From positions 1 through 64,000 of the forward strand of contig NZ_VKJP01000002.1 in NCBI RefSeq assembly GCF_007280575.1: a stretch of 64,000 nucleotides of DNA. The letters are read 5' to 3'. The position numbers were made by a program, and so were the translations under genes. Numbering within the stretch: position 1 is the first letter of the stretch; every line of letters begins with the position of its first letter. The notes beneath the pieces were generated by a model. It was given only the letters and a program-made list of their open reading frames with translations. It searched no databases and was not told the origin of the DNA. The stretch is from Streptomyces benahoarensis (GTDB lineage: Bacteria > Actinomycetota > Actinomycetes > Streptomycetales > Streptomycetaceae). Positions 1 through 64,000 of the stretch are shown here, in pieces.

Positions 1-2
1 CC

Positions 3-953
3 CTCAGACCCGCCCGCACCACCGCCGCCGTCGCGACGCTCGCCGCCTGCGCGCTCACGCTGACCGCCTGCGGCTCCTCGGACACCACGTCCGGCGCCGA
101 GGGGGGCCGCACCACCGAGGTGACCGACGCGACCGGCACCGCCGTCTCCGTCCCCGCCGCCCCCAAGCGCGTGGTGGCGCTCAGCGAGATGGACCTGGAC
201 TCCGCACTCACCCTCGGCGTCGAGCCCGTCGGCCTGACCGCCGGGCGCGGCCAGAAGGGCGCCCCCGCCTACCTCGCCGGCAAGGCCGAGGGGATACCCG
301 TCGTCGGCGCCGTGACCGGGCCCGACATCGAGAAGGTCGTCCAGGCGAAGCCGGACGTCATCCTCGCCGGCCAACTCGCCGACAAGCAGGTGCTCAAGCA
401 GCTGCGCACCATCGCCCCGACCGTCGTGACCATCGGCGCCGACAAGAGCTGGCGCACGTCCCTGGAACTGACCGGCAAGGCCCTGGGCCGGACCAACCGC
501 GCCGAGACGTTCCTCGACGGCTACGACGGCAAGGTCGCCGCCCTCAAGAAGGACCTCGGCTCCCGCGCCGGTGCGTCCGTGTCGGTGGCCCGCTACTCCG
601 CCAAGGGCACCGCCGTCATGCAGCAGGGCGTCTTCATCGGCGACGTCCTGAACGATCTCGGCTTCAAGCGCCCGGGCATCCAGGCGCAGCCGGGCAAGGG
701 CCACTCGACGCCGCTCAGCGAGGAGAACCTCAAGGAGATCGACGCCGACTGGCTGTTCATCGGCACCCTCGACCCGGGCAGCTCTCGGTCCTCGCTGCTC
801 AAGGAGCTGATCGGCAAGCCCGCCTACCGCCAGCTCGACGCGGTCCGCGACAAGCACGCCACCGTCATCGACGGCTCCAAGTGGACCAGCCTGGGCGGGC
901 CGCAGGCCGCCGTCTCCGTCCTCGACGACATCCGCAAGGCGATGGTGAAGTGA
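3..953 (+). CDS. Siderophore-binding lipoprotein of an iron ABC importer (5' end cut by window edge)
   Basis: The frame is open from the first bases, so the start codon lies outside the window. The visible N-terminus is the end of a lipoprotein signal peptide with lipobox LTAC and then a Gly/Ser-rich linker. The remainder matches the periplasmic-binding-protein-2 family (FepB/FhuD-like): a V-x-D-x-x-G-x-x-V start, '[20 protein letters not shown]', and a C-terminal half ending in a helix that closes the second lobe. A GTG at 120 is internal and would remove the lipobox. The last bases overlap the dhbA start in GTGA, so receptor and biosynthesis genes are translationally coupled. It probably captures the ferric catecholate made by the genes that follow. 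The ligand is inferred from context only. Confidence 0.9.
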
Positions 954-1744
954 GCACCGCACCCGAACTCGACGGCCGCCTCGCCCTCGTGACGGGCGCC
1001 GGGCGGGGCATCGGCGCCGCCGTCACCGCCGCCCTCGCCGCCCGCGGCGCCCGCGTCCTCGCCACCGATCTGACGCCCGGCGAACTCCCCGAGGCGGCCC
1101 GGCCGTACGCGGAGCGGATCACCACCCGCGCGCTGGACGTCACCGACGCCGCGGCCGTCGACGCGCTCGTCGCGGAGACCGAGGAGACCGTCGGACCGCT
1201 CGACATCGCCGTCAACGTCGCGGGGGTGCTGCGCGGTGCGCCCGTCACCGAGCTGTCCGACGAGGACTGGGCGGCGACGTTCGCCGTCAACACCGACGGC
1301 GTCCTCCATGTCTCGCGGGCCGCCGCCCGCCGGATGGCCGCCCGCGGCCGCGGCAGCATCGTCACCGTCGCCTCCAACGCGGCGGGCATCCCCCGCGCCG
1401 GGATGGCCGCGTACGCCGCATCGAAGGCGGCCGCGGTGATGTTCACCAAGTGCCTGGGTCTTGAGGTCGCCGCCCACGGCGTGCGCTGCAACACCGTCTC
1501 CCCCGGCTCGACCCTCACCGACATGCAGCGCGCCATGTGGACGGCGTCCGGGCAGGACGAGGAGTCCGCCGCCCGCCACATCATCGAGGGCGACCTCGCC
1601 GCGCACCGTACCGGCATCCCCCTCGGCCGCATCGCCGACCCGTCCGACATCGCCGAGGCCGTCGTCTTCCTGGTGTCCGACCGCGCCCGCCACATCACGC
1701 TGCACGACCTGTACGTCGACGGCGGCGCCACGCTGCGCGCCTGA
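950..1744 (+). CDS. dhbA: 2,3-dihydro-2,3-dihydroxybenzoate dehydrogenase
   Basis: A short-chain dehydrogenase/reductase of 264 residues. The nucleotide-binding motif TGAGRGIG is at residues 15-22, the NVAG motif is present, and the catalytic Tyr155 and Lys159 lie in YAASK. It oxidises 2,3-dihydro-2,3-DHB to 2,3-dihydroxybenzoate with NAD+, the last step of DHB synthesis (EntA/DhbA). The SDR family alone would not give substrate specificity. The adjacent isochorismate synthase, isochorismatase and DHB-AMP ligase do. The GTG start at 950 is chosen because it overlaps the upstream stop (GTGA) and places the first beta-strand at the usual distance; the frame is open further upstream. Confidence 0.93.
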
Positions 1745-1824
1745 CCGTCCGGGCCGGGCCGACGCCGCCGCCCCGGCCCGCGCCCGCGCAGCCCTCCCTG
1801 CTCACCCCCTTCCTGGAGACCGCC

Positions 1825-3021
1825 ATGCCCGCTTCCCTGAGCGACCCCCGCACCGCGCCCGTGGTCACCCCGGGCGAGGCCACCGCCCTGCTCGACGCCT
1901 ACCGCGCCGGAACGGACCGCTTCCTCGGCACACCCCGCCACACCCTGCTGGGGCGCGGCACCCTCACCGACGTCCCGCACGACTCCAGACCGGTGCATCT
2001 GCGGGTGCGCGAGACGCTGCGGGAGCGGCGCGCCGCGGGCACGCCGTCGCCGGTCGTGGTGGGCGCGCTGCCGTTCGACCCGGACGGCCCGCCCGCGCTG
2101 GCCGTACCCGCGTCAGTGGCCTGGGCGCCGCCGCTGCGCGAGGACCCGCTCGTCGCGCTGCCCGCCCCCGACGCGGAGCGGGCCGCCGACTGGCAGGTGC
2201 GGGAGGTGCCGGAGCCCGCGGCGTACGGCGCGGCCGTCGCCGCCGCCGTGGCGCGGATGCGGGCCGGGGAGTTCGACAAGGTCGTCCTGGCCCGCACCGT
2301 GGAGCTGACGGCACCACACGACCTGGACCTGCCGTCGATGGTGCAGCGGCTGGCGCGCCGCGACCCGTCCGGCTACACCTTCGCCGTCCCCGGCGGCCCC
2401 GGCCGCACCCTCGTCGGCGCCAGCCCCGAACTCCTCGTCTCCCGCACCGGCGGACGGCTGACCGCCAACCCGCTGGCCGGATCCGCGCCGCGCAGCGCCG
2501 ACCTCGCCGAGGACGTACGGCGCGCCGCCGCCCTGCTGGAATCCCCCAAGGACCTGCACGAACACGCCGTCGTGGTGGACGCGGTCCGCGCGGCGCTGGC
2601 GCCGTTCTGCACCCGCCTGGAGGTGCCCGAACGGCCCGCCCTGGTGCGGACGGCGGCGATGTGGCATCTGTCGACGACCGTCACCGGCGACCTCGCCGAC
2701 CCGGAGGTGTGCGCGCTGGAGCTGGCGTCCGCGCTCCACCCGACGCCCGCGGTGTGCGGCACCCCGACCCCGCTGGCGCGCGAGGTCATCGCCGCCTCCG
2801 AACCGTTCGACCGCGGCCCGTACACCGGCATGGTCGGCTGGCAGAACGCGGACGGCGACGGGGAGTGGGTCGTGACGATCCGCTGCGCGGAGGCCGAGGG
2901 CCGCGCGCTGCGGCTCTTCGCGGGCGCCGGGGTGGTCGCCGGCTCCTCACCAGAGGCGGAGACCGCCGAGACCGGCGCGAAGTTCCGCACGTTCCTCAGC
3001 GCCGTGGGAGCCGCCCTGTGA
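1825..3021 (+). CDS. dhbC: Isochorismate synthase
   Basis: A chorismate-binding enzyme of 398 residues, the usual DhbC/EntC length. It converts chorismate to isochorismate (Mg2+-dependent), committing chorismate to the siderophore. Visible family signatures are [12 protein letters not shown], the SPELLVSR strand, NPLAGSAPR near residue 215, [23 protein letters not shown] near 304 and [16 protein letters not shown] 1825 is preceded by GGAG at a good distance; the open frame reaches back to 1537 inside dhbA. A gap of about 80 bp separates it from dhbA, and its stop overlaps the dhbE GTG. Confidence 0.95.
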
Positions 3022-4667
3022 CCACGCCGCCCGCCACCACCCCGGGACTCGACGCACCCACCTGGCCGGAGGAGTTCGCGGCCCGCTACCGCGCGGCCGG
3101 CTACTGGCGCGGAGAGACCTTCGGCGCCGTGCTCCGCGCACGCGCCGCCGCCCACCCCGACCGCACCGCGCTGGTCGACCCGGCGCCGGACCGCCGTACC
3201 TGGACCTACCGCGAACTGGACGAGGCCGCCGACCGGATGGCCGCCGGGTTCGCCGCCCGCGGCATCACCAAGGGCGACCGGGTCGTCGTCCAGCTCCCGA
3301 ACGTCGGGGAGTTCCTGGTCGTCGTCTTCGCGCTGTTCCGCATCGGCGCGCTGCCGGTGTACGCGCTCCCGGCACACCGCGACACGGAGATCGCCTACTT
3401 CTGCGCGTTCACCGAGGCGGTCGCGTACGTCGTCCCCGACCGGCACGCGGGCTTCGACCACCGGGCGCTCGCCTCGCGGATCAAGGAGCGCACGCCGACG
3501 CTGCGGCACGTCTTCGTCGCCGGGGAGCCGGGCGAGCACACCGCGCTCGCCGAGGTGCCGTGCGCCCCGGCGGGTCCGCTCGACGGGCCGGAGCCGCATG
3601 AGCTGGCCTTCCTCCAGCTGTCCGGCGGCACCACGGGCGTCCCCAAGCTCATCCCCCGCACCCACGACGACTACGGCTACTCGCTGTGGGGCTCCAACGA
3701 GATCTGCGGTGTCGACGCGGAGACCCGTTTCCTCGTCGCGCTGCCCGCCGCGCACAACTTCCCGATGTCGTCGCCCGGTTGGCTGGGCGTGCTGTACGCG
3801 GGCGGCACGGTGGTGCTGTGCCCGCGGCCCGATCCGGCGACCGCGTTCCCGCTCATCGCTCAGGAACGCATCACGATGACGGGCCTGGTGCCGCCGCTGG
3901 CGCTGGTGTGGACCGAGGCGGGGCCGGACTCGGAGCACGATCTGTCCAGCCTGGAGCTGGTACTCGTCGGCGGCGCGAAGTTCTCGGCGGCCGCGGCGCG
4001 GCGCCTGGAACCGGCGCTGGGCTGCCGCCTGATGCAGGTCTTCGGCATGGCCGAGGGGCTGGTCAACTACACGCGGCGGGACGACGCCCCGGAGACCGTC
4101 GTCACCACCCAGGGCCTGCCGATCTCCCCCGACGACGAGATCCGGGTCGTCGACGACGCCGACGAGGACGTCCCCGACGGCGCGTTCGGCCATCTGCTGA
4201 CCCGCGGCCCGTACACCATCCGCGGCTACTGGCGCGCCCCGCAGCACAACGCGCGGGCCTTCACCGCGGACGGTTTCTACCGCACCGGCGACATCGTGCG
4301 CCGCACCCCGACCGGGCACCTCGTCGTCGAGGGCCGGGCGAAGGACCAGATCAACCGGGGCGGCGAGAAGGTCGCACCGGAGGAGATCGAGAACATCGTC
4401 CTCGGCCATCCGTCCGTGCACGACGTCTCCGTCGTCGCGGTCGCCGACGCCTATCTCGGTGAGCGGACGCTGGCGTACGTGATCCTGCGCGCGGGCGCCG
4501 AGCCGCTGAAGCCGGTCGCCGTCAAACGGCACGTCCGGCAGGCGGGCGTCGCCGACTACAAGGTCCCCGATCTCGTGGAGTTCGTGGACGCCTTCCCGCA
4601 GACCGGGGTCGGCAAGGTCAGCAAGAACGGCCTGCGGTCCGCCGCGGCCCCCACCGAGCAGCACTGA
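3018..4667 (+). CDS. dhbE: 2,3-dihydroxybenzoate-AMP ligase
   Basis: A stand-alone adenylation enzyme of 549 residues (DhbE/EntE family). It adenylates 2,3-DHB and transfers it to the phosphopantetheine arm of the aryl carrier protein. The P-loop-like core [15 protein letters not shown] is near residue 201, the FGMAEG motif follows, then YRTGDI, and the hinge/catalytic-lysine region [18 protein letters not shown] is near 438. The C-terminal lysine motif [13 protein letters not shown] is also present. The GTG start overlaps the dhbC stop in GTGA; much longer upstream extensions in the same frame run antiparallel to dhbA/dhbC coding logic and are rejected. Confidence 0.95.
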
Positions 4668-4681
4668 AAGGCCCGTCCACC

Positions 4682-5314
4682 ATGGCACTTCCCGCCATCG
4701 CCCCCTATCCGCTCCCGTCCCCGGAGGAGCTGCCCGCGAACCGCGTCGCCTGGACCGTCGACCCGGCGCGCGCCGTGGTCCTCGTCCACGACCTCCAGCA
4801 GCACTTCCTCGGCGCGTACCCGGCCGGTGCGCAGCCGCTGACCGGGATGCTCGACAACACCGCGCGGCTGCTGTCCGCCTTCCGGGAGCGCGGTGTGCCC
4901 GTCGTCCACTCCACCCAGCGCGGCGGGCAGACGCCCGAGGAACGCGGTCTCCAGCGGGACTTCTGGGGGCCGGGCGTCGCCGACGACCCGGCGAAGCTCG
5001 CCGTACCGGACCAGGTCGCGCCGGAGCCGGGCGACACCGTCCTCACCAAGTGGAAGTACAGCGCCTTCGTCCGCACCGACCTGGAACAGCGGCTCCGCGA
5101 CAGCGGGCGCGACCAGCTGGTGATCGTCGGGGTGTACGCGCACATCGGCGTGCTGATGACGGCGTGCGACGCGTGGATGCGGGACATCCAGGCGTTCGTC
5201 GTCGCGGACGCCGTCGCGGACTTCTCCCGCGCGGAGCACGAGATGGCCCTGCGCTGGGCCGCCGGCCGCTGCGCGGTCGTGACCACCACCGACGCCCTCC
5301 TTGAGGAGATCTGA
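4682..5314 (+). CDS. dhbB: Isochorismatase (no fused carrier domain)
   Basis: A 210-residue isochorismatase that hydrolyses the vinyl ether of isochorismate to pyruvate and 2,3-dihydro-2,3-DHB. Asp37 in LVHDLQQHF and Lys123 in LTKWKYSAF match the EntB/DhbB active site, and GVYAHIG replaces the Cys loop of cysteine hydrolases, as in EntB. E. coli EntB and B. subtilis DhbB are about 285-312 residues because they carry an aryl carrier domain at the C-terminus. Here the protein stops at that junction and the carrier is the next gene. An AAAGG ribosome-binding site precedes ATG 4682. Confidence 0.94.
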   Translation: MALPAIAPYPLPSPEELPANRVAWTVDPARAVVLVHDLQQHFLGAYPAGAQPLTGMLDNTARLLSAFRERGVPVVHSTQRGGQTPEERGLQRDFWGPGVADDPAKLAVPDQVAPEPGDTVLTKWKYSAFVRTDLEQRLRDSGRDQLVIVGVYAHIGVLMTACDAWMRDIQAFVVADAVADFSRAEHEMALRWAAGRCAVVTTTDALLEEI

Positions 5315-5316
5315 GC

Positions 5317-5544
5317 ATGGCACTCACCCTCGATCTGATCCACGCCGACGTCGCCGACGCCCTCGGCGAGGACCCGGCGGACATCCCCGTCGACGAGAAC
5401 CTTCTCGATTACGGCCTGGACTCGGTCCGCATCATGGCGCTGCTGGAGCGCTGGCGCCGCGACCACGGCGTCGACGCGGGCTTCGCCGATCTCGCCGAGG
5501 CGCCCGCCATCGAGGCGTGGGCTCCGCTGCTGGGGGTCGGATGA
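5317..5544 (+). CDS. Free-standing aryl carrier protein
   Basis: A 75-residue phosphopantetheine carrier. The attachment serine is Ser36 in LLDYGLDSVRIMALLERW, which is nearly identical in layout to the carrier half of EntB. It should hold DHB as a thioester for the condensation domain of the NRPS. The gene begins 2 nt after the dhbB stop (TGAGCATG) and its own stop overlaps the NRPS start in ATGA. The arrangement therefore looks like an EntB cut in two at its interdomain linker. GGAG lies just before the dhbB stop. Confidence 0.93.
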   Translation: MALTLDLIHADVADALGEDPADIPVDENLLDYGLDSVRIMALLERWRRDHGVDAGFADLAEAPAIEAWAPLLGVG

Positions 5545-8500
5545 CCACCCCGCTCACCGCAGCCGCGCGACCTTCCCACGAGGCCGGGGCCGGGGCCGGA
5601 CTGCCGCTGAGCGCCGCCCAGTCGGGCATGTGGTACGCGCAGGCCCTCGACCCGCTCAGCCCGGCGCAGAACACCGCGGAGTGCCTGGAGATCGCCGGGC
5701 CGCTCGCCCCGGAGGTGTTCGCCGTCGCGCTGCGCCGCGTCACCGCCGAGGCCGACGCGCTGCGCGTCCGCGTCACCGACACCCCGGACGGGCCGCGCCA
5801 GCATCTGCTGGCGGAGGTCGAACCGCCACTGTCCGTCCACGATGTGCGCGGCGCCGCCGACGCCGACGCGGCGGCCGAGACGTGGATGCGCGCCGACCTG
5901 GCCGAACCGTGCGATCTGGCGGCCGGACCGCCGTTCCGGCACGCCCTCTTCCGCGTCGGCGACGAGCGGTGGCTGTGGTACCAGCGCATCCACCATCTCG
6001 TCATGGACGGCTTCGGCTACTCCCTGCTGGTGCGCCGCACCGCCGAGGTGTACTCCGCTCTCGTACGAGGTGAGGAGCCGGGCCCGCGTGCCTTCGGGTC
6101 GCTCGCCGACCTCGTCGCGCAGGACGCCGTGTACCGCGCCTCGGAGGCGTGCGCCGCCGACCGCGACCACTGGCGGACCGCGTTCGCCGACCGCCCGGAG
6201 GCACCGCGGCTCGCCGGGCGCGGCGCGCTCCCCTCGCGCACCTTCCTCCGCACCACCGCGCACCTCTCCCCCGAGTCGGCCGAACGGCTGCGGGAGCTGG
6301 CCGCCGGGCTCCGCGCGACGTGGCCGGACGCGCTCATCGCCGCGCAGGCGCTGTACACCTCCCGCGCCTGCGACCGCGCGGACGTGGTCCTCGGCCTGCC
6401 GATGATGGGCCGTCTGGGCTCGGTGGCGCTGCGGGTGCCGGGCATGGTGATGAATGTGCTGCCGCTGCGGCTCTCCGTCACCCCCGAGGCGACGTTCGCG
6501 CAGCTGGTGCGGCAGGTGGTGCTCGGCATCCGCGAGGCCCGCCGCCACCAGCGCTACCGCTACGAGTCCCTCCGCCGCGATCTGGGGCTGCTCGGCGAGG
6601 CCCGCGGCCTGGTCGGGCCGCTGGTCAACGTCATGCCGTTCGACTACGGCGCGGAGTTCGCGGGCGCCTGGGCGCGGGCCCGGAACCTGTCCGCCGGTCC
6701 CGTCGAGGATCTGACCGTCAACATCTACGACCGCGCCGACGGCCGTGGCCTGCGCATCGACCACGACGGCAACCCGGCGCTGTACGACGGTGACGCGCTC
6801 GCCAGCCATCAGGAACGGTTCCTGAACCTTCTGGAACGGCTCACCGCCACCGACCCGCAGCAGCCGCTCGCCACCCACGCCATCGCCACGCCCGCCGAAC
6901 GCGCCCTCGTCATCGAGGAGTTCAACCGCACCGACCACGAGGTGCCGCCGACCACCCTGATCGGGCCGATCGAAGCGCGGGCGGCGCGCAGCCCGGACGC
7001 CACCGCGCTGGTCTTCGGGGACACGGCGCTGACGTACGGGCAGCTCAACGCCCGCGCCAACCGGCTCGCCCGCCACCTTCAGGGCCTCGGCGCCGGGCCC
7101 GGGAAGCTGGTGGCGGTCTCCGTGCCGCGCTCGGTGGAGCTGGTGGTCGCACTGCTCGCGGTCCTCAAGTCGGGCGCCGCGTATCTGCCGCTCGCCCCGG
7201 ACTACCCGGCGCGGCGGCTGACATACATGCTCCAGGACGCGGCGCCGGTGTGCGCCGTCACCGACCACGCCGGGCGGCTGCCGTCCGACGCCGGGACGCC
7301 GCTGGTCGCCCTGGACACGCTCGATCTGTCCGGGTACCTGCCGGTCAATCCGGCGCGGGCGCTCACCCCGTCGCACCCGGCGTACGTCATCTACACCTCC
7401 GGGTCCACCGGCCGCCCCAAGGGCGTGGTGGTGTCGCACGGGGCGATCGACAACCGGCTGCGGTGGATGCAGCACGCCTATCCGCTCGGCGCCGGGGACC
7501 GCGTCCTCCAGAAAACGCCGTCGTCGTTCGACGTCTCGGTGTGGGAGTTCTTCTGGCCACTGCGGGCGGGCGCGGCGCTGGTCGTCGCGGAGCCCGGGGT
7601 GCACAAGGACCCGGTCCGGCTGGCCCGGCTGATCACCGAACGGTCCGTCACCACCTGCCACTTCGTCCCGTCGATGCTCCAGGTCTTCCTGGCGGCGCCG
7701 CGGGCGGACGGCTGCACCGCGCTGCGGCAGGTCTTCGCCAGCGGCGAGGCGCTGCCCCGCGAGACGGCGACGCTCTTCGCCCGGACGCTGCCGGGCGCCG
7801 CACTGCACAACCTCTACGGGCCGACGGAGGCGGCCGTCGACGTCTCGTACCACGCGTGCGCGGCGGACGGCTCCGGTCCGGTGCCGATCGGGCGGCCGGT
7901 GTGGAACACCCGGCTGTACGTCCTGGACGCGGCGCGGCAGCCCTGCCCGCCCGGGGTGCCCGGCGAACTCTTCCTCGCCGGGCGACAGTTGGCCGACGGC
8001 TATCTGCACCGCCCGGAGCTGACGGCGGAGCGCTTCGTCGCCGACCCGTTCGGGGCGCCCGGCGGCCGGATGTACCGCACCGGCGATCTGGCGCGCTGGA
8101 CGGCGGCGGGCGAGGTGGAGTACCTCGGCCGCACCGACCACCAGGTCAAACTGCGCGGCCAGCGCATCGAACTCGGCGAGATCGAGGCGGCGCTCACCGC
8201 CCGGCCCGGCGTGGACGGCGCCTGTGCGCTGGTCCGCGAGGACGGCGCGGGCGAGCAGCGGCTGATCGGCTATGTGACCGGCGGCGCGGACCCCGCGGCC
8301 GTCCGGGCGGAGCTGGCCGTGGCGCTGCCGGAGCACATGGTCCCGGCTGCGGTCGTCGCGCTCGACGTGTTCCCGCTGACCCCGAACGGCAAGCTGGACC
8401 GGGCGGCGCTGCCCGCGCCGGTGTTCGGCGGCAGCGGCGCGGCCCGTCGCCCGGTCGGCGCCCGGGAGGCGACGGTGACCCGGCTGTTCGCGGAGGTCCT

Positions 8501-9470
8501 GGGCGTCGCGGACGCCGGGCCCGACGATGCCTTCTTCGACCTCGGCGGCACCTCGCTGCTCGCGGTGCGGCTGGTGGCGCGGATACGGGAGGAGTGCGGC
8601 GCGGAGCTGACCATCGGCTCGCTCTTCGAGGCGCCGACCCCGGCGGCCCTCGCCGCCCGGCTGGACACCGCGGCGCCCGCCGCCGGGGACGCGCTCGACG
8701 TCGTCCTGCCGCTGCGCGCCGAGGGCGTCCGGCCCCCGCTGTTCGCCTTCCATCCGGCGGGCGGCCTGTCCTGGTGCTACGCGGGCCTGTCCGCGCGGCT
8801 CAGCCCCGACCAGCCGCTGTACGGCATCCAGGCCCGCGGACTGCTCGACGACGGGCCGCTCCCGCCGGACCTGGAGACGCAGGCCGCCGGGTACGTCCGC
8901 GCGCTGCGGGCGGTGCGGCCGCACGGCCCGTACCGGCTGCTGGGCTGGTCGGTCGGCGGGATCCTGGCGCACACCGTGGCGGTGCTGCTCCAGGAGGCGG
9001 GCGAGGAGGTCGAACTGCTGGCGCTGCTGGACGCGTTCCCGGCCGAGCAGTGGCGCGAGCGGTCCGCACCGGAGGAGGGCGATGCGCTCACCGCCGTCCT
9101 GCGGATGGCCGGTTTCGACCGGACGGACGAGCGGACCCGCGAGGACGTGCTGGCGACGCTGCGCCGGGCGGGCAGTCCGCTCGCCGGGCTGGGCGACCAC
9201 ACGCTGTCCCGGATCGTCGACATCGTCCCGCACCACGCCCGGATGATGCGCGCCCACCGCCACCGCCGCTTCGAGGGCGACGTGGTGTTCTTCACGGCGG
9301 CGGCGCCGCGCGCGGAGGACTGGCTGACCCGCGAGGCATGGCGCCCGCACGTCTCCGGTCGGATCGTCAACCACGATCTGGACTGCACCCACCCGCAGTT
9401 GATGCGGGAGAAGCAGTGGGACGCCATCGCCGCCGTCCTCGCCCCGCACCTGACGGACACCGCCGGATGA
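5541..9470 (+). CDS. Single-module NRPS, C-A-T-TE, serine-activating (EntF-like)
   Basis: A 1309-residue protein, close to EntF (about 1290) and half the size of two-module DhbF. The condensation domain (about 20-450) has IHHLVMDG with His152 and Asp156. The adenylation domain (about 470-960) has YTSGSTGRPKG near 618, NLYGPTEA, YRTGDL and the lysine motif NGKLDR. The carrier domain has DLGGTSLL with Ser1005. The thioesterase has GWSVGG with nucleophile Ser1137 and a late HPQLM histidine. Pocket residues read by eye (FDVSVW, THF-type 'CHFVPS', VFASGE, NLYGPTEAAVD) give D-V-W-H-F-S-L-V-D-K, the EntF serine code. It should join DHB to serine and cyclise three units. No MbtH-like gene is seen nearby. 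Confidence 0.94.
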   Translation: MTTPLTAAARPSHEAGAGAGLPLSAAQSGMWYAQALDPLSPAQNTAECLEIAGPLAPEVFAVALRRVTAEADALRVRVTDTPDGPRQHLLAEVEPPLSVHDVRGAADADAAAETWMRADLAEPCDLAAGPPFRHALFRVGDERWLWYQRIHHLVMDGFGYSLLVRRTAEVYSALVRGEEPGPRAFGSLADLVAQDAVYRASEACAADRDHWRTAFADRPEAPRLAGRGALPSRTFLRTTAHLSPESAERLRELAAGLRATWPDALIAAQALYTSRACDRADVVLGLPMMGRLGSVALRVPGMVMNVLPLRLSVTPEATFAQLVRQVVLGIREARRHQRYRYESLRRDLGLLGEARGLVGPLVNVMPFDYGAEFAGAWARARNLSAGPVEDLTVNIYDRADGRGLRIDHDGNPALYDGDALASHQERFLNLLERLTATDPQQPLATHAIATPAERALVIEEFNRTDHEVPPTTLIGPIEARAARSPDATALVFGDTALTYGQLNARANRLARHLQGLGAGPGKLVAVSVPRSVELVVALLAVLKSGAAYLPLAPDYPARRLTYMLQDAAPVCAVTDHAGRLPSDAGTPLVALDTLDLSGYLPVNPARALTPSHPAYVIYTSGSTGRPKGVVVSHGAIDNRLRWMQHAYPLGAGDRVLQKTPSSFDVSVWEFFWPLRAGAALVVAEPGVHKDPVRLARLITERSVTTCHFVPSMLQVFLAAPRADGCTALRQVFASGEALPRETATLFARTLPGAALHNLYGPTEAAVDVSYHACAADGSGPVPIGRPVWNTRLYVLDAARQPCPPGVPGELFLAGRQLADGYLHRPELTAERFVADPFGAPGGRMYRTGDLARWTAAGEVEYLGRTDHQVKLRGQRIELGEIEAALTARPGVDGACALVREDGAGEQRLIGYVTGGADPAAVRAELAVALPEHMVPAAVVALDVFPLTPNGKLDRAALPAPVFGGSGAARRPVGAREATVTRLFAEVLGVADAGPDDAFFDLGGTSLLAVRLVARIREECGAELTIGSLFEAPTPAALAARLDTAAPAAGDALDVVLPLRAEGVRPPLFAFHPAGGLSWCYAGLSARLSPDQPLYGIQARGLLDDGPLPPDLETQAAGYVRALRAVRPHGPYRLLGWSVGGILAHTVAVLLQEAGEEVELLALLDAFPAEQWRERSAPEEGDALTAVLRMAGFDRTDERTREDVLATLRRAGSPLAGLGDHTLSRIVDIVPHHARMMRAHRHRRFEGDVVFFTAAAPRAEDWLTREAWRPHVSGRIVNHDLDCTHPQLMREKQWDAIAAVLAPHLTDTAG

Positions 9471-10216
9471 GGCCGACGGGCCCCACGCCGGACCTCACGC
9501 GGGCGGGCGGTCCGGGCCCCGCCGCCGCGGGCCCCGCCCGGGGCCCGTCACGGCGCGGCCCCACCGCCGCGGAGCTGGCGCGGGGCCCGTGGCTGCGCCT
9601 CGTCACGGCGGAGATGTCGTACGAGGACGACGCGGCGCTGCTGGACGCACGGGAACGGCGGCGGGCGGCGGCACTGCGCCGCCCTGCCGACCGTGCACTG
9701 TACGTCGCCGTCCACGCGGAGCTGCGCCGGGTGCTGGGCGGTCTGCTGGGCATGGCGCCGGGCGCGGTGGAGCTGGTCCGGCTGGAGTGCCCGGGGTGCG
9801 GCGGCCCGCACGGGCGCCCGGCGGTGGCGGGCGGGGCGGTGCATTTCTCGCTCGCGCACGGCGATGGCCTGGCGCTGCTGGGGCTGGCGTCCGCGCCGGT
9901 GGGTGTGGATGTGGAACGCGTCCCCGCCGCCCAGGTGGCGGCGGATGCGTCCGGCGCCCTGCACCCGGCCGAACGGACGGAACTGGCACGGCTGCCGGAG
10001 CACTCCCGCCCGGCCGCCTTCGCGCGGTGCTGGACGCGTAAGGAGGCGTATCTGAAGGCAACGGGCGAGGGCCTGTCCGGCACCGCACTGCACGACCGCC
10101 ACCTGAGCTGCGGGCCGTGCCCTGCGCCGGTCCCGGGGTGGACGCTCACCGACGTACCGGTCCCGGGCGGCTGGGCGGCGGCCTGCGCGGTGCGGGGCCC
10201 GGTCGGCGCCCCCTGA
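9467..10216 (+). CDS. 4'-phosphopantetheinyl transferase, Sfp/EntD type
   Basis: A 249-residue Sfp-type transferase that moves phosphopantetheine from CoA to carrier-domain serines. The Mg/CoA-binding GVDVE is at 146-150 and WTRKEAYLKATGEGL begins near 189 (Lys192, Glu193, Lys197). ATG 9467 overlaps the NRPS stop (ATGA), so it is the last gene of the siderophore operon and is the expected activator of both the aryl carrier and the NRPS. The first 35 residues are Pro/Gly/Ala-rich and probably disordered; a shorter start is possible. Confidence 0.92.
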   Translation: MRPTGPTPDLTRAGGPGPAAAGPARGPSRRGPTAAELARGPWLRLVTAEMSYEDDAALLDARERRRAAALRRPADRALYVAVHAELRRVLGGLLGMAPGAVELVRLECPGCGGPHGRPAVAGGAVHFSLAHGDGLALLGLASAPVGVDVERVPAAQVAADASGALHPAERTELARLPEHSRPAAFARCWTRKEAYLKATGEGLSGTALHDRHLSCGPCPAPVPGWTLTDVPVPGGWAAACAVRGPVGAP

Positions 10217-10224
10217 TCCGCAAG

Positions 10225-10259
10225 AAGTCCCGCCCGGCGTCACGAGCCGGGCGGGACTT
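10225..10259. terminator. Bidirectional hairpin terminator between the siderophore operon and the esterase gene
   Basis: A perfect 14-bp inverted repeat (AAGTCCCGCCCGGC and its complement) with a 7-nt loop lies between convergent genes. The stop codon of the minus-strand esterase (10240-10242) falls inside the loop. No long U-run follows on either strand, as is common in high-GC actinobacteria. Confidence 0.8.
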
Positions 10260-11532
10260 GTGCGGTCACGCCCTCACGACGCTTGTCGGCGAACAACTCC
10301 ACGATCCCCCGGGCGAGTTCGCTGCGCCAGCACAGGTAGTCGTGGCCGCCGTTGAACTCCCGGTAGGTGGCGTCGTCGTACCCGGCGGCGGCGAGCGCGT
10401 CGCGGAGCCGTCGGGCGGCGGGCAGCGTCACCCACTCCTGGGCACCGAAGGAGAGCCGGAAGCGCACCGGCAGTCGCGGGGTGGCGGCGAGGCGGCCGGT
10501 CAGCCACTCCGCGCCCGGTCCGACCGGCCACCAGAACGACCCGGACTGGGCGAGGACGTTGCCGAACCGGTGCGGCGCGGTGAGCGCCGCGTACGCCGCG
10601 GTCAGCCCGCCCAGGCTCTGCCCGGCGATCACCGTACGGGCCGGGTCGGCGGTCAGCGGGAGGTGTCCGGCGGCCCACGGGAGCAGTTCCTCGTCGAGGA
10701 AGGAGACGAACTCCGGGCGGCAGGTCAGCTCCCGCCAGCGGGTGGCGACGTCGACGGATTCCGGGAGGACGGCGGCGACGGGCGGGATGCGGCCGTCGGC
10801 GATGAGGTTGTCGAGGAGGTCCGCGACGCCGAGCCCCGGCTGCCAGTGCTCGCCGTCGAGCAGCACCAGCACCGGCAGTTCGGTGTCCGGCGCGGTCTGC
10901 GGCGGCCGGTAGAGCCGGACCCGGCGGGCGCCGCCGAGGTGGGTGCTCGGCACGTCGTGTGTGGTGACGGTGGACCGGGCGACGCCGGGCCGCGGCTCCC
11001 ACTCCGCGTCGCGCGGCGCGCCGGGCAGCCGTGCACAGGAGACCTCCGTGCCGCTCCAACGGCCGGGCAGTGCATGGGAGTTGAGTGGGTCGGGGTGACG
11101 TCGGGTGCGGAGCCAGGGCCAGTAGCCGTCGTCGTCCGGCGCGGGGCCGTCGCCCTCGTCGACGCAGAAGTCGTAGGTGCCGTACCAGTCGCGGCGCAGC
11201 CGGAGCGTCCAGTGCCATACGTCGGTGCCGGGCAGGCGCGTCATCAGGTTCGCCTCGGGGGCGCGGGGGTCGACGAGCTTGTTGGGCAGCACCTGGACGG
11301 CGCGGGTGGCGGGGGTGCCGCGCCACAGGAAGGTGACGGCGACGTGGTCCGCGTCGCCCTCCGGGTCGGGCCCGACGAGCGGGGTGCCGGTGCGGGCCAC
11401 CTCGGCCCAGAACTCCGCGACGCGGTCCGGCGCGGGCAGGACGGGGCCGGTCGCGATCCTCGGCAGCGGCTGCGGACGGGCCACGCGGGGCGGATGGTGG
11501 GCGGTGCCCTCGGGCGGCGTGGACGCGAGCAT
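10240..11532 (-). CDS. Enterochelin (ferric enterobactin) esterase, Fes-like
   Basis: A 430-residue cytoplasmic alpha/beta hydrolase with an N-terminal Fes-type beta domain (PEGDADHVAVTFLWRG, then WHWTLRLRRDWYGTYDF). The catalytic domain has VLLDGEHW, GQSLGGLTAAYA with Ser near 305, and GGHDYLCW with His near 397. Fes hydrolyses the trilactone of ferric enterobactin so that iron can be released, which fits the predicted tri-DHB-serine product. No signal peptide is visible. ATG at 11532 is preferred; the frame is open to 11712 but that extension would read through the iron box. It is convergent with the biosynthetic operon and divergent from the YncE-like gene. Confidence 0.92.
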   Translation of the reverse strand: MLASTPPEGTAHHPPRVARPQPLPRIATGPVLPAPDRVAEFWAEVARTGTPLVGPDPEGDADHVAVTFLWRGTPATRAVQVLPNKLVDPRAPEANLMTRLPGTDVWHWTLRLRRDWYGTYDFCVDEGDGPAPDDDGYWPWLRTRRHPDPLNSHALPGRWSGTEVSCARLPGAPRDAEWEPRPGVARSTVTTHDVPSTHLGGARRVRLYRPPQTAPDTELPVLVLLDGEHWQPGLGVADLLDNLIADGRIPPVAAVLPESVDVATRWRELTCRPEFVSFLDEELLPWAAGHLPLTADPARTVIAGQSLGGLTAAYAALTAPHRFGNVLAQSGSFWWPVGPGAEWLTGRLAATPRLPVRFRLSFGAQEWVTLPAARRLRDALAAAGYDDATYREFNGGHDYLCWRSELARGIVELFADKRREGVTAQVPPGS

Positions 11533-11621
11533 GCGGCGGAACTCCGGTGACGGGGGCGTGCGGCCGCATGGACCGCGCACCCGGACGGGCTTCCGGGGCA
11601 CCCCTCGGCCACCCCAGACAC

Positions 11622-11640
11622 TTAGGGTCACCTTACCTTT
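11622..11640 (-). promoter_or_regulatory. Candidate iron box (DtxR/IdeR/DmdR type) for the esterase
   Basis: On the minus strand the 19 bases AAAGGTAAGGTGACCCTAA match the consensus TWAGGTTAGSCTAACCTWA at about 14 of 19 positions. It lies about 90 bp upstream of the esterase start. The AT-rich character stands out in a GC-rich background. Confidence 0.6.
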
Positions 11641-11714
11641 GCCGCCACGCCACACCCAGGGGAGGCCGCCCCGACCTCGCCCATGACGGGCGCCACACCC
11701 GCTCCGGTTCAAAC

Positions 11715-11733
11715 TTAGGTAAGCCTAAGTTAA
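11715..11733 (+). promoter_or_regulatory. Strong candidate iron box upstream of the YncE-like gene
   Basis: TTAGGTAAGCCTAAGTTAA matches the DtxR/IdeR consensus TWAGGTTAGSCTAACCTWA at 16 of 19 positions. It sits in a perfect 8-bp inverted repeat, AACTTAGG/CCTAAGTT, with a 4-bp centre. It is about 70 bp upstream of the ATG at 11801, and a TTGACA follows at 11738. Iron-dependent repression is expected. Confidence 0.8.
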
Positions 11734-11800
11734 TTTATTGACAGCTCGCTTCTCCGCGAACACCCCCAAAAGGCATCCCCGCCAAGGAGACTGACGCCGC

Positions 11801-12880
11801 ATGTCCTCATTGACCCTCCGCATCCGCCGGCTCGCCGCCACCGCCGTGGCCGTCGCCGCGGGCGGCACGCTCACCCTCACCGGCGCCGCCCACGCCGCCC
11901 CCGCGACGCTCGCCGCCCACCCGGCGGCCCGCGACGAAGCCGCGCCCGCCGCGGCGGCGCCCCTGGTCAAGGGGCTCTACCAGTCCGCGTACTCCGAGCG
12001 GAACCACGTCCTGTGGGCAACCGCCGCGGTGGGCCGCCCGCCCGTCACCCAGTCCGCGCTGGTGAAGGTGGACCCGCGCTCGATGAAGGTCCGCGCGTCC
12101 TACGCGCCGCCCGTCACCGATCAGGCCACCGGCGCCGTCGAGGCGGTCTACGGCATCGACGTCGACGACCGGCACGACACCGTCTGGACCACCAACACCC
12201 GCGACAACTCCGTCGCCGTCTACAGCCAGCGCACCGGCAAGCACCTCGCCACCCTGCCCGGCGTCCACCACGCCCGCGAGGTCGTCGTCGACGAACGCCA
12301 CCACACCGCATGGGCCAGCGGCTTCGGCGACGGCACGCTCGTCGCGTTCGACACCCGCACCTACAAGGAGAAGAAGCGCGTCACCGTCGAGGGCGCCGGT
12401 CCCGCCGGACTCGCCGTCAACGAGCGCACCGGCACCGCCTACGCGACCGACCTGAACGGCAACCAGATCATCGAGGCGGCGCCCGGCGCCAAGAAGCCCC
12501 GGTTGATCCCCACCGGCGAGGGCCCGATCTCGCTCGCCCTCCCCCGCGACGGCCGCACCGCCTACACCGCCGACCAGAAGGCCGGTACGGTCTCCGTCGT
12601 CGACCTGCGCAAGGGCTCCGTCGTCACGACCGTGCCGACCGGCGAGGGCACCCTCGCCGTCGCGAGCGACCCGCGCACCGGCACCGTCGCGGTCGCCAAC
12701 CGCACCGCGGCCACCGTCTCCCTCATCGACCCCCGCAAGGGCACCGTCGTACGGACCGTGCCCACCGGCGCCAGCCCGAACCACATCGAGATCGCCCGCG
12801 GTACCGCCTATGTCGTCGACAAGTCGGGCACCGGCCCGCAGGGCGAGGACCAGCTCAACCGGATCCGCGTCACCCGCTGA
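11801..12880 (+). CDS. Secreted YncE-like beta-propeller protein
   Basis: A 359-residue protein with a Sec signal peptide (RIRRLAATAVAVAAGG..., cleavage near AHA-AP, residues 28-31) and then about seven repeats of roughly 40 residues. Each repeat resembles 'V-x-V-x-D-x-R-x-G-x-V-x-x-T-V-P-T-G', the YVTN/YncE beta-propeller pattern. The protein is extracytoplasmic with no catalytic motif. E. coli YncE belongs to this fold and is iron-regulated. Here an iron box precedes the gene and a siderophore esterase is divergent, so a role linked to siderophore handling is plausible but unproven. The start has a good AAGGAG at about 11784. Confidence 0.88.
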   Translation: MSSLTLRIRRLAATAVAVAAGGTLTLTGAAHAAPATLAAHPAARDEAAPAAAAPLVKGLYQSAYSERNHVLWATAAVGRPPVTQSALVKVDPRSMKVRASYAPPVTDQATGAVEAVYGIDVDDRHDTVWTTNTRDNSVAVYSQRTGKHLATLPGVHHAREVVVDERHHTAWASGFGDGTLVAFDTRTYKEKKRVTVEGAGPAGLAVNERTGTAYATDLNGNQIIEAAPGAKKPRLIPTGEGPISLALPRDGRTAYTADQKAGTVSVVDLRKGSVVTTVPTGEGTLAVASDPRTGTVAVANRTAATVSLIDPRKGTVVRTVPTGASPNHIEIARGTAYVVDKSGTGPQGEDQLNRIRVTR

Positions 12881-12892
12881 CCGCTCCCCCAC

Positions 12893-12942
12893 GCGCCGCG
12901 GCCCCGGCCCCTGCCCACGGGCGGGGACCGGGGCCGCGGCGC
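12893..12942 (+). terminator. Long GC-rich hairpin after the YncE-like gene
   Basis: Two near-complementary 24-nt arms beginning GCGCCGCGGCCCCGG and ending CCGGGGCCGCGGCGC, with one small internal mismatch and a short loop, begin 12 bp after the stop codon. It probably serves both this gene and the convergent TetR gene. Confidence 0.75.
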
Positions 12943-12967
12943 TTCCGCGTTCCGGGCCTGCGCGCTC

Positions 12968-13528
12968 CTACTCGCCGCCCCGCAGCGTCTCCTGGAGCAG
13001 CGCCGCCAGATCGTCCGACGCCACCTCGCCCAACTCCTCGAAGGCGCCGGAGCTGCGGCCCAGCACGATGCCGATGACCGCGGCGACCACGATCTCGGCG
13101 CGCAGCCGGGGCTGCGCCCGGCCCTCCGCCACGAACCGGCGGTGCAGCGGCTCCACGAGCCGGTCGTGCAGCGCGGCACGGGCCGCCGCGTCCGCCTCCG
13201 GGTCGCTCAGCGGCTGGACGCCGACCTGGAGGATGGGGACGAGACCGCGGCGGGCGGCGCCTTCGAGGACCTGGCGCAGCCGGTCCGGCGCGAGGAGGTC
13301 GCTGACCGGAGCGTCGCCCCGTTCGGCCTCGACCGCGGCGAGGTAGAGCTGCGTCTTGCCGCCGAAGTACCGGGCGATGAGCGCCGGGTCCACGCCCGCG
13401 CGGCGGCCGATGTCACGGGTCGTGGTGCGGTCGAAGCCGCGCTCCGAGAAGAGTTCGCTCGCCGCGCGCAGCAGCGCCTCGCGGCTGCGCGCGGAATCCC
13501 TGCGGCGCGCCTCCTGAGTGCCGGTCAC
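12968..13528 (-). CDS. TetR-family repressor
   Basis: A 186-residue TetR regulator. The N-terminal helix-turn-helix is clear: LLRAASELFSERGFDRTTTRDIGRRAGVDPALIARYFGGK, residues about 19-60. The C-terminal domain resembles the TetR_C actinobacterial type, with residues 80-186 all helical. Its GTG start overlaps the stop of the upstream MFS gene by 4 bp, so pump and regulator form one transcript. A 20-bp palindrome upstream of the MFS gene is the likely operator. Confidence 0.92.
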   Translation of the reverse strand: MTGTQEARRRDSARSREALLRAASELFSERGFDRTTTRDIGRRAGVDPALIARYFGGKTQLYLAAVEAERGDAPVSDLLAPDRLRQVLEGAARRGLVPILQVGVQPLSDPEADAAARAALHDRLVEPLHRRFVAEGRAQPRLRAEIVVAAVIGIVLGRSSGAFEELGEVASDDLAALLQETLRGGE

Positions 13529-15021
13529 CGCCGTGCCTCCACATCCTCCCGCACCGCGGGCTCACCCTCCGTCACCGCCACCTTATGCGCCGCGGCGGAC
13601 GGCGCCGCCCCCAGGGAGCCGGATGTCGCCCGCCCGGACCGGACGCGCACCAGCAGATAACCGACGAGCGCGGTGACCACCCAGACCCCGCACCCGGCGA
13701 GCCCGGCCACCCGGTAGCCGCTCTCGGCGGGCAGCCCGCCGGTCCCGGGGTGGGCCGCGAGCACTGCCGCGGTGAACGCGCTGCCGGAGGAGTAACCGAT
13801 GTACTTCACCACCTGGTTGAAGCTCATCGCGCTGCTGGTCTCGTGCGCCGGGACCGAGCCCACGATCAGCGCGGGCATCACGGACATGGTCACCCCGGCG
13901 CCCAGCCCGATGAGCCCCATGGCGACGAACGCCTCCCACAACCCGCCCCGCACACAGGTGAACAGCGCCGTCCCGCCCAGGCAGATCAGACAGCCCAGCG
14001 GCAGCATCCGGCCCGGCGGGACGGAGCGGGAGGCCAGCCGCACCAGCCGCCCGGAGACCATGCTGGCCACCGAGAACGGCGTGAGGATCAGCCCGGCGAT
14101 CACCACCGAGGCGCCGAATCCGTACCCCGCGGACCGCGGCGTCTGCACGTACTGCGGCACCAGCGACAGCATCACGTACATCCCGACGCCGGAGAGCACC
14201 GCGGTGAGGTCGGCGGCGAGCACCGGACGGTCGCGGACCAGGCGGACGTCGACGAGCGGGTGCGGGGTGCGCAGTTCGTGCACCACCCACCAGGCGAGCA
14301 GCGCCACGGATGCCCCGGCCAGCCCGATCAGCCGCGGCGAGGTCCAGCCCCAGCGGCCGCCCGCGGTGGTGGTGAGGAGCAGCCCGGCCATACCCGCGGC
14401 CAGCAGCAGCGCCCCGGTGATGTCCAGCGGATGCTGCGGCCTGCGCGGCGACGGCGGGAGGACCACGGCGAGGGCCACCAGCGCCAGTGCCGAGGCGAGG
14501 GCGGCGAACCAGAATCCGGCGTGGAGGCCCAGGTACCGGGCGAGGACGCCGGTGAGCGGGTAGCCGAGGCCCACCCCGGCGGCGGCGGTCAGGGAGAGGG
14601 TCGCCACCGTGTGCCGGGCCCGTTCGGGCGGCAGCGCGTCACGGGCGGTGGCCATGGTCAGCGGGGTGAGCGCGATGCCGACGCCCTGCAGTGCCCGCCC
14701 GGCCAGCAGCCCGGTGAAGCCCGTCGGCAGTGCCGCCAGCAGGCTGCCGGAGAGCGTCAGCACCAGCCCGCCGAGGATCACCCGGCGCCGGTGCGGCCCG
14801 TCCCCCAGCCGCCCCATCAGCGGCGTGACGACCGCGCCCACCAGCATCGTCACCGTCAGGGACCACTGGGCCAGCTCCAGGGAGACATGGTCGACCCGTG
14901 CGATGGTCGGGATCAGCGGCGCTCCCAGGCTGCTGATGATCGCCACGAGCATCCCGACCGACACCAGCACGGGCACCAGCGCCCGCTCCTGCCATGAGGG
15001 CCTTGTTCGGGCGGGTTCCAC
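13525..15021 (-). CDS. MFS drug-efflux transporter, 14-TM DHA2 type
   Basis: A 498-residue major-facilitator protein with about 14 hydrophobic segments. It has the motif-A loop GRLGDGPHRRRV after TM2 and a motif-C-like GVGLGYPLTGVLARY stretch in TM5, as in drug:H+ antiporters. The GTG start at 15021 has AGGAGG seven bases upstream. The gene leads a two-gene unit with the TetR repressor. Its nearness to the siderophore genes raises the option of siderophore export, but the private TetR operator rather than an iron box argues for drug or metabolite efflux. Confidence 0.9.
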   Translation of the reverse strand: MEPARTRPSWQERALVPVLVSVGMLVAIISSLGAPLIPTIARVDHVSLELAQWSLTVTMLVGAVVTPLMGRLGDGPHRRRVILGGLVLTLSGSLLAALPTGFTGLLAGRALQGVGIALTPLTMATARDALPPERARHTVATLSLTAAAGVGLGYPLTGVLARYLGLHAGFWFAALASALALVALAVVLPPSPRRPQHPLDITGALLLAAGMAGLLLTTTAGGRWGWTSPRLIGLAGASVALLAWWVVHELRTPHPLVDVRLVRDRPVLAADLTAVLSGVGMYVMLSLVPQYVQTPRSAGYGFGASVVIAGLILTPFSVASMVSGRLVRLASRSVPPGRMLPLGCLICLGGTALFTCVRGGLWEAFVAMGLIGLGAGVTMSVMPALIVGSVPAHETSSAMSFNQVVKYIGYSSGSAFTAAVLAAHPGTGGLPAESGYRVAGLAGCGVWVVTALVGYLLVRVRSGRATSGSLGAAPSAAAHKVAVTEGEPAVREDVEARR

Positions 15022-15064
15022 GGCCAGTTCCTCCTGTTCGGCGACGCCGCAATGTCAGCGGCTG

Positions 15065-15084
15065 ATGTCATCGTACGATGACAT
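15065..15084. promoter_or_regulatory. Perfect 20-bp palindrome, likely operator of the TetR/MFS unit
   Basis: ATGTCATCGTACGATGACAT is its own reverse complement. It lies 44 bp upstream of the MFS GTG, the usual place and size for a TetR operator. Confidence 0.8.
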
Positions 15085-15150
15085 GTGCGATTCCCGCCGC
15101 CGTCGGCCCCTGGAGTGAGGCAGGACACGGACCGGGACGACGCGGAAAAG

Positions 15151-15187
15151 GGCGGAGGCGCACGGTGGGGAACCGTGCGCCTCCGCC
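15151..15187 (-). terminator. Rho-independent terminator of the YceI-like gene
   Basis: A perfect 16-bp stem (GGCGGAGGCGCACGGT) with a 5-nt loop lies 18 bp past the stop of the minus-strand gene. It is followed on that strand by CTTTTCC. Confidence 0.8.
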
Positions 15188-15204
15188 CTCGCGTCCGCGG
15201 GCCG

Positions 15205-16077
15205 CTACTCGGGCCGGATCGCCTGGATGTCCAGCTCCACGCGGATCGTCGCGCCGATCGCGGCGATGCCCTTGGCCAGCATCGTGCGCCAGTCGAGGGT
15301 GAAGTCCTCACGGTGCAGCTCGGTGACGGCCTGGCAGGCGGTGCGGGTCTCGCCCGCGATGCCGGTGCCGATCCCGAGGTAGCGGGTGTCGAGCTGCACC
15401 GTGCGGCTGACGCCGTGCAGATGCAGCACGCCCTGCACCGCCCAGCGGCTGCCGCCCTTGTGCACGAACCGCTCCCCGGCGAACTGCAGATACGGGAACC
15501 GCGCCACGTCCAGGAACTCCGCCGACCGCAGATGCTCGTCCCGTATCCGCACCCCGGTGTCGATGCTCGCCGCCTCGATGGTCACCTCGACCCGCGAGTC
15601 CGCCATCCGTTCGCCGATCCACAGCCCGCCCTCGAAGCGGTTGAACCGGCCGTGGATCTCGGCGAGCCCGATGTGCCGGGCGGTGAAGCGGATGACGCTG
15701 TGGTCGGGGTCGATCCGCCACTGCCCGGCGGCGGGCAGCGGGAGCGCCGGGACGGGCTCCAGGGCGATCGGGCGCGGCGCGGTCCGTTCGCCCGCCACCA
15801 CCTCGGCCTCGCACCGCACCGGGCGGAAGCCGTCGGACGTCACCACGAGCCGATACGTACCGGGCCGCAGCGTCACCGTCAGCCGCCCGTTGGGGTCGGT
15901 CCGCCCCTGCGTCACCTCTTGGCCGCCGAGGTTGCGGACCGAGACCGTCACGCCCGCCATCGGCAGTCCGACGGGATCGTCGACCCGCAGATCCAACGCG
16001 CCCGCCCCACCGGGAAGGGGCGAGGCAGAGCTGTGCGGCATTCGGTCACGCAGGCGGTGGAGGAAGGCGAGCGGCAT
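15205..16077 (-). CDS. YceI-family protein with N-terminal carboxypeptidase-regulatory-like domain
   Basis: A 290-residue protein of two parts. Residues about 30-105 form a small beta domain (DLRVDDPVGLPMAGVTVSV, RTDPNGRLTVTLRPGTYRLVV), typical of carboxypeptidase-regulatory or Cna-B-like folds. Residues about 115-290 are a YceI lipocalin-like barrel (WRIDPDHSVIRFTARHIG, HLRSAEFLDVARFPYLQF, VQGVLHLHGVSRTVQL). YceI proteins bind isoprenoid lipids in a barrel. Plain YceI is about 190 residues, so the N-terminal domain is an addition. No signal peptide is obvious. The start is uncertain: ATG 16077 was chosen, ATG 16041 is possible, and no strong ribosome-binding site is seen for either. Confidence 0.85.
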   Translation of the reverse strand: MPLAFLHRLRDRMPHSSASPLPGGAGALDLRVDDPVGLPMAGVTVSVRNLGGQEVTQGRTDPNGRLTVTLRPGTYRLVVTSDGFRPVRCEAEVVAGERTAPRPIALEPVPALPLPAAGQWRIDPDHSVIRFTARHIGLAEIHGRFNRFEGGLWIGERMADSRVEVTIEAASIDTGVRIRDEHLRSAEFLDVARFPYLQFAGERFVHKGGSRWAVQGVLHLHGVSRTVQLDTRYLGIGTGIAGETRTACQAVTELHREDFTLDWRTMLAKGIAAIGATIRVELDIQAIRPE

Positions 16078-16490
16078 GGCAGGACGGGGCCTATCAGGTG
16101 TGCGGTCCGGCAGGGGGACGGGAGCGAAAAACGGAAAAAAAGGAACAAGTGGTGCAAATTCCCTTCTCTTCCGCTTCCATCCTGTCATTGACGCCGTGGC
16201 GAAATGATCCTGACCTGTCACGATCCCCCCAAAGGTGACCTTTCTCGCACCTCGCCTCCAACGGGATCCCACCGCCCCGTTCCACCGCCTCGGACGCCCA
16301 CCACTCCGCCGTACGCCGCATGACACATCCCGGACACTTCCGCAACCCCCGTGCACACCGGGGCCCTACACGATCGTGCAGGGCGGTGGCGGCCCGCTCC
16401 CCGAGCACCGGCGAGGCTGGAGACGACCGCTGGAACCGATCCCCGCGGGTCGTTCCGGTCTCCCTGCTTCACGGAAGGCGGTTCGCCTCA
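16078..16490. other. Intergenic region between divergent YceI and P450 genes
   Basis: About 410 bp without a convincing gene. It contains an A-rich patch (16128-16147) and the inverted half-sites GGTGACC near 16235. It should hold both divergent promoters, but no clear -35/-10 pair was recognised. The P450 frame is open back to 16320, yet the upstream part lacks P450 similarity. Confidence 0.5.
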
Positions 16491-19400
16491 ATGTCCGCGA
16501 CTGTGCTCCCCTCGCACCCCGGCGGCATCCCCGTCGTCGACGTCTCCCACACCCCGGCCCGCACCCCTCTGCTGCGGACCATGGCCCTGGCCCGGCAGCA
16601 CGGTCCGGCCTTCGTCCAGCGGCAGCACGGCCGGGACACCCTGTTCGTCAGCAGCCTGGACCTGGTCACCGAGCTGTCCGACGAGCGGCGCTTCGGCAAG
16701 GCGATCGGACCGGCGCTGGAGAACGTCCGGGAGTTCACCCATGACGGACTGTTCACCGCGTACAACGACGAGCCCAACTGGACCAAGGCGCACGACATCC
16801 TGATGCCCGCCTTCGCGCTCGGCTCGATGCGGACCTACCACCCGGTGATGCTGCGGGTCGCCCGCCGGCTGATCGGCGCCTGGGACCGCCGGTGCACGGA
16901 CGGCGCCCCCGTCGACGTACCCGACGACATGACCCGGATGACGCTGGACACCATCGGACTCACCGGATTCGGCTTCGACTTCGGGTCCTTCGAGCGGGAC
17001 GAGCCGCACCCCTTCGTCGAGGCGCTGGTGCGCTGTCTGCACTGGGCGATGACGAAGCTCAGCCGCGACCCGGAGCTCGACCACACCCGGACCGACGCGG
17101 CGTTCCGCGCCGACGCGGCCTATCTGGCGTCGGTGGTGGACGAGGTCATTGCGGCGCGCACCGCCCCGGGCGCACCGGCACCCGACGGCGAGGATCTGCT
17201 GGGGCTGATGCTCGGCGCCACCCACCCCTCGGACGGCACCGCCCTCGACCTGGCCAACATCCGCGACCAGGTCATCACCTTCCTCATCGCCGGGCACGAA
17301 ACCACCTCGGGCACCCTGTCCTTCGCGCTGTACAACCTGCTCAAGCACCCGTCCGCGCTGCGGCTGGTGCAGCGCGAGGTGGACGAGCTGTGGGGCGACG
17401 TGCCCGACCCGGAGCCGACGTTCGAGGACATCGGCCGCCTGCACCACACCCGCCAGGTCCTCAACGAGACGCTGCGGATGTACCCGCCCGCCCCCGGCTT
17501 CTCCCGGCAGGCGCTCACCGACACCGAGGTAGGCGGCGTACCGCTGCGGGCCGGGCAGTGGGCGACGGTGCTGACGCCGATGCTGCACCGGGACCCGGTC
17601 TGGGGCGACAACCCCGAGTTGTTCGACCCCGCGCGCTTCTCCCCCGAGGCGGAGGCGGCCCGCTCCCCGCACGCCTTCAAACCGTTCGGTACCGGTGAAC
17701 GTGCCTGCATCGGGCGGCAGTTCGCGCTGCACGAGGCCACCATGCTGCTCGCCATGCTGGTCCACCGCTACCGGCTGCTCGACCACGCCGACTACACGAT
17801 GGACCTCAAGCAGGCGCTCACCATCAAGCCGGAGGGCTTCACCCTCGGCCTCGCCCCGCGCACCCCGGCCGACCGCGCCGCGATCCGCGCCGCGCTGCCC
17901 ACCGGCACGGTGCGCGAGAAGGAAGCCCCGGCCGACGGCGGCGCCCTGCCCACCCGGGTACGGCAGGACACCGGAGTGCTGCTGCTGCACGGCTCCAACT
18001 ACGGGACCTGCCGCGACGTCGCCGCCCGGCTGGCCGACGCCGCCGCCGACACCGGCTGCGCCACGGCGGTCGCCCCGCTCGACGCCCACACCGGCGCCCT
18101 GCCCACCGACCGGCCCCTCGTCATCGTCGCCGCCTCGTACAACGGCCGCCCCACGGACGACGCCGTGGAGTTCGTCCGCTGGCTGGAGACCGCCGGGCCC
18201 GGCGCCGCCGACGGTGTCACCTACGCCGTCCTCGGCGTCGGTGACCGCAACTGGTCCGCCACCTACCAGCGCGTCCCCACCCTCATCGACGACCGGCTGG
18301 CCGCCCTCGGCGGCACCCGGCTGCTGGAGCGCGCGGAGGCGGACGCCTCGGGCGACCTGAACGGCGCGGTCACCGCGTTCACCGGCGCCCTGCGCACCGC
18401 CCTGCTCGGCACGTACGGCGACCCGGCCACCGTCGGCGCCTCCCCCGCCGCCGCGCCGGAGGGCCCCGCCTACACCGTCACCGAGGTCACCGGCGGTCCG
18501 CTGGACGCGCTGGCCGCCCGGCACGGCATGGCCGCGATGACGGTCACCGAGACCGGCAGCCTCACCCACCCCGACCACCCGCGCGCCAAGCGCCACGTCC
18601 GCCTCGCGCTGCCCGACGGGCAGACGTACCGCACCGCGGACCATCTGACGGTGCTCCCGGCCAACGACCCGGAGCTGGTCGAGCGGGCCGTCCGGGTCCT
18701 GCGGGTGGACCCGGACGCCGTGCTGCGGATCGCCGCCCACCGCCCGCGCCGCGACGGCCTCGCGATCGACCGGCCGGTCACCGTACGCCAACTCCTCACC
18801 CGCCACGTCGAGTTGCAGGACCGCCCGACCGCCGGGCAGCTGACCGTCCTCGCCGGGCTCAACCCCTGCCCGCCCGAGCGGAAGGCCCTGGAGGCGCTGG
18901 CGGAGGACGCCGAGGCGCGCGCCGCCGACCACCGCGAGCTGCTGGACGTCATCGAGGACAGCCCGGCGCTGGCGGCGGAGCTGACCTGGCCGGTGCTGCT
19001 GGAGCTGCTGGAGCCGATCCGGCCGCGCCACTACTCCGTCTCGTCCTCACCCACCGTCGACCCGCACCACGTCGACCTGATGGTCTCGCTGCTCCAGGCG
19101 CCCGCCCGCTCGGGCCGGGGCACCCACCGCGGCACCGGCTCGGGGTATCTGCACACCGTGCGCCCCGGCGACACCGTGTACGCCCGGATCCAGCCGTGCC
19201 GGGAGGTCTTCCGGATCCGGCACGACGCGGACACCCCGCTGATCATGGTCGCGGCCGGTACCGGCCTGGCCCCCTTCCGCGGCGCCGTCGCCGACCGGCT
19301 CGCCCTCGCCGCGGACGGCGCCGCACTCGCCCCGGCGCTCTGCTACTTCGGCTGTGACGCCCCGGACGCCGACTACCTGCACGCCCGGGAACTGCGCACC

Positions 19401-19700
19401 GCCGAACTGGCCGGGGCGGTCCGGATGCGCCCGGCCTTCAGCGCCGCGCCGGTCGACGGCCGGCGCTTCGTCCAGCACCGGATCGCCGCCGAATCCGACG
19501 AGGTGTGGCAGCTGCTCGACGCCGGAGCCGCGGTCCACGTCTGCGGCGACGGCGCCCGCATGGCCCCGGGCGTACGCGACGTCTTCCGCGCCCTCTACCT
19601 CACCCACACCCCCGGCGCGGACGCCGCCGACGCCGCCGCCTGGCTCGACACACTGGTCGCCGACGGCCGGTACGTCGAAGACGTCTACGCGGCCGCCTGA
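16491..19700 (+). CDS. Self-sufficient cytochrome P450/NADPH-P450 reductase fusion (CYP102 family, P450 BM3-like)
   Basis: A 1069-residue natural fusion (BM3 has 1049). The heme domain (about 1-470) has the oxygen-activation motif AGHETTSGT (Glu270-Thr271), the ExxR helix NETLRMYPPAPGF, and heme Cys406 in FGTGERACIG. The BM3 substrate-channel residues are largely kept: the HGRDTLFVSS loop has the Arg47 equivalent (Tyr51 is Phe) and DGLFTAY has the Phe87 equivalent. A flavodoxin-like FMN domain follows (LLLHGSNYGT, near 490). The FAD/NADPH domain has RHYSVSSSP and GTGLAPFRG, and the protein ends in GRYVEDVYAA. It should hydroxylate medium or long fatty acids using NADPH. GGAAGG precedes ATG 16491. 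Confidence 0.96.
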   Translation: MSATVLPSHPGGIPVVDVSHTPARTPLLRTMALARQHGPAFVQRQHGRDTLFVSSLDLVTELSDERRFGKAIGPALENVREFTHDGLFTAYNDEPNWTKAHDILMPAFALGSMRTYHPVMLRVARRLIGAWDRRCTDGAPVDVPDDMTRMTLDTIGLTGFGFDFGSFERDEPHPFVEALVRCLHWAMTKLSRDPELDHTRTDAAFRADAAYLASVVDEVIAARTAPGAPAPDGEDLLGLMLGATHPSDGTALDLANIRDQVITFLIAGHETTSGTLSFALYNLLKHPSALRLVQREVDELWGDVPDPEPTFEDIGRLHHTRQVLNETLRMYPPAPGFSRQALTDTEVGGVPLRAGQWATVLTPMLHRDPVWGDNPELFDPARFSPEAEAARSPHAFKPFGTGERACIGRQFALHEATMLLAMLVHRYRLLDHADYTMDLKQALTIKPEGFTLGLAPRTPADRAAIRAALPTGTVREKEAPADGGALPTRVRQDTGVLLLHGSNYGTCRDVAARLADAAADTGCATAVAPLDAHTGALPTDRPLVIVAASYNGRPTDDAVEFVRWLETAGPGAADGVTYAVLGVGDRNWSATYQRVPTLIDDRLAALGGTRLLERAEADASGDLNGAVTAFTGALRTALLGTYGDPATVGASPAAAPEGPAYTVTEVTGGPLDALAARHGMAAMTVTETGSLTHPDHPRAKRHVRLALPDGQTYRTADHLTVLPANDPELVERAVRVLRVDPDAVLRIAAHRPRRDGLAIDRPVTVRQLLTRHVELQDRPTAGQLTVLAGLNPCPPERKALEALAEDAEARAADHRELLDVIEDSPALAAELTWPVLLELLEPIRPRHYSVSSSPTVDPHHVDLMVSLLQAPARSGRGTHRGTGSGYLHTVRPGDTVYARIQPCREVFRIRHDADTPLIMVAAGTGLAPFRGAVADRLALAADGAALAPALCYFGCDAPDADYLHARELRTAELAGAVRMRPAFSAAPVDGRRFVQHRIAAESDEVWQLLDAGAAVHVCGDGARMAPGVRDVFRALYLTHTPGADAADAAAWLDTLVADGRYVEDVYAAA

Positions 19701-19738
19701 GCTGTTCCTCCCACCACACAAACCCGGAGGTTCCCGCC

Positions 19739-20785
19739 ATGAACACCATGCTCGCCGGACGTCTGCACGTCCCCGGCGCCACGTTCCGCGTCGAAGAGGT
19801 CCCCATCCCCGAACCCGGTCCGGGAGAGGTACTGATCGAGGTCAAGGCCGCCGGGGTGTGCCTCTCCGACGTGCACCTCATCGACGGCAGCCTGAAGCCG
19901 TTCGTCCCCGTCGAGACGGTCACCCTCGGCCACGAGGTCGCCGGGGTGATCCACACCCTGGGCCCCGGCCTCCTCGGCGACTGGGCCCCGGGGATGCGGG
20001 TGGCGCTCCAGGCGGGCCAGAGCTGCGGCCGGTGCGCGAACTGCGCCATGCGCCGCGCCCCGTGCCTGAGCCCGCACACCCGCGGCGTCGACTACGACGG
20101 CGGCTGGGCCGCCTACGCCCTCGCCCGCGAGGACACCCTCGCCCCGATCCCCGACCACCTCCCCTTCGACCAGGCGGCGATCATCCCCGACGCCGTCTCC
20201 ACTCCGTACGCCGCAATCGTGGACACCGGCGCGGTCCGCCCCGCACAGGCCGTGGGCGTCTGGGGCGCGGGCGGTCTGGGCATCCACGGCATCCGCCTCG
20301 CCCGGCTCGCCGGAGCCGCCCCGGTCATCGCCGTCGACCCGCTGGCCGGTGCCCGCGACCGCGCCCTCACCTTCGGCGCCGACCTCGCCCTGGACCCGGC
20401 CGACCCCGACTTCACCGCGGCCGTACGGCGCGCCACCGGTGGCCGCGGCCTGGACGCCGCCTTCGACTTCGCCGGGGCCCCGGCCGTCCGCGAACAGGCG
20501 GCAACGGTCCTGCACCGCGGCGGGATCATGGTCCTCGCCGGCCTCACCCCGCACCCGCTCACCGTCACCGACGGCACCCGCTTCAGCTGGAACCGCAACG
20601 AGATCCGCGGCCACTACGGTTCCTCGCCCGAACACGTCGGCCAACTGATCCGGCTGGCCGCCATGGGGCGCCTCGATCTGGGGCCGTCGATCACCGATCA
20701 CCTTCCGCTGGCTGATGCGGCGGAGGCGGTGCGTCGCTTGGAGCAGAAGGCCGGCGATCCGATTCGGTTGATTTTGGTGCCGTAG
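19739..20785 (+). CDS. Zinc-dependent alcohol dehydrogenase (MDR superfamily)
   Basis: A 348-residue medium-chain dehydrogenase. Catalytic-zinc ligands are Cys in GVCLSDVHL and the GHEVAG His/Glu; the structural-zinc lobe is CGRCANCAMRRAPC. The nucleotide-binding fold starts GVWGAGGLGIHGIRLARL and ends its first half with an acidic residue in VIAVDPLAG, suggesting NAD+ use. It follows the P450 by 38 bp with GGAGG at 19726. A pathway that oxidises hydroxylated fatty acids to oxo acids is the simplest reading; the actual alcohol is unknown. Confidence 0.9.
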   Translation: MNTMLAGRLHVPGATFRVEEVPIPEPGPGEVLIEVKAAGVCLSDVHLIDGSLKPFVPVETVTLGHEVAGVIHTLGPGLLGDWAPGMRVALQAGQSCGRCANCAMRRAPCLSPHTRGVDYDGGWAAYALAREDTLAPIPDHLPFDQAAIIPDAVSTPYAAIVDTGAVRPAQAVGVWGAGGLGIHGIRLARLAGAAPVIAVDPLAGARDRALTFGADLALDPADPDFTAAVRRATGGRGLDAAFDFAGAPAVREQAATVLHRGGIMVLAGLTPHPLTVTDGTRFSWNRNEIRGHYGSSPEHVGQLIRLAAMGRLDLGPSITDHLPLADAAEAVRRLEQKAGDPIRLILVP

Positions 20786-20815
20786 AGGGACGGGCCGGGG
20801 GTCTGGGATTCCGGG

Positions 20816-20884
20816 GGCCTCCGGCCCGGCGGTGCGGTGGTGCAGCAGTGCGGCGCTCGGCCTCCGGCCCGGCGGTGCGGCGCC
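20816..20884. repeat. Short direct repeat after the alcohol dehydrogenase gene
   Basis: The run GGCCTCCGGCCCGGCGGTGCGG occurs twice about 46 bp apart, with related GTGGTGCAGCAGTGCGG between the copies. It lies between the convergent dehydrogenase and DedA-like genes. Fold-back of GGCC/CCGG blocks could aid termination. Confidence 0.55.
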
Positions 20885-20903
20885 CGCGCGCTGCCGCGTC
20901 CCC

Positions 20904-21386
20904 TCAGGCTTCGTCGGCCGCGCCGCCCCGCGCGGCCGACCCGGCGTTCCGGCGCCCGTACACCACCACGCCGCACACCGCGGCGAGCAGGGCGGCGACC
21001 ACCGCCACCCCGAGCGCCGTCCGCTCGGCGAACAGCCGCGCCAGCACTTCCAGCGCACCGACCCCGACCGTCGCGTAGACCAGTGCCCAGCACGCCCCAC
21101 CCACGAACAGCGCGGGCAGATAACGCGGCAGGGGCATACGCATGCTCCCCGCGAGAAAGTTGGCGGCCGTCTGGAATCCGACGGTCAGGAAGGAGACCGC
21201 CACCACCGGCGCACCCCACCGCTGGATCGCCCGCTCCGCCCGCACGAACGTGGCCGAGGACATGCGCTCCGCGAGCCGACCGCGCCGCACCCCGGCACCG
21301 GCCAGCCACCCGACGGTAAAGGTCCCTCCGGCCCGCAGCAGGACGATGACGTACAGCCCGGCGGCCGTGAGCACGACCTTCTCCAC
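20904..21386 (-). CDS. DedA/VTT-like small membrane protein
   Basis: A 160-residue integral membrane protein with about four hydrophobic segments. The middle, RWGAPVVAVSFLTVGFQTAANFLAG-x-x-x-MPLPRYLPALFVGGACWAL, matches the conserved core of the DedA/VTT family (the F-x-P-G-x-R segment is altered to FLTVGFQ). Family members act as lipid scramblases or in envelope homeostasis. The short length suggests a reduced DedA. It has no obvious operon partner, and the product description is at family level only. Confidence 0.7.
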   Translation of the reverse strand: MEKVVLTAAGLYVIVLLRAGGTFTVGWLAGAGVRRGRLAERMSSATFVRAERAIQRWGAPVVAVSFLTVGFQTAANFLAGSMRMPLPRYLPALFVGGACWALVYATVGVGALEVLARLFAERTALGVAVVAALLAAVCGVVVYGRRNAGSAARGGAADEA

Positions 21387-21686
21387 GACGCTCCGCCCTC
21401 ACCGCCGGCCCCGACGCGGCACACCACCACACCCGGGCTTCCCGATACGACCCTGACCAGGGCCATCCGACACAGCAAGGGTAAGCGAACGGCCGTACCC
21501 GGGGCGCACTCCGTCGGCCATGCTCCCCCGCGCCCGCTCAGCACGGTGAATCGCCGCATCCGGAAGGCTTCAGCAAACCTTGAAGGTGGCGTGAGGGTTG
21601 CTTGACCCTGTCTTGAAAAGGGCCTTCCTTGGCCTGCCTAGGGTGACGCGGGAGGAAGTACGACCCGAGCTAGGGGGACTCACATC
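21387..21686. other. Intergenic promoter region of the EspC-like operon
   Basis: About 300 bp. The part near 21590-21660 is less GC-rich than its surroundings and holds TTGACC and TTGAAA hexamers, which probably includes the promoter. No clean -10 at standard spacing was identified. No gene is seen. Confidence 0.45.
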
Positions 21687-22013
21687 ATGGGCGAGGGATT
21701 CCGGACCGATCCCGACGCGATATTCCGCTACGCGTCGCACACCGACCGGCAGAAGGAAGAGGTGCCCCGCATCGGGCGGGCACTGGAGCATGTGGAGATC
21801 CCGTCGGGCGCCTTCGGCAAGCTGCCGGAGTCCGACGAGCTGCACACCTCGTACAACGAGCACGCCACCGCGGCGCAGCAGAACATCCACGACCTCGCCG
21901 AGCTCCTGCAGGGCGTGGCCGAGGGCCTGCGGGCGACGGCGGGCAGCTACGTCCAGACCGAGTACGCCCAGCAGCAGAGCTTCGGCGGACAGGGCGGGGG
22001 CGCGGCCGGATGA
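21687..22013 (+). CDS. EspC/WXG100-like ESX-type secreted helical protein
   Basis: A 108-residue, mostly helical protein with the layout of the ESX secretion-associated EspC family: a start (FRTDPDAIFRYASHTD), a mid-protein GAFGKL turn, and a second helix. The tail has YVQTE, which fits the type VII secretion signal Y-x-x-x-D/E. AGGGGGA precedes ATG 21687. Its stop overlaps the next start in ATGA, and the two products probably pair as a helical heterodimer. No ESX ATPase or membrane gene is in the window. Confidence 0.75.
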   Translation: MGEGFRTDPDAIFRYASHTDRQKEEVPRIGRALEHVEIPSGAFGKLPESDELHTSYNEHATAAQQNIHDLAELLQGVAEGLRATAGSYVQTEYAQQQSFGGQGGGAAG

Positions 22014-22948
22014 CCGTCACCGACGCCTACGCGTGGGTCAACAAGGAGATCGAGAAGCTCCCCGACATCGAGCAGATCCACCACAGCGAGGAGCACGGTC
22101 TCGACTCCGGCCTCGACGAGGCCATCCGGTGGTTCCTGGACAAGGTCGGGCTGATGGACAAGCTCGAAGAGGTCACCGGCATGCCGACGCGGCTGACCCA
22201 GGCCGCCCAGGAGTGGAAGGCCCAGGGCGAGGCGCTGCACCGGGTGTCGGCGGAACTGCGGTCGAGGGCGCGGGGGCTGCCCGAACAGTGGGCCGGCGAC
22301 GCCTCCGAGGGCTTCGGCCACAGCATGGGCAAGATCATCGATGCGCTCGACGACACCGGCAAGGACATGGGCAAGACCGCCCAGATCCTCAGTCAGGCCG
22401 CCAAGGAGAGCAAGTTCGCCGAGGACTCCATCGTCGCCATCATCCGCGAGGCGATCGAGTGGGCGGCGATGACGCTGGCCGCGATGGTGGTCACCGACAT
22501 CCTCACCCTCGGCCTGGCCACGGTGGTCGACGGGCTGGTGGCCGAGGCCGAGGTCGCGGTCTTCCTCACCCGGGTGGAGAAGGTCTCGGCGGAACTGGCC
22601 AAGACGCTGCGCGAGTTGATGAAGGCGGTCAAGGAGTTCAAGAGCGGCGCCAAATCCTTCAACGAAGCGCGCAAGGCCGCCGGTACGCTGCGTAAGTTGG
22701 GCGGGCCGATGGGCAAGGGGGCCTTCCGCAGCAAGGACTGGTGGGCCCATCACCTCGTGAGCGGGAAGATCGCCGAGTACGGCTCGAAGCCCCTGCTCAA
22801 CGAGGCCACCGGCCTCACCGGCGACTTCAAGACCCCGGCCGAGGACGCGATCAAGCACTTCGGCGGGGAGGCGTTGGACGACCAGGGCCCGAAGGAGCCC
22901 GAGCCGTACCACGTACCCAAGCGCAGCATCGAGGACACCTTCGGCTGA
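22010..22948 (+). CDS. WXG100-domain protein with long C-terminal extension
   Basis: A 312-residue protein. A WXG100-type helical hairpin spans about 55-145 with the turn LPEQWAGDASEGF (the W-x-G motif). Two hydrophobic segments follow (AAMTLAAMVVTDILTLGLATVVDGLVAEA), then charged helices and a C-terminal 80-residue part with DWWAHHLVSGKIAEYGSKPLL. The C-terminal part was not recognised as a known toxin. It is coupled to the EspC-like gene by a 4-bp overlap. A secreted effector or surface protein is possible. Confidence 0.75.
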   Translation: MTVTDAYAWVNKEIEKLPDIEQIHHSEEHGLDSGLDEAIRWFLDKVGLMDKLEEVTGMPTRLTQAAQEWKAQGEALHRVSAELRSRARGLPEQWAGDASEGFGHSMGKIIDALDDTGKDMGKTAQILSQAAKESKFAEDSIVAIIREAIEWAAMTLAAMVVTDILTLGLATVVDGLVAEAEVAVFLTRVEKVSAELAKTLRELMKAVKEFKSGAKSFNEARKAAGTLRKLGGPMGKGAFRSKDWWAHHLVSGKIAEYGSKPLLNEATGLTGDFKTPAEDAIKHFGGEALDDQGPKEPEPYHVPKRSIEDTFG

Positions 22949-23012
22949 CCGCCCGGGCGGGCCGGCTCCCGCAACGGACCGAGAACGTCGCAGCAGACCC
23001 GAAGAGAGGGAC

Positions 23013-23666
23013 ATGCACCCCACCCCCGTGACCCCGGAGCGGGACGGCTGGCTCCTGACGCACTCCGCGCCGTTCCTCGACCCCGGGGAGACACTGCGCG
23101 GTGCGCTGTCCGTCCGGCTCGATCCACTGGCTCCGGACACCGTCCCCCAGCGCTACCGCAGGCCCAAGCCCGCGGCGGAGGAGAAGGCCCGGTTCACCGG
23201 GTGGCAGCGGATTTTCCTGCCGGTGTCGTTCGTGATGTGGCTGTGTTCCCTGCCCGCCGGGCTGCTGGAGGTCGGCGCCCGCCGCACCTGGCGCGGCATC
23301 CGGCGGGTCTTCCGGGGACGGGTGTGGGCCGGCGGCTGGGACAGCGCGGCGGGCCGCTTCGTCATCGACGCCCGCACCGGTACGGCGGACGTCGCCGGGT
23401 ACGACAACACGCACCTGGCGCTGGCCGTCACCGACCGGCGGCTGTTGCTGCTGAACGAGCCGACGTCTCCGGAGCGGGAGGCGGCACAACTGCTCGGTGC
23501 GGTACCGCACGGCACCTACGGCCTGCGCCCGGAGCCGCACCCGCAGCGCCACCGGGCCCGGGTGGACCTCGCCTTCGCCGACGGTTCGTGGCTGGCGCTG
23601 GAGGCGCCCGACCGCCGCCAGGTGCCGTGGCTCGGCGAGCTGTTGGCGTCGGGACGGCAGGGGTAA
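23013..23666 (+). CDS. Conserved hypothetical protein, third gene of the EspC/WXG100 set
   Basis: A 217-residue protein. Near residues 65-85 a hydrophobic stretch (RIFLPVSFVMWLCSLPAGLLEV) could be a membrane hairpin. The second half (HLALAVTDRRLLLLNEP, RARVDLAFADGSWLALE) resembles the beta-rich PH-like pattern of bacterial stress proteins. GAAGAGAGG precedes ATG 23013. The 64-bp gap from the WXG gene and same direction suggest co-transcription. The function is unknown. Confidence 0.75.
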   Translation: MHPTPVTPERDGWLLTHSAPFLDPGETLRGALSVRLDPLAPDTVPQRYRRPKPAAEEKARFTGWQRIFLPVSFVMWLCSLPAGLLEVGARRTWRGIRRVFRGRVWAGGWDSAAGRFVIDARTGTADVAGYDNTHLALAVTDRRLLLLNEPTSPEREAAQLLGAVPHGTYGLRPEPHPQRHRARVDLAFADGSWLALEAPDRRQVPWLGELLASGRQG

Positions 23667-23790
23667 GGCCCGGGGCGGGCGCGGGCACCGGTTGTTGGCC
23701 GGCGCGCGGGTGCCGTCGGCCGGCACGGCCTCGCCGGAGCCCCGTCATGGTGGAGTCGGGTGGGGGAACTCTCTGCACAGGGCCTTGTGC

Positions 23791-23817
23791 GGCGCCCACA
23801 TCGGTGACGTGGGCGCC
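23791..23817. terminator. Hairpin between convergent genes
   Basis: GGCGCCCAC and GTGGGCGCC form a 9-bp stem with a 9-nt loop, midway between the end of the EspC-type set and the end of the histidine kinase. No U-run is seen. Confidence 0.5.
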
Positions 23818-23864
23818 GAGCGGTCGGTGTCGGCCCGGCTGGTGCGTCGGCAGGCCGGATGGTG

Positions 23865-25289
23865 TCAGTTCGGGAGTGTGAGGCGGAAGGTGGTGTGTCC
23901 GGGGCCGCTGGTGACGGTGGCGGTTCCGCCGTGGGCGGTGGCGACGGCGTGGACGATGGCGAGGCCCAGACCGGTGCTGCCGGTGGTGCGGGAGCGGGCG
24001 TGGTCGGCGCGGACGAAGCGGCCGAAGACTTCGGGCCGGACCTCGTCGGGAATGCCGGGACCGGTGTCGCTCACCTGCACGGAGACGCCGTTCGGCTCGG
24101 CGGTGAGGGCGATGGTCACGTCGGTGCCGGGCGGGGTGTGGGTGCGGGCGTTGGCGAGGAGGTTGCCGATGGCCTGCTGGAGGCGGTGGGCGTCGCCGGT
24201 CACGGTGACGGGTTCCTCGGGGAGGTCGAGGAACCAGTGGTGGCCGGGCCCTGCGGCGCGGGCGTCGTCCGTCGCGTTCAGGATCAGCAGGGTCAGGTCG
24301 ACCGGTTCGTGTTCGAGGGGGCGCCCGGCGTCCAGGCGGGCGAGGAGCAGCAGGTCGTCGACGAGGCGGGTCATGCGCTGTGACTCGCCGTCGATGCGCT
24401 CCAGGGCGTGGCGGACGTCGGCGGGGACGGGGCCGCGGTGGCGTAGGGCGAGTTCGGCGTGGCCGCGGATGTTGGCGACGGGGGTGCGCAGTTCGTGGCT
24501 GGCGTCGGCGGCGAAGTGCCGCAGGCGTTCCTCGCCGGCCTGGCGGCGGGTGAGGGCGTCCTCGACATGACCGAGCATGTGGTTGAGGGCCGTGCTGACC
24601 TGGCCGACCTCGGTGCGGGGGTCGGTGTCGGGCAGCGGTCCGGGCATGGCGATCTCACCGCTGGCGAGCGGCAGTCCGGCCACTTCCGCCGCGCGGGTGG
24701 TGACGTTCCGGAGGGGGCGCAGGGAGATCCGTACCCACTGGGCCCCGGCGATGCCGGTGGCCACGATGGCGACGCCGAACAGGGTGGCTTCGACCGCTTC
24801 GAGGCGCTCCACGGTCTCGTCGACCGGGTGCAGGGGCAGGCCGGTGATCAGGATGTCCTGGTCGTCGCCTCGGACGGCGGTGACGCGGTAGGAGCCCAGG
24901 GCGGAGAGGCGGATGCTGTGTCCGCGTCCGTCGGCGCGGACGTCCGCCAGGGCGCGGCGGTCCCCTGGGGTGAGGGGCAGGGGACGGTCGGCGGCGTCGT
25001 GGACGACGGCTGCCTGGGTGAGGGTGCCGTTCAGGAGGCGGGCGCCGAAGGTGGCATCGGCCTGGCCCCGGGTGTCGGGGCGGTTGTCGGCGTCGGGCGC
25101 GGCCTCGTGTTCCAGGCTGGCGGCGAACCGGCCGCCGGAGGCGATGAGCTGCTCGTCCAGGCGCCCCATGAGGAAGTCGCGCAGCGCGAGGGCGGTGACG
25201 ATGCCGACAACGAGGCAGGCGAGGGCGAGCAGCGTGACGAGCCCGGCCGTGAGCTGGCCGCGCAGGGTGCGGGGCAGCAGGCGCCTCAC
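23865..25289 (-). CDS. Sensor histidine kinase (partner of the next response regulator)
   Basis: A 474-residue membrane kinase. TM1 (GLVTLLALACLVVGIVTAL) and TM2 (near 165-185) flank an extracytoplasmic domain of about 130 residues. A HAMP linker follows, then a dimerisation domain with the phospho-acceptor His265 in ADASHELRTP, then an ATPase domain with N (LLANARTH), G1 (VSDTGPGIP), F and G2 (STGLGLAIVHAV) boxes. It is co-transcribed with, and its start overlaps the stop of, the OmpR-type regulator upstream. The stimulus is not readable from sequence. Confidence 0.93.
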   Translation of the reverse strand: MRRLLPRTLRGQLTAGLVTLLALACLVVGIVTALALRDFLMGRLDEQLIASGGRFAASLEHEAAPDADNRPDTRGQADATFGARLLNGTLTQAAVVHDAADRPLPLTPGDRRALADVRADGRGHSIRLSALGSYRVTAVRGDDQDILITGLPLHPVDETVERLEAVEATLFGVAIVATGIAGAQWVRISLRPLRNVTTRAAEVAGLPLASGEIAMPGPLPDTDPRTEVGQVSTALNHMLGHVEDALTRRQAGEERLRHFAADASHELRTPVANIRGHAELALRHRGPVPADVRHALERIDGESQRMTRLVDDLLLLARLDAGRPLEHEPVDLTLLILNATDDARAAGPGHHWFLDLPEEPVTVTGDAHRLQQAIGNLLANARTHTPPGTDVTIALTAEPNGVSVQVSDTGPGIPDEVRPEVFGRFVRADHARSRTTGSTGLGLAIVHAVATAHGGTATVTSGPGHTTFRLTLPN

Positions 25290-26020
25290 GATGCTTCCGG
25301 CTTGAGGACGTAGCCGACACCACGCACCGTGTGGATCATCGGGGTGCGTCCGGCGTCGATCTTCTTGCGGAGATAGCTGATGTACAGCTCGACGATGTGG
25401 GAGCGGCCGCCGAAGTCGTAGGCCCAGACGCGGTCGAGGATCTGGGCCTTGGACAGCACCCGGCGCGGATTGCGCATGAGGAAGCGCAGAAGTTCGAACT
25501 CGGTGCGGGACAGATCGATGGTGGACTCACCGCGCCTGACCTCTCTGGCCTCCTCGTCCATGGTGAGGTCCCCGACGGTGAGCCGGTTCGTTCCCGGCTC
25601 GGCGGTCATACCGGCCCGTCGAAGGAGTCCGCGGAGCCGGGCGAGGACTTCTTCCAGGCTGTAGGGCTTGGTGACGTAGTCGTCACCGCCTGCGGTGATG
25701 CCGGCGATGCGGTCCTCGACCGCGTCGCGGGCGGTCAGGAAGAGCACGCACACGCGCGGTTCCTCGCGTCGCAGGGCCCGCAGGACCTCCAGCCCGTTCA
25801 GGTCGGGCAGCATCCGGTCCAGGACCACCGCGTCGGGGCGGAAATCACGGGCGGTGGCGAGCGCCGTCGCGCCGTCTGCGGCAGTGCGGACCTGCCAGCC
25901 CTCGCCGGTCATCACTCCGGCCAGGACGTCGGTGACGTCGGGCTCGTCGTCGACGACGAGGATCCGTACGGGTTCTCCGTCAGGTCGGTGCAGAGGCGAT
26001 GGGGTACGCGGCTCGTCCAT
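25286..26020 (-). CDS. OmpR/PhoB-family response regulator
   Basis: A 244-residue regulator. The receiver domain (about 18-135) has acidic DD at 24-25, phospho-acceptor Asp68 in VVLDRMLPD, Thr in FLTARD and Lys in YVTKPY. The winged-helix domain (about 150-240) has LSRTEFELLRFLMRNPRRVLSK and RSHIVELYISYLRKKID. The ATG has a nearby GAAGGA. Its stop overlaps the kinase start. Direct repeats 48 bp upstream suggest autoregulation. Confidence 0.94.
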   Translation of the reverse strand: MDEPRTPSPLHRPDGEPVRILVVDDEPDVTDVLAGVMTGEGWQVRTAADGATALATARDFRPDAVVLDRMLPDLNGLEVLRALRREEPRVCVLFLTARDAVEDRIAGITAGGDDYVTKPYSLEEVLARLRGLLRRAGMTAEPGTNRLTVGDLTMDEEAREVRRGESTIDLSRTEFELLRFLMRNPRRVLSKAQILDRVWAYDFGGRSHIVELYISYLRKKIDAGRTPMIHTVRGVGYVLKPEAS

Positions 26021-26067
26021 GGTTCCTTCAGCATGCCCCGGCGCAGGCCACGGCGGGGCGAGGCATG

Positions 26068-26096
26068 CCTCTGAGTTTCCTCTGAATCGGCGCTGA
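26068..26096 (-). promoter_or_regulatory. Direct repeats with 11-bp period upstream of the response-regulator gene
   Basis: CCTCTGA occurs at 26068-26074 and 26079-26085, with a weaker copy GCGCTGA at 26090-26096. All three are spaced 11 bp start to start. OmpR/PhoB-type regulators bind such head-to-tail repeats on one face of the helix. The site sits 48-76 bp upstream of the regulator start and could also serve the divergent DUF2231 gene. Confidence 0.6.
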
Positions 26097-26190
26097 GAAC
26101 GGCCGCCGGTGCTGTTTCAGAAGGTTCACAGAGGTGGGGCTGTGAGGCTGGGCCACCCGTCGCCGGAGCGCGCCCGTCGAGAGGAGCCCC

Positions 26191-26301
26191 ATGGCCACCG
26201 CGTTCGCCACCACGCCCCGTGCGAGTCGTGGGATCCGCATGCGGATCGTGGGGTCCGCCACCGACGCCCGCACCGCTCGGCCGGGCCCCGCCTCACGCTG
26301 A
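26191..26301 (+). CDS. Possible small ORF (36 residues), unknown
   Basis: An ATG preceded by GAGAGGAG at good distance opens a 36-codon frame ending in TGA at 26299. The product is Arg/Ala/Thr-rich with no motif. It lies between the response-regulator promoter and the DUF2231 gene. It may be a leader peptide or chance. Confidence 0.3.
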   Translation: MATAFATTPRASRGIRMRIVGSATDARTARPGPASR

Positions 26302-26392
26302 CCGGCACGACCGTGGCTTCGCCACCCATGGCGCCGCAGCAGCCCTGCTCGTCTCCTGCCCAGCCTCGAACACCAACCTCGAAGGAGCCCCC

Positions 26393-26908
26393 GTGGGACT
26401 CAACCTGATCAACGGCATCCCCGCACACATCCTGCTCGTGCATGTCGTCGTGGTCCTGGTACCCCTCACCGCCCTCGCGCTGATCCTCTGCGCCGCCCTC
26501 CCCTCGGTCATGCACCGGTTCGGGCTCGCGCTGCCGGTCCTCGCGCTGGTGTCCCTGATCAGCGTGCCGCTGACGACGCACGCCGGCGAGTGGCTGGAGC
26601 GACACGTGGACAGCGACCCCCTGGTCCGCGCGCACACCGCACTCGGTGACGAACTGCTCCCCTGGGCCCTCGCGCTCTTCCTGGTGTCCACGGCGGTGTG
26701 GTGGTCCTACCGCCGCGCCGCCCACCACGCCCCCGACTCGGCGGGATCCACGAGCGCGGTGGCCCTCCCCCTGCGCCTCACCGCCGCGGTGCTGTCCGTC
26801 GTCATCGGAGTCGGCGCGGGCGTACAGGTCTACCGAATCGGCGACTCCGGCGCCAAAGCCGCCTGGCACGACGGCTACTCCGCCACCGCCCACTCCGATC
26901 GGGGCTGA
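26393..26908 (+). CDS. DUF2231-family membrane protein
   Basis: A 171-residue protein with about four TM segments. The N-terminal LINGIPAHILLVHVVVVLVPL is the hallmark Gly-x-Pro-x-His...His motif of DUF2231, which may bind a metal or heme. A further His pair is in TTHAGEWLERHV. GTG 26393 has GAAGGAG at 26381; the frame is open back to 26219 but that part is not membrane-like. It is divergent from the OmpR-type system, whose regulator is a good candidate controller. The function is unknown. Confidence 0.85.
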   Translation: MGLNLINGIPAHILLVHVVVVLVPLTALALILCAALPSVMHRFGLALPVLALVSLISVPLTTHAGEWLERHVDSDPLVRAHTALGDELLPWALALFLVSTAVWWSYRRAAHHAPDSAGSTSAVALPLRLTAAVLSVVIGVGAGVQVYRIGDSGAKAAWHDGYSATAHSDRG

Positions 26909-26957
26909 CGGGCACCGTGGTCCGTCCGGGCCGCCGCCGGGCCCGTCGCCGTCAGCC
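26903..26957. terminator. Bidirectional terminator between DUF2231 and kinase genes
   Basis: GGCTGACGG at 26903 and CCGTCAGCC at 26949 form the outer stem. GGGCC and GGCCC blocks inside can extend the fold. Both stop codons of the convergent genes fall in or beside the arms. Confidence 0.5.
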
Positions 26958-28814
26958 GCCGCCCGTCTCCGGCAGCAGCGGGAGGGTGAGCCGGAAGACG
27001 GCGCCCGCGCCCGGCGTGCTGTGTGCCGTGACGGTGCCGCCGTGGGCCTCCGCGAGCTTGCGCACGATCGACAGGCCGAGGCCGCTGCCGCCGGTCTGTC
27101 TGCTGCGGGACTTCTCGGCGCGCCAGAAACGCTCGAAGACGTGCGGGAGTTCGTCCGGTGCGATGCCCGCACCCGTGTCCGCCACGTCGATCCGTACGGA
27201 GCCCTCCGTCACCCGCGCACTCAGGGTCACCGTGCCGCCGTGTGGCGTGTGCCGGATCGCGTTGGAGAGCAGATTGCCGGCCATCTGCCGCAGCCGGACC
27301 GGGTCCGCGTCCACGAGCGCCGCCTCGTCGGCGGTGACGGTGAGCCGCACCCCGCTCGCGTCGGCGTCGGCACGGTGCGCGTGCGCGGTCTGTGCCAGCA
27401 CGTCCGCGACCGGCACCGGCGCCTTCGACAGCCGCAGCTCGCCCGCGTCGGCCGCCGACAGATCGCGCAGGTCGTCGATGATGTGCTGGAGCAGCAGGGC
27501 CTCCTCCAGCACGGAGGCCAGCAGCTCCCCGTCGTTGTCGACGACGCCGTCCTCCGCCGCCTCCAGCCAGCCCCGGATGTTGCTCAGCGGCGTGCGCAGC
27601 TCGTGCGCCACGTCGCTGACCATCGCCTTGCGCAGCCGTTCGAGCTCCGCGCGCCGCCCGGCCATCGAGTTGAAGGCGACCGACAGCCGGCCGATCTCGT
27701 CACCGCCGACCACCCGCACCTGGGCGGACACGTCGCCCTCCGCCAGCCGTTGCACCGCGGCGGTCAGCGCGCGCAGCGGACGCACCAGCCGGATGCCCGC
27801 GAGGACGGTGGCCACGACGGTCACCAGCAGCACCAGCGCCGCGCCCCCGGCGATCCGCGCCTTGTTGGCCGGGGACAGGGCGAAGAAGGTGGTCGCGTGG
27901 GCCGGGGTGGAGACGTACAGCTGCGCGGCGGGCGCCACGTACGGAGCGAGTTGTTCCGCGCGGCCGGTGGTGAGGCAGGAGGAGACCAGAGGCCCGTCGG
28001 CCCAGCGGCCGGTGGCCACCGGCCGCCCTTCGCCATTGAGCGAGAGGGTCACGGCGGGCGCGCCGCGGTGGGCGAGGCAGGCGTTGACGAGGGTGCCGAG
28101 CGCGGCGAGCGCCTTCTTCTCGGTGGGGGTCGGCTCGCCGAGGGCCGTGGCGTTGCAGCCGGGGATGGTGCTCGCGCTCGGCGGCTCCAGCCGGGGCCGC
28201 CCGCCCGGCCCCCGCTCGATACGGGCGTCGGCCCCGGTCGTCCTCTGCGCGCATGACTGGAGGCGCGAGGCGAGGGCGTCCAGGTAGCCGCGTTCGTGCC
28301 GGGGCAGCAGGAACGGACCCACCGCACGCGCGTCGATCCGGTCGCTCGCCGAGCGGGGCAGCAGGTCGGGATCGACGGAGAGCGGGTCGATGACGGCGGT
28401 GGGCTTGGCGGGCGGCCGGAACGGCACGCCTGGCTCCGGGTCGGAGTCGGCGACCGGCCGGCCCCGGCTGGTCAGCACGATGCGGTGGCCGGTCCCGCGG
28501 GCGAGCGCGGCCACCGTGGCGCCGGCTTCCGACCAGTCCGGGTGCCGGGCCGCGTAGCCGAGCAGCGCGTCGTACGCCTTGGCGTCGTCGGCAAGCGCCT
28601 GGCCCTGTTCCTGACGGATGGCGACGGCCGTCATCTGGACGACGACGTACGCGGTGGCGGCGACCGAGCAGACGGACACGATCACGGAGACGGCCAGCAG
28701 GCGCAGCAGCAGACTGCGGCGCAGCGCCCTCGGCACGCGACGCCAACGGGCCGGTGGGCGACGGGAGGTGACCGCCGTGGTGCTGCCCCGGCGCCCGGGT
28801 GGCTCAGAGCCCAC
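26952..28814 (-). CDS. Sensor histidine kinase of the second two-component system
   Basis: A 620-residue kinase. TM1 is near 31-53 (LLLRLLAVSVIVSVCSVAATAYVV). An unusually long extracytoplasmic domain of about 260 residues follows, with two Cys that could pair (RLQSCAQRT, TIPGCNAT). TM2 (IAGGAALVLLVTVVATVLAGI) leads to HAMP (RLVRPLRALTAAVQRLAEGD), then His404 in SDVAHELRTPLSN and an ATPase domain (NLLSNAIRH, VADTGAGI, GSGLGLSIVRKL). Its start overlaps the response-regulator stop by about 11 bp. A target operon is divergent from the regulator. Confidence 0.93.
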   Translation of the reverse strand: MGSEPPGRRGSTTAVTSRRPPARWRRVPRALRRSLLLRLLAVSVIVSVCSVAATAYVVVQMTAVAIRQEQGQALADDAKAYDALLGYAARHPDWSEAGATVAALARGTGHRIVLTSRGRPVADSDPEPGVPFRPPAKPTAVIDPLSVDPDLLPRSASDRIDARAVGPFLLPRHERGYLDALASRLQSCAQRTTGADARIERGPGGRPRLEPPSASTIPGCNATALGEPTPTEKKALAALGTLVNACLAHRGAPAVTLSLNGEGRPVATGRWADGPLVSSCLTTGRAEQLAPYVAPAAQLYVSTPAHATTFFALSPANKARIAGGAALVLLVTVVATVLAGIRLVRPLRALTAAVQRLAEGDVSAQVRVVGGDEIGRLSVAFNSMAGRRAELERLRKAMVSDVAHELRTPLSNIRGWLEAAEDGVVDNDGELLASVLEEALLLQHIIDDLRDLSAADAGELRLSKAPVPVADVLAQTAHAHRADADASGVRLTVTADEAALVDADPVRLRQMAGNLLSNAIRHTPHGGTVTLSARVTEGSVRIDVADTGAGIAPDELPHVFERFWRAEKSRSRQTGGSGLGLSIVRKLAEAHGGTVTAHSTPGAGAVFRLTLPLLPETGGG

Positions 28815-29586
28815 GGCGCCCGTCCCTCCGGTCGGCGGAGGGCCCGTGGCCCTCCCCGTCGGCGGGCGGCTCCTCGTCGACGAGCTTGTACCCGACGCCG
28901 TAGACCGTCAGCAGGCGGCGGGCGTTGCGCGGGTCCTCTTCGATCTTCTTGCGGAGGTTCATGACGTGCACGTCCACGGTCCGCGCGGTGATGTAGCGGT
29001 CGAAGCCGTGCAGCCGCTCCAGGATCTGCGCCCGGGTGAAGACCTGCCCCGGCCGCGATGCCAGCACCTCCAGCAGCCGGAACTCGCCCGGCGTGCAGTG
29101 GACACGGCGGCCGTGGGCCCACACCTCGTGGCGTCCGGGGTCCACGGTCAGCGGCCCGGACCGCAGGACGGGGTCCGACGCGGGCCCGGCCGCCGCGCCG
29201 GACCCGCCCGTCCGGCCGCCGCGCCGCAGCAGGGACCGGGCGCGGGCCATCAGTTCACGCGGGCTGAACGGTTTGGACAGGTAGTCGTCCGCGCCCAGGT
29301 CCAGGCCGAGCAGCAGGTCGTCCTCGGTGGAACGGGCGGTCAGCATCAGCACCGGCAGGGCGGTGAGGTCCGCCTCCGCGCGCACGATCCGGCACACGTC
29401 GAGGCCGTCGACGTACGGCATCATCACGTCGAGGATCAGCAGGTCCGGTGGCCGGCGACGGAGTTCCGCGAGCGCCGCCGCCCCGTCGTGCACCACGACC
29501 ACGTCGTGGCCTTCGCGTTCCAGATAGCGGCGGACCAGATCCGCCTGTTTCCCGTCGTCCTCGGCGACGACCACATGCGCACACAT
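28804..29586 (-). CDS. OmpR/PhoB-family response regulator of the second system
   Basis: A 260-residue regulator. Receiver: acidic ED/D at 9-11, phospho-acceptor Asp53 in LILDVMMPY, MLTAR and YLSKPF. The winged helix has CTPGEFRLLEVLASRPGQVFTR and RTVDVHVMNLRKKIE. A Gly/Ala-rich linker of about 25 residues joins the domains. The gene is divergent from the lipoprotein/ABC operon, and paired 10-bp repeats lie in the shared promoter region. Confidence 0.94.
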   Translation of the reverse strand: MCAHVVVAEDDGKQADLVRRYLEREGHDVVVVHDGAAALAELRRRPPDLLILDVMMPYVDGLDVCRIVRAEADLTALPVLMLTARSTEDDLLLGLDLGADDYLSKPFSPRELMARARSLLRRGGRTGGSGAAAGPASDPVLRSGPLTVDPGRHEVWAHGRRVHCTPGEFRLLEVLASRPGQVFTRAQILERLHGFDRYITARTVDVHVMNLRKKIEEDPRNARRLLTVYGVGYKLVDEEPPADGEGHGPSADRRDGRRGL

Positions 29587-29655
29587 GCCGTGAGTCTAGG
29601 AACGCGGTACGCCGCCGCGGGCCACCGGACCCGGCCCCTATCGGCACGCCATGAG

Positions 29656-29676
29656 TTCCTGACAACTTCCTGACAA
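29656..29676 (+). promoter_or_regulatory. Paired direct repeats TTCCTGACAA (11-bp period)
   Basis: TTCCTGACAA occurs twice, 29656-29665 and 29667-29676, spaced exactly 11 bp. It lies about 20 bp upstream of the lipoprotein ATG and 70 bp from the divergent response-regulator start. The spacing is that of OmpR/PhoB-type sites, so it is the likely binding site of that regulator. Confidence 0.65.
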
Positions 29677-29697
29677 GTGATCGCGATGCTGGGCGGC

Positions 29698-30339
29698 ATG
29701 CAGAAGACGAAACCCCTCTCCCCCGCGGTCCGTACCACCGCGTTCTCCGTCTGCGCGCTCCTCGCGGCGACCGTGCTGACAGCCTGCGGAGCGGGCGACG
29801 GTGACGGCGCCAAGGCCGCCAAGGACGGCGTCTCGACCCTGGAGACCGGAAGCCCGGCGCCGGGCGGTAAGTCCGGGGCGTCCGCCTCCTCGAAGACCGA
29901 CTCCCGGCGGCCCCAACTGCGCATGGACTCCTCGGAGGAGGAGAGGGACAAGCTCCTCAACGCCTACAACGCCTGCCTCCAGGCCCACGGCGTCCCCATG
30001 AACACCAAGCGGGCCGAAATGGCGGGCGCCAAGCAGGCGTGGCCGATGCAGGGCGAGGAGATCACCAAGAAGTACAAGCCGGCCTTCGACGCGTGTCTGG
30101 TGAAGCTGCCTCTGCAGCCTCCTGAGCTGGACTCGGCGGTCAACCCGCACTACACGGACCAGTACCGCAACTTCGTGAAGTGCCTCAAGGGCAAGGGCGC
30201 GCACATCCACATGACCCTGAACGAGCACGGCGTCGCGAACGGCTACACGTACGACGACGGCGGCAAGGGCATCTCCGAGGACGAGGAGACCAAGGCCAGC
30301 AAGGTGTGCGAGAAGGAGGCCTTCAGTGTCAAGCACTGA
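29698..30339 (+). CDS. Lipoprotein of unknown function at the head of the ABC operon
   Basis: A 213-residue lipoprotein. The signal peptide ends in lipobox LTAC and a Ser/Gly-rich linker follows. The globular part has four further cysteines (NACLQAHGV, DACLVKLPL, KCLKGKG, KVCEKEA) likely to form two disulfides outside the cell. Upstream in-frame starts (GTG 29677, ATG 29686) are possible; 29698 is chosen because it gives a standard signal peptide. It overlaps the adaptor gene by 14 bp. Confidence 0.85.
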   Translation: MQKTKPLSPAVRTTAFSVCALLAATVLTACGAGDGDGAKAAKDGVSTLETGSPAPGGKSGASASSKTDSRRPQLRMDSSEEERDKLLNAYNACLQAHGVPMNTKRAEMAGAKQAWPMQGEEITKKYKPAFDACLVKLPLQPPELDSAVNPHYTDQYRNFVKCLKGKGAHIHMTLNEHGVANGYTYDDGGKGISEDEETKASKVCEKEAFSVKH

Positions 30340-31456
30340 GAGCGCACCGGCGCCCGGCCGCAGCCGGGGCAGGCGCGTCGCGGTGGTGGCGGTGGCCCTG
30401 ACGGTGCTCGCCGGGGGCGCCGCCGGCGCGATGGCGCTGTCCGCGCACGGCCGTGACCAGCAGCCCAAGGAGGCCGGCGCCCCCTCCGCGGGGACGATCA
30501 AAATCGTGCGGGCGGACCTCGCCGACAGCCGGACGCTGCCCGGCGCCCTCGGCTTCGGCGGGCAGCGGACCGTCAAGGGCACCGGCAAGGGAGCGGTGAC
30601 CAAGCTGCCGAAGACGGACACGACGGTGGCCCGCGGCAAGCCGCTGTACTGGGTCGACGACCGGCCCGTGATGGTGTTCTTCGGCGACACCCCCGTCTTC
30701 CGCACCCTCGGCACCGCGGGGACCAGCGGGCGCGACGTGACCGTGCTCGCCGAGAACCTGAGGGCGCTCGGCTACGACACCGGCCCCACCCCCCGCGCGA
30801 CCGGCCCGGCCGACGGCGCGGAGCCCGGCACCGAGCTGACCCCCGCGCTGCTCGCCGCGCTCAAGCGCTGGCAGCACGACACCGGCCAGCAGGAGACCGG
30901 GAAGCTCGTCCCCGGGCAGGTCGTCGTGCTGCCCGGACCGTACCGGGTCAGCGGCATCAAGGCGCAGCTCGGGGATCCGGCGGCGGAGGAGATTCTGACC
31001 GTCACGTCCGTCCACAAGTCGGTCCGGGTGAAGGTGGAGGCGCAGGAATCCGGTCCGATCCACAAGGGCGACCCCGTCACCCTCACCCTGCCCGACACCA
31101 AGACCGTGCCGGGCAAGGTCACGTCGGTCGGGCAGACCGTGCAGGGCGGAGCCGATGACGACGCCTCGGGCTCGCCGTCCGACGCCACGCTCCAGGTCAC
31201 GGTCGAGCCGACGGACAGCGCGGCGGTGAAGAACCTCAGCTCGGCATCGGTGCAGGTCACCTTCACGACGGAGAAGCGCAAGCAGGTGCTCACCGTCCCG
31301 GTCGGCTCGCTGCTCGCACTGCGCGAGGGCGGCTACGCGCTCCAGCGGCCCGGCGGCCAACTTGTCGCTGTCAAGACCGGGCTGTTCTCGAAGGGCATGG
31401 TCGAGGTCTCGGGCGCGGGCATCAAGGAGGGCGACCGGGTGGTGACCACGTCGTGA
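30326..31456 (+). CDS. Membrane-anchored efflux adaptor with peptidoglycan-binding-like domain
   Basis: A 376-residue protein. An N-terminal TM ([22 protein letters not shown]) is followed by a beta region ([18 protein letters not shown]). A PG-binding-1-like insert comes next ([31 protein letters not shown]), then HlyD/MacA-type barrel strands ([33 protein letters not shown]). It probably links the FtsX-type permease to the cell wall. GTG 30326 has AAGGAGG at 30313. Its stop overlaps the ATPase start in GTGA. Confidence 0.87.
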
Positions 31457-32214
31457 GCCTTCCGCACCCCCCGCCGACGGTCGGCGACGCGTCGCCGACC
31501 GTTACTCTCCCCCGCGTGTCCGGGCCGCCCGTCCTCACCGTCCGGAACGCGACGAAGGCGTACCACGGCGGCGTCAAGGCGCTCGACGACGTCTCGCTCA
31601 CCATCGGCGAGGGCGAACTGCTCGCCATCGTCGGCCCTTCCGGCTCCGGCAAGTCGACGCTGCTCAACATCATGGGCACCCTCGATCTGCCGACCGACGG
31701 CTCGGTCGAGATCGGCGGCAAGGACCCGTCCCAGCTGTCCGACCGCCGCCTGTCGGCGCTGCGCGGACGCTGGCTTGGCTTCGTCTTCCAGCAGTTCCAC
31801 CTCACCGAGGGCCTCAGCGCCGCGGAGAACGTCGCCACCGGCCTGCTGTACGCGGGCGTGCCGTGCCGGCAGCGCAGGCCGCTGGCGGTCGCCGCGCTGG
31901 AACGCGTCGGGCTCGGCCACCGCGTCGAGCACCTGCCGCACCAGCTCTCGGGCGGTGAACGCCAGCGCGTGGCCATCGCCCGCGCCCTGGTCAACCGGCC
32001 CGCGCTGGTCCTCGCGGACGAGCCGACCGGCGCCCTCGACACGGCCAACAGCCAGGCCGTCCTCGAACTGCTCATCCGGTTGAACGCCGAGGGCACCACC
32101 ATCGCGGTCATCACCCACGAACGGGACCTCGCGGCCCGGCTCCCGCGCCGCATCGAGATCCGCGACGGCCGCATCGTCGCCGACACCGCCGCGCACACCG
32201 GGAGCCCGCAGTGA
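31453..32214 (+). CDS. ABC transporter ATPase, MacB/LolD type
   Basis: A 253-residue ATPase. Walker A is GPSGSGKST, the Q-loop is FVFQQFHL, the signature is LSGGERQR, Walker B is [12 protein letters not shown], and the H-loop is ITHER. The first 20 residues are low-complexity; an internal GTG at 31516 could be the real start. It pairs with the following FtsX-type permease, giving a MacAB-like tripartite unit without an outer membrane channel. Co-translation is suggested by 4-bp overlaps on both sides. Confidence 0.93.
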
Positions 32215-33455
32215 ACCGCACCGACACCGTCCCCGACCCGACCGCCCCGGACGCCGACCCCAGCCGCCCGGTCCGGCTCGCCCCCTCCGACGTGCTGCGC
32301 CTGGGCCTGCTCGGGATCCGCACCCGCCGGATGCGCGCCGCGCTCTCCGCGCTCGGCATCTCCATCGGCATCGCCACCCTGATCCTGGTGACCAGCATCC
32401 CGGCCTCCAGCCAGCGCCACCTCGACCAGCAGCTGTCCGCGCTGGGCACGAACACGCTGCGCGCCGAACCCATGCCCAACCAGAAGCCGCCCATCCTCCT
32501 CCCCGAGGAGGCACCGGACATGGTCCGGCGGATCGGCCCGGTCACCCATGCCAGCGCGGTCGCCAACACCCATGCGCTGGTGCGCCGTTCGGACCGCACG
32601 GACCCCAACGACGGGCTGGGCCTCTCGGTGCTCGCGGCCCGCACCGACCTGCTGTCCGCGGTGAACGGCACGGTCCGCTCCGGTACGTTTCTGAAGTCCG
32701 CGACCGACAACTTCCCGACGGTCGTCCTCGGCTACGAAGCGGCGGCCCGGCTCGGCATCCCCCGCCTGATCCCCGGCCAGGAGCCGCCCCAGGTCCTCAT
32801 CAACGAGACCTACTTCACCGTTGTCGGCGTCCTCGGCCCGATGCGTCTCGCCCCCGACCTGGAACGCTCCGTCCTGGTGGGCTGGGGCGCCGCCAAAAAG
32901 GCCCTGCACTTCGACGGGCACCCGACGGTCGTCTACACGACGGCACGCGAGGACTCCATCGAAGATGTCGCCTCGGTACTCGCGGCCACCGTCTACCCGC
33001 AGACCCCCGGCCTGATCCAGGTCAGCCGCCCCTCCGACGCCCTGGCCGCGAAACGCGCCACCGCCTCGACGTTCTCGGCCCTCTTCCTCGGCCTCGCGGG
33101 CGTCGCCCTGCTGGTCGGCGGCGTCGGCGTCGCCAACACGATGTACATCTCCGTACTGGAACGCCGCCGCGAAATCGGCCTCCGCCGCGCCCTGGGCGCC
33201 CACCGCGGCCAGATCCGCGGCCAGTTCCTCACCGAGTCGGTCGCCCTCTCCCTCCTGGGTGGCCTCCTGGGCACCGCCGTAGGCGTCCTGACCTCCCTCG
33301 CCTACGCCACCTACCAGGGCTGGCCCCCGGTCATCCCCCTGTCAGCGGTCGGCGCCGGTACCGCCGGGGCGGTCGCGATCGGGGTGGTGGCGGGCGTGTA
33401 CCCGTCGATGCGGGCTGCGCGACTGGCGCCTACGGAGGCGTTGGCGACGGGGTGA
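32211..33455 (+). CDS. FtsX/MacB-type ABC permease
   Basis: A 414-residue permease. TM1 ([21 protein letters not shown]) is followed by a large extracytoplasmic domain of about 220 residues. Three C-terminal TMs follow; [39 protein letters not shown] carries the FtsX family signature. These transporters act mechanically on lipoproteins, peptides or wall enzymes rather than pumping ions. It is the last gene of a lipoprotein-adaptor-ATPase-permease operon beside its likely two-component controller. Confidence 0.93.
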
Positions 33456-33589
33456 GGGGGTGAGGGGCGCCTGGCGGGCCCGGAAGGCGAACAACGGCTT
33501 CGGGGAACATAGTTGGTGCCGTGGGTATGGGTTCCCTCTCCATGTTCCTCCCTGGCCGACTCGCCTGGATTCGACAGCCCCCAGGGGCC

Positions 33590-34169
33590 GTCCGACACCA
33601 AGAGGGTGTTCGCCACGGGGCTCTCGGCCGGCGGAGGCATGACGGCGAACCTGCTGGCCGACTACCCGGACGTCTTCGCCGGTGGCGCCGTCAACTCCGG
33701 TCTGCCCGCCCAGTGCGCCACCAGCCTCGCGGCCGCCAGCAGCTGCCAGAGGAACAACCAGAACCTGTCGCCGGCCCAGTGGGGCGACAAGGTCCGCGGT
33801 TCGGCTCCCGGCTACAAGGGAACCTGGCCGCGGGTTGCCATCTGGCAGGGCAGCGCCGACTACACGGTCCGCCCCGTCAACGGCACCGAGCTCCGGGATC
33901 AGTGGACCAACGTCCGAGGGGTGAGCAACCAACCCGCAGCCACCCGCCAGCTGCCCGGCAACACGACGGAGACCACGTACGGCACCGACGCGGACCGGCC
34001 CGACGGGGCGCTCTTCTCCGTCTCCGGGATGGGGCACGGTCTCGCCGTCGACCCCGACCCCGGCTCCGGCTCCGGCGACACCCCATGCGGTTCCATCGGC
34101 GCCTATTTCCTCGACACCCTCTGCTCCTCCTCCTACACCGCCACGTTCTGGGGCATCGACAGCCGGTAG
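33590..34169 (+). pseudogene. 5'-truncated PHB depolymerase-family esterase
   Basis: The C-terminal half of a secreted PHB depolymerase/LpqC-type esterase. It retains the nucleophile elbow RVFATGLSAGGGM, the Asp region WQGSADYTVRP, and the His region GMGHGLAVDPDPG. Missing are the signal peptide, the oxyanion-hole region (HGC-type) and about 120 N-terminal residues. The frame upstream of 33590 is unrelated sequence with no ribosome-binding site. It is convergent with the regulator of a 3-hydroxybutyrate gene set, which suggests a lost extracellular PHB-degrading step. Confidence 0.82.
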
Positions 34170-34189
34170 GCGGGGCCCGGAGCGGGGGC

Positions 34190-36172
34190 TCAGCTGTCGC
34201 GTGCAGCGACCGCGTGCAGGCGCAGGGCCAGGTGGAGTTCGAGGGCGCGTTCGGGGGTGTTCCAGTCGGCGCCGAGCAGATGCTGTATGCGGGCGAGGCG
34301 CTGGACGACGGTGTTGACGTGCACGTGGAGCAGGTCCTTGGCCCTGGTGAGGATCTGACCGCTGGCGAAGTACGCCTCAAGGGTGCGGACGAGTTCGGTG
34401 CCGCGTTCGGCGTCGTAGGCGAGCAGGGGGCCGAGGCTGGCGTCCACGAAGGTACGCGTGTCGCGGTTCTCCCCCAGCACGACGCCGAGGAAGCCGAGTT
34501 CGCTGATGTCCGCGCCGTCGCCGGTGCGGCCGAGCGCGTGCAGGGCGCGTAGGCAGCGGGAGGCTTCGGCGTGGGCTTCCACGACGGCCGTGAGGCCGGA
34601 TGCGGGACCGGCGGCGGCCACCGTGACCGGAGCGCCGACCGCTCGGCCCCACTGCCGGGCGAGGTCCCGGGCGAGTCGGCCGGGTTCCGAGGCGAGGGCC
34701 GCTTCCGGGCCGTTCGCGACGTCCTTCCTTGCGAGTGACCGGAGGAGGACGAGGGAGCCGTGATGCTCGGCGCTGACGGTGCCGGGATGGTGGGCGAGGT
34801 GGGACAGGCTGGCGAGGTTGAGCCGTTCCCGGGCGCCCTGAGCCGTGTCCGCGACGAGCACGAGGTGCGGGCGCCGCAGGTCGATACCGAGCCGGCGGCC
34901 CCGCTCGATGAGAGCGCCGGGGTCCTGGCCGGGTGCGTCGAGAAGGTCGGCGATGAGGTTGCCGCGCAGTCGGTTCTCGGTCTCGGCGGCCCTGCGACGC
35001 AGCATGACGAGCAGGCCGGTGACGACGGAGGCCCGTTCGAACAGGCGCCGGTCGGTGTCCTCCAGCGCACGGTGGTCGTGCAGCACGAGCGTGGCAAGGA
35101 CTTCCGGTCCGGCCAGCACCGCGCACACCCAGTGCCCTGCCCGGTGCACGGCGCGCGCCACCTCCCGGGAATCCTCTGACGCTGCCGGTAGCCAATCGGC
35201 CACGGTGTCGTCGAGAGGAAAGGCCGCGCCGTGCTCATCCGTCGCCGCGAGCGGGATGCCCTCCGGGTCGTGCAGGGAGATGGGTCCGTGCAGCAGGCGG
35301 GCGAGCGCGGTCGTGACCTCGGGTACGTCACCGCCCCGCAGCACGAGGTCGGTGAGCCGGTCGTGGGCCTCCTCGGCGCGGCGCAGGGCCTCGGTCTGGC
35401 GGCGGACGATCTCGTTGGCGGCAGCGAGTTCATCCAGTGCCTGCCGGGTTTCGGCGATGCTGCTGGCCGTGTCGATGGCGACAGCGGCGTGCGTGGCCAG
35501 TGACTGCAGGAGGGCAATCTCGTCCTGGCTGAAGGAACGAGGCGCGCGGTCCGCGGCGAACAGGACGCCGACGACCTTGTGCGAGGAGTCGGTACGCGAA
35601 CCCAGGAGCAGGGGCACCCCGAGAATGGAGACGAGCCCCTCGTCCAGGACGCCCGCGTCGATGCTGCCGGTGTGGTGGAAGCGCGGGTCGATGCGGTAGT
35701 CAGGAGTGGCATAGGGGCGGGCGGTCTGGGCGACGAGCCCGCCGAGGCCATCGCCCAAACTGAGACGCAGCTGCTGGAACGCCTGGGAGACGGACCCCTC
35801 GGTGACCCGCATGTAGGTGTCGCCGGCCACCTCGTCCGGCAGCGTCAGGTATGCGGTGTCGGTGCCCAGCAGGCTGCGGACGCGGTGGACGATGGCGCGC
35901 AGCACGGTGTCCAGGCCGGTGGCGGCGGCCAGATCGCCGGCGGTGTCGAACAGCGCGGTGAGTTCCTGTTCGCGGCGCCGGTGCTGGCGAAGGGTGCTGC
36001 GGATACGCAGCGCCGTGCCGGCCGCCTGCTCCACCTCCCGCAGTTCCGCGGCGGGCACGCCCTCAGCACGGGCGCGCTCCACCTGCACGCTCAGCTCCTC
36101 GGCCGGTGCGCCGCTCTCCAGCAGTTCCAGCAGCGCGCGCAGGTACGGCGCGGCGCAGGGCTGCTCGTGCAT
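34190..36172 (-). CDS. GAF-domain transcriptional regulator of the PucR/CdaR type
   Basis: A 660-residue regulator. A short N-terminal coiled coil (residues 1-60) leads to a GAF domain (about 65-225, ALFDTAGDLAAATGLDTVLRAIVHRV...). A second sensory-like region and a GGDEF-like degenerate section follow, and a C-terminal PucR-type helix-turn-helix (LLHVHVNTVVQRLARIQHLLGADW). ATG 36172 is chosen; the frame is open further. It is downstream of the MHS transporter and 3-hydroxybutyrate dehydrogenase on the same strand and probably controls them. Confidence 0.87.
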   Translation of the reverse strand: MHEQPCAAPYLRALLELLESGAPAEELSVQVERARAEGVPAAELREVEQAAGTALRIRSTLRQHRRREQELTALFDTAGDLAAATGLDTVLRAIVHRVRSLLGTDTAYLTLPDEVAGDTYMRVTEGSVSQAFQQLRLSLGDGLGGLVAQTARPYATPDYRIDPRFHHTGSIDAGVLDEGLVSILGVPLLLGSRTDSSHKVVGVLFAADRAPRSFSQDEIALLQSLATHAAVAIDTASSIAETRQALDELAAANEIVRRQTEALRRAEEAHDRLTDLVLRGGDVPEVTTALARLLHGPISLHDPEGIPLAATDEHGAAFPLDDTVADWLPAASEDSREVARAVHRAGHWVCAVLAGPEVLATLVLHDHRALEDTDRRLFERASVVTGLLVMLRRRAAETENRLRGNLIADLLDAPGQDPGALIERGRRLGIDLRRPHLVLVADTAQGARERLNLASLSHLAHHPGTVSAEHHGSLVLLRSLARKDVANGPEAALASEPGRLARDLARQWGRAVGAPVTVAAAGPASGLTAVVEAHAEASRCLRALHALGRTGDGADISELGFLGVVLGENRDTRTFVDASLGPLLAYDAERGTELVRTLEAYFASGQILTRAKDLLHVHVNTVVQRLARIQHLLGADWNTPERALELHLALRLHAVAARDS

Positions 36173-36282
36173 GGGAACACCTGTGGTGGGCGGACCGGGC
36201 GGGCGCGGAGGACAGCGGCAACTATAGACAGCCCTGCCCTGTGTCATGGGCGCCTCGCCATTCCGCGAGGCACCCATGACGC

Positions 36283-37704
36283 TTACGCGGTGGGCGCGTT
36301 GCGGCCACCGACGGGGGCAGCGGCGTCCTTGGCGTCCACCACCGTCGGCGACGGTGTTCCTGCGCTGCCGTCACCGTTGGTCTCGTCGTCGCCGACGGTG
36401 GCAAGGTCGCGCCCGCGAGTCTCCCGCGCGAGGAGCACGGCCACCACCGTGACGACAGCGGCCGCTGTCACATACAGAGCGATCGGCCCGGAACCGTGGT
36501 AAGCGCCCAGGAGCGCGGTCGCGATCAGCGGGGCAGAGGCGCCGGCGACGACGGAGGAGAGCTGGGCGCCGATGGACGCACCGGAGTAGCGGACCCGGGT
36601 GGCGAACAGTTCCGAGAAGAAGGCCGCCTGGGGCGCGTACATGGCGCTGTGGAAGACCAGTCCGATGACGACGGCGAGGGTCAGCGCGGGGAAGGACTTC
36701 GTATCGGCGAGCGCGAAGAAGGCCCACACCCAGATACCGGTGCCGACGGCGCCGACCAGGTAGACGGGGCGGCGGCCGATGCGGTCGGACAGGGCGCCGA
36801 ACAGCGGGATCAGGCAGAACTGAACGGCCGAGCCGATCAGTACGGCGTTGAGCGCGGTCTGCTCGCGCAGCTTCAGATGGCCGACGCAGTAGGCCAGGAT
36901 GAATGCGGTGAGGATGTAGTACGAGATGTTCTCCGCGATGCGGGCGCCTATCGCGACCAGGATGTCCCGCCAGTGGGTGCGCACCACGTCGACCACCGGC
37001 GGCCGTTCGTCGCCCGCCTCGGAGCGGCGTTCTTCGGCACGGGCCAGCGCTTCCTTGAACAACGGCGACTCGTCCACGCTGAGGCGTACCCACATTCCGA
37101 CCAGGACGAGGACGCCGGAGGCGAGGAAGGCCAGCCGCCAGCCCCAGGTCTCGAACGCGTGTGAGCTGGTGGTACCCGTGAGCAGCGCCAGGACACCGAC
37201 GGCGAGGAGGTTGCCGGCGGGGGCGCCGCCTTGCGGCCACGAGGCCCAGAAGCCGCGGTGCCGGGGGCTTCCGTGCTCGGACACGAGCAGGACCGCGCCG
37301 CCCCATTCGCCGCCGAGTGCGAAGCCCTGGATCAGGCGCAGCAGGGTCAGCAGCACCGGTGCCGCCACACCGATGGAGTGGTAGCTCGGCACACAACCGA
37401 TCAGGACGGTGGCGCCGCCCATCATCAGCAGGCTGGTGACCAGGAGCTTCTTACGCCCGACCCGGTCTCCGAAGTGTCCGAAGACGAGGGCACCGATGGG
37501 GCGGGCCACGAAGCCGATGGCATAGGTGAGGAAGGAAAGCAGGGTGCCGGTCAGCGGGTCGGAGTCGGGGAAGAACACCTTGCCGAACACCAGCGCGGCC
37601 GCGGAGCCGTAGAGGAAGTAGTCGTACCACTCCACGGTGGTGCCGACCAGGCTGGCCGCCACCACGCGGCCGAGGCGCGGGGGTCTGGGGGTCTTACCGT
37701 TCAC
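36283..37704 (-). CDS. MFS transporter, metabolite:H+ symporter (MHS) family
   Basis: A 473-residue, 12-TM symporter. The family signature lies in TM1 (TTVEWYDYFLYG), and GHFGDRVGRKK is the motif-A loop. RLIQGFALGGEWGGAVLL is the conserved TM4-5 MHS motif. These proteins import organic acids such as 2-oxoglutarate, shikimate or citrate. Its place between a 3-hydroxybutyrate dehydrogenase and a PucR-type regulator suggests 3-hydroxybutyrate or a related acid. The GTG start has AAGGTG upstream. Confidence 0.9.
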   Translation of the reverse strand: MNGKTPRPPRLGRVVAASLVGTTVEWYDYFLYGSAAALVFGKVFFPDSDPLTGTLLSFLTYAIGFVARPIGALVFGHFGDRVGRKKLLVTSLLMMGGATVLIGCVPSYHSIGVAAPVLLTLLRLIQGFALGGEWGGAVLLVSEHGSPRHRGFWASWPQGGAPAGNLLAVGVLALLTGTTSSHAFETWGWRLAFLASGVLVLVGMWVRLSVDESPLFKEALARAEERRSEAGDERPPVVDVVRTHWRDILVAIGARIAENISYYILTAFILAYCVGHLKLREQTALNAVLIGSAVQFCLIPLFGALSDRIGRRPVYLVGAVGTGIWVWAFFALADTKSFPALTLAVVIGLVFHSAMYAPQAAFFSELFATRVRYSGASIGAQLSSVVAGASAPLIATALLGAYHGSGPIALYVTAAAVVTVVAVLLARETRGRDLATVGDDETNGDGSAGTPSPTVVDAKDAAAPVGGRNAPTA

Positions 37705-37800
37705 GGGTCGTCACCTTTGCGAGATGGCGGGGAGAACACGGACGTGTGGAAGGCGCCGGGGCGCCTCCGAAGGCGGAGCCGGGGCCGTCAGCGGGAGGGG

Positions 37801-38616
37801 TCAGCGGGCGGTCCAGCCGCCGTCCATGACCAGGTCGGTACCGGTGATGGACGCAGCGTGCGGTGCGCACAGCCACAGCACCGCCCGGGCGACCTCGTCG
37901 GGTTCGATCAGCCGCTTGACGGCGCTGCGTTCAAGGAGGACGTCGCTCATGACGTCCGCCTCCGGGATGCCGTGGGCAGCGGCCTGCTGACTGATCTGCC
38001 GCTCGACCAGCGGGGTACGCACGTAGCCCGGATTGACGCAGTTGCTGGTGACGCCGTGCCCGGCGCCCTCCAGGGCGATCACTTTGCTCAGCCCCTGCAG
38101 AGCGTGCTTGGCCGTGACGTAGGCGCTCTTGTACGGGCTGGCGCGCAGTCCGTGCACGGAAGAGATGTTGACCACCCGGCCCCACCCCCGCGCGTACATT
38201 CCCGGCAGCGTGCGGTGCAGAATCCGGAACGGTGCCTCGACCATGATCCGCTGCATCAGAGCGAAGCGATCGGGGTCGAACTCGGTGATCGGGGCCACGT
38301 GTTGCAGGCCCGCATTGTTGACCACGATGTCGGCGTCGGCGGGCAGCGCTGCCACCGCCTCCGGGTCGGCCAGGTCCGCCACGTGGAGGGTGCCGTCGAT
38401 CTGCGCCGCGGTCCTCTCGGCGGCTTCCCCGTCGACATCGACGACCTGGACGCGTGCGCCCGACGCCGCAAGCGCGAGGGCGCACGCCCTGCCGATACCG
38501 CTTGCCGCGCCCGTGACCATGGCTGTCCTGCCGTGCAGAGAGCCGGGCACGGCAGACAGGCCGGGGCTGGTCGCGGGCGTGCCCCGAGCCCGTGTCGCTT
38601 CGTGTGGGTGAGCCAT
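37801..38616 (-). CDS. D-3-hydroxybutyrate dehydrogenase (SDR)
   Basis: A 271-residue short-chain dehydrogenase. The Rossmann motif is TGAASGIG, the NNAGLQH segment is typical of 3-hydroxybutyrate dehydrogenases, and the catalytic Ser-Tyr-Lys are in ISSVHG and KSAYVTAKH. The substrate loop VNPGYVRTPLVERQISQQA is close to the BdhA consensus. It oxidises 3-hydroxybutyrate to acetoacetate with NAD+. ATG 38616 is taken; GTG 38625 is equally possible. It heads a minus-strand set with the MHS transporter. Confidence 0.9.
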   Translation of the reverse strand: MAHPHEATRARGTPATSPGLSAVPGSLHGRTAMVTGAASGIGRACALALAASGARVQVVDVDGEAAERTAAQIDGTLHVADLADPEAVAALPADADIVVNNAGLQHVAPITEFDPDRFALMQRIMVEAPFRILHRTLPGMYARGWGRVVNISSVHGLRASPYKSAYVTAKHALQGLSKVIALEGAGHGVTSNCVNPGYVRTPLVERQISQQAAAHGIPEADVMSDVLLERSAVKRLIEPDEVARAVLWLCAPHAASITGTDLVMDGGWTAR

Positions 38617-38832
38617 GCCGTTCACCGTAGGAGCGGCCGCGATACCGGCCCATGGCTGTCAAAACCACAAGCGGGCCCGGGAAGGTGGTGCCCCGACCCA
38701 TAGAACACTCAGCGGGCCGGGAGTTTTACTTGACGCCTTTGGAAGCCATCGGCTGTACGCAGTCCGCGGGTGACGCGCGGCGCGCTCCCGCCGGGCGGTC
38801 CTCAGACCCTCGCGCGCCGAACGGCCGCCTGT

Positions 38833-39759
38833 TCAGGCCTCGGTGCGCCGGGTGGTGATCTCCCGCAGTACGTCCATGACCGCTCGGGCGCGGGCGGTCT
38901 GGGTCACGCTCCCCACAGTGGCGATCTTGACTTCGAGCGGCGGTCCACTGTCCCGGAGCTGGAGTTCCGCGACCTCGCCGCCGCCGTAGGTCTGACTGGT
39001 CGCCGGCCGCTGGTTGAGCACGGAGTAGCCGAGTCCGCGTGCCACCAGGGAGCGCACGGTCTCGTAGCTCTGGGTGCGGTAGCGGACATCGGGCGCGGTG
39101 CCGGTGGCGGCCACCAGCGAGCGGAAGTAGTCGCGGCTGTGGGGAAGGTCGAGGAGGACGAGCGGTTCCGCGGACAGTTCGGCCAGCTCCACACTGCCCT
39201 GACCGGCCAGCGGATGATCGGCCGACACGATGACATACGCCGGGGCGCGGGCGATCGTCTCGCCGCGCAGGTCCGGCTCGGCCGACAGACCGAGGTCGTA
39301 GGTGAGGGCGAAGTCGATGCGCCCCGCCGCCAGGGCTTGGACGAGCTGGTCCGTCTCCGCCTCCACGACGTCGATCTCGATGCCCGGATGGCGTCGGGTG
39401 CACTCGCTGAACAAGGGTGGCAGGTAGTAGGGGGCCAGGGTCACGAAACAGCCGACGGCCACCGGCCCGGAGAGGGACTCACCGCCTCCCCGGGCCTCCC
39501 GTTCGACCTCGCGGGCGCGGCCCAGCAGTTCCCGTGCCTGCTGCCGGAGCCTCTCCCCGGCGGGTGTGAGCGTCAGACCCCGGCCCCGTCGGCGGATGAA
39601 CAGCTGCACCCGCAGGTCCCGCTCCAGGTTGTGGACGGCCGTGGAGACGGCGGACTGCGCGATGTGCAGCTCCGCCGACGCCTCCGTCATCGAACCGCGT
39701 TCGGCAGCGACAAGGAAATAGCGGAGCTGAACGAGCGTGAAACCCACTGGTGACGTCAT
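38833..39759 (-). CDS. LysR-family transcriptional regulator
   Basis: A 308-residue LysR protein. The helix-turn-helix is at residues about 9-65 (LVQLRYFLVAAERGSMTEASAELHIAQSAVSTAVHNLERDL). The effector-binding domain has two periplasmic-binding-like lobes (VAVGCFVTLAPYYLPPL, RIDFALTYDLGL). It is only 39 bp after the MHS transporter gene and may be co-transcribed with it. The regulated metabolite is unknown. Confidence 0.92.
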   Translation of the reverse strand: MTSPVGFTLVQLRYFLVAAERGSMTEASAELHIAQSAVSTAVHNLERDLRVQLFIRRRGRGLTLTPAGERLRQQARELLGRAREVEREARGGGESLSGPVAVGCFVTLAPYYLPPLFSECTRRHPGIEIDVVEAETDQLVQALAAGRIDFALTYDLGLSAEPDLRGETIARAPAYVIVSADHPLAGQGSVELAELSAEPLVLLDLPHSRDYFRSLVAATGTAPDVRYRTQSYETVRSLVARGLGYSVLNQRPATSQTYGGGEVAELQLRDSGPPLEVKIATVGSVTQTARARAVMDVLREITTRRTEA

Positions 39760-39797
39760 ACGTGGCCCTTGCGCCTGGTGATCCGGTCGGGCCGACC

Positions 39798-41171
39798 CTA
39801 TTGCGGCGCCGGCTGAGGGGCCTCAAGGGGCACCGCCGCTTCGGACATGTCCTCGGGGTGCAGCAGGGCGGAACCGGCGGTCTCCCGCAGGGACAGGGCG
39901 GCGACGAGACCGCCGACGGCGAACACCATCAGGTACGGGCCGGGTGCCAGGGTGCTGCCGGTCGCGGAGATGAGCACGGTCATCAGGTACGGCACGGTCC
40001 CGGCGAACAGGGCGGCGGTGAGGTTGTAGGCGACGGACAGACCGCTCTGCCGCGTGCGGGTGGGGAAGATCTCCGCCGACCACACCGCGTACGTGCCGAG
40101 AATCGCCGCCAGAATCACACCGAGCAGCAGACCGGCGATCCACGTCCCGACGAGCCCGGTCCGCATCAGCAGAAAGGCCGGGGTGGAGACGACCAGCAGG
40201 GCGGCCGTCGCCCCGACGAACACCGGCTTGCGCCCCACCCGGTCGGACAGCAGCCCGAACAACGGCACGAGCACAAGGCCGAGCAGCGAGATCGCCGTGG
40301 CCAGCAGGGCGGCGTTGTCGGCCGAGTGCCCCAGGTGGTCGGTCTCGTAGGTGACGAGGTAGGTCAGCACCGCGTAGAAGGGCACGTGCATGGCCGCCAT
40401 CAGACCCGCCGCCTGGAGCAACTGCCGCTTGTGGTGGCGCAGAAGCTCCCGCGCGGGGCTGCACGGGACGGAGTCGTTGGCTTCGAGCGTCCGGTACTCC
40501 GGGGTGTCCTCGATCTTGTTGCGGATGATGAAGCCGATGACGCCCAGCGGCGCGGAGACGAGGAAGGGGATGCGCCAGCCCCAGGAGGTCAGCTGGTCGG
40601 CGTCGAGTCCCGTCGACAGCAGCAGGAAGACTAACGAGCCGGCGAGGAAGCCGAGCAGGGAGCCGACCTCCAGCCAGCTCACGCCGAAGCCGCGGCGGCG
40701 CCGGGGCGCGCTCTCGGCGAGGAAGCTCGCCGCGCTGCCGAACTCACCGCCCGCGGCGAAGCCCTGGATCAGGCGCAGGACCACCAGGAACACGGGGGCG
40801 GCGATCCCGATCGATGCGTAGCCGGGCAGCAGACCGATCCCCAGGGTCGCGCCGGACATCAGGAAGATGACCAGCGACAGGGTGCGCTTGCGGCCGATCC
40901 GGTCGCCGAGCGGCCCGAACACCAGGGCGCCGACCGGCCGGATGCCGAACGACACGGCGAACACACCGAACACGGCGAGCAGTCCGGTCGTGCTGTCCTC
41001 GGCCGGGAAGAACACGGCCGCGACGGTACCGGCGAGATAGGCGTAGGCGGCCCAGTCGAACCAGTGCACGAACACGCCGATGGCTCCCGCGGCGACGCTC
41101 CTGCGCAGGTCGACCACGTCGGTGGGCACCGCGACTTCGGTCTCTGCGGTACCGCTGTTACAGGTGCGCAT
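39798..41171 (-). CDS. MFS transporter, MHS family, with an in-frame TTA codon
   Basis: A 457-residue, 12-TM symporter. It has VHWFDWAAYAYLAG in TM1, FGPLGDRIGRKR (motif A) and RLIQGFAAGGEFGSAASFL. ATG 41171 has a strong AAGGAGG; the frame is open to 41303 but without membrane character. The Leu codon at 40632-40634 is TTA, read by the bldA tRNA in Streptomyces. The gene lies downstream of the amidohydrolase/DUF1028/RidA operon and may import its substrate. Confidence 0.9.
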   Translation of the reverse strand: MRTCNSGTAETEVAVPTDVVDLRRSVAAGAIGVFVHWFDWAAYAYLAGTVAAVFFPAEDSTTGLLAVFGVFAVSFGIRPVGALVFGPLGDRIGRKRTLSLVIFLMSGATLGIGLLPGYASIGIAAPVFLVVLRLIQGFAAGGEFGSAASFLAESAPRRRRGFGVSWLEVGSLLGFLAGSLVFLLLSTGLDADQLTSWGWRIPFLVSAPLGVIGFIIRNKIEDTPEYRTLEANDSVPCSPARELLRHHKRQLLQAAGLMAAMHVPFYAVLTYLVTYETDHLGHSADNAALLATAISLLGLVLVPLFGLLSDRVGRKPVFVGATAALLVVSTPAFLLMRTGLVGTWIAGLLLGVILAAILGTYAVWSAEIFPTRTRQSGLSVAYNLTAALFAGTVPYLMTVLISATGSTLAPGPYLMVFAVGGLVAALSLRETAGSALLHPEDMSEAAVPLEAPQPAPQ

Positions 41172-41240
41172 GCGCGCCTCCTTGTGAGGACGGGGAAAAG
41201 GGGCCGGAGCTGTGCGGGTGCCGCCGGCGCGGTGTTCTCG

Positions 41241-41346
41241 GAGCGCGGGCAGGCCGGTGAGGGCGGCGGGGCTGGTGAGCTCGTGGAGTTCCGTCCCGGT
41301 CACCTGCTCGCGCTCGCGTATGAGGGCGAGCGCGGGCAGGCCGGTG
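41241..41346 (-). repeat. Pair of 19-bp direct repeats upstream of the MHS transporter
   Basis: GAGCGCGGGCAGGCCGGTG occurs at 41241-41259 and again at 41328-41346. Both copies lie in the 244-bp gap between the amidohydrolase stop and the transporter start. They may be a regulatory site or a duplication. Confidence 0.6.
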
Positions 41347-41415
41347 TGGCAGCGCCGGGAGCGCCCCGGGTGCGGCCGTCGGGATCGTCTCCGGCCACGG
41401 CGGCGGCCGTCCCTG

Positions 41416-42564
41416 TCACGCCGTCGCTTCCCCGGCTGACGTGGCTCGGTCCACGCCGGTCCAGGCGAGCGCGACGGCCCCGTCGAGCAGGGCGCGTTGT
41501 GCCGTCCCGCCCACGCAGTACGCGGCGAACTCGTGCTGGTGGTTGGTGGCGGGCAGGGAGCCGATGCCGATGTAGGGGTGGATGGCCGGCACCGCCTGCG
41601 AGACGTTGCCCATGTCGGTGGAGGCGCGGTTCATTCGTGCGGCCTGGCCGGGCGGCGCGAACTCCCTGCCCAGGGAAAGGGCGTTCGCACGGTAGTGGCC
41701 GAGGGCGGTCTCGTCCGTGCGGAACTCCGCGTACGGCTTGCTCTCCGGCTCGATCTCCAGCTCGCAGCCTGTCGCGAGGGCACCGGCCTCGAAGGCCCGC
41801 ATGATGCGTGGCTCAAGCTCGGCCAGTTCGGCGAGCGTCTCCGCCCGCACGTACCACCGGCCGGTGGACCGCTCCGGGATGGCGTTCGGGGCGTCCCCGG
41901 CGTGGGTCACCACACCGTGCACCCGGGCCGAGGCCGGCAGTTGCTGGCGGAGCAGACCGATCGCGACCTGGGCCACGGTGAAGGCGTCGGCCGCGTTGAC
42001 CCCGGCCTCCGGATAGGCCGCGGCGTGCGCGGACTTCCCGGTGTAGGAGATCCGGGAGTGGCTGACCGCGAACGGCCGGGCCTCGGCGACATCGACCGGC
42101 GCCGGGTGCACCATCATCGCGAGGTCCACTCCGGCGAAGGCGCCGCGGTCGAGCATCTCGATCTTGCCGCCGCCGCCTTCCTCGGCCGGGGTGCCGTAGA
42201 CCTCGACGGTGAGGCCGGCGTCATCGGCGACGGCGGCCAGGCCGAGCGCGGCCCCCACCGAACTCGCCGCGATGAGATTGTGCCCGCACGCGTGGCCGAG
42301 GCCGGGCAGCGCGTCGTACTCGGCACACAGAGCGATCCGGACGGGCCCGCTGCCGATCCGGGCGTGGAACGCCGTCTCCAGGCCCACGTAGGACGAGGTG
42401 ACGTCGAATCCGGCGCGGTCGAGCAGTTCCGGCACGGCGGCCGCGGCCCGGTGTTCCTCCCAGGCGGTCTCCGGGTCGGCGTGCAGCCGCTCGGAGAGGT
42501 CGATCAGCTCCTCCGCACGGCGGTCGACCGCCTGCCGGGCCGCCTCCTTCAGCGCGCCCCTCAC
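41416..42564 (-). CDS. M20-family amidohydrolase (M20D type)
   Basis: A 382-residue zinc amidohydrolase. The conserved metal sites are GHACGHNL (Cys/His), EEGGGGK (catalytic Glu pair) and MVHPAP. The late motif TDMGNVSQAVPAIHPYIGI carries the last histidine. M20D enzymes cleave N-acyl amino acids or aminobenzoyl-glutamate. The GTG start overlaps the DUF1028 stop in GTGA. It is the last gene of a tightly packed four-gene set with DUF1028, RidA and a flavin monooxygenase. Confidence 0.9.
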   Translation of the reverse strand: MRGALKEAARQAVDRRAEELIDLSERLHADPETAWEEHRAAAAVPELLDRAGFDVTSSYVGLETAFHARIGSGPVRIALCAEYDALPGLGHACGHNLIAASSVGAALGLAAVADDAGLTVEVYGTPAEEGGGGKIEMLDRGAFAGVDLAMMVHPAPVDVAEARPFAVSHSRISYTGKSAHAAAYPEAGVNAADAFTVAQVAIGLLRQQLPASARVHGVVTHAGDAPNAIPERSTGRWYVRAETLAELAELEPRIMRAFEAGALATGCELEIEPESKPYAEFRTDETALGHYRANALSLGREFAPPGQAARMNRASTDMGNVSQAVPAIHPYIGIGSLPATNHQHEFAAYCVGGTAQRALLDGAVALAWTGVDRATSAGEATA

Positions 42565-43235
42565 AGGTCGCCCGGGACGCCGTACGAAGGGGAGGTGGCC
42601 GGGTCGAGGCCGCGCCGTACGTAGTCGTCCCGCTGCGGCAGCCAGACGTCAAGGAGTTCGCCGAGCCGGTCCACGGGATCATCGGCCCGGTCGACCCGCA
42701 GATCGGTCACGCGCCAGTCCACGTCCGCGACGACCGCCAGGCCCGCGGAGTACACCGGCCCCTCCTCGCCACCGGCCGCGACGGCGGCCTTCAGGGCAGT
42801 GATCAGACGCTCTTCGAGCTCCCCGGTGGCCTCGGCGTAGGCATCGAGGAGAACGCCGGGGATGTGCGCGCCGGACAGCATGTTGCCGGCCGCCACCGCG
42901 CCGTCCGCGGTGGCCGAACCGTGCGTGCCGAGCGTCCGCGAACCGCTGTGGGCGAACCCGGCACCGGAGCGGCCGAGGACGGTCAGCTGCCGGTACTCGA
43001 TGCTCTTCGCGTTACGGTTCGCGCCGGTGACGTCGGCCAGGGCGCGTTCCGCGTCACCGTGGTCCGCCAACCCCTCCAGGAGGCTCGTGCCGAGCGTCGG
43101 GTCGGTGATGTTCTGCGAGGCCGCCGCGCCGACCCCGGGCCGCAGGTGAGCGACCCGGGCGAACACGGCCGGACTCGACGAGCTGGCCACGACGCCGAAT
43201 CGCTCACCGTCGCGTACGACAAGGGAGAATGTCAT
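42561..43235 (-). CDS. DUF1028-family protein (predicted Ntn-hydrolase fold)
   Basis: A 224-residue protein that starts MTFSLVVRDGERFGVVASSSSP, typical of DUF1028. The family is thought to share the N-terminal-nucleophile hydrolase fold, with the Thr/Ser at position 2-4 as possible nucleophile after processing. Conserved blocks GVGAAASQNITDP, GRSGAGFAHSGSRT and GNML are visible. The start at 43235 gives this N-terminus; the longer frame adds low-complexity residues. It overlaps both neighbours by 4 bp. Family activity is not established. Confidence 0.85.
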   Translation of the reverse strand: MTFSLVVRDGERFGVVASSSSPAVFARVAHLRPGVGAAASQNITDPTLGTSLLEGLADHGDAERALADVTGANRNAKSIEYRQLTVLGRSGAGFAHSGSRTLGTHGSATADGAVAAGNMLSGAHIPGVLLDAYAEATGELEERLITALKAAVAAGGEEGPVYSAGLAVVADVDWRVTDLRVDRADDPVDRLGELLDVWLPQRDDYVRRGLDPATSPSYGVPGDL

Positions 43236-43711
43236 ACCAGTTCCTCCTCGGGGATCACGGCGATCGCGTCGATCTCGCACAGCCACTCCGGGCGGGCGAG
43301 GGCGGAGACCACCAGGCCGGTGGAGATGGGGTGCACGCCCTTGGTCCAGCGGCCCACGGTGCGGTACACCGCCTCGCGGTAGCGCGGGTCGATCAGGTAG
43401 ATGGTCACCTTGACCAGGTGCTCCATGCGGCTGCCCGCTTCTTCGAGCAGCATCTTGATGTTGGCCATGGCCTGCTCGGCCTGGGCCTCGGCGTCGCCGA
43501 TGCCCACGGACTCGCTGGTGTCGAGGTCCTGGCCGATCTGGCCCCGCACGTACACCGTGTTGCCGGCGACGACGGCCTGGCAGAGGTCGTTGTCGAGGTT
43601 CTGCTCCGGATAGGTGTCGCAGGTGTTGAACGGACGGATCCGGGTGTGCCCGCCGGCGACGATCGGGGCATTCGCCCGGCGGCCCTCACTGGTTGAGGTC
43701 GTGGAGGTCAT
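43232..43711 (-). CDS. RidA/YjgF/Rid-family protein
   Basis: A 159-residue protein with the Rid fold: VVAGNTVYVRGQIGQDLDT, EQAMANIKMLLEEAGSRMEHLVKVTIYL and RPEWLCEIDAIAVIPE. RidA proteins deaminate reactive enamine/imine intermediates, with an Arg near the end usually needed. Here the ARPEWLCEID block lacks the Arg at the classical RidA place seen as RVAVEA in others, so it may be a Rid2-7 subgroup. GAGGAG precedes ATG 43711. It overlaps DUF1028 by 4 bp and lies 10 bp after the flavin monooxygenase. Confidence 0.88.
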   Translation of the reverse strand: MTSTTSTSEGRRANAPIVAGGHTRIRPFNTCDTYPEQNLDNDLCQAVVAGNTVYVRGQIGQDLDTSESVGIGDAEAQAEQAMANIKMLLEEAGSRMEHLVKVTIYLIDPRYREAVYRTVGRWTKGVHPISTGLVVSALARPEWLCEIDAIAVIPEEELV

Positions 43712-43721
43712 CGTCTGCTCC

Positions 43722-45008
43722 TCAGTGCTTCCGGGCCGCCGTCGCGGCGTCGGTCCGGTCAGTGGGGTCGTACGTGAGGTAGCCCCGTTGGGTCGTGATG
43801 TGGTCGGCGACGTACCTGGCGTCGTGCCATACGCCCCAGATGAAGCTCGACCCGCGGCGGGACAACCAGGGCAGGCCCAGGAAGTAGACGCCGGGTTCGG
43901 AGGACACTCCCCGTCGGTGCTTCGGCCGGCCGTCCTCGTCGAATGCGTCGACGCCGAGCCAGCTGTAGTCGGTGGCGAAACCCGTTGCCCAGACGATGGA
44001 GGTGACGCCGGCCCCGGCCAGGTCGAGCTCCAGGAGAGGGCTGGTCACGCAGTCCGGGTCGGCCCCGAGGACGTGGGCCTCCGGCTCCTCGGGGAAGTCG
44101 AGCCCGTTGCGCTCGACATACGCGTCGGCGGCTCGGAGGAATTCCAGGTACTTGGCGTCGCCGAAGGCGATGTTCGCGGCGAGATCCGGCGCGAAGCACA
44201 GCACGCCGTCGTCGTAGGACGCGGTGAGGCCGACGAGTTCGATGCCGGTGCCGGCCAGGGCGCGGAAGTCCACGGTATGACCGCCACGGGCACCGCTGAC
44301 CGCGATGGTGACGTGCTCTGCACCTTGGGGAGGCGTCTCCGCGTCCCAGATCCCGAGCACACCGAGCCACCAGCAGAAGTCACGTCCGCGGTACTCGCGG
44401 GGCGGACGGTCGTGCGGGCCGACGGAGAGATGGACGCAACGGCCGGACCGGCGCAGTTCGTCGGCGATCTGGACCCCCGAGGAACCGGCCCCGACGACGA
44501 GGACCGCGCCCTCGGGCAGCTGCTGCGGGTTGCGGTATCCACTGGAGTGGATCTGCACGGGGACGGCGTCGTCAGGAACGATGGGCGGGATCACGGGCCG
44601 CTGGAACGGTCCGGTCGCGGCCACCACGAAGCGCGCGTCGATGGAGCCCTCTGACGTCTCGACGCGGAAGCCGGGCCGGTCGGCGCGCTTCCGCACCGAG
44701 GTCACTTCGACACCGCACCGGATCGGGGCGCCTATCTTCTCGGCGTACGCGGCGAAGTAGTCCGCGACCTGCTCCTTCGACGCGAAGGCGTCGGGGGCGA
44801 CGTCGGGGAACTCCAGGCCAGGGAACCGGTCGTGCCACGCGGGCCCATTCGCGACCAGGGAATCCCACCGCTCGGAGTGCCACCGCTCGGCGATCCGCTG
44901 CCGCTCCAGGACGATGTGCGGCACGCCGTGGGCGCCCAGGTGCTCGCTCATCGCCACGCCTGCCTGGCCCGCCCCGACGACGACTACTTCGGTCTCTTCA
45001 CTCGCCAT
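43722..45008 (-). CDS. Flavin-containing monooxygenase-like oxidoreductase (CzcO/FMO type)
   Basis: A 428-residue flavoprotein. The FAD-binding motif is VVVGAGQAGVAMSEHL at the N-terminus and the NADPH motif is VVGAGSSGVQIADEL near 165. The segment VQIHSSGYRNPQQL resembles the FMO fingerprint FxGxxxH, partly altered. The C-terminal IVWATGFATDYSWL is a late FAD-contact motif. It should use NADPH and O2 to oxygenate a small molecule. ATG 45008 is chosen (GGAGG six bases upstream); GTG 45020 is an alternative. It heads the minus-strand operon, divergent from a PucR regulator. Confidence 0.88.
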   Translation of the reverse strand: MASEETEVVVVGAGQAGVAMSEHLGAHGVPHIVLERQRIAERWHSERWDSLVANGPAWHDRFPGLEFPDVAPDAFASKEQVADYFAAYAEKIGAPIRCGVEVTSVRKRADRPGFRVETSEGSIDARFVVAATGPFQRPVIPPIVPDDAVPVQIHSSGYRNPQQLPEGAVLVVGAGSSGVQIADELRRSGRCVHLSVGPHDRPPREYRGRDFCWWLGVLGIWDAETPPQGAEHVTIAVSGARGGHTVDFRALAGTGIELVGLTASYDDGVLCFAPDLAANIAFGDAKYLEFLRAADAYVERNGLDFPEEPEAHVLGADPDCVTSPLLELDLAGAGVTSIVWATGFATDYSWLGVDAFDEDGRPKHRRGVSSEPGVYFLGLPWLSRRGSSFIWGVWHDARYVADHITTQRGYLTYDPTDRTDAATAARKH

Positions 45009-45306
45009 GTCTGCCTCCACTCAGGCGGTAGTCCATCCCGGTGTCGCATTGACTGTGCTACCGCATGAGGCATCCTTGGGCGCGCCCATGAAACTGTCCA
45101 ACAGATGTTTTCGTTATGAGAGATCTACTTTTTAGATCTACCCTGACCTCCGCTTTCCGTGAGGGGCCCCTCACCGGGCGGGCCCGGCGTCCGGCATCCG
45201 CGGGGCACCTCATTCGCGGAAGACCGCACCTGCTTCACTCCTCCTCGGGGCTGGGGCCAGGTGTGGTGCAGGATGATGAGTCGGATGAGGCGAGCAGGTG
45301 GTGCCC
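45009..45306. promoter_or_regulatory. Divergent promoter region with AT-rich direct repeats
   Basis: About 300 bp between the monooxygenase and PucR starts. The AT-rich stretch 45103-45141 contains AGATCTAC at 45121-45128 and again at 45134-45141. The 13-bp period and internal AGATCT palindromes make this a likely PucR operator. Confidence 0.5.
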
Positions 45307-46923
45307 ATGATCAGTGTCCAGTGGCTTCTCGACGCCGTGGGACCGTCCGTGCTGTCAGAGGTGTGCGCTCCTGGCGGGGTTTCCGTCCCGGTGGGCGAGG
45401 TGGTGATCGCCGAACCCCACGGCGAGCTTGAACTGCGCCCGGGTGACGTCGTTCTTGGCGTGAACCTGACCGACAGGAGGGCGGCGCTTCGACTGCTGTC
45501 GCAGTGCGCCCTGCAGTCCGCGGGCGCGCTGTTGCTCAAGGCACCGGCGGCCGTTGACGCGGAGGTGACCGCAGCGGCGAGCGCCACGGGAGTGGCACTG
45601 GTGCAGGTCGCGCAGCAGGCAGGGTGGGCCCAGGTGGTGTCACTGTTGCGGGCGGCGCTGGACAGCGAGGGGCTGGCAGAGTCCGCCGCAGGCTTGGGGA
45701 TGGCCGAATCCGGGGACCTGTTCGAGGTGGCCGACGCGATCGCCGGCATCATCGACGCCCCGGTGACCATCGAGGACCGCAGTTCGCGCGTACTTGCCTA
45801 CTCCACGCGGCAGGAGTGCGGCGACGCGGCACGCGTGGCGACGATCGTGGGCCGGAACGTTCCCGACGAGGTGAATGCGCACTACCGGCGGCACGGCGTC
45901 TTTCGCAAGATAGCCCGGGACACGAGGCCCATCTTCGTCCCTGCTGTCGTCGAGGGCACCAAGCCACGACTCGTGGTGCCCATGCGCGCAGGAGGGGACA
46001 TCCTCGGCTCGATATGGGCCATCGTTCCGGGCCCGGTCCCGGCCGAGCGAGGGGCGGCATTCGCAGCCGCCGCGAACGCTGCGGCCCTGCACCTGCTCCG
46101 TCGGCGTGCGGAGACTGACAGGCAGCGCCTGGTCTTGACGGACCTGGTGGCGCGAGTGCTGCACGGGAAGGAGGGTGCCGCGGACGCAGCACGCCTCCTC
46201 GGGCTGACGGCTGGCCCCTGGCGGGTAATCGCCGTGGACGTGCGCTGCGACGGTGCTGACGAGGCCGAGGCCCAGCGCCTGACGGTCCGGGAACGGCTGT
46301 CCCGGTTCCCCGGCTCACGTCTGCACTCACCAGCGGCCGTGATCGGCGACGTGGTCTACGGCGTGGTGGATGCCCGGGCCGTGGCCCCTGCGTCCCGACG
46401 CCATTCCGACTGGCTGCGTGAGCTCGGCGAGGCCACCGGCCGGGCCACGCCCCTCGTCGCCGTGGGCGGACTCGCAGCCTCCGTTCCGGAGCTGGCCACT
46501 TCCCAGGAGCAGGCCGACGACACGCTCGGACTGCTCAGGACCGGGATACTCACGAGCTCCCAGGCCGTCCACGACGACGTGTGGGCCAAGGTGGTCCTCC
46601 GCCGGGCCGCCCTGGCCGCCTCAACCGCCCGGACCACGGAGATCGGACCTCTGCGACGCCTCGTGGACCACGACCGCGTGTGCCGCACCAGCTACGTGCC
46701 GACTCTGGAAGCCTGGCTGGAGGAGATGGGCGATCCCAAGGCCACCGCCGCGAGGCTGCACATCCACCCGAACACGCTCCGCCACCGGATGCGTCGCCTG
46801 CAGGACGTCGTGGAGCTGCACCTGGACAGCCCGGACGTCCGTTTCGCACTACTCCTTCAGCTCACAGCCCTCCGCTACGGCACGGAGACCGGCCCACGCG
46901 CCAAGGAGTACCACCACGCCTGA
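45307..46923 (+). CDS. PucR-family transcriptional regulator
   Basis: A 538-residue PucR protein. An N-terminal PucR domain (LELRPGDVVLGVNLTDRRAALRLL..., about 1-120) is followed by a central GGDEF-like/CdaR region and the C-terminal HTH_30 (EEMGDPKATAARLHIHPNTLRHRMRRLQDVVELHL). PucR was first described for purine catabolism; relatives respond to diverse small molecules. Divergence from the monooxygenase/RidA/DUF1028/M20 operon makes that operon the likely target. ATG 45307 follows an AGGTGG. Confidence 0.9.
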   Translation: MISVQWLLDAVGPSVLSEVCAPGGVSVPVGEVVIAEPHGELELRPGDVVLGVNLTDRRAALRLLSQCALQSAGALLLKAPAAVDAEVTAAASATGVALVQVAQQAGWAQVVSLLRAALDSEGLAESAAGLGMAESGDLFEVADAIAGIIDAPVTIEDRSSRVLAYSTRQECGDAARVATIVGRNVPDEVNAHYRRHGVFRKIARDTRPIFVPAVVEGTKPRLVVPMRAGGDILGSIWAIVPGPVPAERGAAFAAAANAAALHLLRRRAETDRQRLVLTDLVARVLHGKEGAADAARLLGLTAGPWRVIAVDVRCDGADEAEAQRLTVRERLSRFPGSRLHSPAAVIGDVVYGVVDARAVAPASRRHSDWLRELGEATGRATPLVAVGGLAASVPELATSQEQADDTLGLLRTGILTSSQAVHDDVWAKVVLRRAALAASTARTTEIGPLRRLVDHDRVCRTSYVPTLEAWLEEMGDPKATAARLHIHPNTLRHRMRRLQDVVELHLDSPDVRFALLLQLTALRYGTETGPRAKEYHHA

Positions 46924-47105
46924 CGGCCTGTTCGAGTGTCCCCTGCGGTGCCCCGGCGCGTTCACGCCGTCGTTGTCCCAGCCGCACTCCGGATCGCCGC
47001 AACACAGTGCGATGCGCACGATGACGGCACATCGCCCCCATCGCCATCATGGCTCCACCTGTAGCCCAACGGGGCATCGGGTGGATTCCATGGAAGGACG
47101 ACGGC

Positions 47106-48305
47106 GTGACAATCGGCAGTCCCCACAAGGCCACCAACCACACGCACCCGGCGGAGGGGAAAACGCCGCTCACGGAGGCCCGGATCGATCTCGCGGCGAT
47201 CCGCGACAACGCGGCCCGGCTGCGCGATGCGGCAGGTTCCGCCGAAGTAATGGCCGTGGTGAAGGCCGACGGCTATGGGCACGGCATGGTTCCCTGCGCC
47301 CGCGCGGCGCTGGCCGGTGGCGCGACGTGGATCGGCGTTGCCCGCATGCAGGAAGCGTTGATACTGCGCGCCTCGGGCATCAGCAGCCGGATCCTCGCCT
47401 GGCTGCTGGCCCCCGGTGACGACTGGACTTCCGCCCTGGCCGAAGGAATCGAACTGTCTGCCGGCGCCACCTGGGCGGTCGAGGCGGCGGCACAGGCGGC
47501 ACAGGCGGCAGGCCGCCCCGGCCTGCTGCACCTGAAGATCGACACCGGGCTGGGGCGCGGCGGCGCCTCGTCCGCCCACTGGCCTGCACTGGTCGAGGCC
47601 GCCTCACGCGCGCAGGCATCCGGGCATGTCCGAGTCGTCGGGATCTGGTCTCATCTGGCCCACGCCGACTCTCCTGGCCATCCCGCATGCGATCGGCAGG
47701 TGGAGAACTTCCGGGACGCGGTCCAGCTGGCACACAAGGCAGGGCTGAGCCCTGAAGTCCTGCACCTGGCCAACTCGGCCGCCACACTCACCCTTCCGCA
47801 CACCCACTTCGACCTTGTGCGCCCCGGGCTGGCGCTCTTCGGGCTGAGCCCGGTGCCGGAGTTGGCCGCCCCGGCCGCCCTGGGACTGCGGCCGGCCATG
47901 ACGCTCACCGCGCGGCTCGTCTCCGTCAAGCGCGTCCCCGCCGGACAAGGAGTCTCCTACGGCCACCGCCACCGCACCTCCTGCGAGACGACGCTCGGGC
48001 TGGTCCCGCTGGGGTACGCGGACGGCGTACCGCGGCACGCTTCCGGCACCGTCCCTGTCCTCGCCGCAGGCCGTTGGCGCACGGTGGCCGGCACGGTCTG
48101 CATGGACCAGTTCGTCGTCGACCTCGACGACGGCACGGCCGCAGTCGGCGACGAGGTCGTGCTCTTCGGCCCCGGAGACCACGGAGAGCCCGGCGCCGAG
48201 GACTGGGCGCGTGCCGCCGGCACCATCTCCCACGAGATCGTCACGCGCATCGGTGCCCGCGTACCGCGTTCGTACACCGATGGTTTCAGCCCGGACGAAC
48301 GCTGA
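47106..48305 (+). CDS. Alanine racemase (PLP-dependent)
   Basis: A 399-residue alanine racemase. The PLP lysine is in VVKADGYGHG near residue 60, the catalytic tyrosine in GVSYGHRH, and the conserved Arg in LVRPGLALFG. The later GTVCMDQFVVDL block is also present. It interconverts L- and D-alanine; a second, catabolic copy is plausible since it stands next to an amide-hydrolase operon rather than peptidoglycan genes. The GTG start has GGAAGGA upstream. The frame is open further upstream, but the extension lacks family similarity. Confidence 0.92.
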   Translation: MTIGSPHKATNHTHPAEGKTPLTEARIDLAAIRDNAARLRDAAGSAEVMAVVKADGYGHGMVPCARAALAGGATWIGVARMQEALILRASGISSRILAWLLAPGDDWTSALAEGIELSAGATWAVEAAAQAAQAAGRPGLLHLKIDTGLGRGGASSAHWPALVEAASRAQASGHVRVVGIWSHLAHADSPGHPACDRQVENFRDAVQLAHKAGLSPEVLHLANSAATLTLPHTHFDLVRPGLALFGLSPVPELAAPAALGLRPAMTLTARLVSVKRVPAGQGVSYGHRHRTSCETTLGLVPLGYADGVPRHASGTVPVLAAGRWRTVAGTVCMDQFVVDLDDGTAAVGDEVVLFGPGDHGEPGAEDWARAAGTISHEIVTRIGARVPRSYTDGFSPDER

Positions 48306-48552
48306 CGTCGACCCGCTCACCGTCCCTGACCGTGGACGGCGTGGAACGGGCCCGCGACCTGCCGGACGATGCCCCGGGGACGAGGGGGCCCGTCCCGCGT
48401 GCCGGATGTCGCGGTACGGGTGGGCGTACGGCTCAGACGTGGGTGAGACCTCCGCGGTAGGTTCCCGTGCCGCTGTGCGCCACTGCGAGCTGAGGAAGTG
48501 AGACCAAAGACCTCCCGTGCCCCGGACTGCGCCGCCAGGAAGGCCCGCGTCG

Positions 48553-48657
48553 AAGCTCTACGGCCACATCAAACCGATCAAGAAGCACACGCATGCCTGG
48601 AGTTCTGCCGTTACCTGCGCAGCCTCTACCGGCGAGAGGCGAGGATCGCGATCGTCG
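48553..48657 (+). pseudogene. IS630-type transposase relic
   Basis: Two adjoining frames spell KLYGHIKPIKK and then LEFCRYLRSLYRREARIAIV, the well-known stretch just before the last catalytic acids of IS630-family transposases. A frameshift separates the two parts, and the rest of the gene is absent. The relic joins directly to an IS1380-type relic. Confidence 0.65.
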
Positions 48658-48659
48658 GT

Positions 48660-48895
48660 GACGACTGGGCGATGTCGCTGGTCGCCGGCGTGCTCGCGGG
48701 TGCGGACAGCATCGACGAGGTGGGCGTGCTGCGGCACGGCGCGATGGCGAAGGCGTTCGCCGGGGTGCGGGCGCCGTCCACGCTGGGCAGTTTCCTGCGC
48801 GCGTTCACCAGGGGCACGTGCGCCCACTGCAGTCCGCAGCACGGCTGTTCACGTGCAACCTGGCCGCGCACTGCACCCCGCTGCCCGCCTCGTCG
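48660..48895 (+). pseudogene. IS1380-type transposase relic
   Basis: Reads WAMSLVAGVLAGADSIDEVG, VLRHGAMAKAFAGVRAPSTLGSFLRAFTRG and then, after a frameshift near 48818, VRPLQSAARLFTCNLAAH. This matches the N-terminal third of IS1380-family transposases. The catalytic core is missing. Sequence onward to about 49050 has no recognisable gene. Confidence 0.7.
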
Positions 48896-49071
48896 CCCTG
48901 CCCGCCCACGATCAAGGTCTCGCAGACCCCGCCACCGGGACGGCCACCCGGTGATCACCCGCACCTACCAGCAGAAATCCACCCGGTGGAGTCAGGCCGA
49001 AATTCGACTTATGACAAACGCCCGCCGTAGGTCCAGGGTCGGGACTGGACCCACGGCACGGCATCGGACGG

Positions 49072-49545
49072 TCAGAGGCCGAGGTCACTCAGGCCGGGGT
49101 GATCGTCAGGGCGGCGCCCCAGCGGCCAGTGGAACGTGCGCTCCGACTCCTTGATGGGAAGGTCATTGATGCAGGCGTAGCGGCGTCGCATCAGGCCGTC
49201 CTCGTCGAACTCCCAGTTCTCGTTGCCGTACGAGCGATACCAGTTACCGGAGTCGTCGCGGCATTCGTAGGCGAAGCGCACGGCGATCCGGTTCCCGTCG
49301 AAGGCCCACAGCTCCTTGATGAGCCGGTACTCCAGCTCTCGCTGCCACTTGCGGGTGAGGAGGGCCACGATCTCGTCGCGGCCGGTGGCGAACTCCGCGC
49401 GGTTCCTCCAGCGCGAATCCACCGTGTAGGCCAGGGCGACCTGCTCCGGGTCGCGAGTGTTCCACCCGTCCTCGGCCAGCCTGACCTTCTCGATGGCTGT
49501 TTCCCGGGTGAACGACGGGAAGGGCGGACGCGATTCGTCAGCCAT
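49072..49545 (-). CDS. DUF1348/NTF2-like (SnoaL fold) protein
   Basis: A 157-residue cone-fold protein. [36 protein letters not shown] and the repeated aromatic strand [31 protein letters not shown] are characteristic of DUF1348. The fold often binds small ligands; no activity is assured. ATG 49545 has AAGGAG upstream. Two identical palindromes upstream are shared with the neighbouring TetR gene, which is the likely repressor. Confidence 0.88.
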
Positions 49546-49590
49546 GTCGACTCCTTGCGCGTGCTGTTGATTCTCGGACGTACGTAGGGA

Positions 49591-49635
49591 CACCAGCACC
49601 AGCACCAGCACCAGCACCAGCACCAGCACCAGCAG
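49591..49635. repeat. Hexanucleotide microsatellite (CACCAG)7
   Basis: Seven tandem CACCAG units lie between the DUF1348 start and its operators. The repeat would fall in the 5' leader or beside the promoter, so copy number could alter expression. Confidence 0.9.
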
Positions 49636-49683
49636 AGAACGATCGTTCTCCTGATGCGCCACCCTAGGAGAACGATCGTTCTC
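49635..49683. promoter_or_regulatory. Two identical 16-bp palindromic operators upstream of DUF1348
   Basis: GAGAACGATCGTTCTC occurs at 49635-49650 and 49668-49683 (33 bp apart). It is a perfect inverted repeat and nearly the same as the sites in front of the TetR gene at 50507 and 50543. Confidence 0.85.
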
Positions 49684-49918
49684 ATGCAAGCGCAAAACGG
49701 GCCCCTTCACCAAAGGACGACGAACACGTACCACCGCGAGATCTCCGAACCGGGCATCGGTGCGCCGCGCCGCCGCATGCCCTGCAGGCGACGGCCACCA
49801 AGGGGCCGGACCGCTCACTGCCGGACAACGCAGTACGCCGACGGGGGCCGCGCACACCGGAACCGACCCGACGTCACCACGCCCGCAAAGACATCCGGGC
49901 GAGAGACGTACCAGCAGG

Positions 49919-50488
49919 TCAGGCGGCGGTACGAGAGACTTTGATCAGGGCCTGGGCCGCGTCGCGGGCCGTGCGGGCGGGCTCGGGAGTGCGGGAGATG
50001 GCTGCGGTGGTGATGGCGCCCTCGACGAGCAGGGAGAGCTGGTCGGCAAGGGAAGCCGGCAGCCCCGCGGCAGCCACCAGGTCAGCGACACGGCGCCGGA
50101 ACGCCGCCTTATGCTTCCGGGCGACTTCGGCCACCGCGGGCGAGGCGGCACCGAGCTCCCCGTAGGAGTTGATGAAGGCGCAGCCACGGTAGTCGGACTC
50201 GCTGAACCAGCTGTACAGCCAGTCGAAAACCGCCAGGACGCGGTCCTGTGGCGTACCGTCCACCGTGTCCACGTACCCGACCAGCCGCTGCAGCAGTTGG
50301 GCGTCGCGCCGACGCAGATACGCCTCCACCAGGTCACCCTTGGAGGGGTACAGCCGGTAGAGCCGCTTGAGGGAGACCCCCGAGGCGTTGCGGACCGCGT
50401 CCATGCCGACGGCCTGCACCCCGCGCTGGTAGTACAGCCCTTCGGCCGCATCCAGGACCCGCTCCCTGGCCGTCTCCTCTTCCAGCAT
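49919..50488 (-). CDS. TetR-family repressor with C-terminal LmrA/YxaF-like domain
   Basis: A 189-residue TetR protein. The helix-turn-helix is [28 protein letters not shown], residues about 30-58. The C-terminal half contains [26 protein letters not shown], typical of the TetR_C LmrA/YxaF-like type that binds small aromatic or drug-like ligands. Two palindromes in its own promoter and two at the DUF1348 gene predict a two-gene regulon with autoregulation. Confidence 0.92.
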
Positions 50489-50506
50489 CAGTACATCCCT
50501 TGCGCG

Positions 50507-50558
50507 AGAACCATCGTTCTCGTAGGGTACAGCAGGGCCTGGAGAACGATCACTCTCC
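50507..50558. promoter_or_regulatory. Two operator copies in front of the TetR gene
   Basis: GAGAACCATCGTTCTC at 50507-50522 (one change from the DUF1348 site) and GAGAACGATCACTCTC at 50543-50558 (two changes). Start-to-start spacing is 36 bp, close to the 33 bp at DUF1348. Confidence 0.8.
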
Positions 50559-51091
50559 GCCCTCCCCGGCAGGCCGTCGCTCCTGCGACCACTGCGGGCA
50601 GTCCGTCGTCATAGAGCTCGCGCCCCTTGGACCGTGCCCTACGCGACTCGGCCTCTCCTCACCCCGCGCCCTTCGCGTGCCATGGGGCCGTTCCGGCCTG
50701 CATCCATGGCATACATGGCGCCCCGAGGATGCGAAACTCAGCGGCTCAGTCCCCTACCCCGAGATCCGCTTCAAGTGGCTTGCCCACATATTCAGTGCGG
50801 GCAATCCGCGGCCCTGCGTGATCAACGCCGCGCATCCCGTGGGGCGCACAGCCCAGGCGGGCGTGGCGCCAGCGGGTGAACGGCGGGCCCGCAAGACACG
50901 GCAGCTCACCCTCGAGATCGTCAAACCCGCAGGCGGGTCGTCGAACGCACTCCGGCCTGACCATGCCTCATTCGAGCGTGATCAGGTTCGCGTGCGCCCG
51001 GGGGCGGCGTAGCCGCACAGCCGACGGGTTGGCCCGGTACGGCCCGGGCCCTGCTGATCAACTCCGAGGGCGCGGCGGCCCCGGGCCCGGG
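50559..51091. other. Gene-free region with a possible IS5-type transposase relic
   Basis: No intact gene is seen. At about 50890-50960 one plus frame reads TRQLTLEIVK and the next RRRVVERTPA, which resemble the LTLEIVKR and PRRWVVERT blocks of IS5-family transposases with the intervening part deleted. The rest was not recognised. Confidence 0.45.
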
Positions 51092-51952
51092 TCAGCGGCG
51101 GTACAGCCCGGCCCTGTCGGCAGCTTCCTCGGCGGCCTGCAGGTGGCGGCGGGCGTTCTCACCAAGGGTGTTGAGGACGCCGGCAACGATCGTCTCGGTG
51201 ACTGCCAGGGTCGGCACGAAGCTGTCGTAGGGGGAGGGGGCGGTGACCTGACTGGGCAGGACGACCTCGGCGTGCTGGGTGACCGGGGAGAGCCAGGTGT
51301 CGGTGAACAGGACGATGCGGCTGCCCTGTTCCTGCGCCATCTGCGCCATGACCAGTTTGTCGGCCTCGTAACGCCGGTAGTCGAACACGACCAGGACGTC
51401 GCGGCGGCTGAGCGTGGTGAGGACCGCGGTGCGTTCCACGTGGCGGTCGGGCAGGAAGCGCACGTCGTCGCGCAGCTGCATCAGATGCAGTCCGAGGTAC
51501 TGGGCGAGCAGGTGGGTGAACCTGCCGCCGGCCAGCGTGATCCGGCGCTTGGAATCGGCCAGGAGCTGGATGGCCCGTTCCAGGTCGTGGGGCGGCAGTT
51601 CAGCGAGCGTGCGGGTGACCGCCGTGCCGAGTATCTGATCCGCCGTGAGCTCGCGCGCCTGCGGTTCGCGGCCATATCCGGGTGTGGCGTACAGCGACAG
51701 AGGGGAGGCGTGACGTTCGTCGAGCTCGGTGCGCAGCGCAGCCTGGAAGTCGGGGAAGCCCCGGTAGCCGAGGCGGTTGACGAAGCGGATGACGGTGGGA
51801 GCGCTGACCCCTGCGCGTTCGGCGAGCACCGCGACGGTCTCGAAGCCGGCGGACGGGTAGCCGGCCAGCAGCACGCGGGCGACCTTGCGTTCAGCCGGGC
51901 TGAGATCCCCCAGCTTCTGCCGGATCTCCTCGGCGAGGGCGCTGGAGTCCAT
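51092..51952 (-). CDS. RpiR/MurR-family transcriptional regulator
   Basis: A 286-residue RpiR protein. The N-terminal helix-turn-helix is LSPAERKVARVLLAGYPSAGFETVAVLAERAGVSAPTVIRFVNRLGYRGFPDFQ (residues about 18-72). A SIS domain follows (about 125-265, RRITLAGGRFTHLLAQYLGLHLMQL and RRDVLVVFDYRRYEAD). SIS domains sense sugar phosphates or related ligands. ATG 51952 has AAAGG upstream. It follows the M20 peptidase/ABC operon on the same strand and is its likely regulator. Confidence 0.92.
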   Translation of the reverse strand: MDSSALAEEIRQKLGDLSPAERKVARVLLAGYPSAGFETVAVLAERAGVSAPTVIRFVNRLGYRGFPDFQAALRTELDERHASPLSLYATPGYGREPQARELTADQILGTAVTRTLAELPPHDLERAIQLLADSKRRITLAGGRFTHLLAQYLGLHLMQLRDDVRFLPDRHVERTAVLTTLSRRDVLVVFDYRRYEADKLVMAQMAQEQGSRIVLFTDTWLSPVTQHAEVVLPSQVTAPSPYDSFVPTLAVTETIVAGVLNTLGENARRHLQAAEEAADRAGLYRR

Positions 51953-52113
51953 CGTCGTGCCTTTCTGTCGTGAGCGAGATCGTTGTCCCGTCGAGCCTAG
52001 TGCCCGCCTCGCCACCGGCGGTGGCGCGGCGGGCACCAGGCAGGGATCACGGCGGCAGGCGTGGGCTCCCGCACCGGCCGGCGGGCACACCGCCGGTGCG
52101 GGAGGCCGATGGG

Positions 52114-53352
52114 TCAGCCGGTGCGGGCATCGCCGAGGCGGGCGATGAGGGAGGCGAGCAGGGCAATCCGGGCGGGAACGGATGTCACGTCGAGCCATTC
52201 CTCCGGTGAGTGGTCCGCCCCACCGACCGGCCCGAGCCCGTCCAGCACCGGCACACCGCATCCGGCGATGAGGTTGGCGTCACCGACGCCGCCGGTCGCC
52301 GCGGCGCCCATCGACAGGCCCAGCTGCTGCCCGGCCCGCAGAGCGTGCGCGAAGATGCGACGGGAAGCGGGCGTGTCCGGCATGGGCGGGCATACCTCCA
52401 GCTCCTGGACCTGAACCGTTGTACCGGGAACGGTGGGGCGGGCCGCGGCGGCTTCGATCGCGGCGCGAGCACGGTCCAAACCCGCGGCGGTTGGCGACCG
52501 CACCTCGACGCGCAGTTCCGCCTCGGGGCAGACGATGTTGGCCCGGCTGCCCGCGCGCACGACGCCGACGTTGACAGTCACGTCTCCCCCGTCGTCGTCG
52601 AGTCCCTCAAGGGCGAGGACCAGGTGAGCCGCCGCGAGGGCGGCATTCGCTCCCCGCTCGGGTTCGATGCCGGCGTGCGCGGCGCGGCCGGTGACGCGGA
52701 GCAGGTAGTCCGCCACGCCCTTGCGGGCGACGACGAGATCCCCGTTCTCCCGTGCGCACTCCAGTGCCAGCGCATAGTGCATGCCGTGCGCGGTGCGTTC
52801 GGTGACGGGGCGGCTGGCCGGCGATCCGATCTCCTCGTCCGGGGTGGCGAGGAACACCACCTCGGCGTAGTCGTCCAGGCCGGCGGCGTGCAGGATCTCC
52901 AGGGCGGTCAGGCCGGCCAGCAGCCCTCCCTTGTCGTCGCTGGCGCCGGGGCCGTGGGCCAGCGAGCCGGCGATGCGGAACGGCCGTGCGGCGGCTGTAC
53001 CGTCCTCGAAGACGGTGTCCATGTGGGCCGCCAGCAGGATCCGCCGGCCGCCGTCGGCCTGCGACAGGCGGCCGGCGTTGCGGGCCACCAGGACGTCACC
53101 GGACCGGTCGCCATGGGCCGGTGGGAGCGCGATCCGTTGCGTGGCGAAGCCGATCGCCTCCAGCCGGGCCGCGGTCCACTCGGCGACGAGGTTGACGCCG
53201 TCGGGGCTGTAGGAGCCGGAGTCGATCGACACCAGCTCGGCCAGATCCCGGAGGTAGCCGTCGAGCCGGGCTTCGGCTTGGGCCAGCAGCGCGGCCGTGA
53301 CGGCCGGGTCGTCGGCGGGTGTGTCGCGGTACTGCCGCGAGAGGGCGGTCAC
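52114..53352 (-). CDS. M20-family zinc carboxypeptidase (glutamate carboxypeptidase-like)
   Basis: A 412-residue M20 peptidase. The metal ligands are His in AAHMDTVFEDG, Asp in GPGASDDKGG, the catalytic Glu pair in PDEEIGSP, a further Glu in ALECARENG and the late His in GADHSPEEW. It resembles carboxypeptidase G2 more than the M20D enzyme elsewhere in the window. Its start overlaps the ABC ATPase gene stop by 4 bp. Together they suggest import of a short peptide or N-acyl amino acid followed by hydrolysis. Confidence 0.9.
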   Translation of the reverse strand: MTALSRQYRDTPADDPAVTAALLAQAEARLDGYLRDLAELVSIDSGSYSPDGVNLVAEWTAARLEAIGFATQRIALPPAHGDRSGDVLVARNAGRLSQADGGRRILLAAHMDTVFEDGTAAARPFRIAGSLAHGPGASDDKGGLLAGLTALEILHAAGLDDYAEVVFLATPDEEIGSPASRPVTERTAHGMHYALALECARENGDLVVARKGVADYLLRVTGRAAHAGIEPERGANAALAAAHLVLALEGLDDDGGDVTVNVGVVRAGSRANIVCPEAELRVEVRSPTAAGLDRARAAIEAAAARPTVPGTTVQVQELEVCPPMPDTPASRRIFAHALRAGQQLGLSMGAAATGGVGDANLIAGCGVPVLDGLGPVGGADHSPEEWLDVTSVPARIALLASLIARLGDARTG

Positions 53353-54119
53353 AGGACCTTGGACAGGAACGTGCGGGTGCGCTCCTGCTCCGGATCGGCC
53401 AGGACCTGGCGCGGCGGGCCGGATTCGACGACGACTCCTTCGTCCATGAAGACGGCGGTGTCGGCGACCTCGCGGGCGAAGGCGATCTCGTGGGTGACCA
53501 CGACCATGGTCATGCCGTCCGCTGCGAGTTGCCGCATGACCTGAAGGACGTCCCCGACCAGTTCCGGGTCGAGGGCGGAGGTGGGCTCATCGAAGAGCAT
53601 GAGCTTGGGTTTCATCGCCAGGGCGCGGGCGATGGCGACCCGCTGCTGCTGGCCGCCGGACAGCTGGGCCGGATAGTGGCCCGCCCGGTCGGCCAGGCCG
53701 ACCCGGTCCAGCAGACGTTCGGCATCGAGCCGCGCCTGTGCGCTGTCGGCACCGGCTACCTTGACCGGGGCATCCATGACGTTCTGAAGGGCCGTCATGT
53801 GCGGGAAAAGGTTGAAGCGCTGGAAGACCATGCCGATGTCGCGGCGGCGCCGGGCGACTTCCCTCTCCCGCAGCTCGTGCAACTTGCTGCCCTGCTGCCG
53901 GTAGCCCACGAGGTCACCGTCGACGGTCAGTCGCCCGGCGTCGACCTTCTCCAGGTGATTGATGCAGCGCAGGAATGTGGACTTCCCAGAGCCCGACGGC
54001 CCGAGCAGACAGCAGACCTGACCGCGCTCCACGGTCAGATCGATGCCCTTGAGGACGTCGAGCCTTCCGAAGTGTTTGCGCACGCCCTCGGCGTGCACCA
54101 TGGGGGTTGTCACGGTCAT
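53349..54119 (-). CDS. Polar amino acid ABC transporter ATPase (GlnQ/HisP type)
   Basis: A 256-residue ATPase. Walker A is [18 protein letters not shown] (the extended form is typical of polar amino acid importers), the Q-loop is [19 protein letters not shown], the signature is [15 protein letters not shown], Walker B is [14 protein letters not shown], and the H-loop is VVTHEIAFA. It overlaps the permease stop by 4 bp. It powers the importer formed with the next two genes. Confidence 0.94.
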
Positions 54120-55099
54120 CCCTTCTGGTGGTTCGGGCCGGATCCGAGGACGCGCAGGCGACTTGCGGACCCGGTGAGCAGACGCCGTAGCGGGCTGGTG
54201 CGCCCGCTTTGGGCGGTGCCGCGTCCGTAACGGCGCTCCAGCCAGGACTGCGGGAAACTCAGCAGAGTGACGAGGATCAGATACCAGATGCTGGCCACCA
54301 CCAGCAGGGGAATGACCTGGTAGTTCTGGGCGTACACGTCCTGGATGTTGGACATCAGGTCGTGCGCGGAGATCACCGACACCAAGGCGGTCATCTTCAG
54401 CATGTTGATCGATTCGTTGCCCATGGGCGGGACGATGACCCGCATCGCCTGCGGCAGCACGATGCGCCGCATGGTCAGCGCCGGCCGCATGCCGAGCGAG
54501 TACGCGGCCTCCGTCTGCCCTTCGTCGACGGACTGGATGCCGGCGCGGATGATCTCGCTGGCGTACGCGGCCTCATTGAGCCCCAGGGCCAGCAGCGCGG
54601 CCACCGCCGGCGTCAGCAGGCTGTTGGTGTCCGCCTGGAGGAAAGTGATGTGCGTGAACGGGACACCGATCATCACGTACTTGTACAGGGCCCCGGCATA
54701 GCCCCAGAAGATGATCTGGACAAGCAGCGGGGTGCCACGGAAGACCCATACGAACGCGGTGGCCAGGCTGTACAGGACGGGATTGGTCGAGCGCCGCATC
54801 ACGGCGATGAGTGTGCCGAGCCCCAGGGCGAGGACCATGGCCGCGGCGGTCAGCCACAGTGTCGTGACGAGGCCGTCGAAGATCAGGCCGGCGAAGAGGT
54901 AGTGGCCGACGATGTCCCAGTGCAGATTGGCGTTGTTGGCCAGCGACCCGATGAGTCCGGTGAGCGCGGTCACCGCCGCCACGGCGGCGATCCACCGGCC
55001 CCAGTGCCGCACGGGAACCACCAGGAGGTCCTGCGGCGGCGCCTCGTCGGACCGGACGGCGTCGGTGCCGGCGGGCACGGGTGCGGTAGATGCTGCCAT
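54116..55099 (-). CDS. Polar amino acid ABC transporter permease (HisM/GlnP type)
   Basis: A 327-residue permease. An N-terminal extra TM segment precedes the usual five-TM core. The EAA-like loop is the segment IRAGIQSVDEGQTEAAYSLGMRPALTMRRIVLPQAMRVIVPP. A single permease gene suggests a homodimer. ATG 55099 lies just before the SBP stop (1-nt gap). The last 40 residues are a charged tail. It is the channel of the importer. Confidence 0.93.
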   Translation of the reverse strand: MAASTAPVPAGTDAVRSDEAPPQDLLVVPVRHWGRWIAAVAAVTALTGLIGSLANNANLHWDIVGHYLFAGLIFDGLVTTLWLTAAAMVLALGLGTLIAVMRRSTNPVLYSLATAFVWVFRGTPLLVQIIFWGYAGALYKYVMIGVPFTHITFLQADTNSLLTPAVAALLALGLNEAAYASEIIRAGIQSVDEGQTEAAYSLGMRPALTMRRIVLPQAMRVIVPPMGNESINMLKMTALVSVISAHDLMSNIQDVYAQNYQVIPLLVVASIWYLILVTLLSFPQSWLERRYGRGTAQSGRTSPLRRLLTGSASRLRVLGSGPNHQKG

Positions 55100-55100
55100 G

Positions 55101-56054
55101 TCAGGACACCATCCCGTTCTTCGTGGCCTGCTTCACCGCGATCGACGCCCCGCCGTACTTGTCGCAGATCCTGGTGAGCGTGCCCTCGTCGATCAGCTGC
55201 TGAAGTGCCTTGCGGATGGCTTCGGTGAGCTGCGGAAGGTTCTTGCTGACGCCGATGCCGTTGGGCGTGGCTCCGTAGCCGGCGCTCGCCGAGGGGTCGT
55301 TGACCACCTCGAACGCGCCGCCGCCGTCGGCGGTCTTGGCCGTCCAACCGGCCGCGGGCTTGGTCAGCACATCGGCCACGACCTTGCCCGAGCGCAGCGC
55401 GAGCTGCGCGTCGGAGTCCTTGGGGAACGTCTGGATGCCGATCTGTGGCCTGCCCGCGGCTTTGCACGCGGCCTGGTGGGCCTGGAGCAGCTGAAGCTGG
55501 TGAGTGGCGGCCTCGACGCCCACGTTGCGGCCGCACAGGTCGTCCAGTTTCGCGATCCGGGCCGGATTGCCCTTGGCGACCAACACCCCCGAGCCGGAAA
55601 CCGAGTAGTCCACGAAGTCCAGGACCTGCCTGCGCTCCTTGGTGTCGGTCAGCGCCGACATGGCGACGTCGAACTTCCCCGCCTGGACGGCCGGCACGAT
55701 GCCGTCGAACTTCTGCGGCGTGAAGGCGAACCGCACGCCGAGCTTGGCGCCCAGCGCCTGCCCCAGGTCGTAGTCCAGACCGGTCAGGTCCGGCTTGCCC
55801 TCGGTGACGAACATCGCGAACGGCGCGTAGGGCGCATCGGTCGCCACCCGCACCGTGTCGCTGTCTTTGATGCCGGCCGGCAGCGCATCGTGGAGCGCCG
55901 CGTCTCGGGTGATCTGCGCCCCCGCGACGGTGACACGGGCGGGCGGCGCCGCCGTACTGGCGGCTTGACCGCCACACGCGGTGAGTGTGGCCACGGCCAC
56001 GGCCGGCAGAACGGCTGCGGCGGTCACATGACGGGTCAGGCGGGTGTGCACCAC
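55101..56054 (-). CDS. Amino acid-binding lipoprotein (solute-binding family 3)
   Basis: A 317-residue lipoprotein. Signal peptide lipobox LTAC (near residue 27) is followed by a solute-binding family 3 domain: RVATDAPYAPFAMF, TGLDYDLGQALGAKLGVRFAF, FDGIVPAVQAGKFDVAMSALTDTKERRQVLDFVDY. It captures a polar amino acid or small peptide. It heads the operon SBP-permease-ATPase-M20 peptidase. GAAGGA precedes the GTG. A palindrome about 90 bp upstream is the likely RpiR site. Confidence 0.93.
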   Translation of the reverse strand: MVHTRLTRHVTAAAVLPAVAVATLTACGGQAASTAAPPARVTVAGAQITRDAALHDALPAGIKDSDTVRVATDAPYAPFAMFVTEGKPDLTGLDYDLGQALGAKLGVRFAFTPQKFDGIVPAVQAGKFDVAMSALTDTKERRQVLDFVDYSVSGSGVLVAKGNPARIAKLDDLCGRNVGVEAATHQLQLLQAHQAACKAAGRPQIGIQTFPKDSDAQLALRSGKVVADVLTKPAAGWTAKTADGGGAFEVVNDPSASAGYGATPNGIGVSKNLPQLTEAIRKALQQLIDEGTLTRICDKYGGASIAVKQATKNGMVS

Positions 56055-56146
56055 GGTCGAATCCTTCCTCTGACGTACTGCCGGCGGGAAACGCCGACGA
56101 CGAGCACGAAGAGGAAATTACATGGAGCCCATGAGATTGGATAGAT

Positions 56147-56160
56147 GTAACGCACGTTAC
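56147..56160. promoter_or_regulatory. Candidate RpiR operator upstream of the importer operon
   Basis: TGTAAC-GCAC-GTTAC (56146-56160) has an inverted GTAACG/CGTTAC with a 2-bp spacer. RpiR-type sites such as HexR use TGTAAT...ATTACA, so the half-sites agree. It lies about 95 bp upstream of the solute-binding gene. Confidence 0.55.
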
Positions 56161-56776
56161 GGTCTGGTGAAGCGCTGCACCGGCCAGCCCTCCCCACTCA
56201 CCATGCGGCGATTTACCAGCCCCTCTTGAGAGAGCGCGAAGGCAGCCCCCCGGGCGGCGTTACACAACCTTGCCTCTGAGCAGAGTCTGTAATGCCTGTT
56301 TCCGCACAGCCTCCCCATCCCGACGCACCCGCGACACCCCGTCCGGTCTCGGATGCCGCCCATGTCCAGGACGCCACGACCGCCGGTGTGCGGTGAGCCC
56401 GCGGCATGACTTGTTCGAGCTGGTGAGCCAGCCCCGGCAGAGTCGGGTCCTGTGCCCTGAGCTGGGGCAGCGGTCAGGTGCCAACGGTCATGCGGTCATG
56501 CGGTGGGCGGCAGTGCGTCGTGGGTGCGTTGGGCTTGGGGATCACCGCGAAGCCGTCACCGGATGAGGTCCGACGCTCACCTGCCGGAACGCCCCGCTCG
56601 CCGCCTGCGGCATGCTGCGCCGGTGCACTGACGAGAACGACCGCACCGCTACCGTGAACCCCGTGTGCTCCCGAGCCATACCGGTGCCCTGAAGGTCTGC
56701 ACCTGGCCCCAGGGGCCGTGTGCTCGGGGCCGATGTAAGCCAAAGACGTGGATAGCCCCCCGCCGCGCCCGGCACA
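56161..56776. other. Long intergenic region without recognisable gene
   Basis: About 600 bp. No frame gives a recognised domain on either strand, and composition is slightly lower in GC than the flanks. It may be remnant DNA between the importer operon and the island at the right. Confidence 0.5.
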
Positions 56777-57031
56777 GTGGCCGCCGTGACGAGCAGTGAG
56801 CTGTGGACCCGTGCGACCGCCGACCGCTACGACGCCGAGGAGACCGAGATGTCCTCGGCCGCCGTCCTCGCACCGACCCTCGCCTTCCTCGCCGAACTCG
56901 CCGGAGACGGCCGGGCACTGGAGTTCGCCATCGGAACCGGACGAGTGGGCGTCCCGCTCCGGGAACGCGGCGTGCCGGTGGTGGGCATCGAACTGTCCGC
57001 GCACATGGCGTCGTCGGTCCCGCCCCCTCTC
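56777..57031 (+). pseudogene. 3'-truncated SAM-dependent methyltransferase
   Basis: The first about 85 residues match a class I methyltransferase: SELWTRATADRYDAEE, then FLAELAGDGRALEFAIGTGRVGVPL (SAM motif I) and GVPVVGIELSAHM (motif II). After 57031 the frame turns to unrelated sequence and stops near 57148. The catalytic half is gone, so it should be inactive. Confidence 0.7.
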
Positions 57032-57244
57032 ACTCGGTGCGGCCGGAAATCGGCCCTGCAGTCGTGGCCGCGCCAGCGCCACCCGAGAAACGACAAGCGA
57101 ATCCGGCGGTCGGGATTATCGATATTCGTGTCCACCAAACTCCGTTGATGCAACCCCAGGGTAGCGACACGCAGGCCCCTCTGGTCGGCGGGCGCCCGCC
57201 CAGGTAAGGCACCCTACGCTGCGGGCCGCCGAGGAGGCGTCGGG

Positions 57245-57391
57245 CTGTCTCGCGACGTTGCCGAACTGCGAGAAGTCGATGTCTACGCGGACTTTGCCGT
57301 GGGCTTGAACAACCTGGCCGTCCGGCCTGCCAGGCTCGGCCACTCTCTGGAGGCCAAGAGTGTGGCTGGCGAGGGCTACCTCCAAGACTGA
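57245..57391 (+). pseudogene. Possible tetratricopeptide-repeat relic
   Basis: One plus frame of 48 codons ends in TGA at 57389 and reads YADFAVGLNNLAVRPARLG followed by HSLEAKSVAGEGYLQD. The LNNLAVR...LG...EA pattern is that of TPR proteins of actinobacteria (such as those beside NB-ARC or caspase-like domains). There is no start or ribosome-binding site; it is probably a fragment. Confidence 0.45.
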
Positions 57392-57516
57392 CTACGTACA
57401 TGAGGCAACTGCGACATTGGCTGAGGAGCTGATATCAACGGGATACGACCGGAACAAGTGGACCGAGTTACCAGCGGCTTGGATATTCACTCCACCCGAG
57501 AGTCGAACGAGCCGAC

Positions 57517-59004
57517 TCAGGAGTCCACCTCAGACGTGCTCAGCCAGTCCCGTGCACTCCTGGCCGTAGCGCGCAACTGCGGGTGGTCACGCACGACCTC
57601 TCGTTGACGTTCGGCTGGCAACCCGAGTTCGTTCAGCAGATTCAGAATAACCACCGCAGTGGTCACATCCACAATGGCGATCAGCTCCTCGAACTCGTGG
57701 TTGGAGGTTCGCCCCTCGTGGGCCAGGTCGTTTCGCGCTCGAGTCGTGCGCCTGGCCCACCGGTCCACGTCAGGCACGAGCGTGGACAGCGCCTCCTGGT
57801 CGGGGCGGGCCGCGAGTGCGTACAACCGATCCCTGAGCGTCGGGTCATTGCGGAGGGAGCCACGGATCCGCTTCCTATGCTCCTCGGGCACCTGAGCCAG
57901 CATCGCTTCCCGCATCGGCTTGAAATCCTCCGGTGGGATCGGCGGTTCATCCATGTCAAAGCCACGGTGCAGCACCTCAGCCGCTCCCACCGCCATCAGA
58001 AGATTGTTTTCGACGTACCGTGCTGGCGCGTATCGAAGCCCCAGAACCATGTTCGTCGCGGGCTGCAGCCGCTCGTGCATGCCGCACCAGCGGGGAATGA
58101 TCTCCTCAAAGGGTAGAGCCTCGCACGTGAAGAACACACGATGATGAGCGACTGCCTTCGCATCGTGCTTCCCGACCACAGGGGGCGAGTACAGCACGTC
58201 AGCATTCCGCTCCAGCCGCGGCCCGCCGGACTCCGACACAGCATCGTCCAGGGCCAGTTTCAGGCGTACCCAGATCATGCCTGCAGCACGGTGAGTGGCA
58301 AGGGAGATCAGGTCTTGTATCAACCGGGCATAGCCAATCGCATCATTCAATGAGGACGCCTCGCGCCGGGTGATCTGCATGTACGCGGTATCACTCATGC
58401 GACCAACGGTTCCGCCCCGACGCTGGTCGAAGAACGGCAGCGTGTGGCGGTGCGTGAGCACGAACTCAGTCCCGTCGACTTCGGCCGACTGCGCCTCCAC
58501 GGGCTTAACGGAAATGGTGCCACTCCCATCAGGACGCCCGCCGGGCGCACCCAGGAACCCCTCCAGAACTGACGATGCCGCCCAACGCCCGAGGTCCTCC
58601 ACCGACACCTCTGTTGTGGAGAACGCCGCCTCGTCTTCACCGCCGACATGCGCCCCGATGAGTGCCGTCGTTGCCAAGACGGTCTGTTTGTCGGGGGTCT
58701 TTACCCGCGCGCCGAAGGTCCGCTGGCTACCGCTGGGAAGACAGCCGAAGAGGCTGATCTCACGCTGATCGGCGGCGCCATGGATCACACCCCACGTTCG
58801 GCGGCCCTCATGAACCATCAGCACGCCGGGAGCGGGCGTCGTCGTGACTCGGTCCTCGAACGCGCCGATCAAAGAGAGTGTCAAGCCGCACTCGGGCTCG
58901 TAGCGGAGCACGCCTGGCACCTGGTACCCAGGGTCTTCCGGCAGCCACCACAAACCAGCCCACTCGCCTGACGCGTCGAGATTCAGCGGGTCGCTGCCCA
59001 TCAT
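57517..59004 (-). CDS. ApeA-type HEPN anti-phage protein
   Basis: A 495-residue protein of two parts. The N-terminal part has the ApeA-NTD look: GEWAGLWWLPEDP, VPGVLRYEPECGLTLSLIGAFE and then the WGVIHGAADQREISLFGCLP strand set. The C-terminal part is an all-helical HEPN domain with RNDLAHEG near 424-431, the R-x4-H ribonuclease motif. ApeA was identified as a single-gene defence system thought to act by RNA cleavage and abortive infection. ATG 59004 has AGGAAAGG upstream. Recognition was by motif, not by search. Confidence 0.75.
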   Translation of the reverse strand: MMGSDPLNLDASGEWAGLWWLPEDPGYQVPGVLRYEPECGLTLSLIGAFEDRVTTTPAPGVLMVHEGRRTWGVIHGAADQREISLFGCLPSGSQRTFGARVKTPDKQTVLATTALIGAHVGGEDEAAFSTTEVSVEDLGRWAASSVLEGFLGAPGGRPDGSGTISVKPVEAQSAEVDGTEFVLTHRHTLPFFDQRRGGTVGRMSDTAYMQITRREASSLNDAIGYARLIQDLISLATHRAAGMIWVRLKLALDDAVSESGGPRLERNADVLYSPPVVGKHDAKAVAHHRVFFTCEALPFEEIIPRWCGMHERLQPATNMVLGLRYAPARYVENNLLMAVGAAEVLHRGFDMDEPPIPPEDFKPMREAMLAQVPEEHRKRIRGSLRNDPTLRDRLYALAARPDQEALSTLVPDVDRWARRTTRARNDLAHEGRTSNHEFEELIAIVDVTTAVVILNLLNELGLPAERQREVVRDHPQLRATARSARDWLSTSEVDS

Positions 59005-59255
59005 GACCACCTTTCCTGTCGTACGGAAGCGTGCGTTCGCAAGTTCGCGCACAGTGCTCTACCGAATTATCCCTGGGTTGTGCCGCGCGGAAGAAAACAG
59101 CCGGGGCTGGCGACAAGGCGCGGCTCCGGGTGCTGATGGAACCGCTCCCGGTCTGATAGAGGCTTTGTTGTGCCCCGGCTTACGTGGAGTCGATTTGCTG
59201 GACGCTGGGCGATCCAGGGGATTGTCCTCAGCTCGAACTCGATAGGTGTGAGCAT

Positions 59256-59291
59256 GCCGCCGGGTACGGGCTCGGGCCCGTACCCGGCGGC
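59256..59291 (-). terminator. Strong hairpin after the DUF2283 gene
   Basis: A perfect 16-bp stem (GCCGCCGGGTACGGGC with its complement) and 4-nt loop lie about 20 bp past the DUF2283 stop on the minus strand. Confidence 0.7.
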
Positions 59292-59310
59292 GTACTCATC
59301 GAGGGTCGCC

Positions 59311-59557
59311 TCACACCTCGCCAGCGCCCAGCCGTCGGACCACGTCGAGCACGTGCCACGGCAGCTTGGAGCGGGTGTCCAGCGCCTCAATGCCGATCAG
59401 GATGCCGTCCGCGTCGAAATCAAGGCTGATCATCCCGTTCACCGCGTCCGGGTCGCAGGGGTACACGCTGCGCCGACTGCGGATGTTCCCCCGCGTGGGT
59501 GAGATGGATGTAGGCCACGTTCGACACCGCGTCGTAGGTGATGTCGGCCTCCGCCAT
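59311..59557 (-). pseudogene. DUF2283-family protein with a frameshift in a G5 run
   Basis: ATG 59557 with GGGGAGG upstream starts MAEADITYDAVSNVAYIHLTHAG, the usual DUF2283 opening. The frame breaks at the run of five C on the plus strand near 59486-59490. In the next frame the sequence continues YPCDPDAVNGMISLDFDADG and then ILIGIEALDTRSKLPWHVLD to TGA at 59311. Deleting one base of the run restores an 80-residue DUF2283 protein. This could be a real mutation or a homopolymer sequencing error. DUF2283 genes often stand beside DUF4258 genes, as appears to be the case here. Confidence 0.7.
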
Positions 59558-59984
59558 GCTCAACCTCCCCGGAGACGTGGGTGTAGGCCTTCGTCACACC
59601 GGCCATCGCGGTGTTCATGTTCCCGTCGATGGTCTGGCGACGAACGCCTTGGGCTCGGGACCGTGGTCGCCCAGATTGTGCTGGCCGTCGCGGTAGTAGG
59701 AGAACGTTTCCCTGGCCAGAACCGCTTGACGTCCGCGTCCGAGACCCCCGCTGCCGAAGGCGCTGGATCGCGCGAGAGGTGAGGCTGCCGGCGGCGTCCG
59801 CCACGCACGTGGCCTCGTCGATGCCTTGGTAGGTGATCTCGCCGACGCCTTCGCATGTGCACGAGTCGGCGTGTCCGGTGAGGTAGCTGCCGCGGTTGTG
59901 CACCAGGACCGGTGTCGATCTGGCCCGCACGTAGACGGCACCGGCGGCAGCGCAGCACCAAGATCCGACTTGGAGCAGATTCAT
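59558..59984 (-). pseudogene. Relic of a Hint/DUF4258-type polymorphic toxin C-terminus
   Basis: Minus-strand frames together spell AVYVRARSTPVLVHNRG (59890-59940), the end of a Hint domain in polymorphic toxins. Next come AIQRLRQRG, VSDADVKRFWPG, ETFSYYRDGQHNLGDHG and QTIDGNMNTAMAGVT, in three different frames. The order fits a DUF4258 (BECR-like RNase) toxin domain. At least two frameshifts make it non-functional as read. Its first ATG overlaps the stop of the M48 gene by 4 bp, and the DUF2283 gene follows. Confidence 0.55.
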
Positions 59985-61174
59985 CGCCGCTCCAGATACG
60001 GCGCCAGGTGGTGCAGGCGCGTGTAATAGTCGGGGTGCGAGGACAGGAGCTTGCCCGAAAGACTCCGCCTACCGCCGCGAGCAGCGGTTCCCAGGTCGAT
60101 CCCAGCCGTCTTGCCGCACCCGGACAGAGCGGAAGCCGTCGCATGCCCGCCCTCCCGTTCCGTCGCCTGCATCAAGTGCAACACCTCGGCGAGCATCGGC
60201 CCGAAACCAGCCGCTACCGCATGGTGATCCGCCCTCAGTTCGGTCCGTCGGGTCACGGCGGCGAGCAGATACGGAGCGGCCACCAGCGTCAGGGTGAGGA
60301 ACCAGTACTCCCACGCGACCGCCAGCACGATGGCGCCCACCGCAAGAAACAATGCTGCCGCCCAGAAGCTCATGCGCCCACGGCCCACGACGGTGACGAG
60401 CCGGATCAGCCTCCGCACAGCGGTCCACGCAAACCGCCCCGGAACCGCATACCACTGCCCCAGGATCAACGACCACGCGTGACCACGGACGTGGTGCCCC
60501 AACTCATGAGCGAGGACGGCGGCCAGCTGACCATCAGACAGACGCTCCAGTGAAAACCGGGTGACGCCCACGATGTGACCCGCCGCGGCCAGGGCGTTGA
60601 GGTGATCGCTGTCCTCGATCCACAGCTCGTAGGCGCGGCCCTCTACACCCGTCCGCGCCGTCACTTCCCGCCACAGGGGTTCCAGCCGGTTCAATTCCCC
60701 GGGGGTGGGGTGACGGAGGTTCAGCAGATGACGGGCCAGGGCTCTCTCGGTGGGCCGGTGAAACGCCATGGCACCTGAACCGAGCCAGAGCAGGATCCCC
60801 AACCAGCCCGTGCCGGGGAACAGGAGGTGGGAGAGTGTCGCCACGATCACCAGGCCGGCGAGGAACGAGGGTAACTGCAGCAGTAGTTGACCCACAGCCG
60901 TGGCATCGATGCCCCGCTGCCGCTTGGCGAGGTGCACACGCCCACGACGGCCGAGACCCTCTTGCGGCGCGCGCTTCCCGGAACCGGACTGCGGTTCCGG
61001 CTTCCCGGCGGGGTGTGCGGCCTCGGACGGTGTCGCGCTGCCCGGGTACGGCGGTGGAGGCGGAATCGTCTCGTCCGGACCGTACGGGGACGGAAAGGGA
61101 ACAGCGGCCGGATAAGGCGGAGCTCCGGGCAGGGAAATGCGACCGGGGTGGGTGGAGTCGAAGGGAGTGATCAT
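59981..61174 (-). CDS. M48-family membrane metalloprotease with an in-frame TTA codon
   Basis: A 397-residue integral membrane protease. The first 75 residues are Pro-rich and cytoplasmic. Two TMs near 98-135 (LLLQLPSFLAGLVIVATLSHLLF...) precede the zinc motif AAVLAHELGHHVRGHAW (HExxH), and RRTELRADHHAV carries the third ligand Glu. Two further TMs lie between. It is like HtpX/Oma1 enzymes that cut membrane proteins. The Leu codon at 60872-60874 is TTA. ATG 61174 has AGGAACC upstream; ATG 61195 is possible. It is downstream of the Pycsar-effector-like gene on the same strand. Confidence 0.9.
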   Translation of the reverse strand: MITPFDSTHPGRISLPGAPPYPAAVPFPSPYGPDETIPPPPPYPGSATPSEAAHPAGKPEPQSGSGKRAPQEGLGRRGRVHLAKRQRGIDATAVGQLLLQLPSFLAGLVIVATLSHLLFPGTGWLGILLWLGSGAMAFHRPTERALARHLLNLRHPTPGELNRLEPLWREVTARTGVEGRAYELWIEDSDHLNALAAAGHIVGVTRFSLERLSDGQLAAVLAHELGHHVRGHAWSLILGQWYAVPGRFAWTAVRRLIRLVTVVGRGRMSFWAAALFLAVGAIVLAVAWEYWFLTLTLVAAPYLLAAVTRRTELRADHHAVAAGFGPMLAEVLHLMQATEREGGHATASALSGCGKTAGIDLGTAARGGRRSLSGKLLSSHPDYYTRLHHLAPYLERR

Positions 61175-61243
61175 AAAAGGTTCCTGTCTCGGCATACGGC
61201 CGGATCGTGACGACGCGGTAAGAAGCAGGCCGGCGCGGCGCGT

Positions 61244-61750
61244 TCAGCCGACGAGCCGCGCGAGGGGCAGAAGCACCACGCCCGCGCAGTAGGCAGCCAG
61301 ACCGGTGCGGATCCACCGGTGTTTGGCACCGACGATGCGGCTGTTCTGGGCCAGCGCCTCCAGTACTCCGTCGGCCTGGTGTGTCTCGGTGACGGCGAGG
61401 GCCTCGGCGAGCCGACCGCTCTCCGCGGCACGGCGGATGTCGTCGAAATACGTCAACGGCCGCCCCGGAGACCACCGGCTGGTGCCATACCGGGGCAGGA
61501 TGGCGAGGAGCAGGCATCCCAGTGCGCCGGCCAGAGCTGACATGGCCACCCACAACAGCACACTCCCGGGGGCGGAGAGCCCGGATAAAGACCATCCGCG
61601 GGCCGCGATCAGGCCACCGAGCAGGCTCACCGTCATGCTCATGGCCCCCAGAAGCAGCGACGCCTTGCTGTCCGCACGAGCTGTCTCGGAGCGCAGCTCC
61701 GTGAGCAGACGGGCTCCCACGGTCGGAGTTTGCACACCACCACTGCTCAT
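61244..61750 (-). CDS. Pycsar-effector-like (PycTM/DUF5706) two-TM protein
   Basis: A 168-residue protein. It opens with the helix ARLLTELRSETARADSKASLLLGA, the hallmark of the PycTM effector family, then TM1 (MSMTVSLLGGLIAARGW) and TM2 (LLWVAMSALAGALGCLLLAILPR). A cytoplasmic segment LTYFDDIRR follows, then LEALAQNSRIVGAKHRWIRTGL and a final hydrophobic helix. In Pycsar defence, such proteins open the membrane on binding cCMP or cUMP. No cyclase gene is in the window. ATG 61750 has AGGAGGGG and overlaps the SPFH-like gene stop by 4 bp. Confidence 0.75.
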   Translation of the reverse strand: MSSGGVQTPTVGARLLTELRSETARADSKASLLLGAMSMTVSLLGGLIAARGWSLSGLSAPGSVLLWVAMSALAGALGCLLLAILPRYGTSRWSPGRPLTYFDDIRRAAESGRLAEALAVTETHQADGVLEALAQNSRIVGAKHRWIRTGLAAYCAGVVLLPLARLVG

Positions 61751-62868
61751 CGCCCCTCCTCGGTGCTGTCGGCGGACGACCCGCCCCGCTGCTTGTGGAA
61801 ATGCACCGGGGCGCCGGTGGGCCCGACCCAGGGCAGGGAGTCCGGTGCGGGAGGACCGGAAGCGATACCGGGCACGTTGCGTGCGAGGAGCCCCTCCAGG
61901 ATCTCCACGGCCTGCTTGTTCAGTCCCGCACGCTGGTAGTCCTCCGGATTCCCTTCTTTCAGTACCTGGAGGGCGGCCTGGGACTGGCTCCGGATCAGCT
62001 CCAGTTGGTCCCTCTGCAAGCTCTCCATGACCATCCGGGAATCCTCGGGGTGCTGTGCCAGGTGCAGGGCCCACATCGCCACGCCGCCGTGCTGGAGGTG
62101 GTACTCGTAGTAGTGGACCTTCTCCCGCTCCAGCTTCCTGGCTGCCTCATCCTGGCGGCCCTGCAGCATGACCAGTTCGTGATCGTGCCGGGCCTGCTCC
62201 ACATCCCGCTCCGCCCTGAGCCGGTCCTCCCGCATCACCACGTCATGCGCCAGTCCCAACTGTTCGTCGCTGTACCGGATCCGGCGGAGCTCCCGCTGGT
62301 GGCCGATCGCCGCGTCGTCCGGCCTGAGCCGCACGGCGTACGACGTGCGCAGCCCCGCCTCCTCCCCCAAATCGCCTGCTCTGGCGAGAACTTGGTACAC
62401 GGCACGTTCGGCGTCCGCGCTCCGGTCGAGCGGGAAACCGCGGCTGACCGGGTACATCAGCTGTTCCAGCCGGCGCCTCAGGAAAGCGGGCACGTCCCGT
62501 TCTCCGCCGGCCACGAACTGTTGCGGCCTGGATACCTGCCAGGTCAGCTCCACCTCGGCGGTGAAGTCGAAGGCGTCGTTGTCGCTGGGCAGCAGCAGCG
62601 ACACGGTACAGGCGTGCACCCCCATATCGACCTCGTACACCGCGGTGTACCGCCTCGCGGCGAACAGGGAGCGCGTCGGCCGGTGGGGCGGCAGGTAGAC
62701 CTCGAACTCCCCTTTGTCCGTGGTGAATACCAGCGCGTTGTCGATCCGGCTGTAACCCCTTCGGTGGTCGAACCGGGACAACTGACGCACGGTCAATACC
62801 GGGTCGACCAGCTCGCTGTGCCGGTTCGCGCCCTGGTCCCAGTCGGGTTCGCGACGGAGTTCCGCCAT
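61747..62868 (-). CDS. SPFH/band 7-like protein with long coiled coil
   Basis: A 373-residue protein without TM segments. The first 150 residues resemble an SPFH/band 7 beta domain: ALVFTTDKGEFEVYLPP, VDMGVHACTVSLLLPSDNDAFDFTAEVELTWQV, FLRRRLEQLM. A long charged coiled coil follows (about 195-255, EQLGLAHDVVMREDRLRAERDVEQARHDHELVML), then helices and a Pro/Gly-rich tail. Such proteins scaffold membrane microdomains or proteases. It is coupled by a 4-bp overlap to the PycTM-like gene. Confidence 0.7.
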   Translation of the reverse strand: MAELRREPDWDQGANRHSELVDPVLTVRQLSRFDHRRGYSRIDNALVFTTDKGEFEVYLPPHRPTRSLFAARRYTAVYEVDMGVHACTVSLLLPSDNDAFDFTAEVELTWQVSRPQQFVAGGERDVPAFLRRRLEQLMYPVSRGFPLDRSADAERAVYQVLARAGDLGEEAGLRTSYAVRLRPDDAAIGHQRELRRIRYSDEQLGLAHDVVMREDRLRAERDVEQARHDHELVMLQGRQDEAARKLEREKVHYYEYHLQHGGVAMWALHLAQHPEDSRMVMESLQRDQLELIRSQSQAALQVLKEGNPEDYQRAGLNKQAVEILEGLLARNVPGIASGPPAPDSLPWVGPTGAPVHFHKQRGGSSADSTEEGR

Positions 62869-62938
62869 GGTTCCTCTCTCCTCACTCAGTGGTGTTCCGG
62901 AACTTCACGGCCCGTGGCCGCAGACGAGAGACGGCCCC

Positions 62939-64000
62939 TCACAGCACGCCCCGCAGACGGTCGGCCACCGCAGGTGGGGCATCCGCACCCCCGCGGCGAC
63001 CACGCAGAGTCATGAGCATGTGATCGAGGCGCTTGCGGTCCTCGTCGGAGCCGACCAGCGTCGGAAGCAGCATCGCCAGTTCCTGCTCGGCCTGCGGATC
63101 GCCGTCCGCCTCCAGGGCCCAGCCGGCCAGCGCCTTCAACGCGTCGGCGGTGTACCCCAGATCGCCCAGGGCGGTCCGCCACAGCAGGGACAGCTGCTGC
63201 GCGTCCTCGGCCGGGCCCGCCGAGGCGGCCTCCGCGTACCACCGCAGCATCAGCCGGCTGTCGGCGCGCGTGCAGGCCAGGACGAACGCGTGCAGCGCCA
63301 GTCGGCGGCCGGAAGGGCCGTCCCGGATGATGTCGAACAGGCCCCGCAGCACCCGGCTGCGCACCAGCGCCGATTCGTCGCTCAGCAGCAGCGCGGCGGA
63401 CTCGGCGATGTGCTGCGCCTCCTGCTCGTCGTCCCCGGTGCGAGCGGCTTCCGCCAACGCCTTCAGGGCTTCGTCGGGCATCCTGGCGCCCACCAGGGCG
63501 TAGGCCCGGATGGCTGTCCAGCGAAGCCGTGGTCCGGCTTCCTCGTCGCACCAGGAGCGCAGGATCTGCGGGATGTTCGGGGCACCGATGGCATGCGCCG
63601 CCGCGAGGGCGTTGGCGGCGACGAGGCAGTCGCGGTACACCTTCGACTTCGCCCAGCCCTCGATGAGCAGTGCCATCGCCGACGGCAGGTCGGTCTGGGC
63701 GAGCACCGCGGCCGTCACTGCCGCGCGGGTACGTACCAGCGGTCGGCCGTCCTGTGCGAGCTTCCGGAGCCACGCGAGCAGAGCAGGCCGCGCGGAGGGG
63801 TGACTCGTCCAGACCTCGCGGAGGACCTCTGCAGAGGTTCTGGGCTCCTGGAATCGGGCCATGCGCTGGAACACGGGGCCCCACTCGGTGTGCTCCTCCT
63901 TCCGGTACTCGACGGCTCGGGCCAGGCGCAGGCGTTTGGTGATGGACGTCCCAAAGATGCCGACCCGGGGCTCCATCCCGGCGTCCTCGGTTCTCTGGAA
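62939..64000 (-). CDS. HEAT/ARM-like helical-repeat protein (continues past the right edge)
   Basis: The minus frame is open from 64000 inward, so the N-terminus lies beyond the window; the ATG at 63976 may be internal. The visible about 350 residues are leucine/alanine-rich paired helices in repeats of roughly 35-40 residues (RTRAAVTAAVLAQTDLPSAM, RLRWTAIRAYALVGA, RSRVLRGLFDIIRDG). This looks like a HEAT-type scaffold, as on the C-terminal side of large actinobacterial NTPases. It is 70 bp upstream of the SPFH-like gene and probably heads or joins the same operon. Confidence 0.65.
   Translation of the reverse strand, partial: FQRTEDAGMEPRVGIFGTSITKRLRLARAVEYRKEEHTEWGPVFQRMARFQEPRTSAEVLREVWTSHPSARPALLAWLRKLAQDGRPLVRTRAAVTAAVLAQTDLPSAMALLIEGWAKSKVYRDCLVAANALAAAHAIGAPNIPQILRSWCDEEAGPRLRWTAIRAYALVGARMPDEALKALAEAARTGDDEQEAQHIAESAALLLSDESALVRSRVLRGLFDIIRDGPSGRRLALHAFVLACTRADSRLMLRWYAEAASAGPAEDAQQLSLLWRTALGDLGYTADALKALAGWALEADGDPQAEQELAMLLPTLVGSDEDRKRLDHMLMTLRGRRGGADAPPAVADRLRGVL

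Follow-up and report, generated by a model that had tools for sequence, protein, structure and literature searches.

An intact ApeA-family gene in a defence island of Streptomyces benahoarensis

The window analysed here, a stretch of 64,000 nucleotides from a Streptomyces benahoarensis contig, carries on its minus strand a gene, apeA (57517..59004, stop included; 495 aa), whose product we assign to the ApeA family on the strength of its domain content, its motif and its full-length homology. The gene is an intact new ApeA member in a known sort of place, a real defence island, and the range of the family is unchanged by it. From its sequence, we think it highly probable that it works as a functional one-gene ApeA anti-phage system. 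A conserved actinobacterial ApeA clade, whose members are 59–91% identical to the window copy where the match spans at least 410 residues, is now delimited and provides a candidate for testing against Streptomyces phages.

The gene is defined by an open reading frame call, by domain matches and by alignment; its frame is uninterrupted and its motif intact. The longest open frame begins at a GTG at 59052 and runs on the minus strand to the stop that ends at 57517 (511 aa). That GTG could also serve as the start, but the ATG at 59004, further downstream, is favoured because a AGGAAAGG stretch, read by eye, stands just 5' of it and because protein conservation across the aligned clade sets in just past it. 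The GC3 of apeA is 0.75, compared with 0.83–0.97 for 42 of 46 frames in the first 56 kb, which came from a rough caller with frames below 0.7 discarded.

The first-pass annotation had taken the N-terminal domain and a C-terminal R-x4-H HEPN motif to point to ApeA, and a search with the ApeA N-terminal and HEPN profiles bears this out: both Pfam domains match near full length and well above their cut-offs (25.5 bits for ApeA_NTD1, 24.4 bits for HEPN_Apea). ApeA_NTD1 (PF18862), presumed to be the sensing or regulatory part, occupies 58087..58965 on the minus strand (E 4.5e-52, profile positions 1–271 of 271), and HEPN_Apea (PF18739), presumed to be the RNase part, occupies 57610..57999 on the same strand (E 4.3e-23, positions 1–135 of 136). 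Scored on the 495-aa protein, the same profile spans fall on residues 14–306 (E 7.3e-52, 177 bits) and 336–465 (E 1.7e-22, 80.8 bits), and hmmscan of the 511-aa frame gave E 8e-52 with 176.8 bits and E 1.8e-22 with 80.7 bits, respectively. The motif, R424-N-D-L-A-H429 (57718..57735, minus strand), has its arginine and histidine at the residues originally named; a second R-x4-H, starting at R305, lies outside the HEPN domain, and the protein has no others. In the whole host genome the window gene is the single HEPN_Apea match, and none of 14 control genomes contained one. Among PADLOC models, the 511-aa frame matched PDC-S58 (E 1.3e-40) and Cas13-ApeA (E 3.6e-15). PDC-S58, which we take to be the name of a single-gene candidate defence family, resembles the window protein in that one model matches its residues 14–473 (E 1.1e-40), although the PADLOC label carries no function description. 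An NCBIfam search of the 511-aa frame gave no match, a single-sequence search of solved structures with the window protein returned nothing, and a 6-row profile search of solved structures returned two matches at E 1.4 that are not meaningful. The AlphaFold model built from a 7-row alignment (mean pLDDT 37.9, pTM 0.26) is too poor and therefore of no use for a fold search.

Family membership was followed across an alignment of 18 rows, picked by hand from the search hits and comprising the window copy, seven close and three distant actinobacterial copies, one haloarchaeal copy and six proteobacterial copies; among the proteobacterial rows are those of E. coli isolate SC418 (L058) and of a Klebsiella plasmid (L059), while the truncated L029–L032 and the Streptomyces copies L004, L006 and L007 are among those left out, as are matches from Pseudomonas, Bartonella, Synechococcus, Bacillus and Paenibacillus. 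Every one of the 18 rows, the window copy included, matches both Pfam domains and the three leading PADLOC models, PDC-S58 among them. Thirteen columns are invariant, including W306, E343, H346, R424 and H429, with nine in residues 14–306 and four in residues 336–465, and R424 and H429 are also invariant in a separate 6-row alignment that holds L004, L006 and L007. When the close-clade profile (7 rows) was compared by hhalign with a proteobacterial profile (6 rows, led by an E. coli protein that may differ from the one originally tested), the probability was 99.7% over 441 columns. The window protein thus resembles ApeA in having both domains in the same order, a similar length, the R-x4-H motif, an apparently single-gene organisation and a defence-island setting, but it differs in being about 20% identical to the E. 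coli form recovered here; identity to the Klebsiella form is 17%, and at such distances the cue and the target may differ. A Photobacterium DNA query found a match in 1 of 5426 E. coli genomes.

ApeA was reportedly recognised as a defence system by Gao et al. in 2020. RnlA, Cas13 and Csm6 are HEPN RNases carrying R-x4-H, and the window protein is like them in this class and motif; they differ from ApeA in their partner domains and triggers. Passages of two papers (PMC7699616, PMC10952713) present ApeA as a defence system, a passage of a third (PMC13405049) groups it with the HEPN RNases RnlA, Cas13 and Csm6, and a section of a 2013 study (PMC3710099) assigns the family to 'Bacteria > Archaea' and describes ApeA-NTD1 as an abundant domain made mostly of beta strands. 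By analogy with the ApeA family, the N-terminal domain would detect a product of phage infection, and detection would switch on the C-terminal HEPN domain; this domain would then work as a dimeric RNase, with R424 and H429 as its catalytic residues, and the cutting of RNA would stop the infected cell or the phage, a form of abortive infection. The cue would probably be deoxydinucleotides, a term found in the title of a 2026 ApeA preprint in the reference list of PMC13405049, a title that does not speak of the window protein.

The surroundings agree with the original claim that the gene sits in an island with other candidates. In the window, apeA has as neighbours, all on the minus strand, an M48 peptidase (59981–61195) and a PycTM-type membrane protein (within 61244–62074), and a protein of 373 aa with no Pfam match, followed by a HEAT-repeat protein, also lies within 59981–63976; no cyclase partner for PycTM was seen among the proteins scanned. 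Between apeA and the peptidase, frames at 59439–59984 look by eye like the decayed C-terminus of a secreted toxin. Beyond the window end on the same contig are a full Wadjet set in the order JetD-JetC-JetB-JetA (67234–75756; PADLOC JetA2, JetB2, JetC2 and JetD2 models), a PD-Lambda-1 protein (76128–77534; PADLOC) and a frame of 2008 aa (86596–92622) that contains DinG-like and DEAD helicase parts; of 10 frames scanned in this region, 4 had no PADLOC match. Near the relatives of apeA, 7 of 10 hand-picked neighbours matched a PADLOC model. Of the other three, one has a T5orf172 domain (L025:9593-10783), one has an N-terminal NACHT-associated domain plus an AAA domain (L026:4147-7272) and one is a Mutator-family transposase (L029:9248-10558). 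Notable among the scanned neighbours are two from L025, a Tmn-like ATPase and an enzyme of MmeI type IIG, along with a DUF4238 protein (L027) and TPR proteins, one of them with NB-ARC (L023, Streptomyces endophytica). At L024, a relaxase/helicase frame lies some 5 kb upstream of apeA.

It had also been proposed that finding ApeA in an actinobacterium would broaden its range, and here the genomes speak otherwise: ApeA is already present in Actinomycetota genomes and on plasmids, and its domains are widespread and have existing models, so the window gene does not extend the range. With the host counted, ApeA_NTD1 occurs in 10 of 199 Streptomyces genomes, near full length in six and partial or fragmentary in the other four (G095, G022, G063 and G029), and, across the Actinomycetota, in 12 of 396 genomes, representing 10 of 236 genera; similarity to the window protein itself was found in 8 of 199 relatives, again counting the host. 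A protein search recovered relatives in 20 plasmid records (nine Rhodococcus, four haloarchaeal, four proteobacterial and one each from Gordonia, Curtobacterium and Synechococcus), and in 19 of these a 'HEPN domain-containing protein' feature underlies the match. The phage records searched gave no match, and viral contigs gave none for the actinobacterial clade and one relative of the E. coli form. In the open-licence literature we found no study of actinobacterial ApeA or of its linkage to ychF, which is weak evidence of absence, and the part of the main text of an Actinobacteria survey (PMC10482375) that was covered holds no word starting with 'Ape'.

ApeA is patchily distributed, and the identities between copies, together with the tree, suggest horizontal transfer: the window copy groups with that of S. 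endophytica (support 99/100) and another Streptomyces copy, G156, groups with copies of Paenarthrobacter, Saccharothrix, Saccharopolyspora and Corynebacterium (support 98/100). The S. endophytica protein (L023) is the closest relative found, at 91% identity, followed by those of Promicromonospora (76%), Paenarthrobacter (71%) and Saccharothrix (68%); G156, at 68%, is no nearer to the window copy than is the Saccharothrix copy. By blastn, the window and L023 share 57467..59212 on the minus strand at 89.8% DNA identity, a stretch of about 1.75 kb that consists of the gene with some 50 bp of 3' and 208 bp of 5' flank, and the rest of 45001–64000 has no match in L023. Against 11 clade loci, too, the gene region is the one part of 45001–64000 that matches, and the genomic comparison revealed no partner gene common to the window and these loci. 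The shared DNA ends close to the gene, which implies that the gene travels, or is retained, by itself. This bears on the possibility that apeA acts alone as a HEPN toxin, or as a stabilisation (addiction) gene, and is not mainly anti-phage, as might be imagined from the plasmid relatives and from HEPN families that are toxins with an antitoxin, such as RnlA with RnlB (in a section of PMC3710099). We regard it as improbable, given that the relatives have no partner gene in common and that invariant columns are as dense in the N-terminal domain as in the HEPN part.

The reading of apeA as an anti-phage system is also preferred to the view that the copy is inactive, either silent or in decay. Truncated kin do exist: L029 is cut short, L030 has a 140-aa ApeA match, and L031 and L032 hold 5' apeA relics of 53 and 25 aa. 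The window copy, however, has its full length and an intact motif, and its dN/dS relative to the closest relative is 0.21 by a simple Nei-Gojobori count, so that decay seems very unlikely. Across four relatives the values are 0.21, 0.18, 0.15 and 0.14, and apeA is under purifying selection.

In 7 of the 11 close-clade loci (L023–L032 and G156, the last as L093), ychF, the gene of a translation-associated ATPase, lies upstream of apeA on the same strand, at most 3.9 kb away and with 0–3 frames between. The seven (G156, L025, L027, L028, L029, L031 and L032) come from Streptomyces (three), Paenarthrobacter, Saccharopolyspora, Corynebacterium and Schaalia, and two of them, L031 and L032, hold apeA relics only; no upstream ychF was seen in L023, L024, L030 or L026, the last with just 1.8 kb of upstream DNA. 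At 25 other ApeA loci (L054–L062 and L094–L109) ychF was found in none at E 1e-3, unfiltered; 18 of these have at least 3.9 kb of upstream DNA, the shorter being L056, L059–L062, L103 and L109, and seven (L059, L098, L101, L104, L106, L107 and L108), which had been collected as ApeA matches, did not align with the window ApeA in the ychF run. The ychF of the host itself lies on a different contig, with no apeA within 1.5 kb after it. Downstream of 30 Streptomyces ychF loci, one per genome with the host included (27 stretches of 1497 bases and three shorter), an apeA relic was present in one (G022, known beforehand), and occupation of this site by apeA is accordingly rare. Common ancestry, a hotspot and recombination through the conserved ychF gene would each fit the link. 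It is tempting to speculate that the region after ychF is an actinobacterial hotspot for defence genes, or that ApeA of this clade is tied to translation through YchF, but we hold this tentatively and think it rather unlikely. The linkage could be used as a landmark for finding more apeA copies. That apeA might be a host RNA-processing enzyme, as the nearby ychF in part of the clade could hint, is barely credible for a gene found patchily, in 10 of 199 Streptomyces genomes, and not near ychF in its window and L023 copies.

In the search for an integration site, no tRNA was found within the window to mark one, and direct repeats in 56200–61300 are limited to imperfect two-copy repeats, 72–79% alike. 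Flank DNA at 56100–57400 matches 60 of 100 genomes, with strong matches in about 20 that are confined to some 270 bases near 56750–57010, and this flank therefore reveals no empty site. The piece near 56750–57010 recurs in about 20 of the 100 genomes at 80–94% identity, and a short frame at 56777–57148 looks by eye like a truncated methyltransferase. Two of the truncated relatives end in distinct ways. In Schaalia (L029, 8001–10558) the apeA match stops at residue 410 (base 9230), and 15 bases past its end a Mutator-family transposase frame ends on the opposite strand. In Streptomyces blattellae (L031, 8001–8264) the first 53 apeA codons run in frame into an unrelated tail, which by eye looks like the end of a short-chain dehydrogenase, making an 86-aa frame right after ychF.
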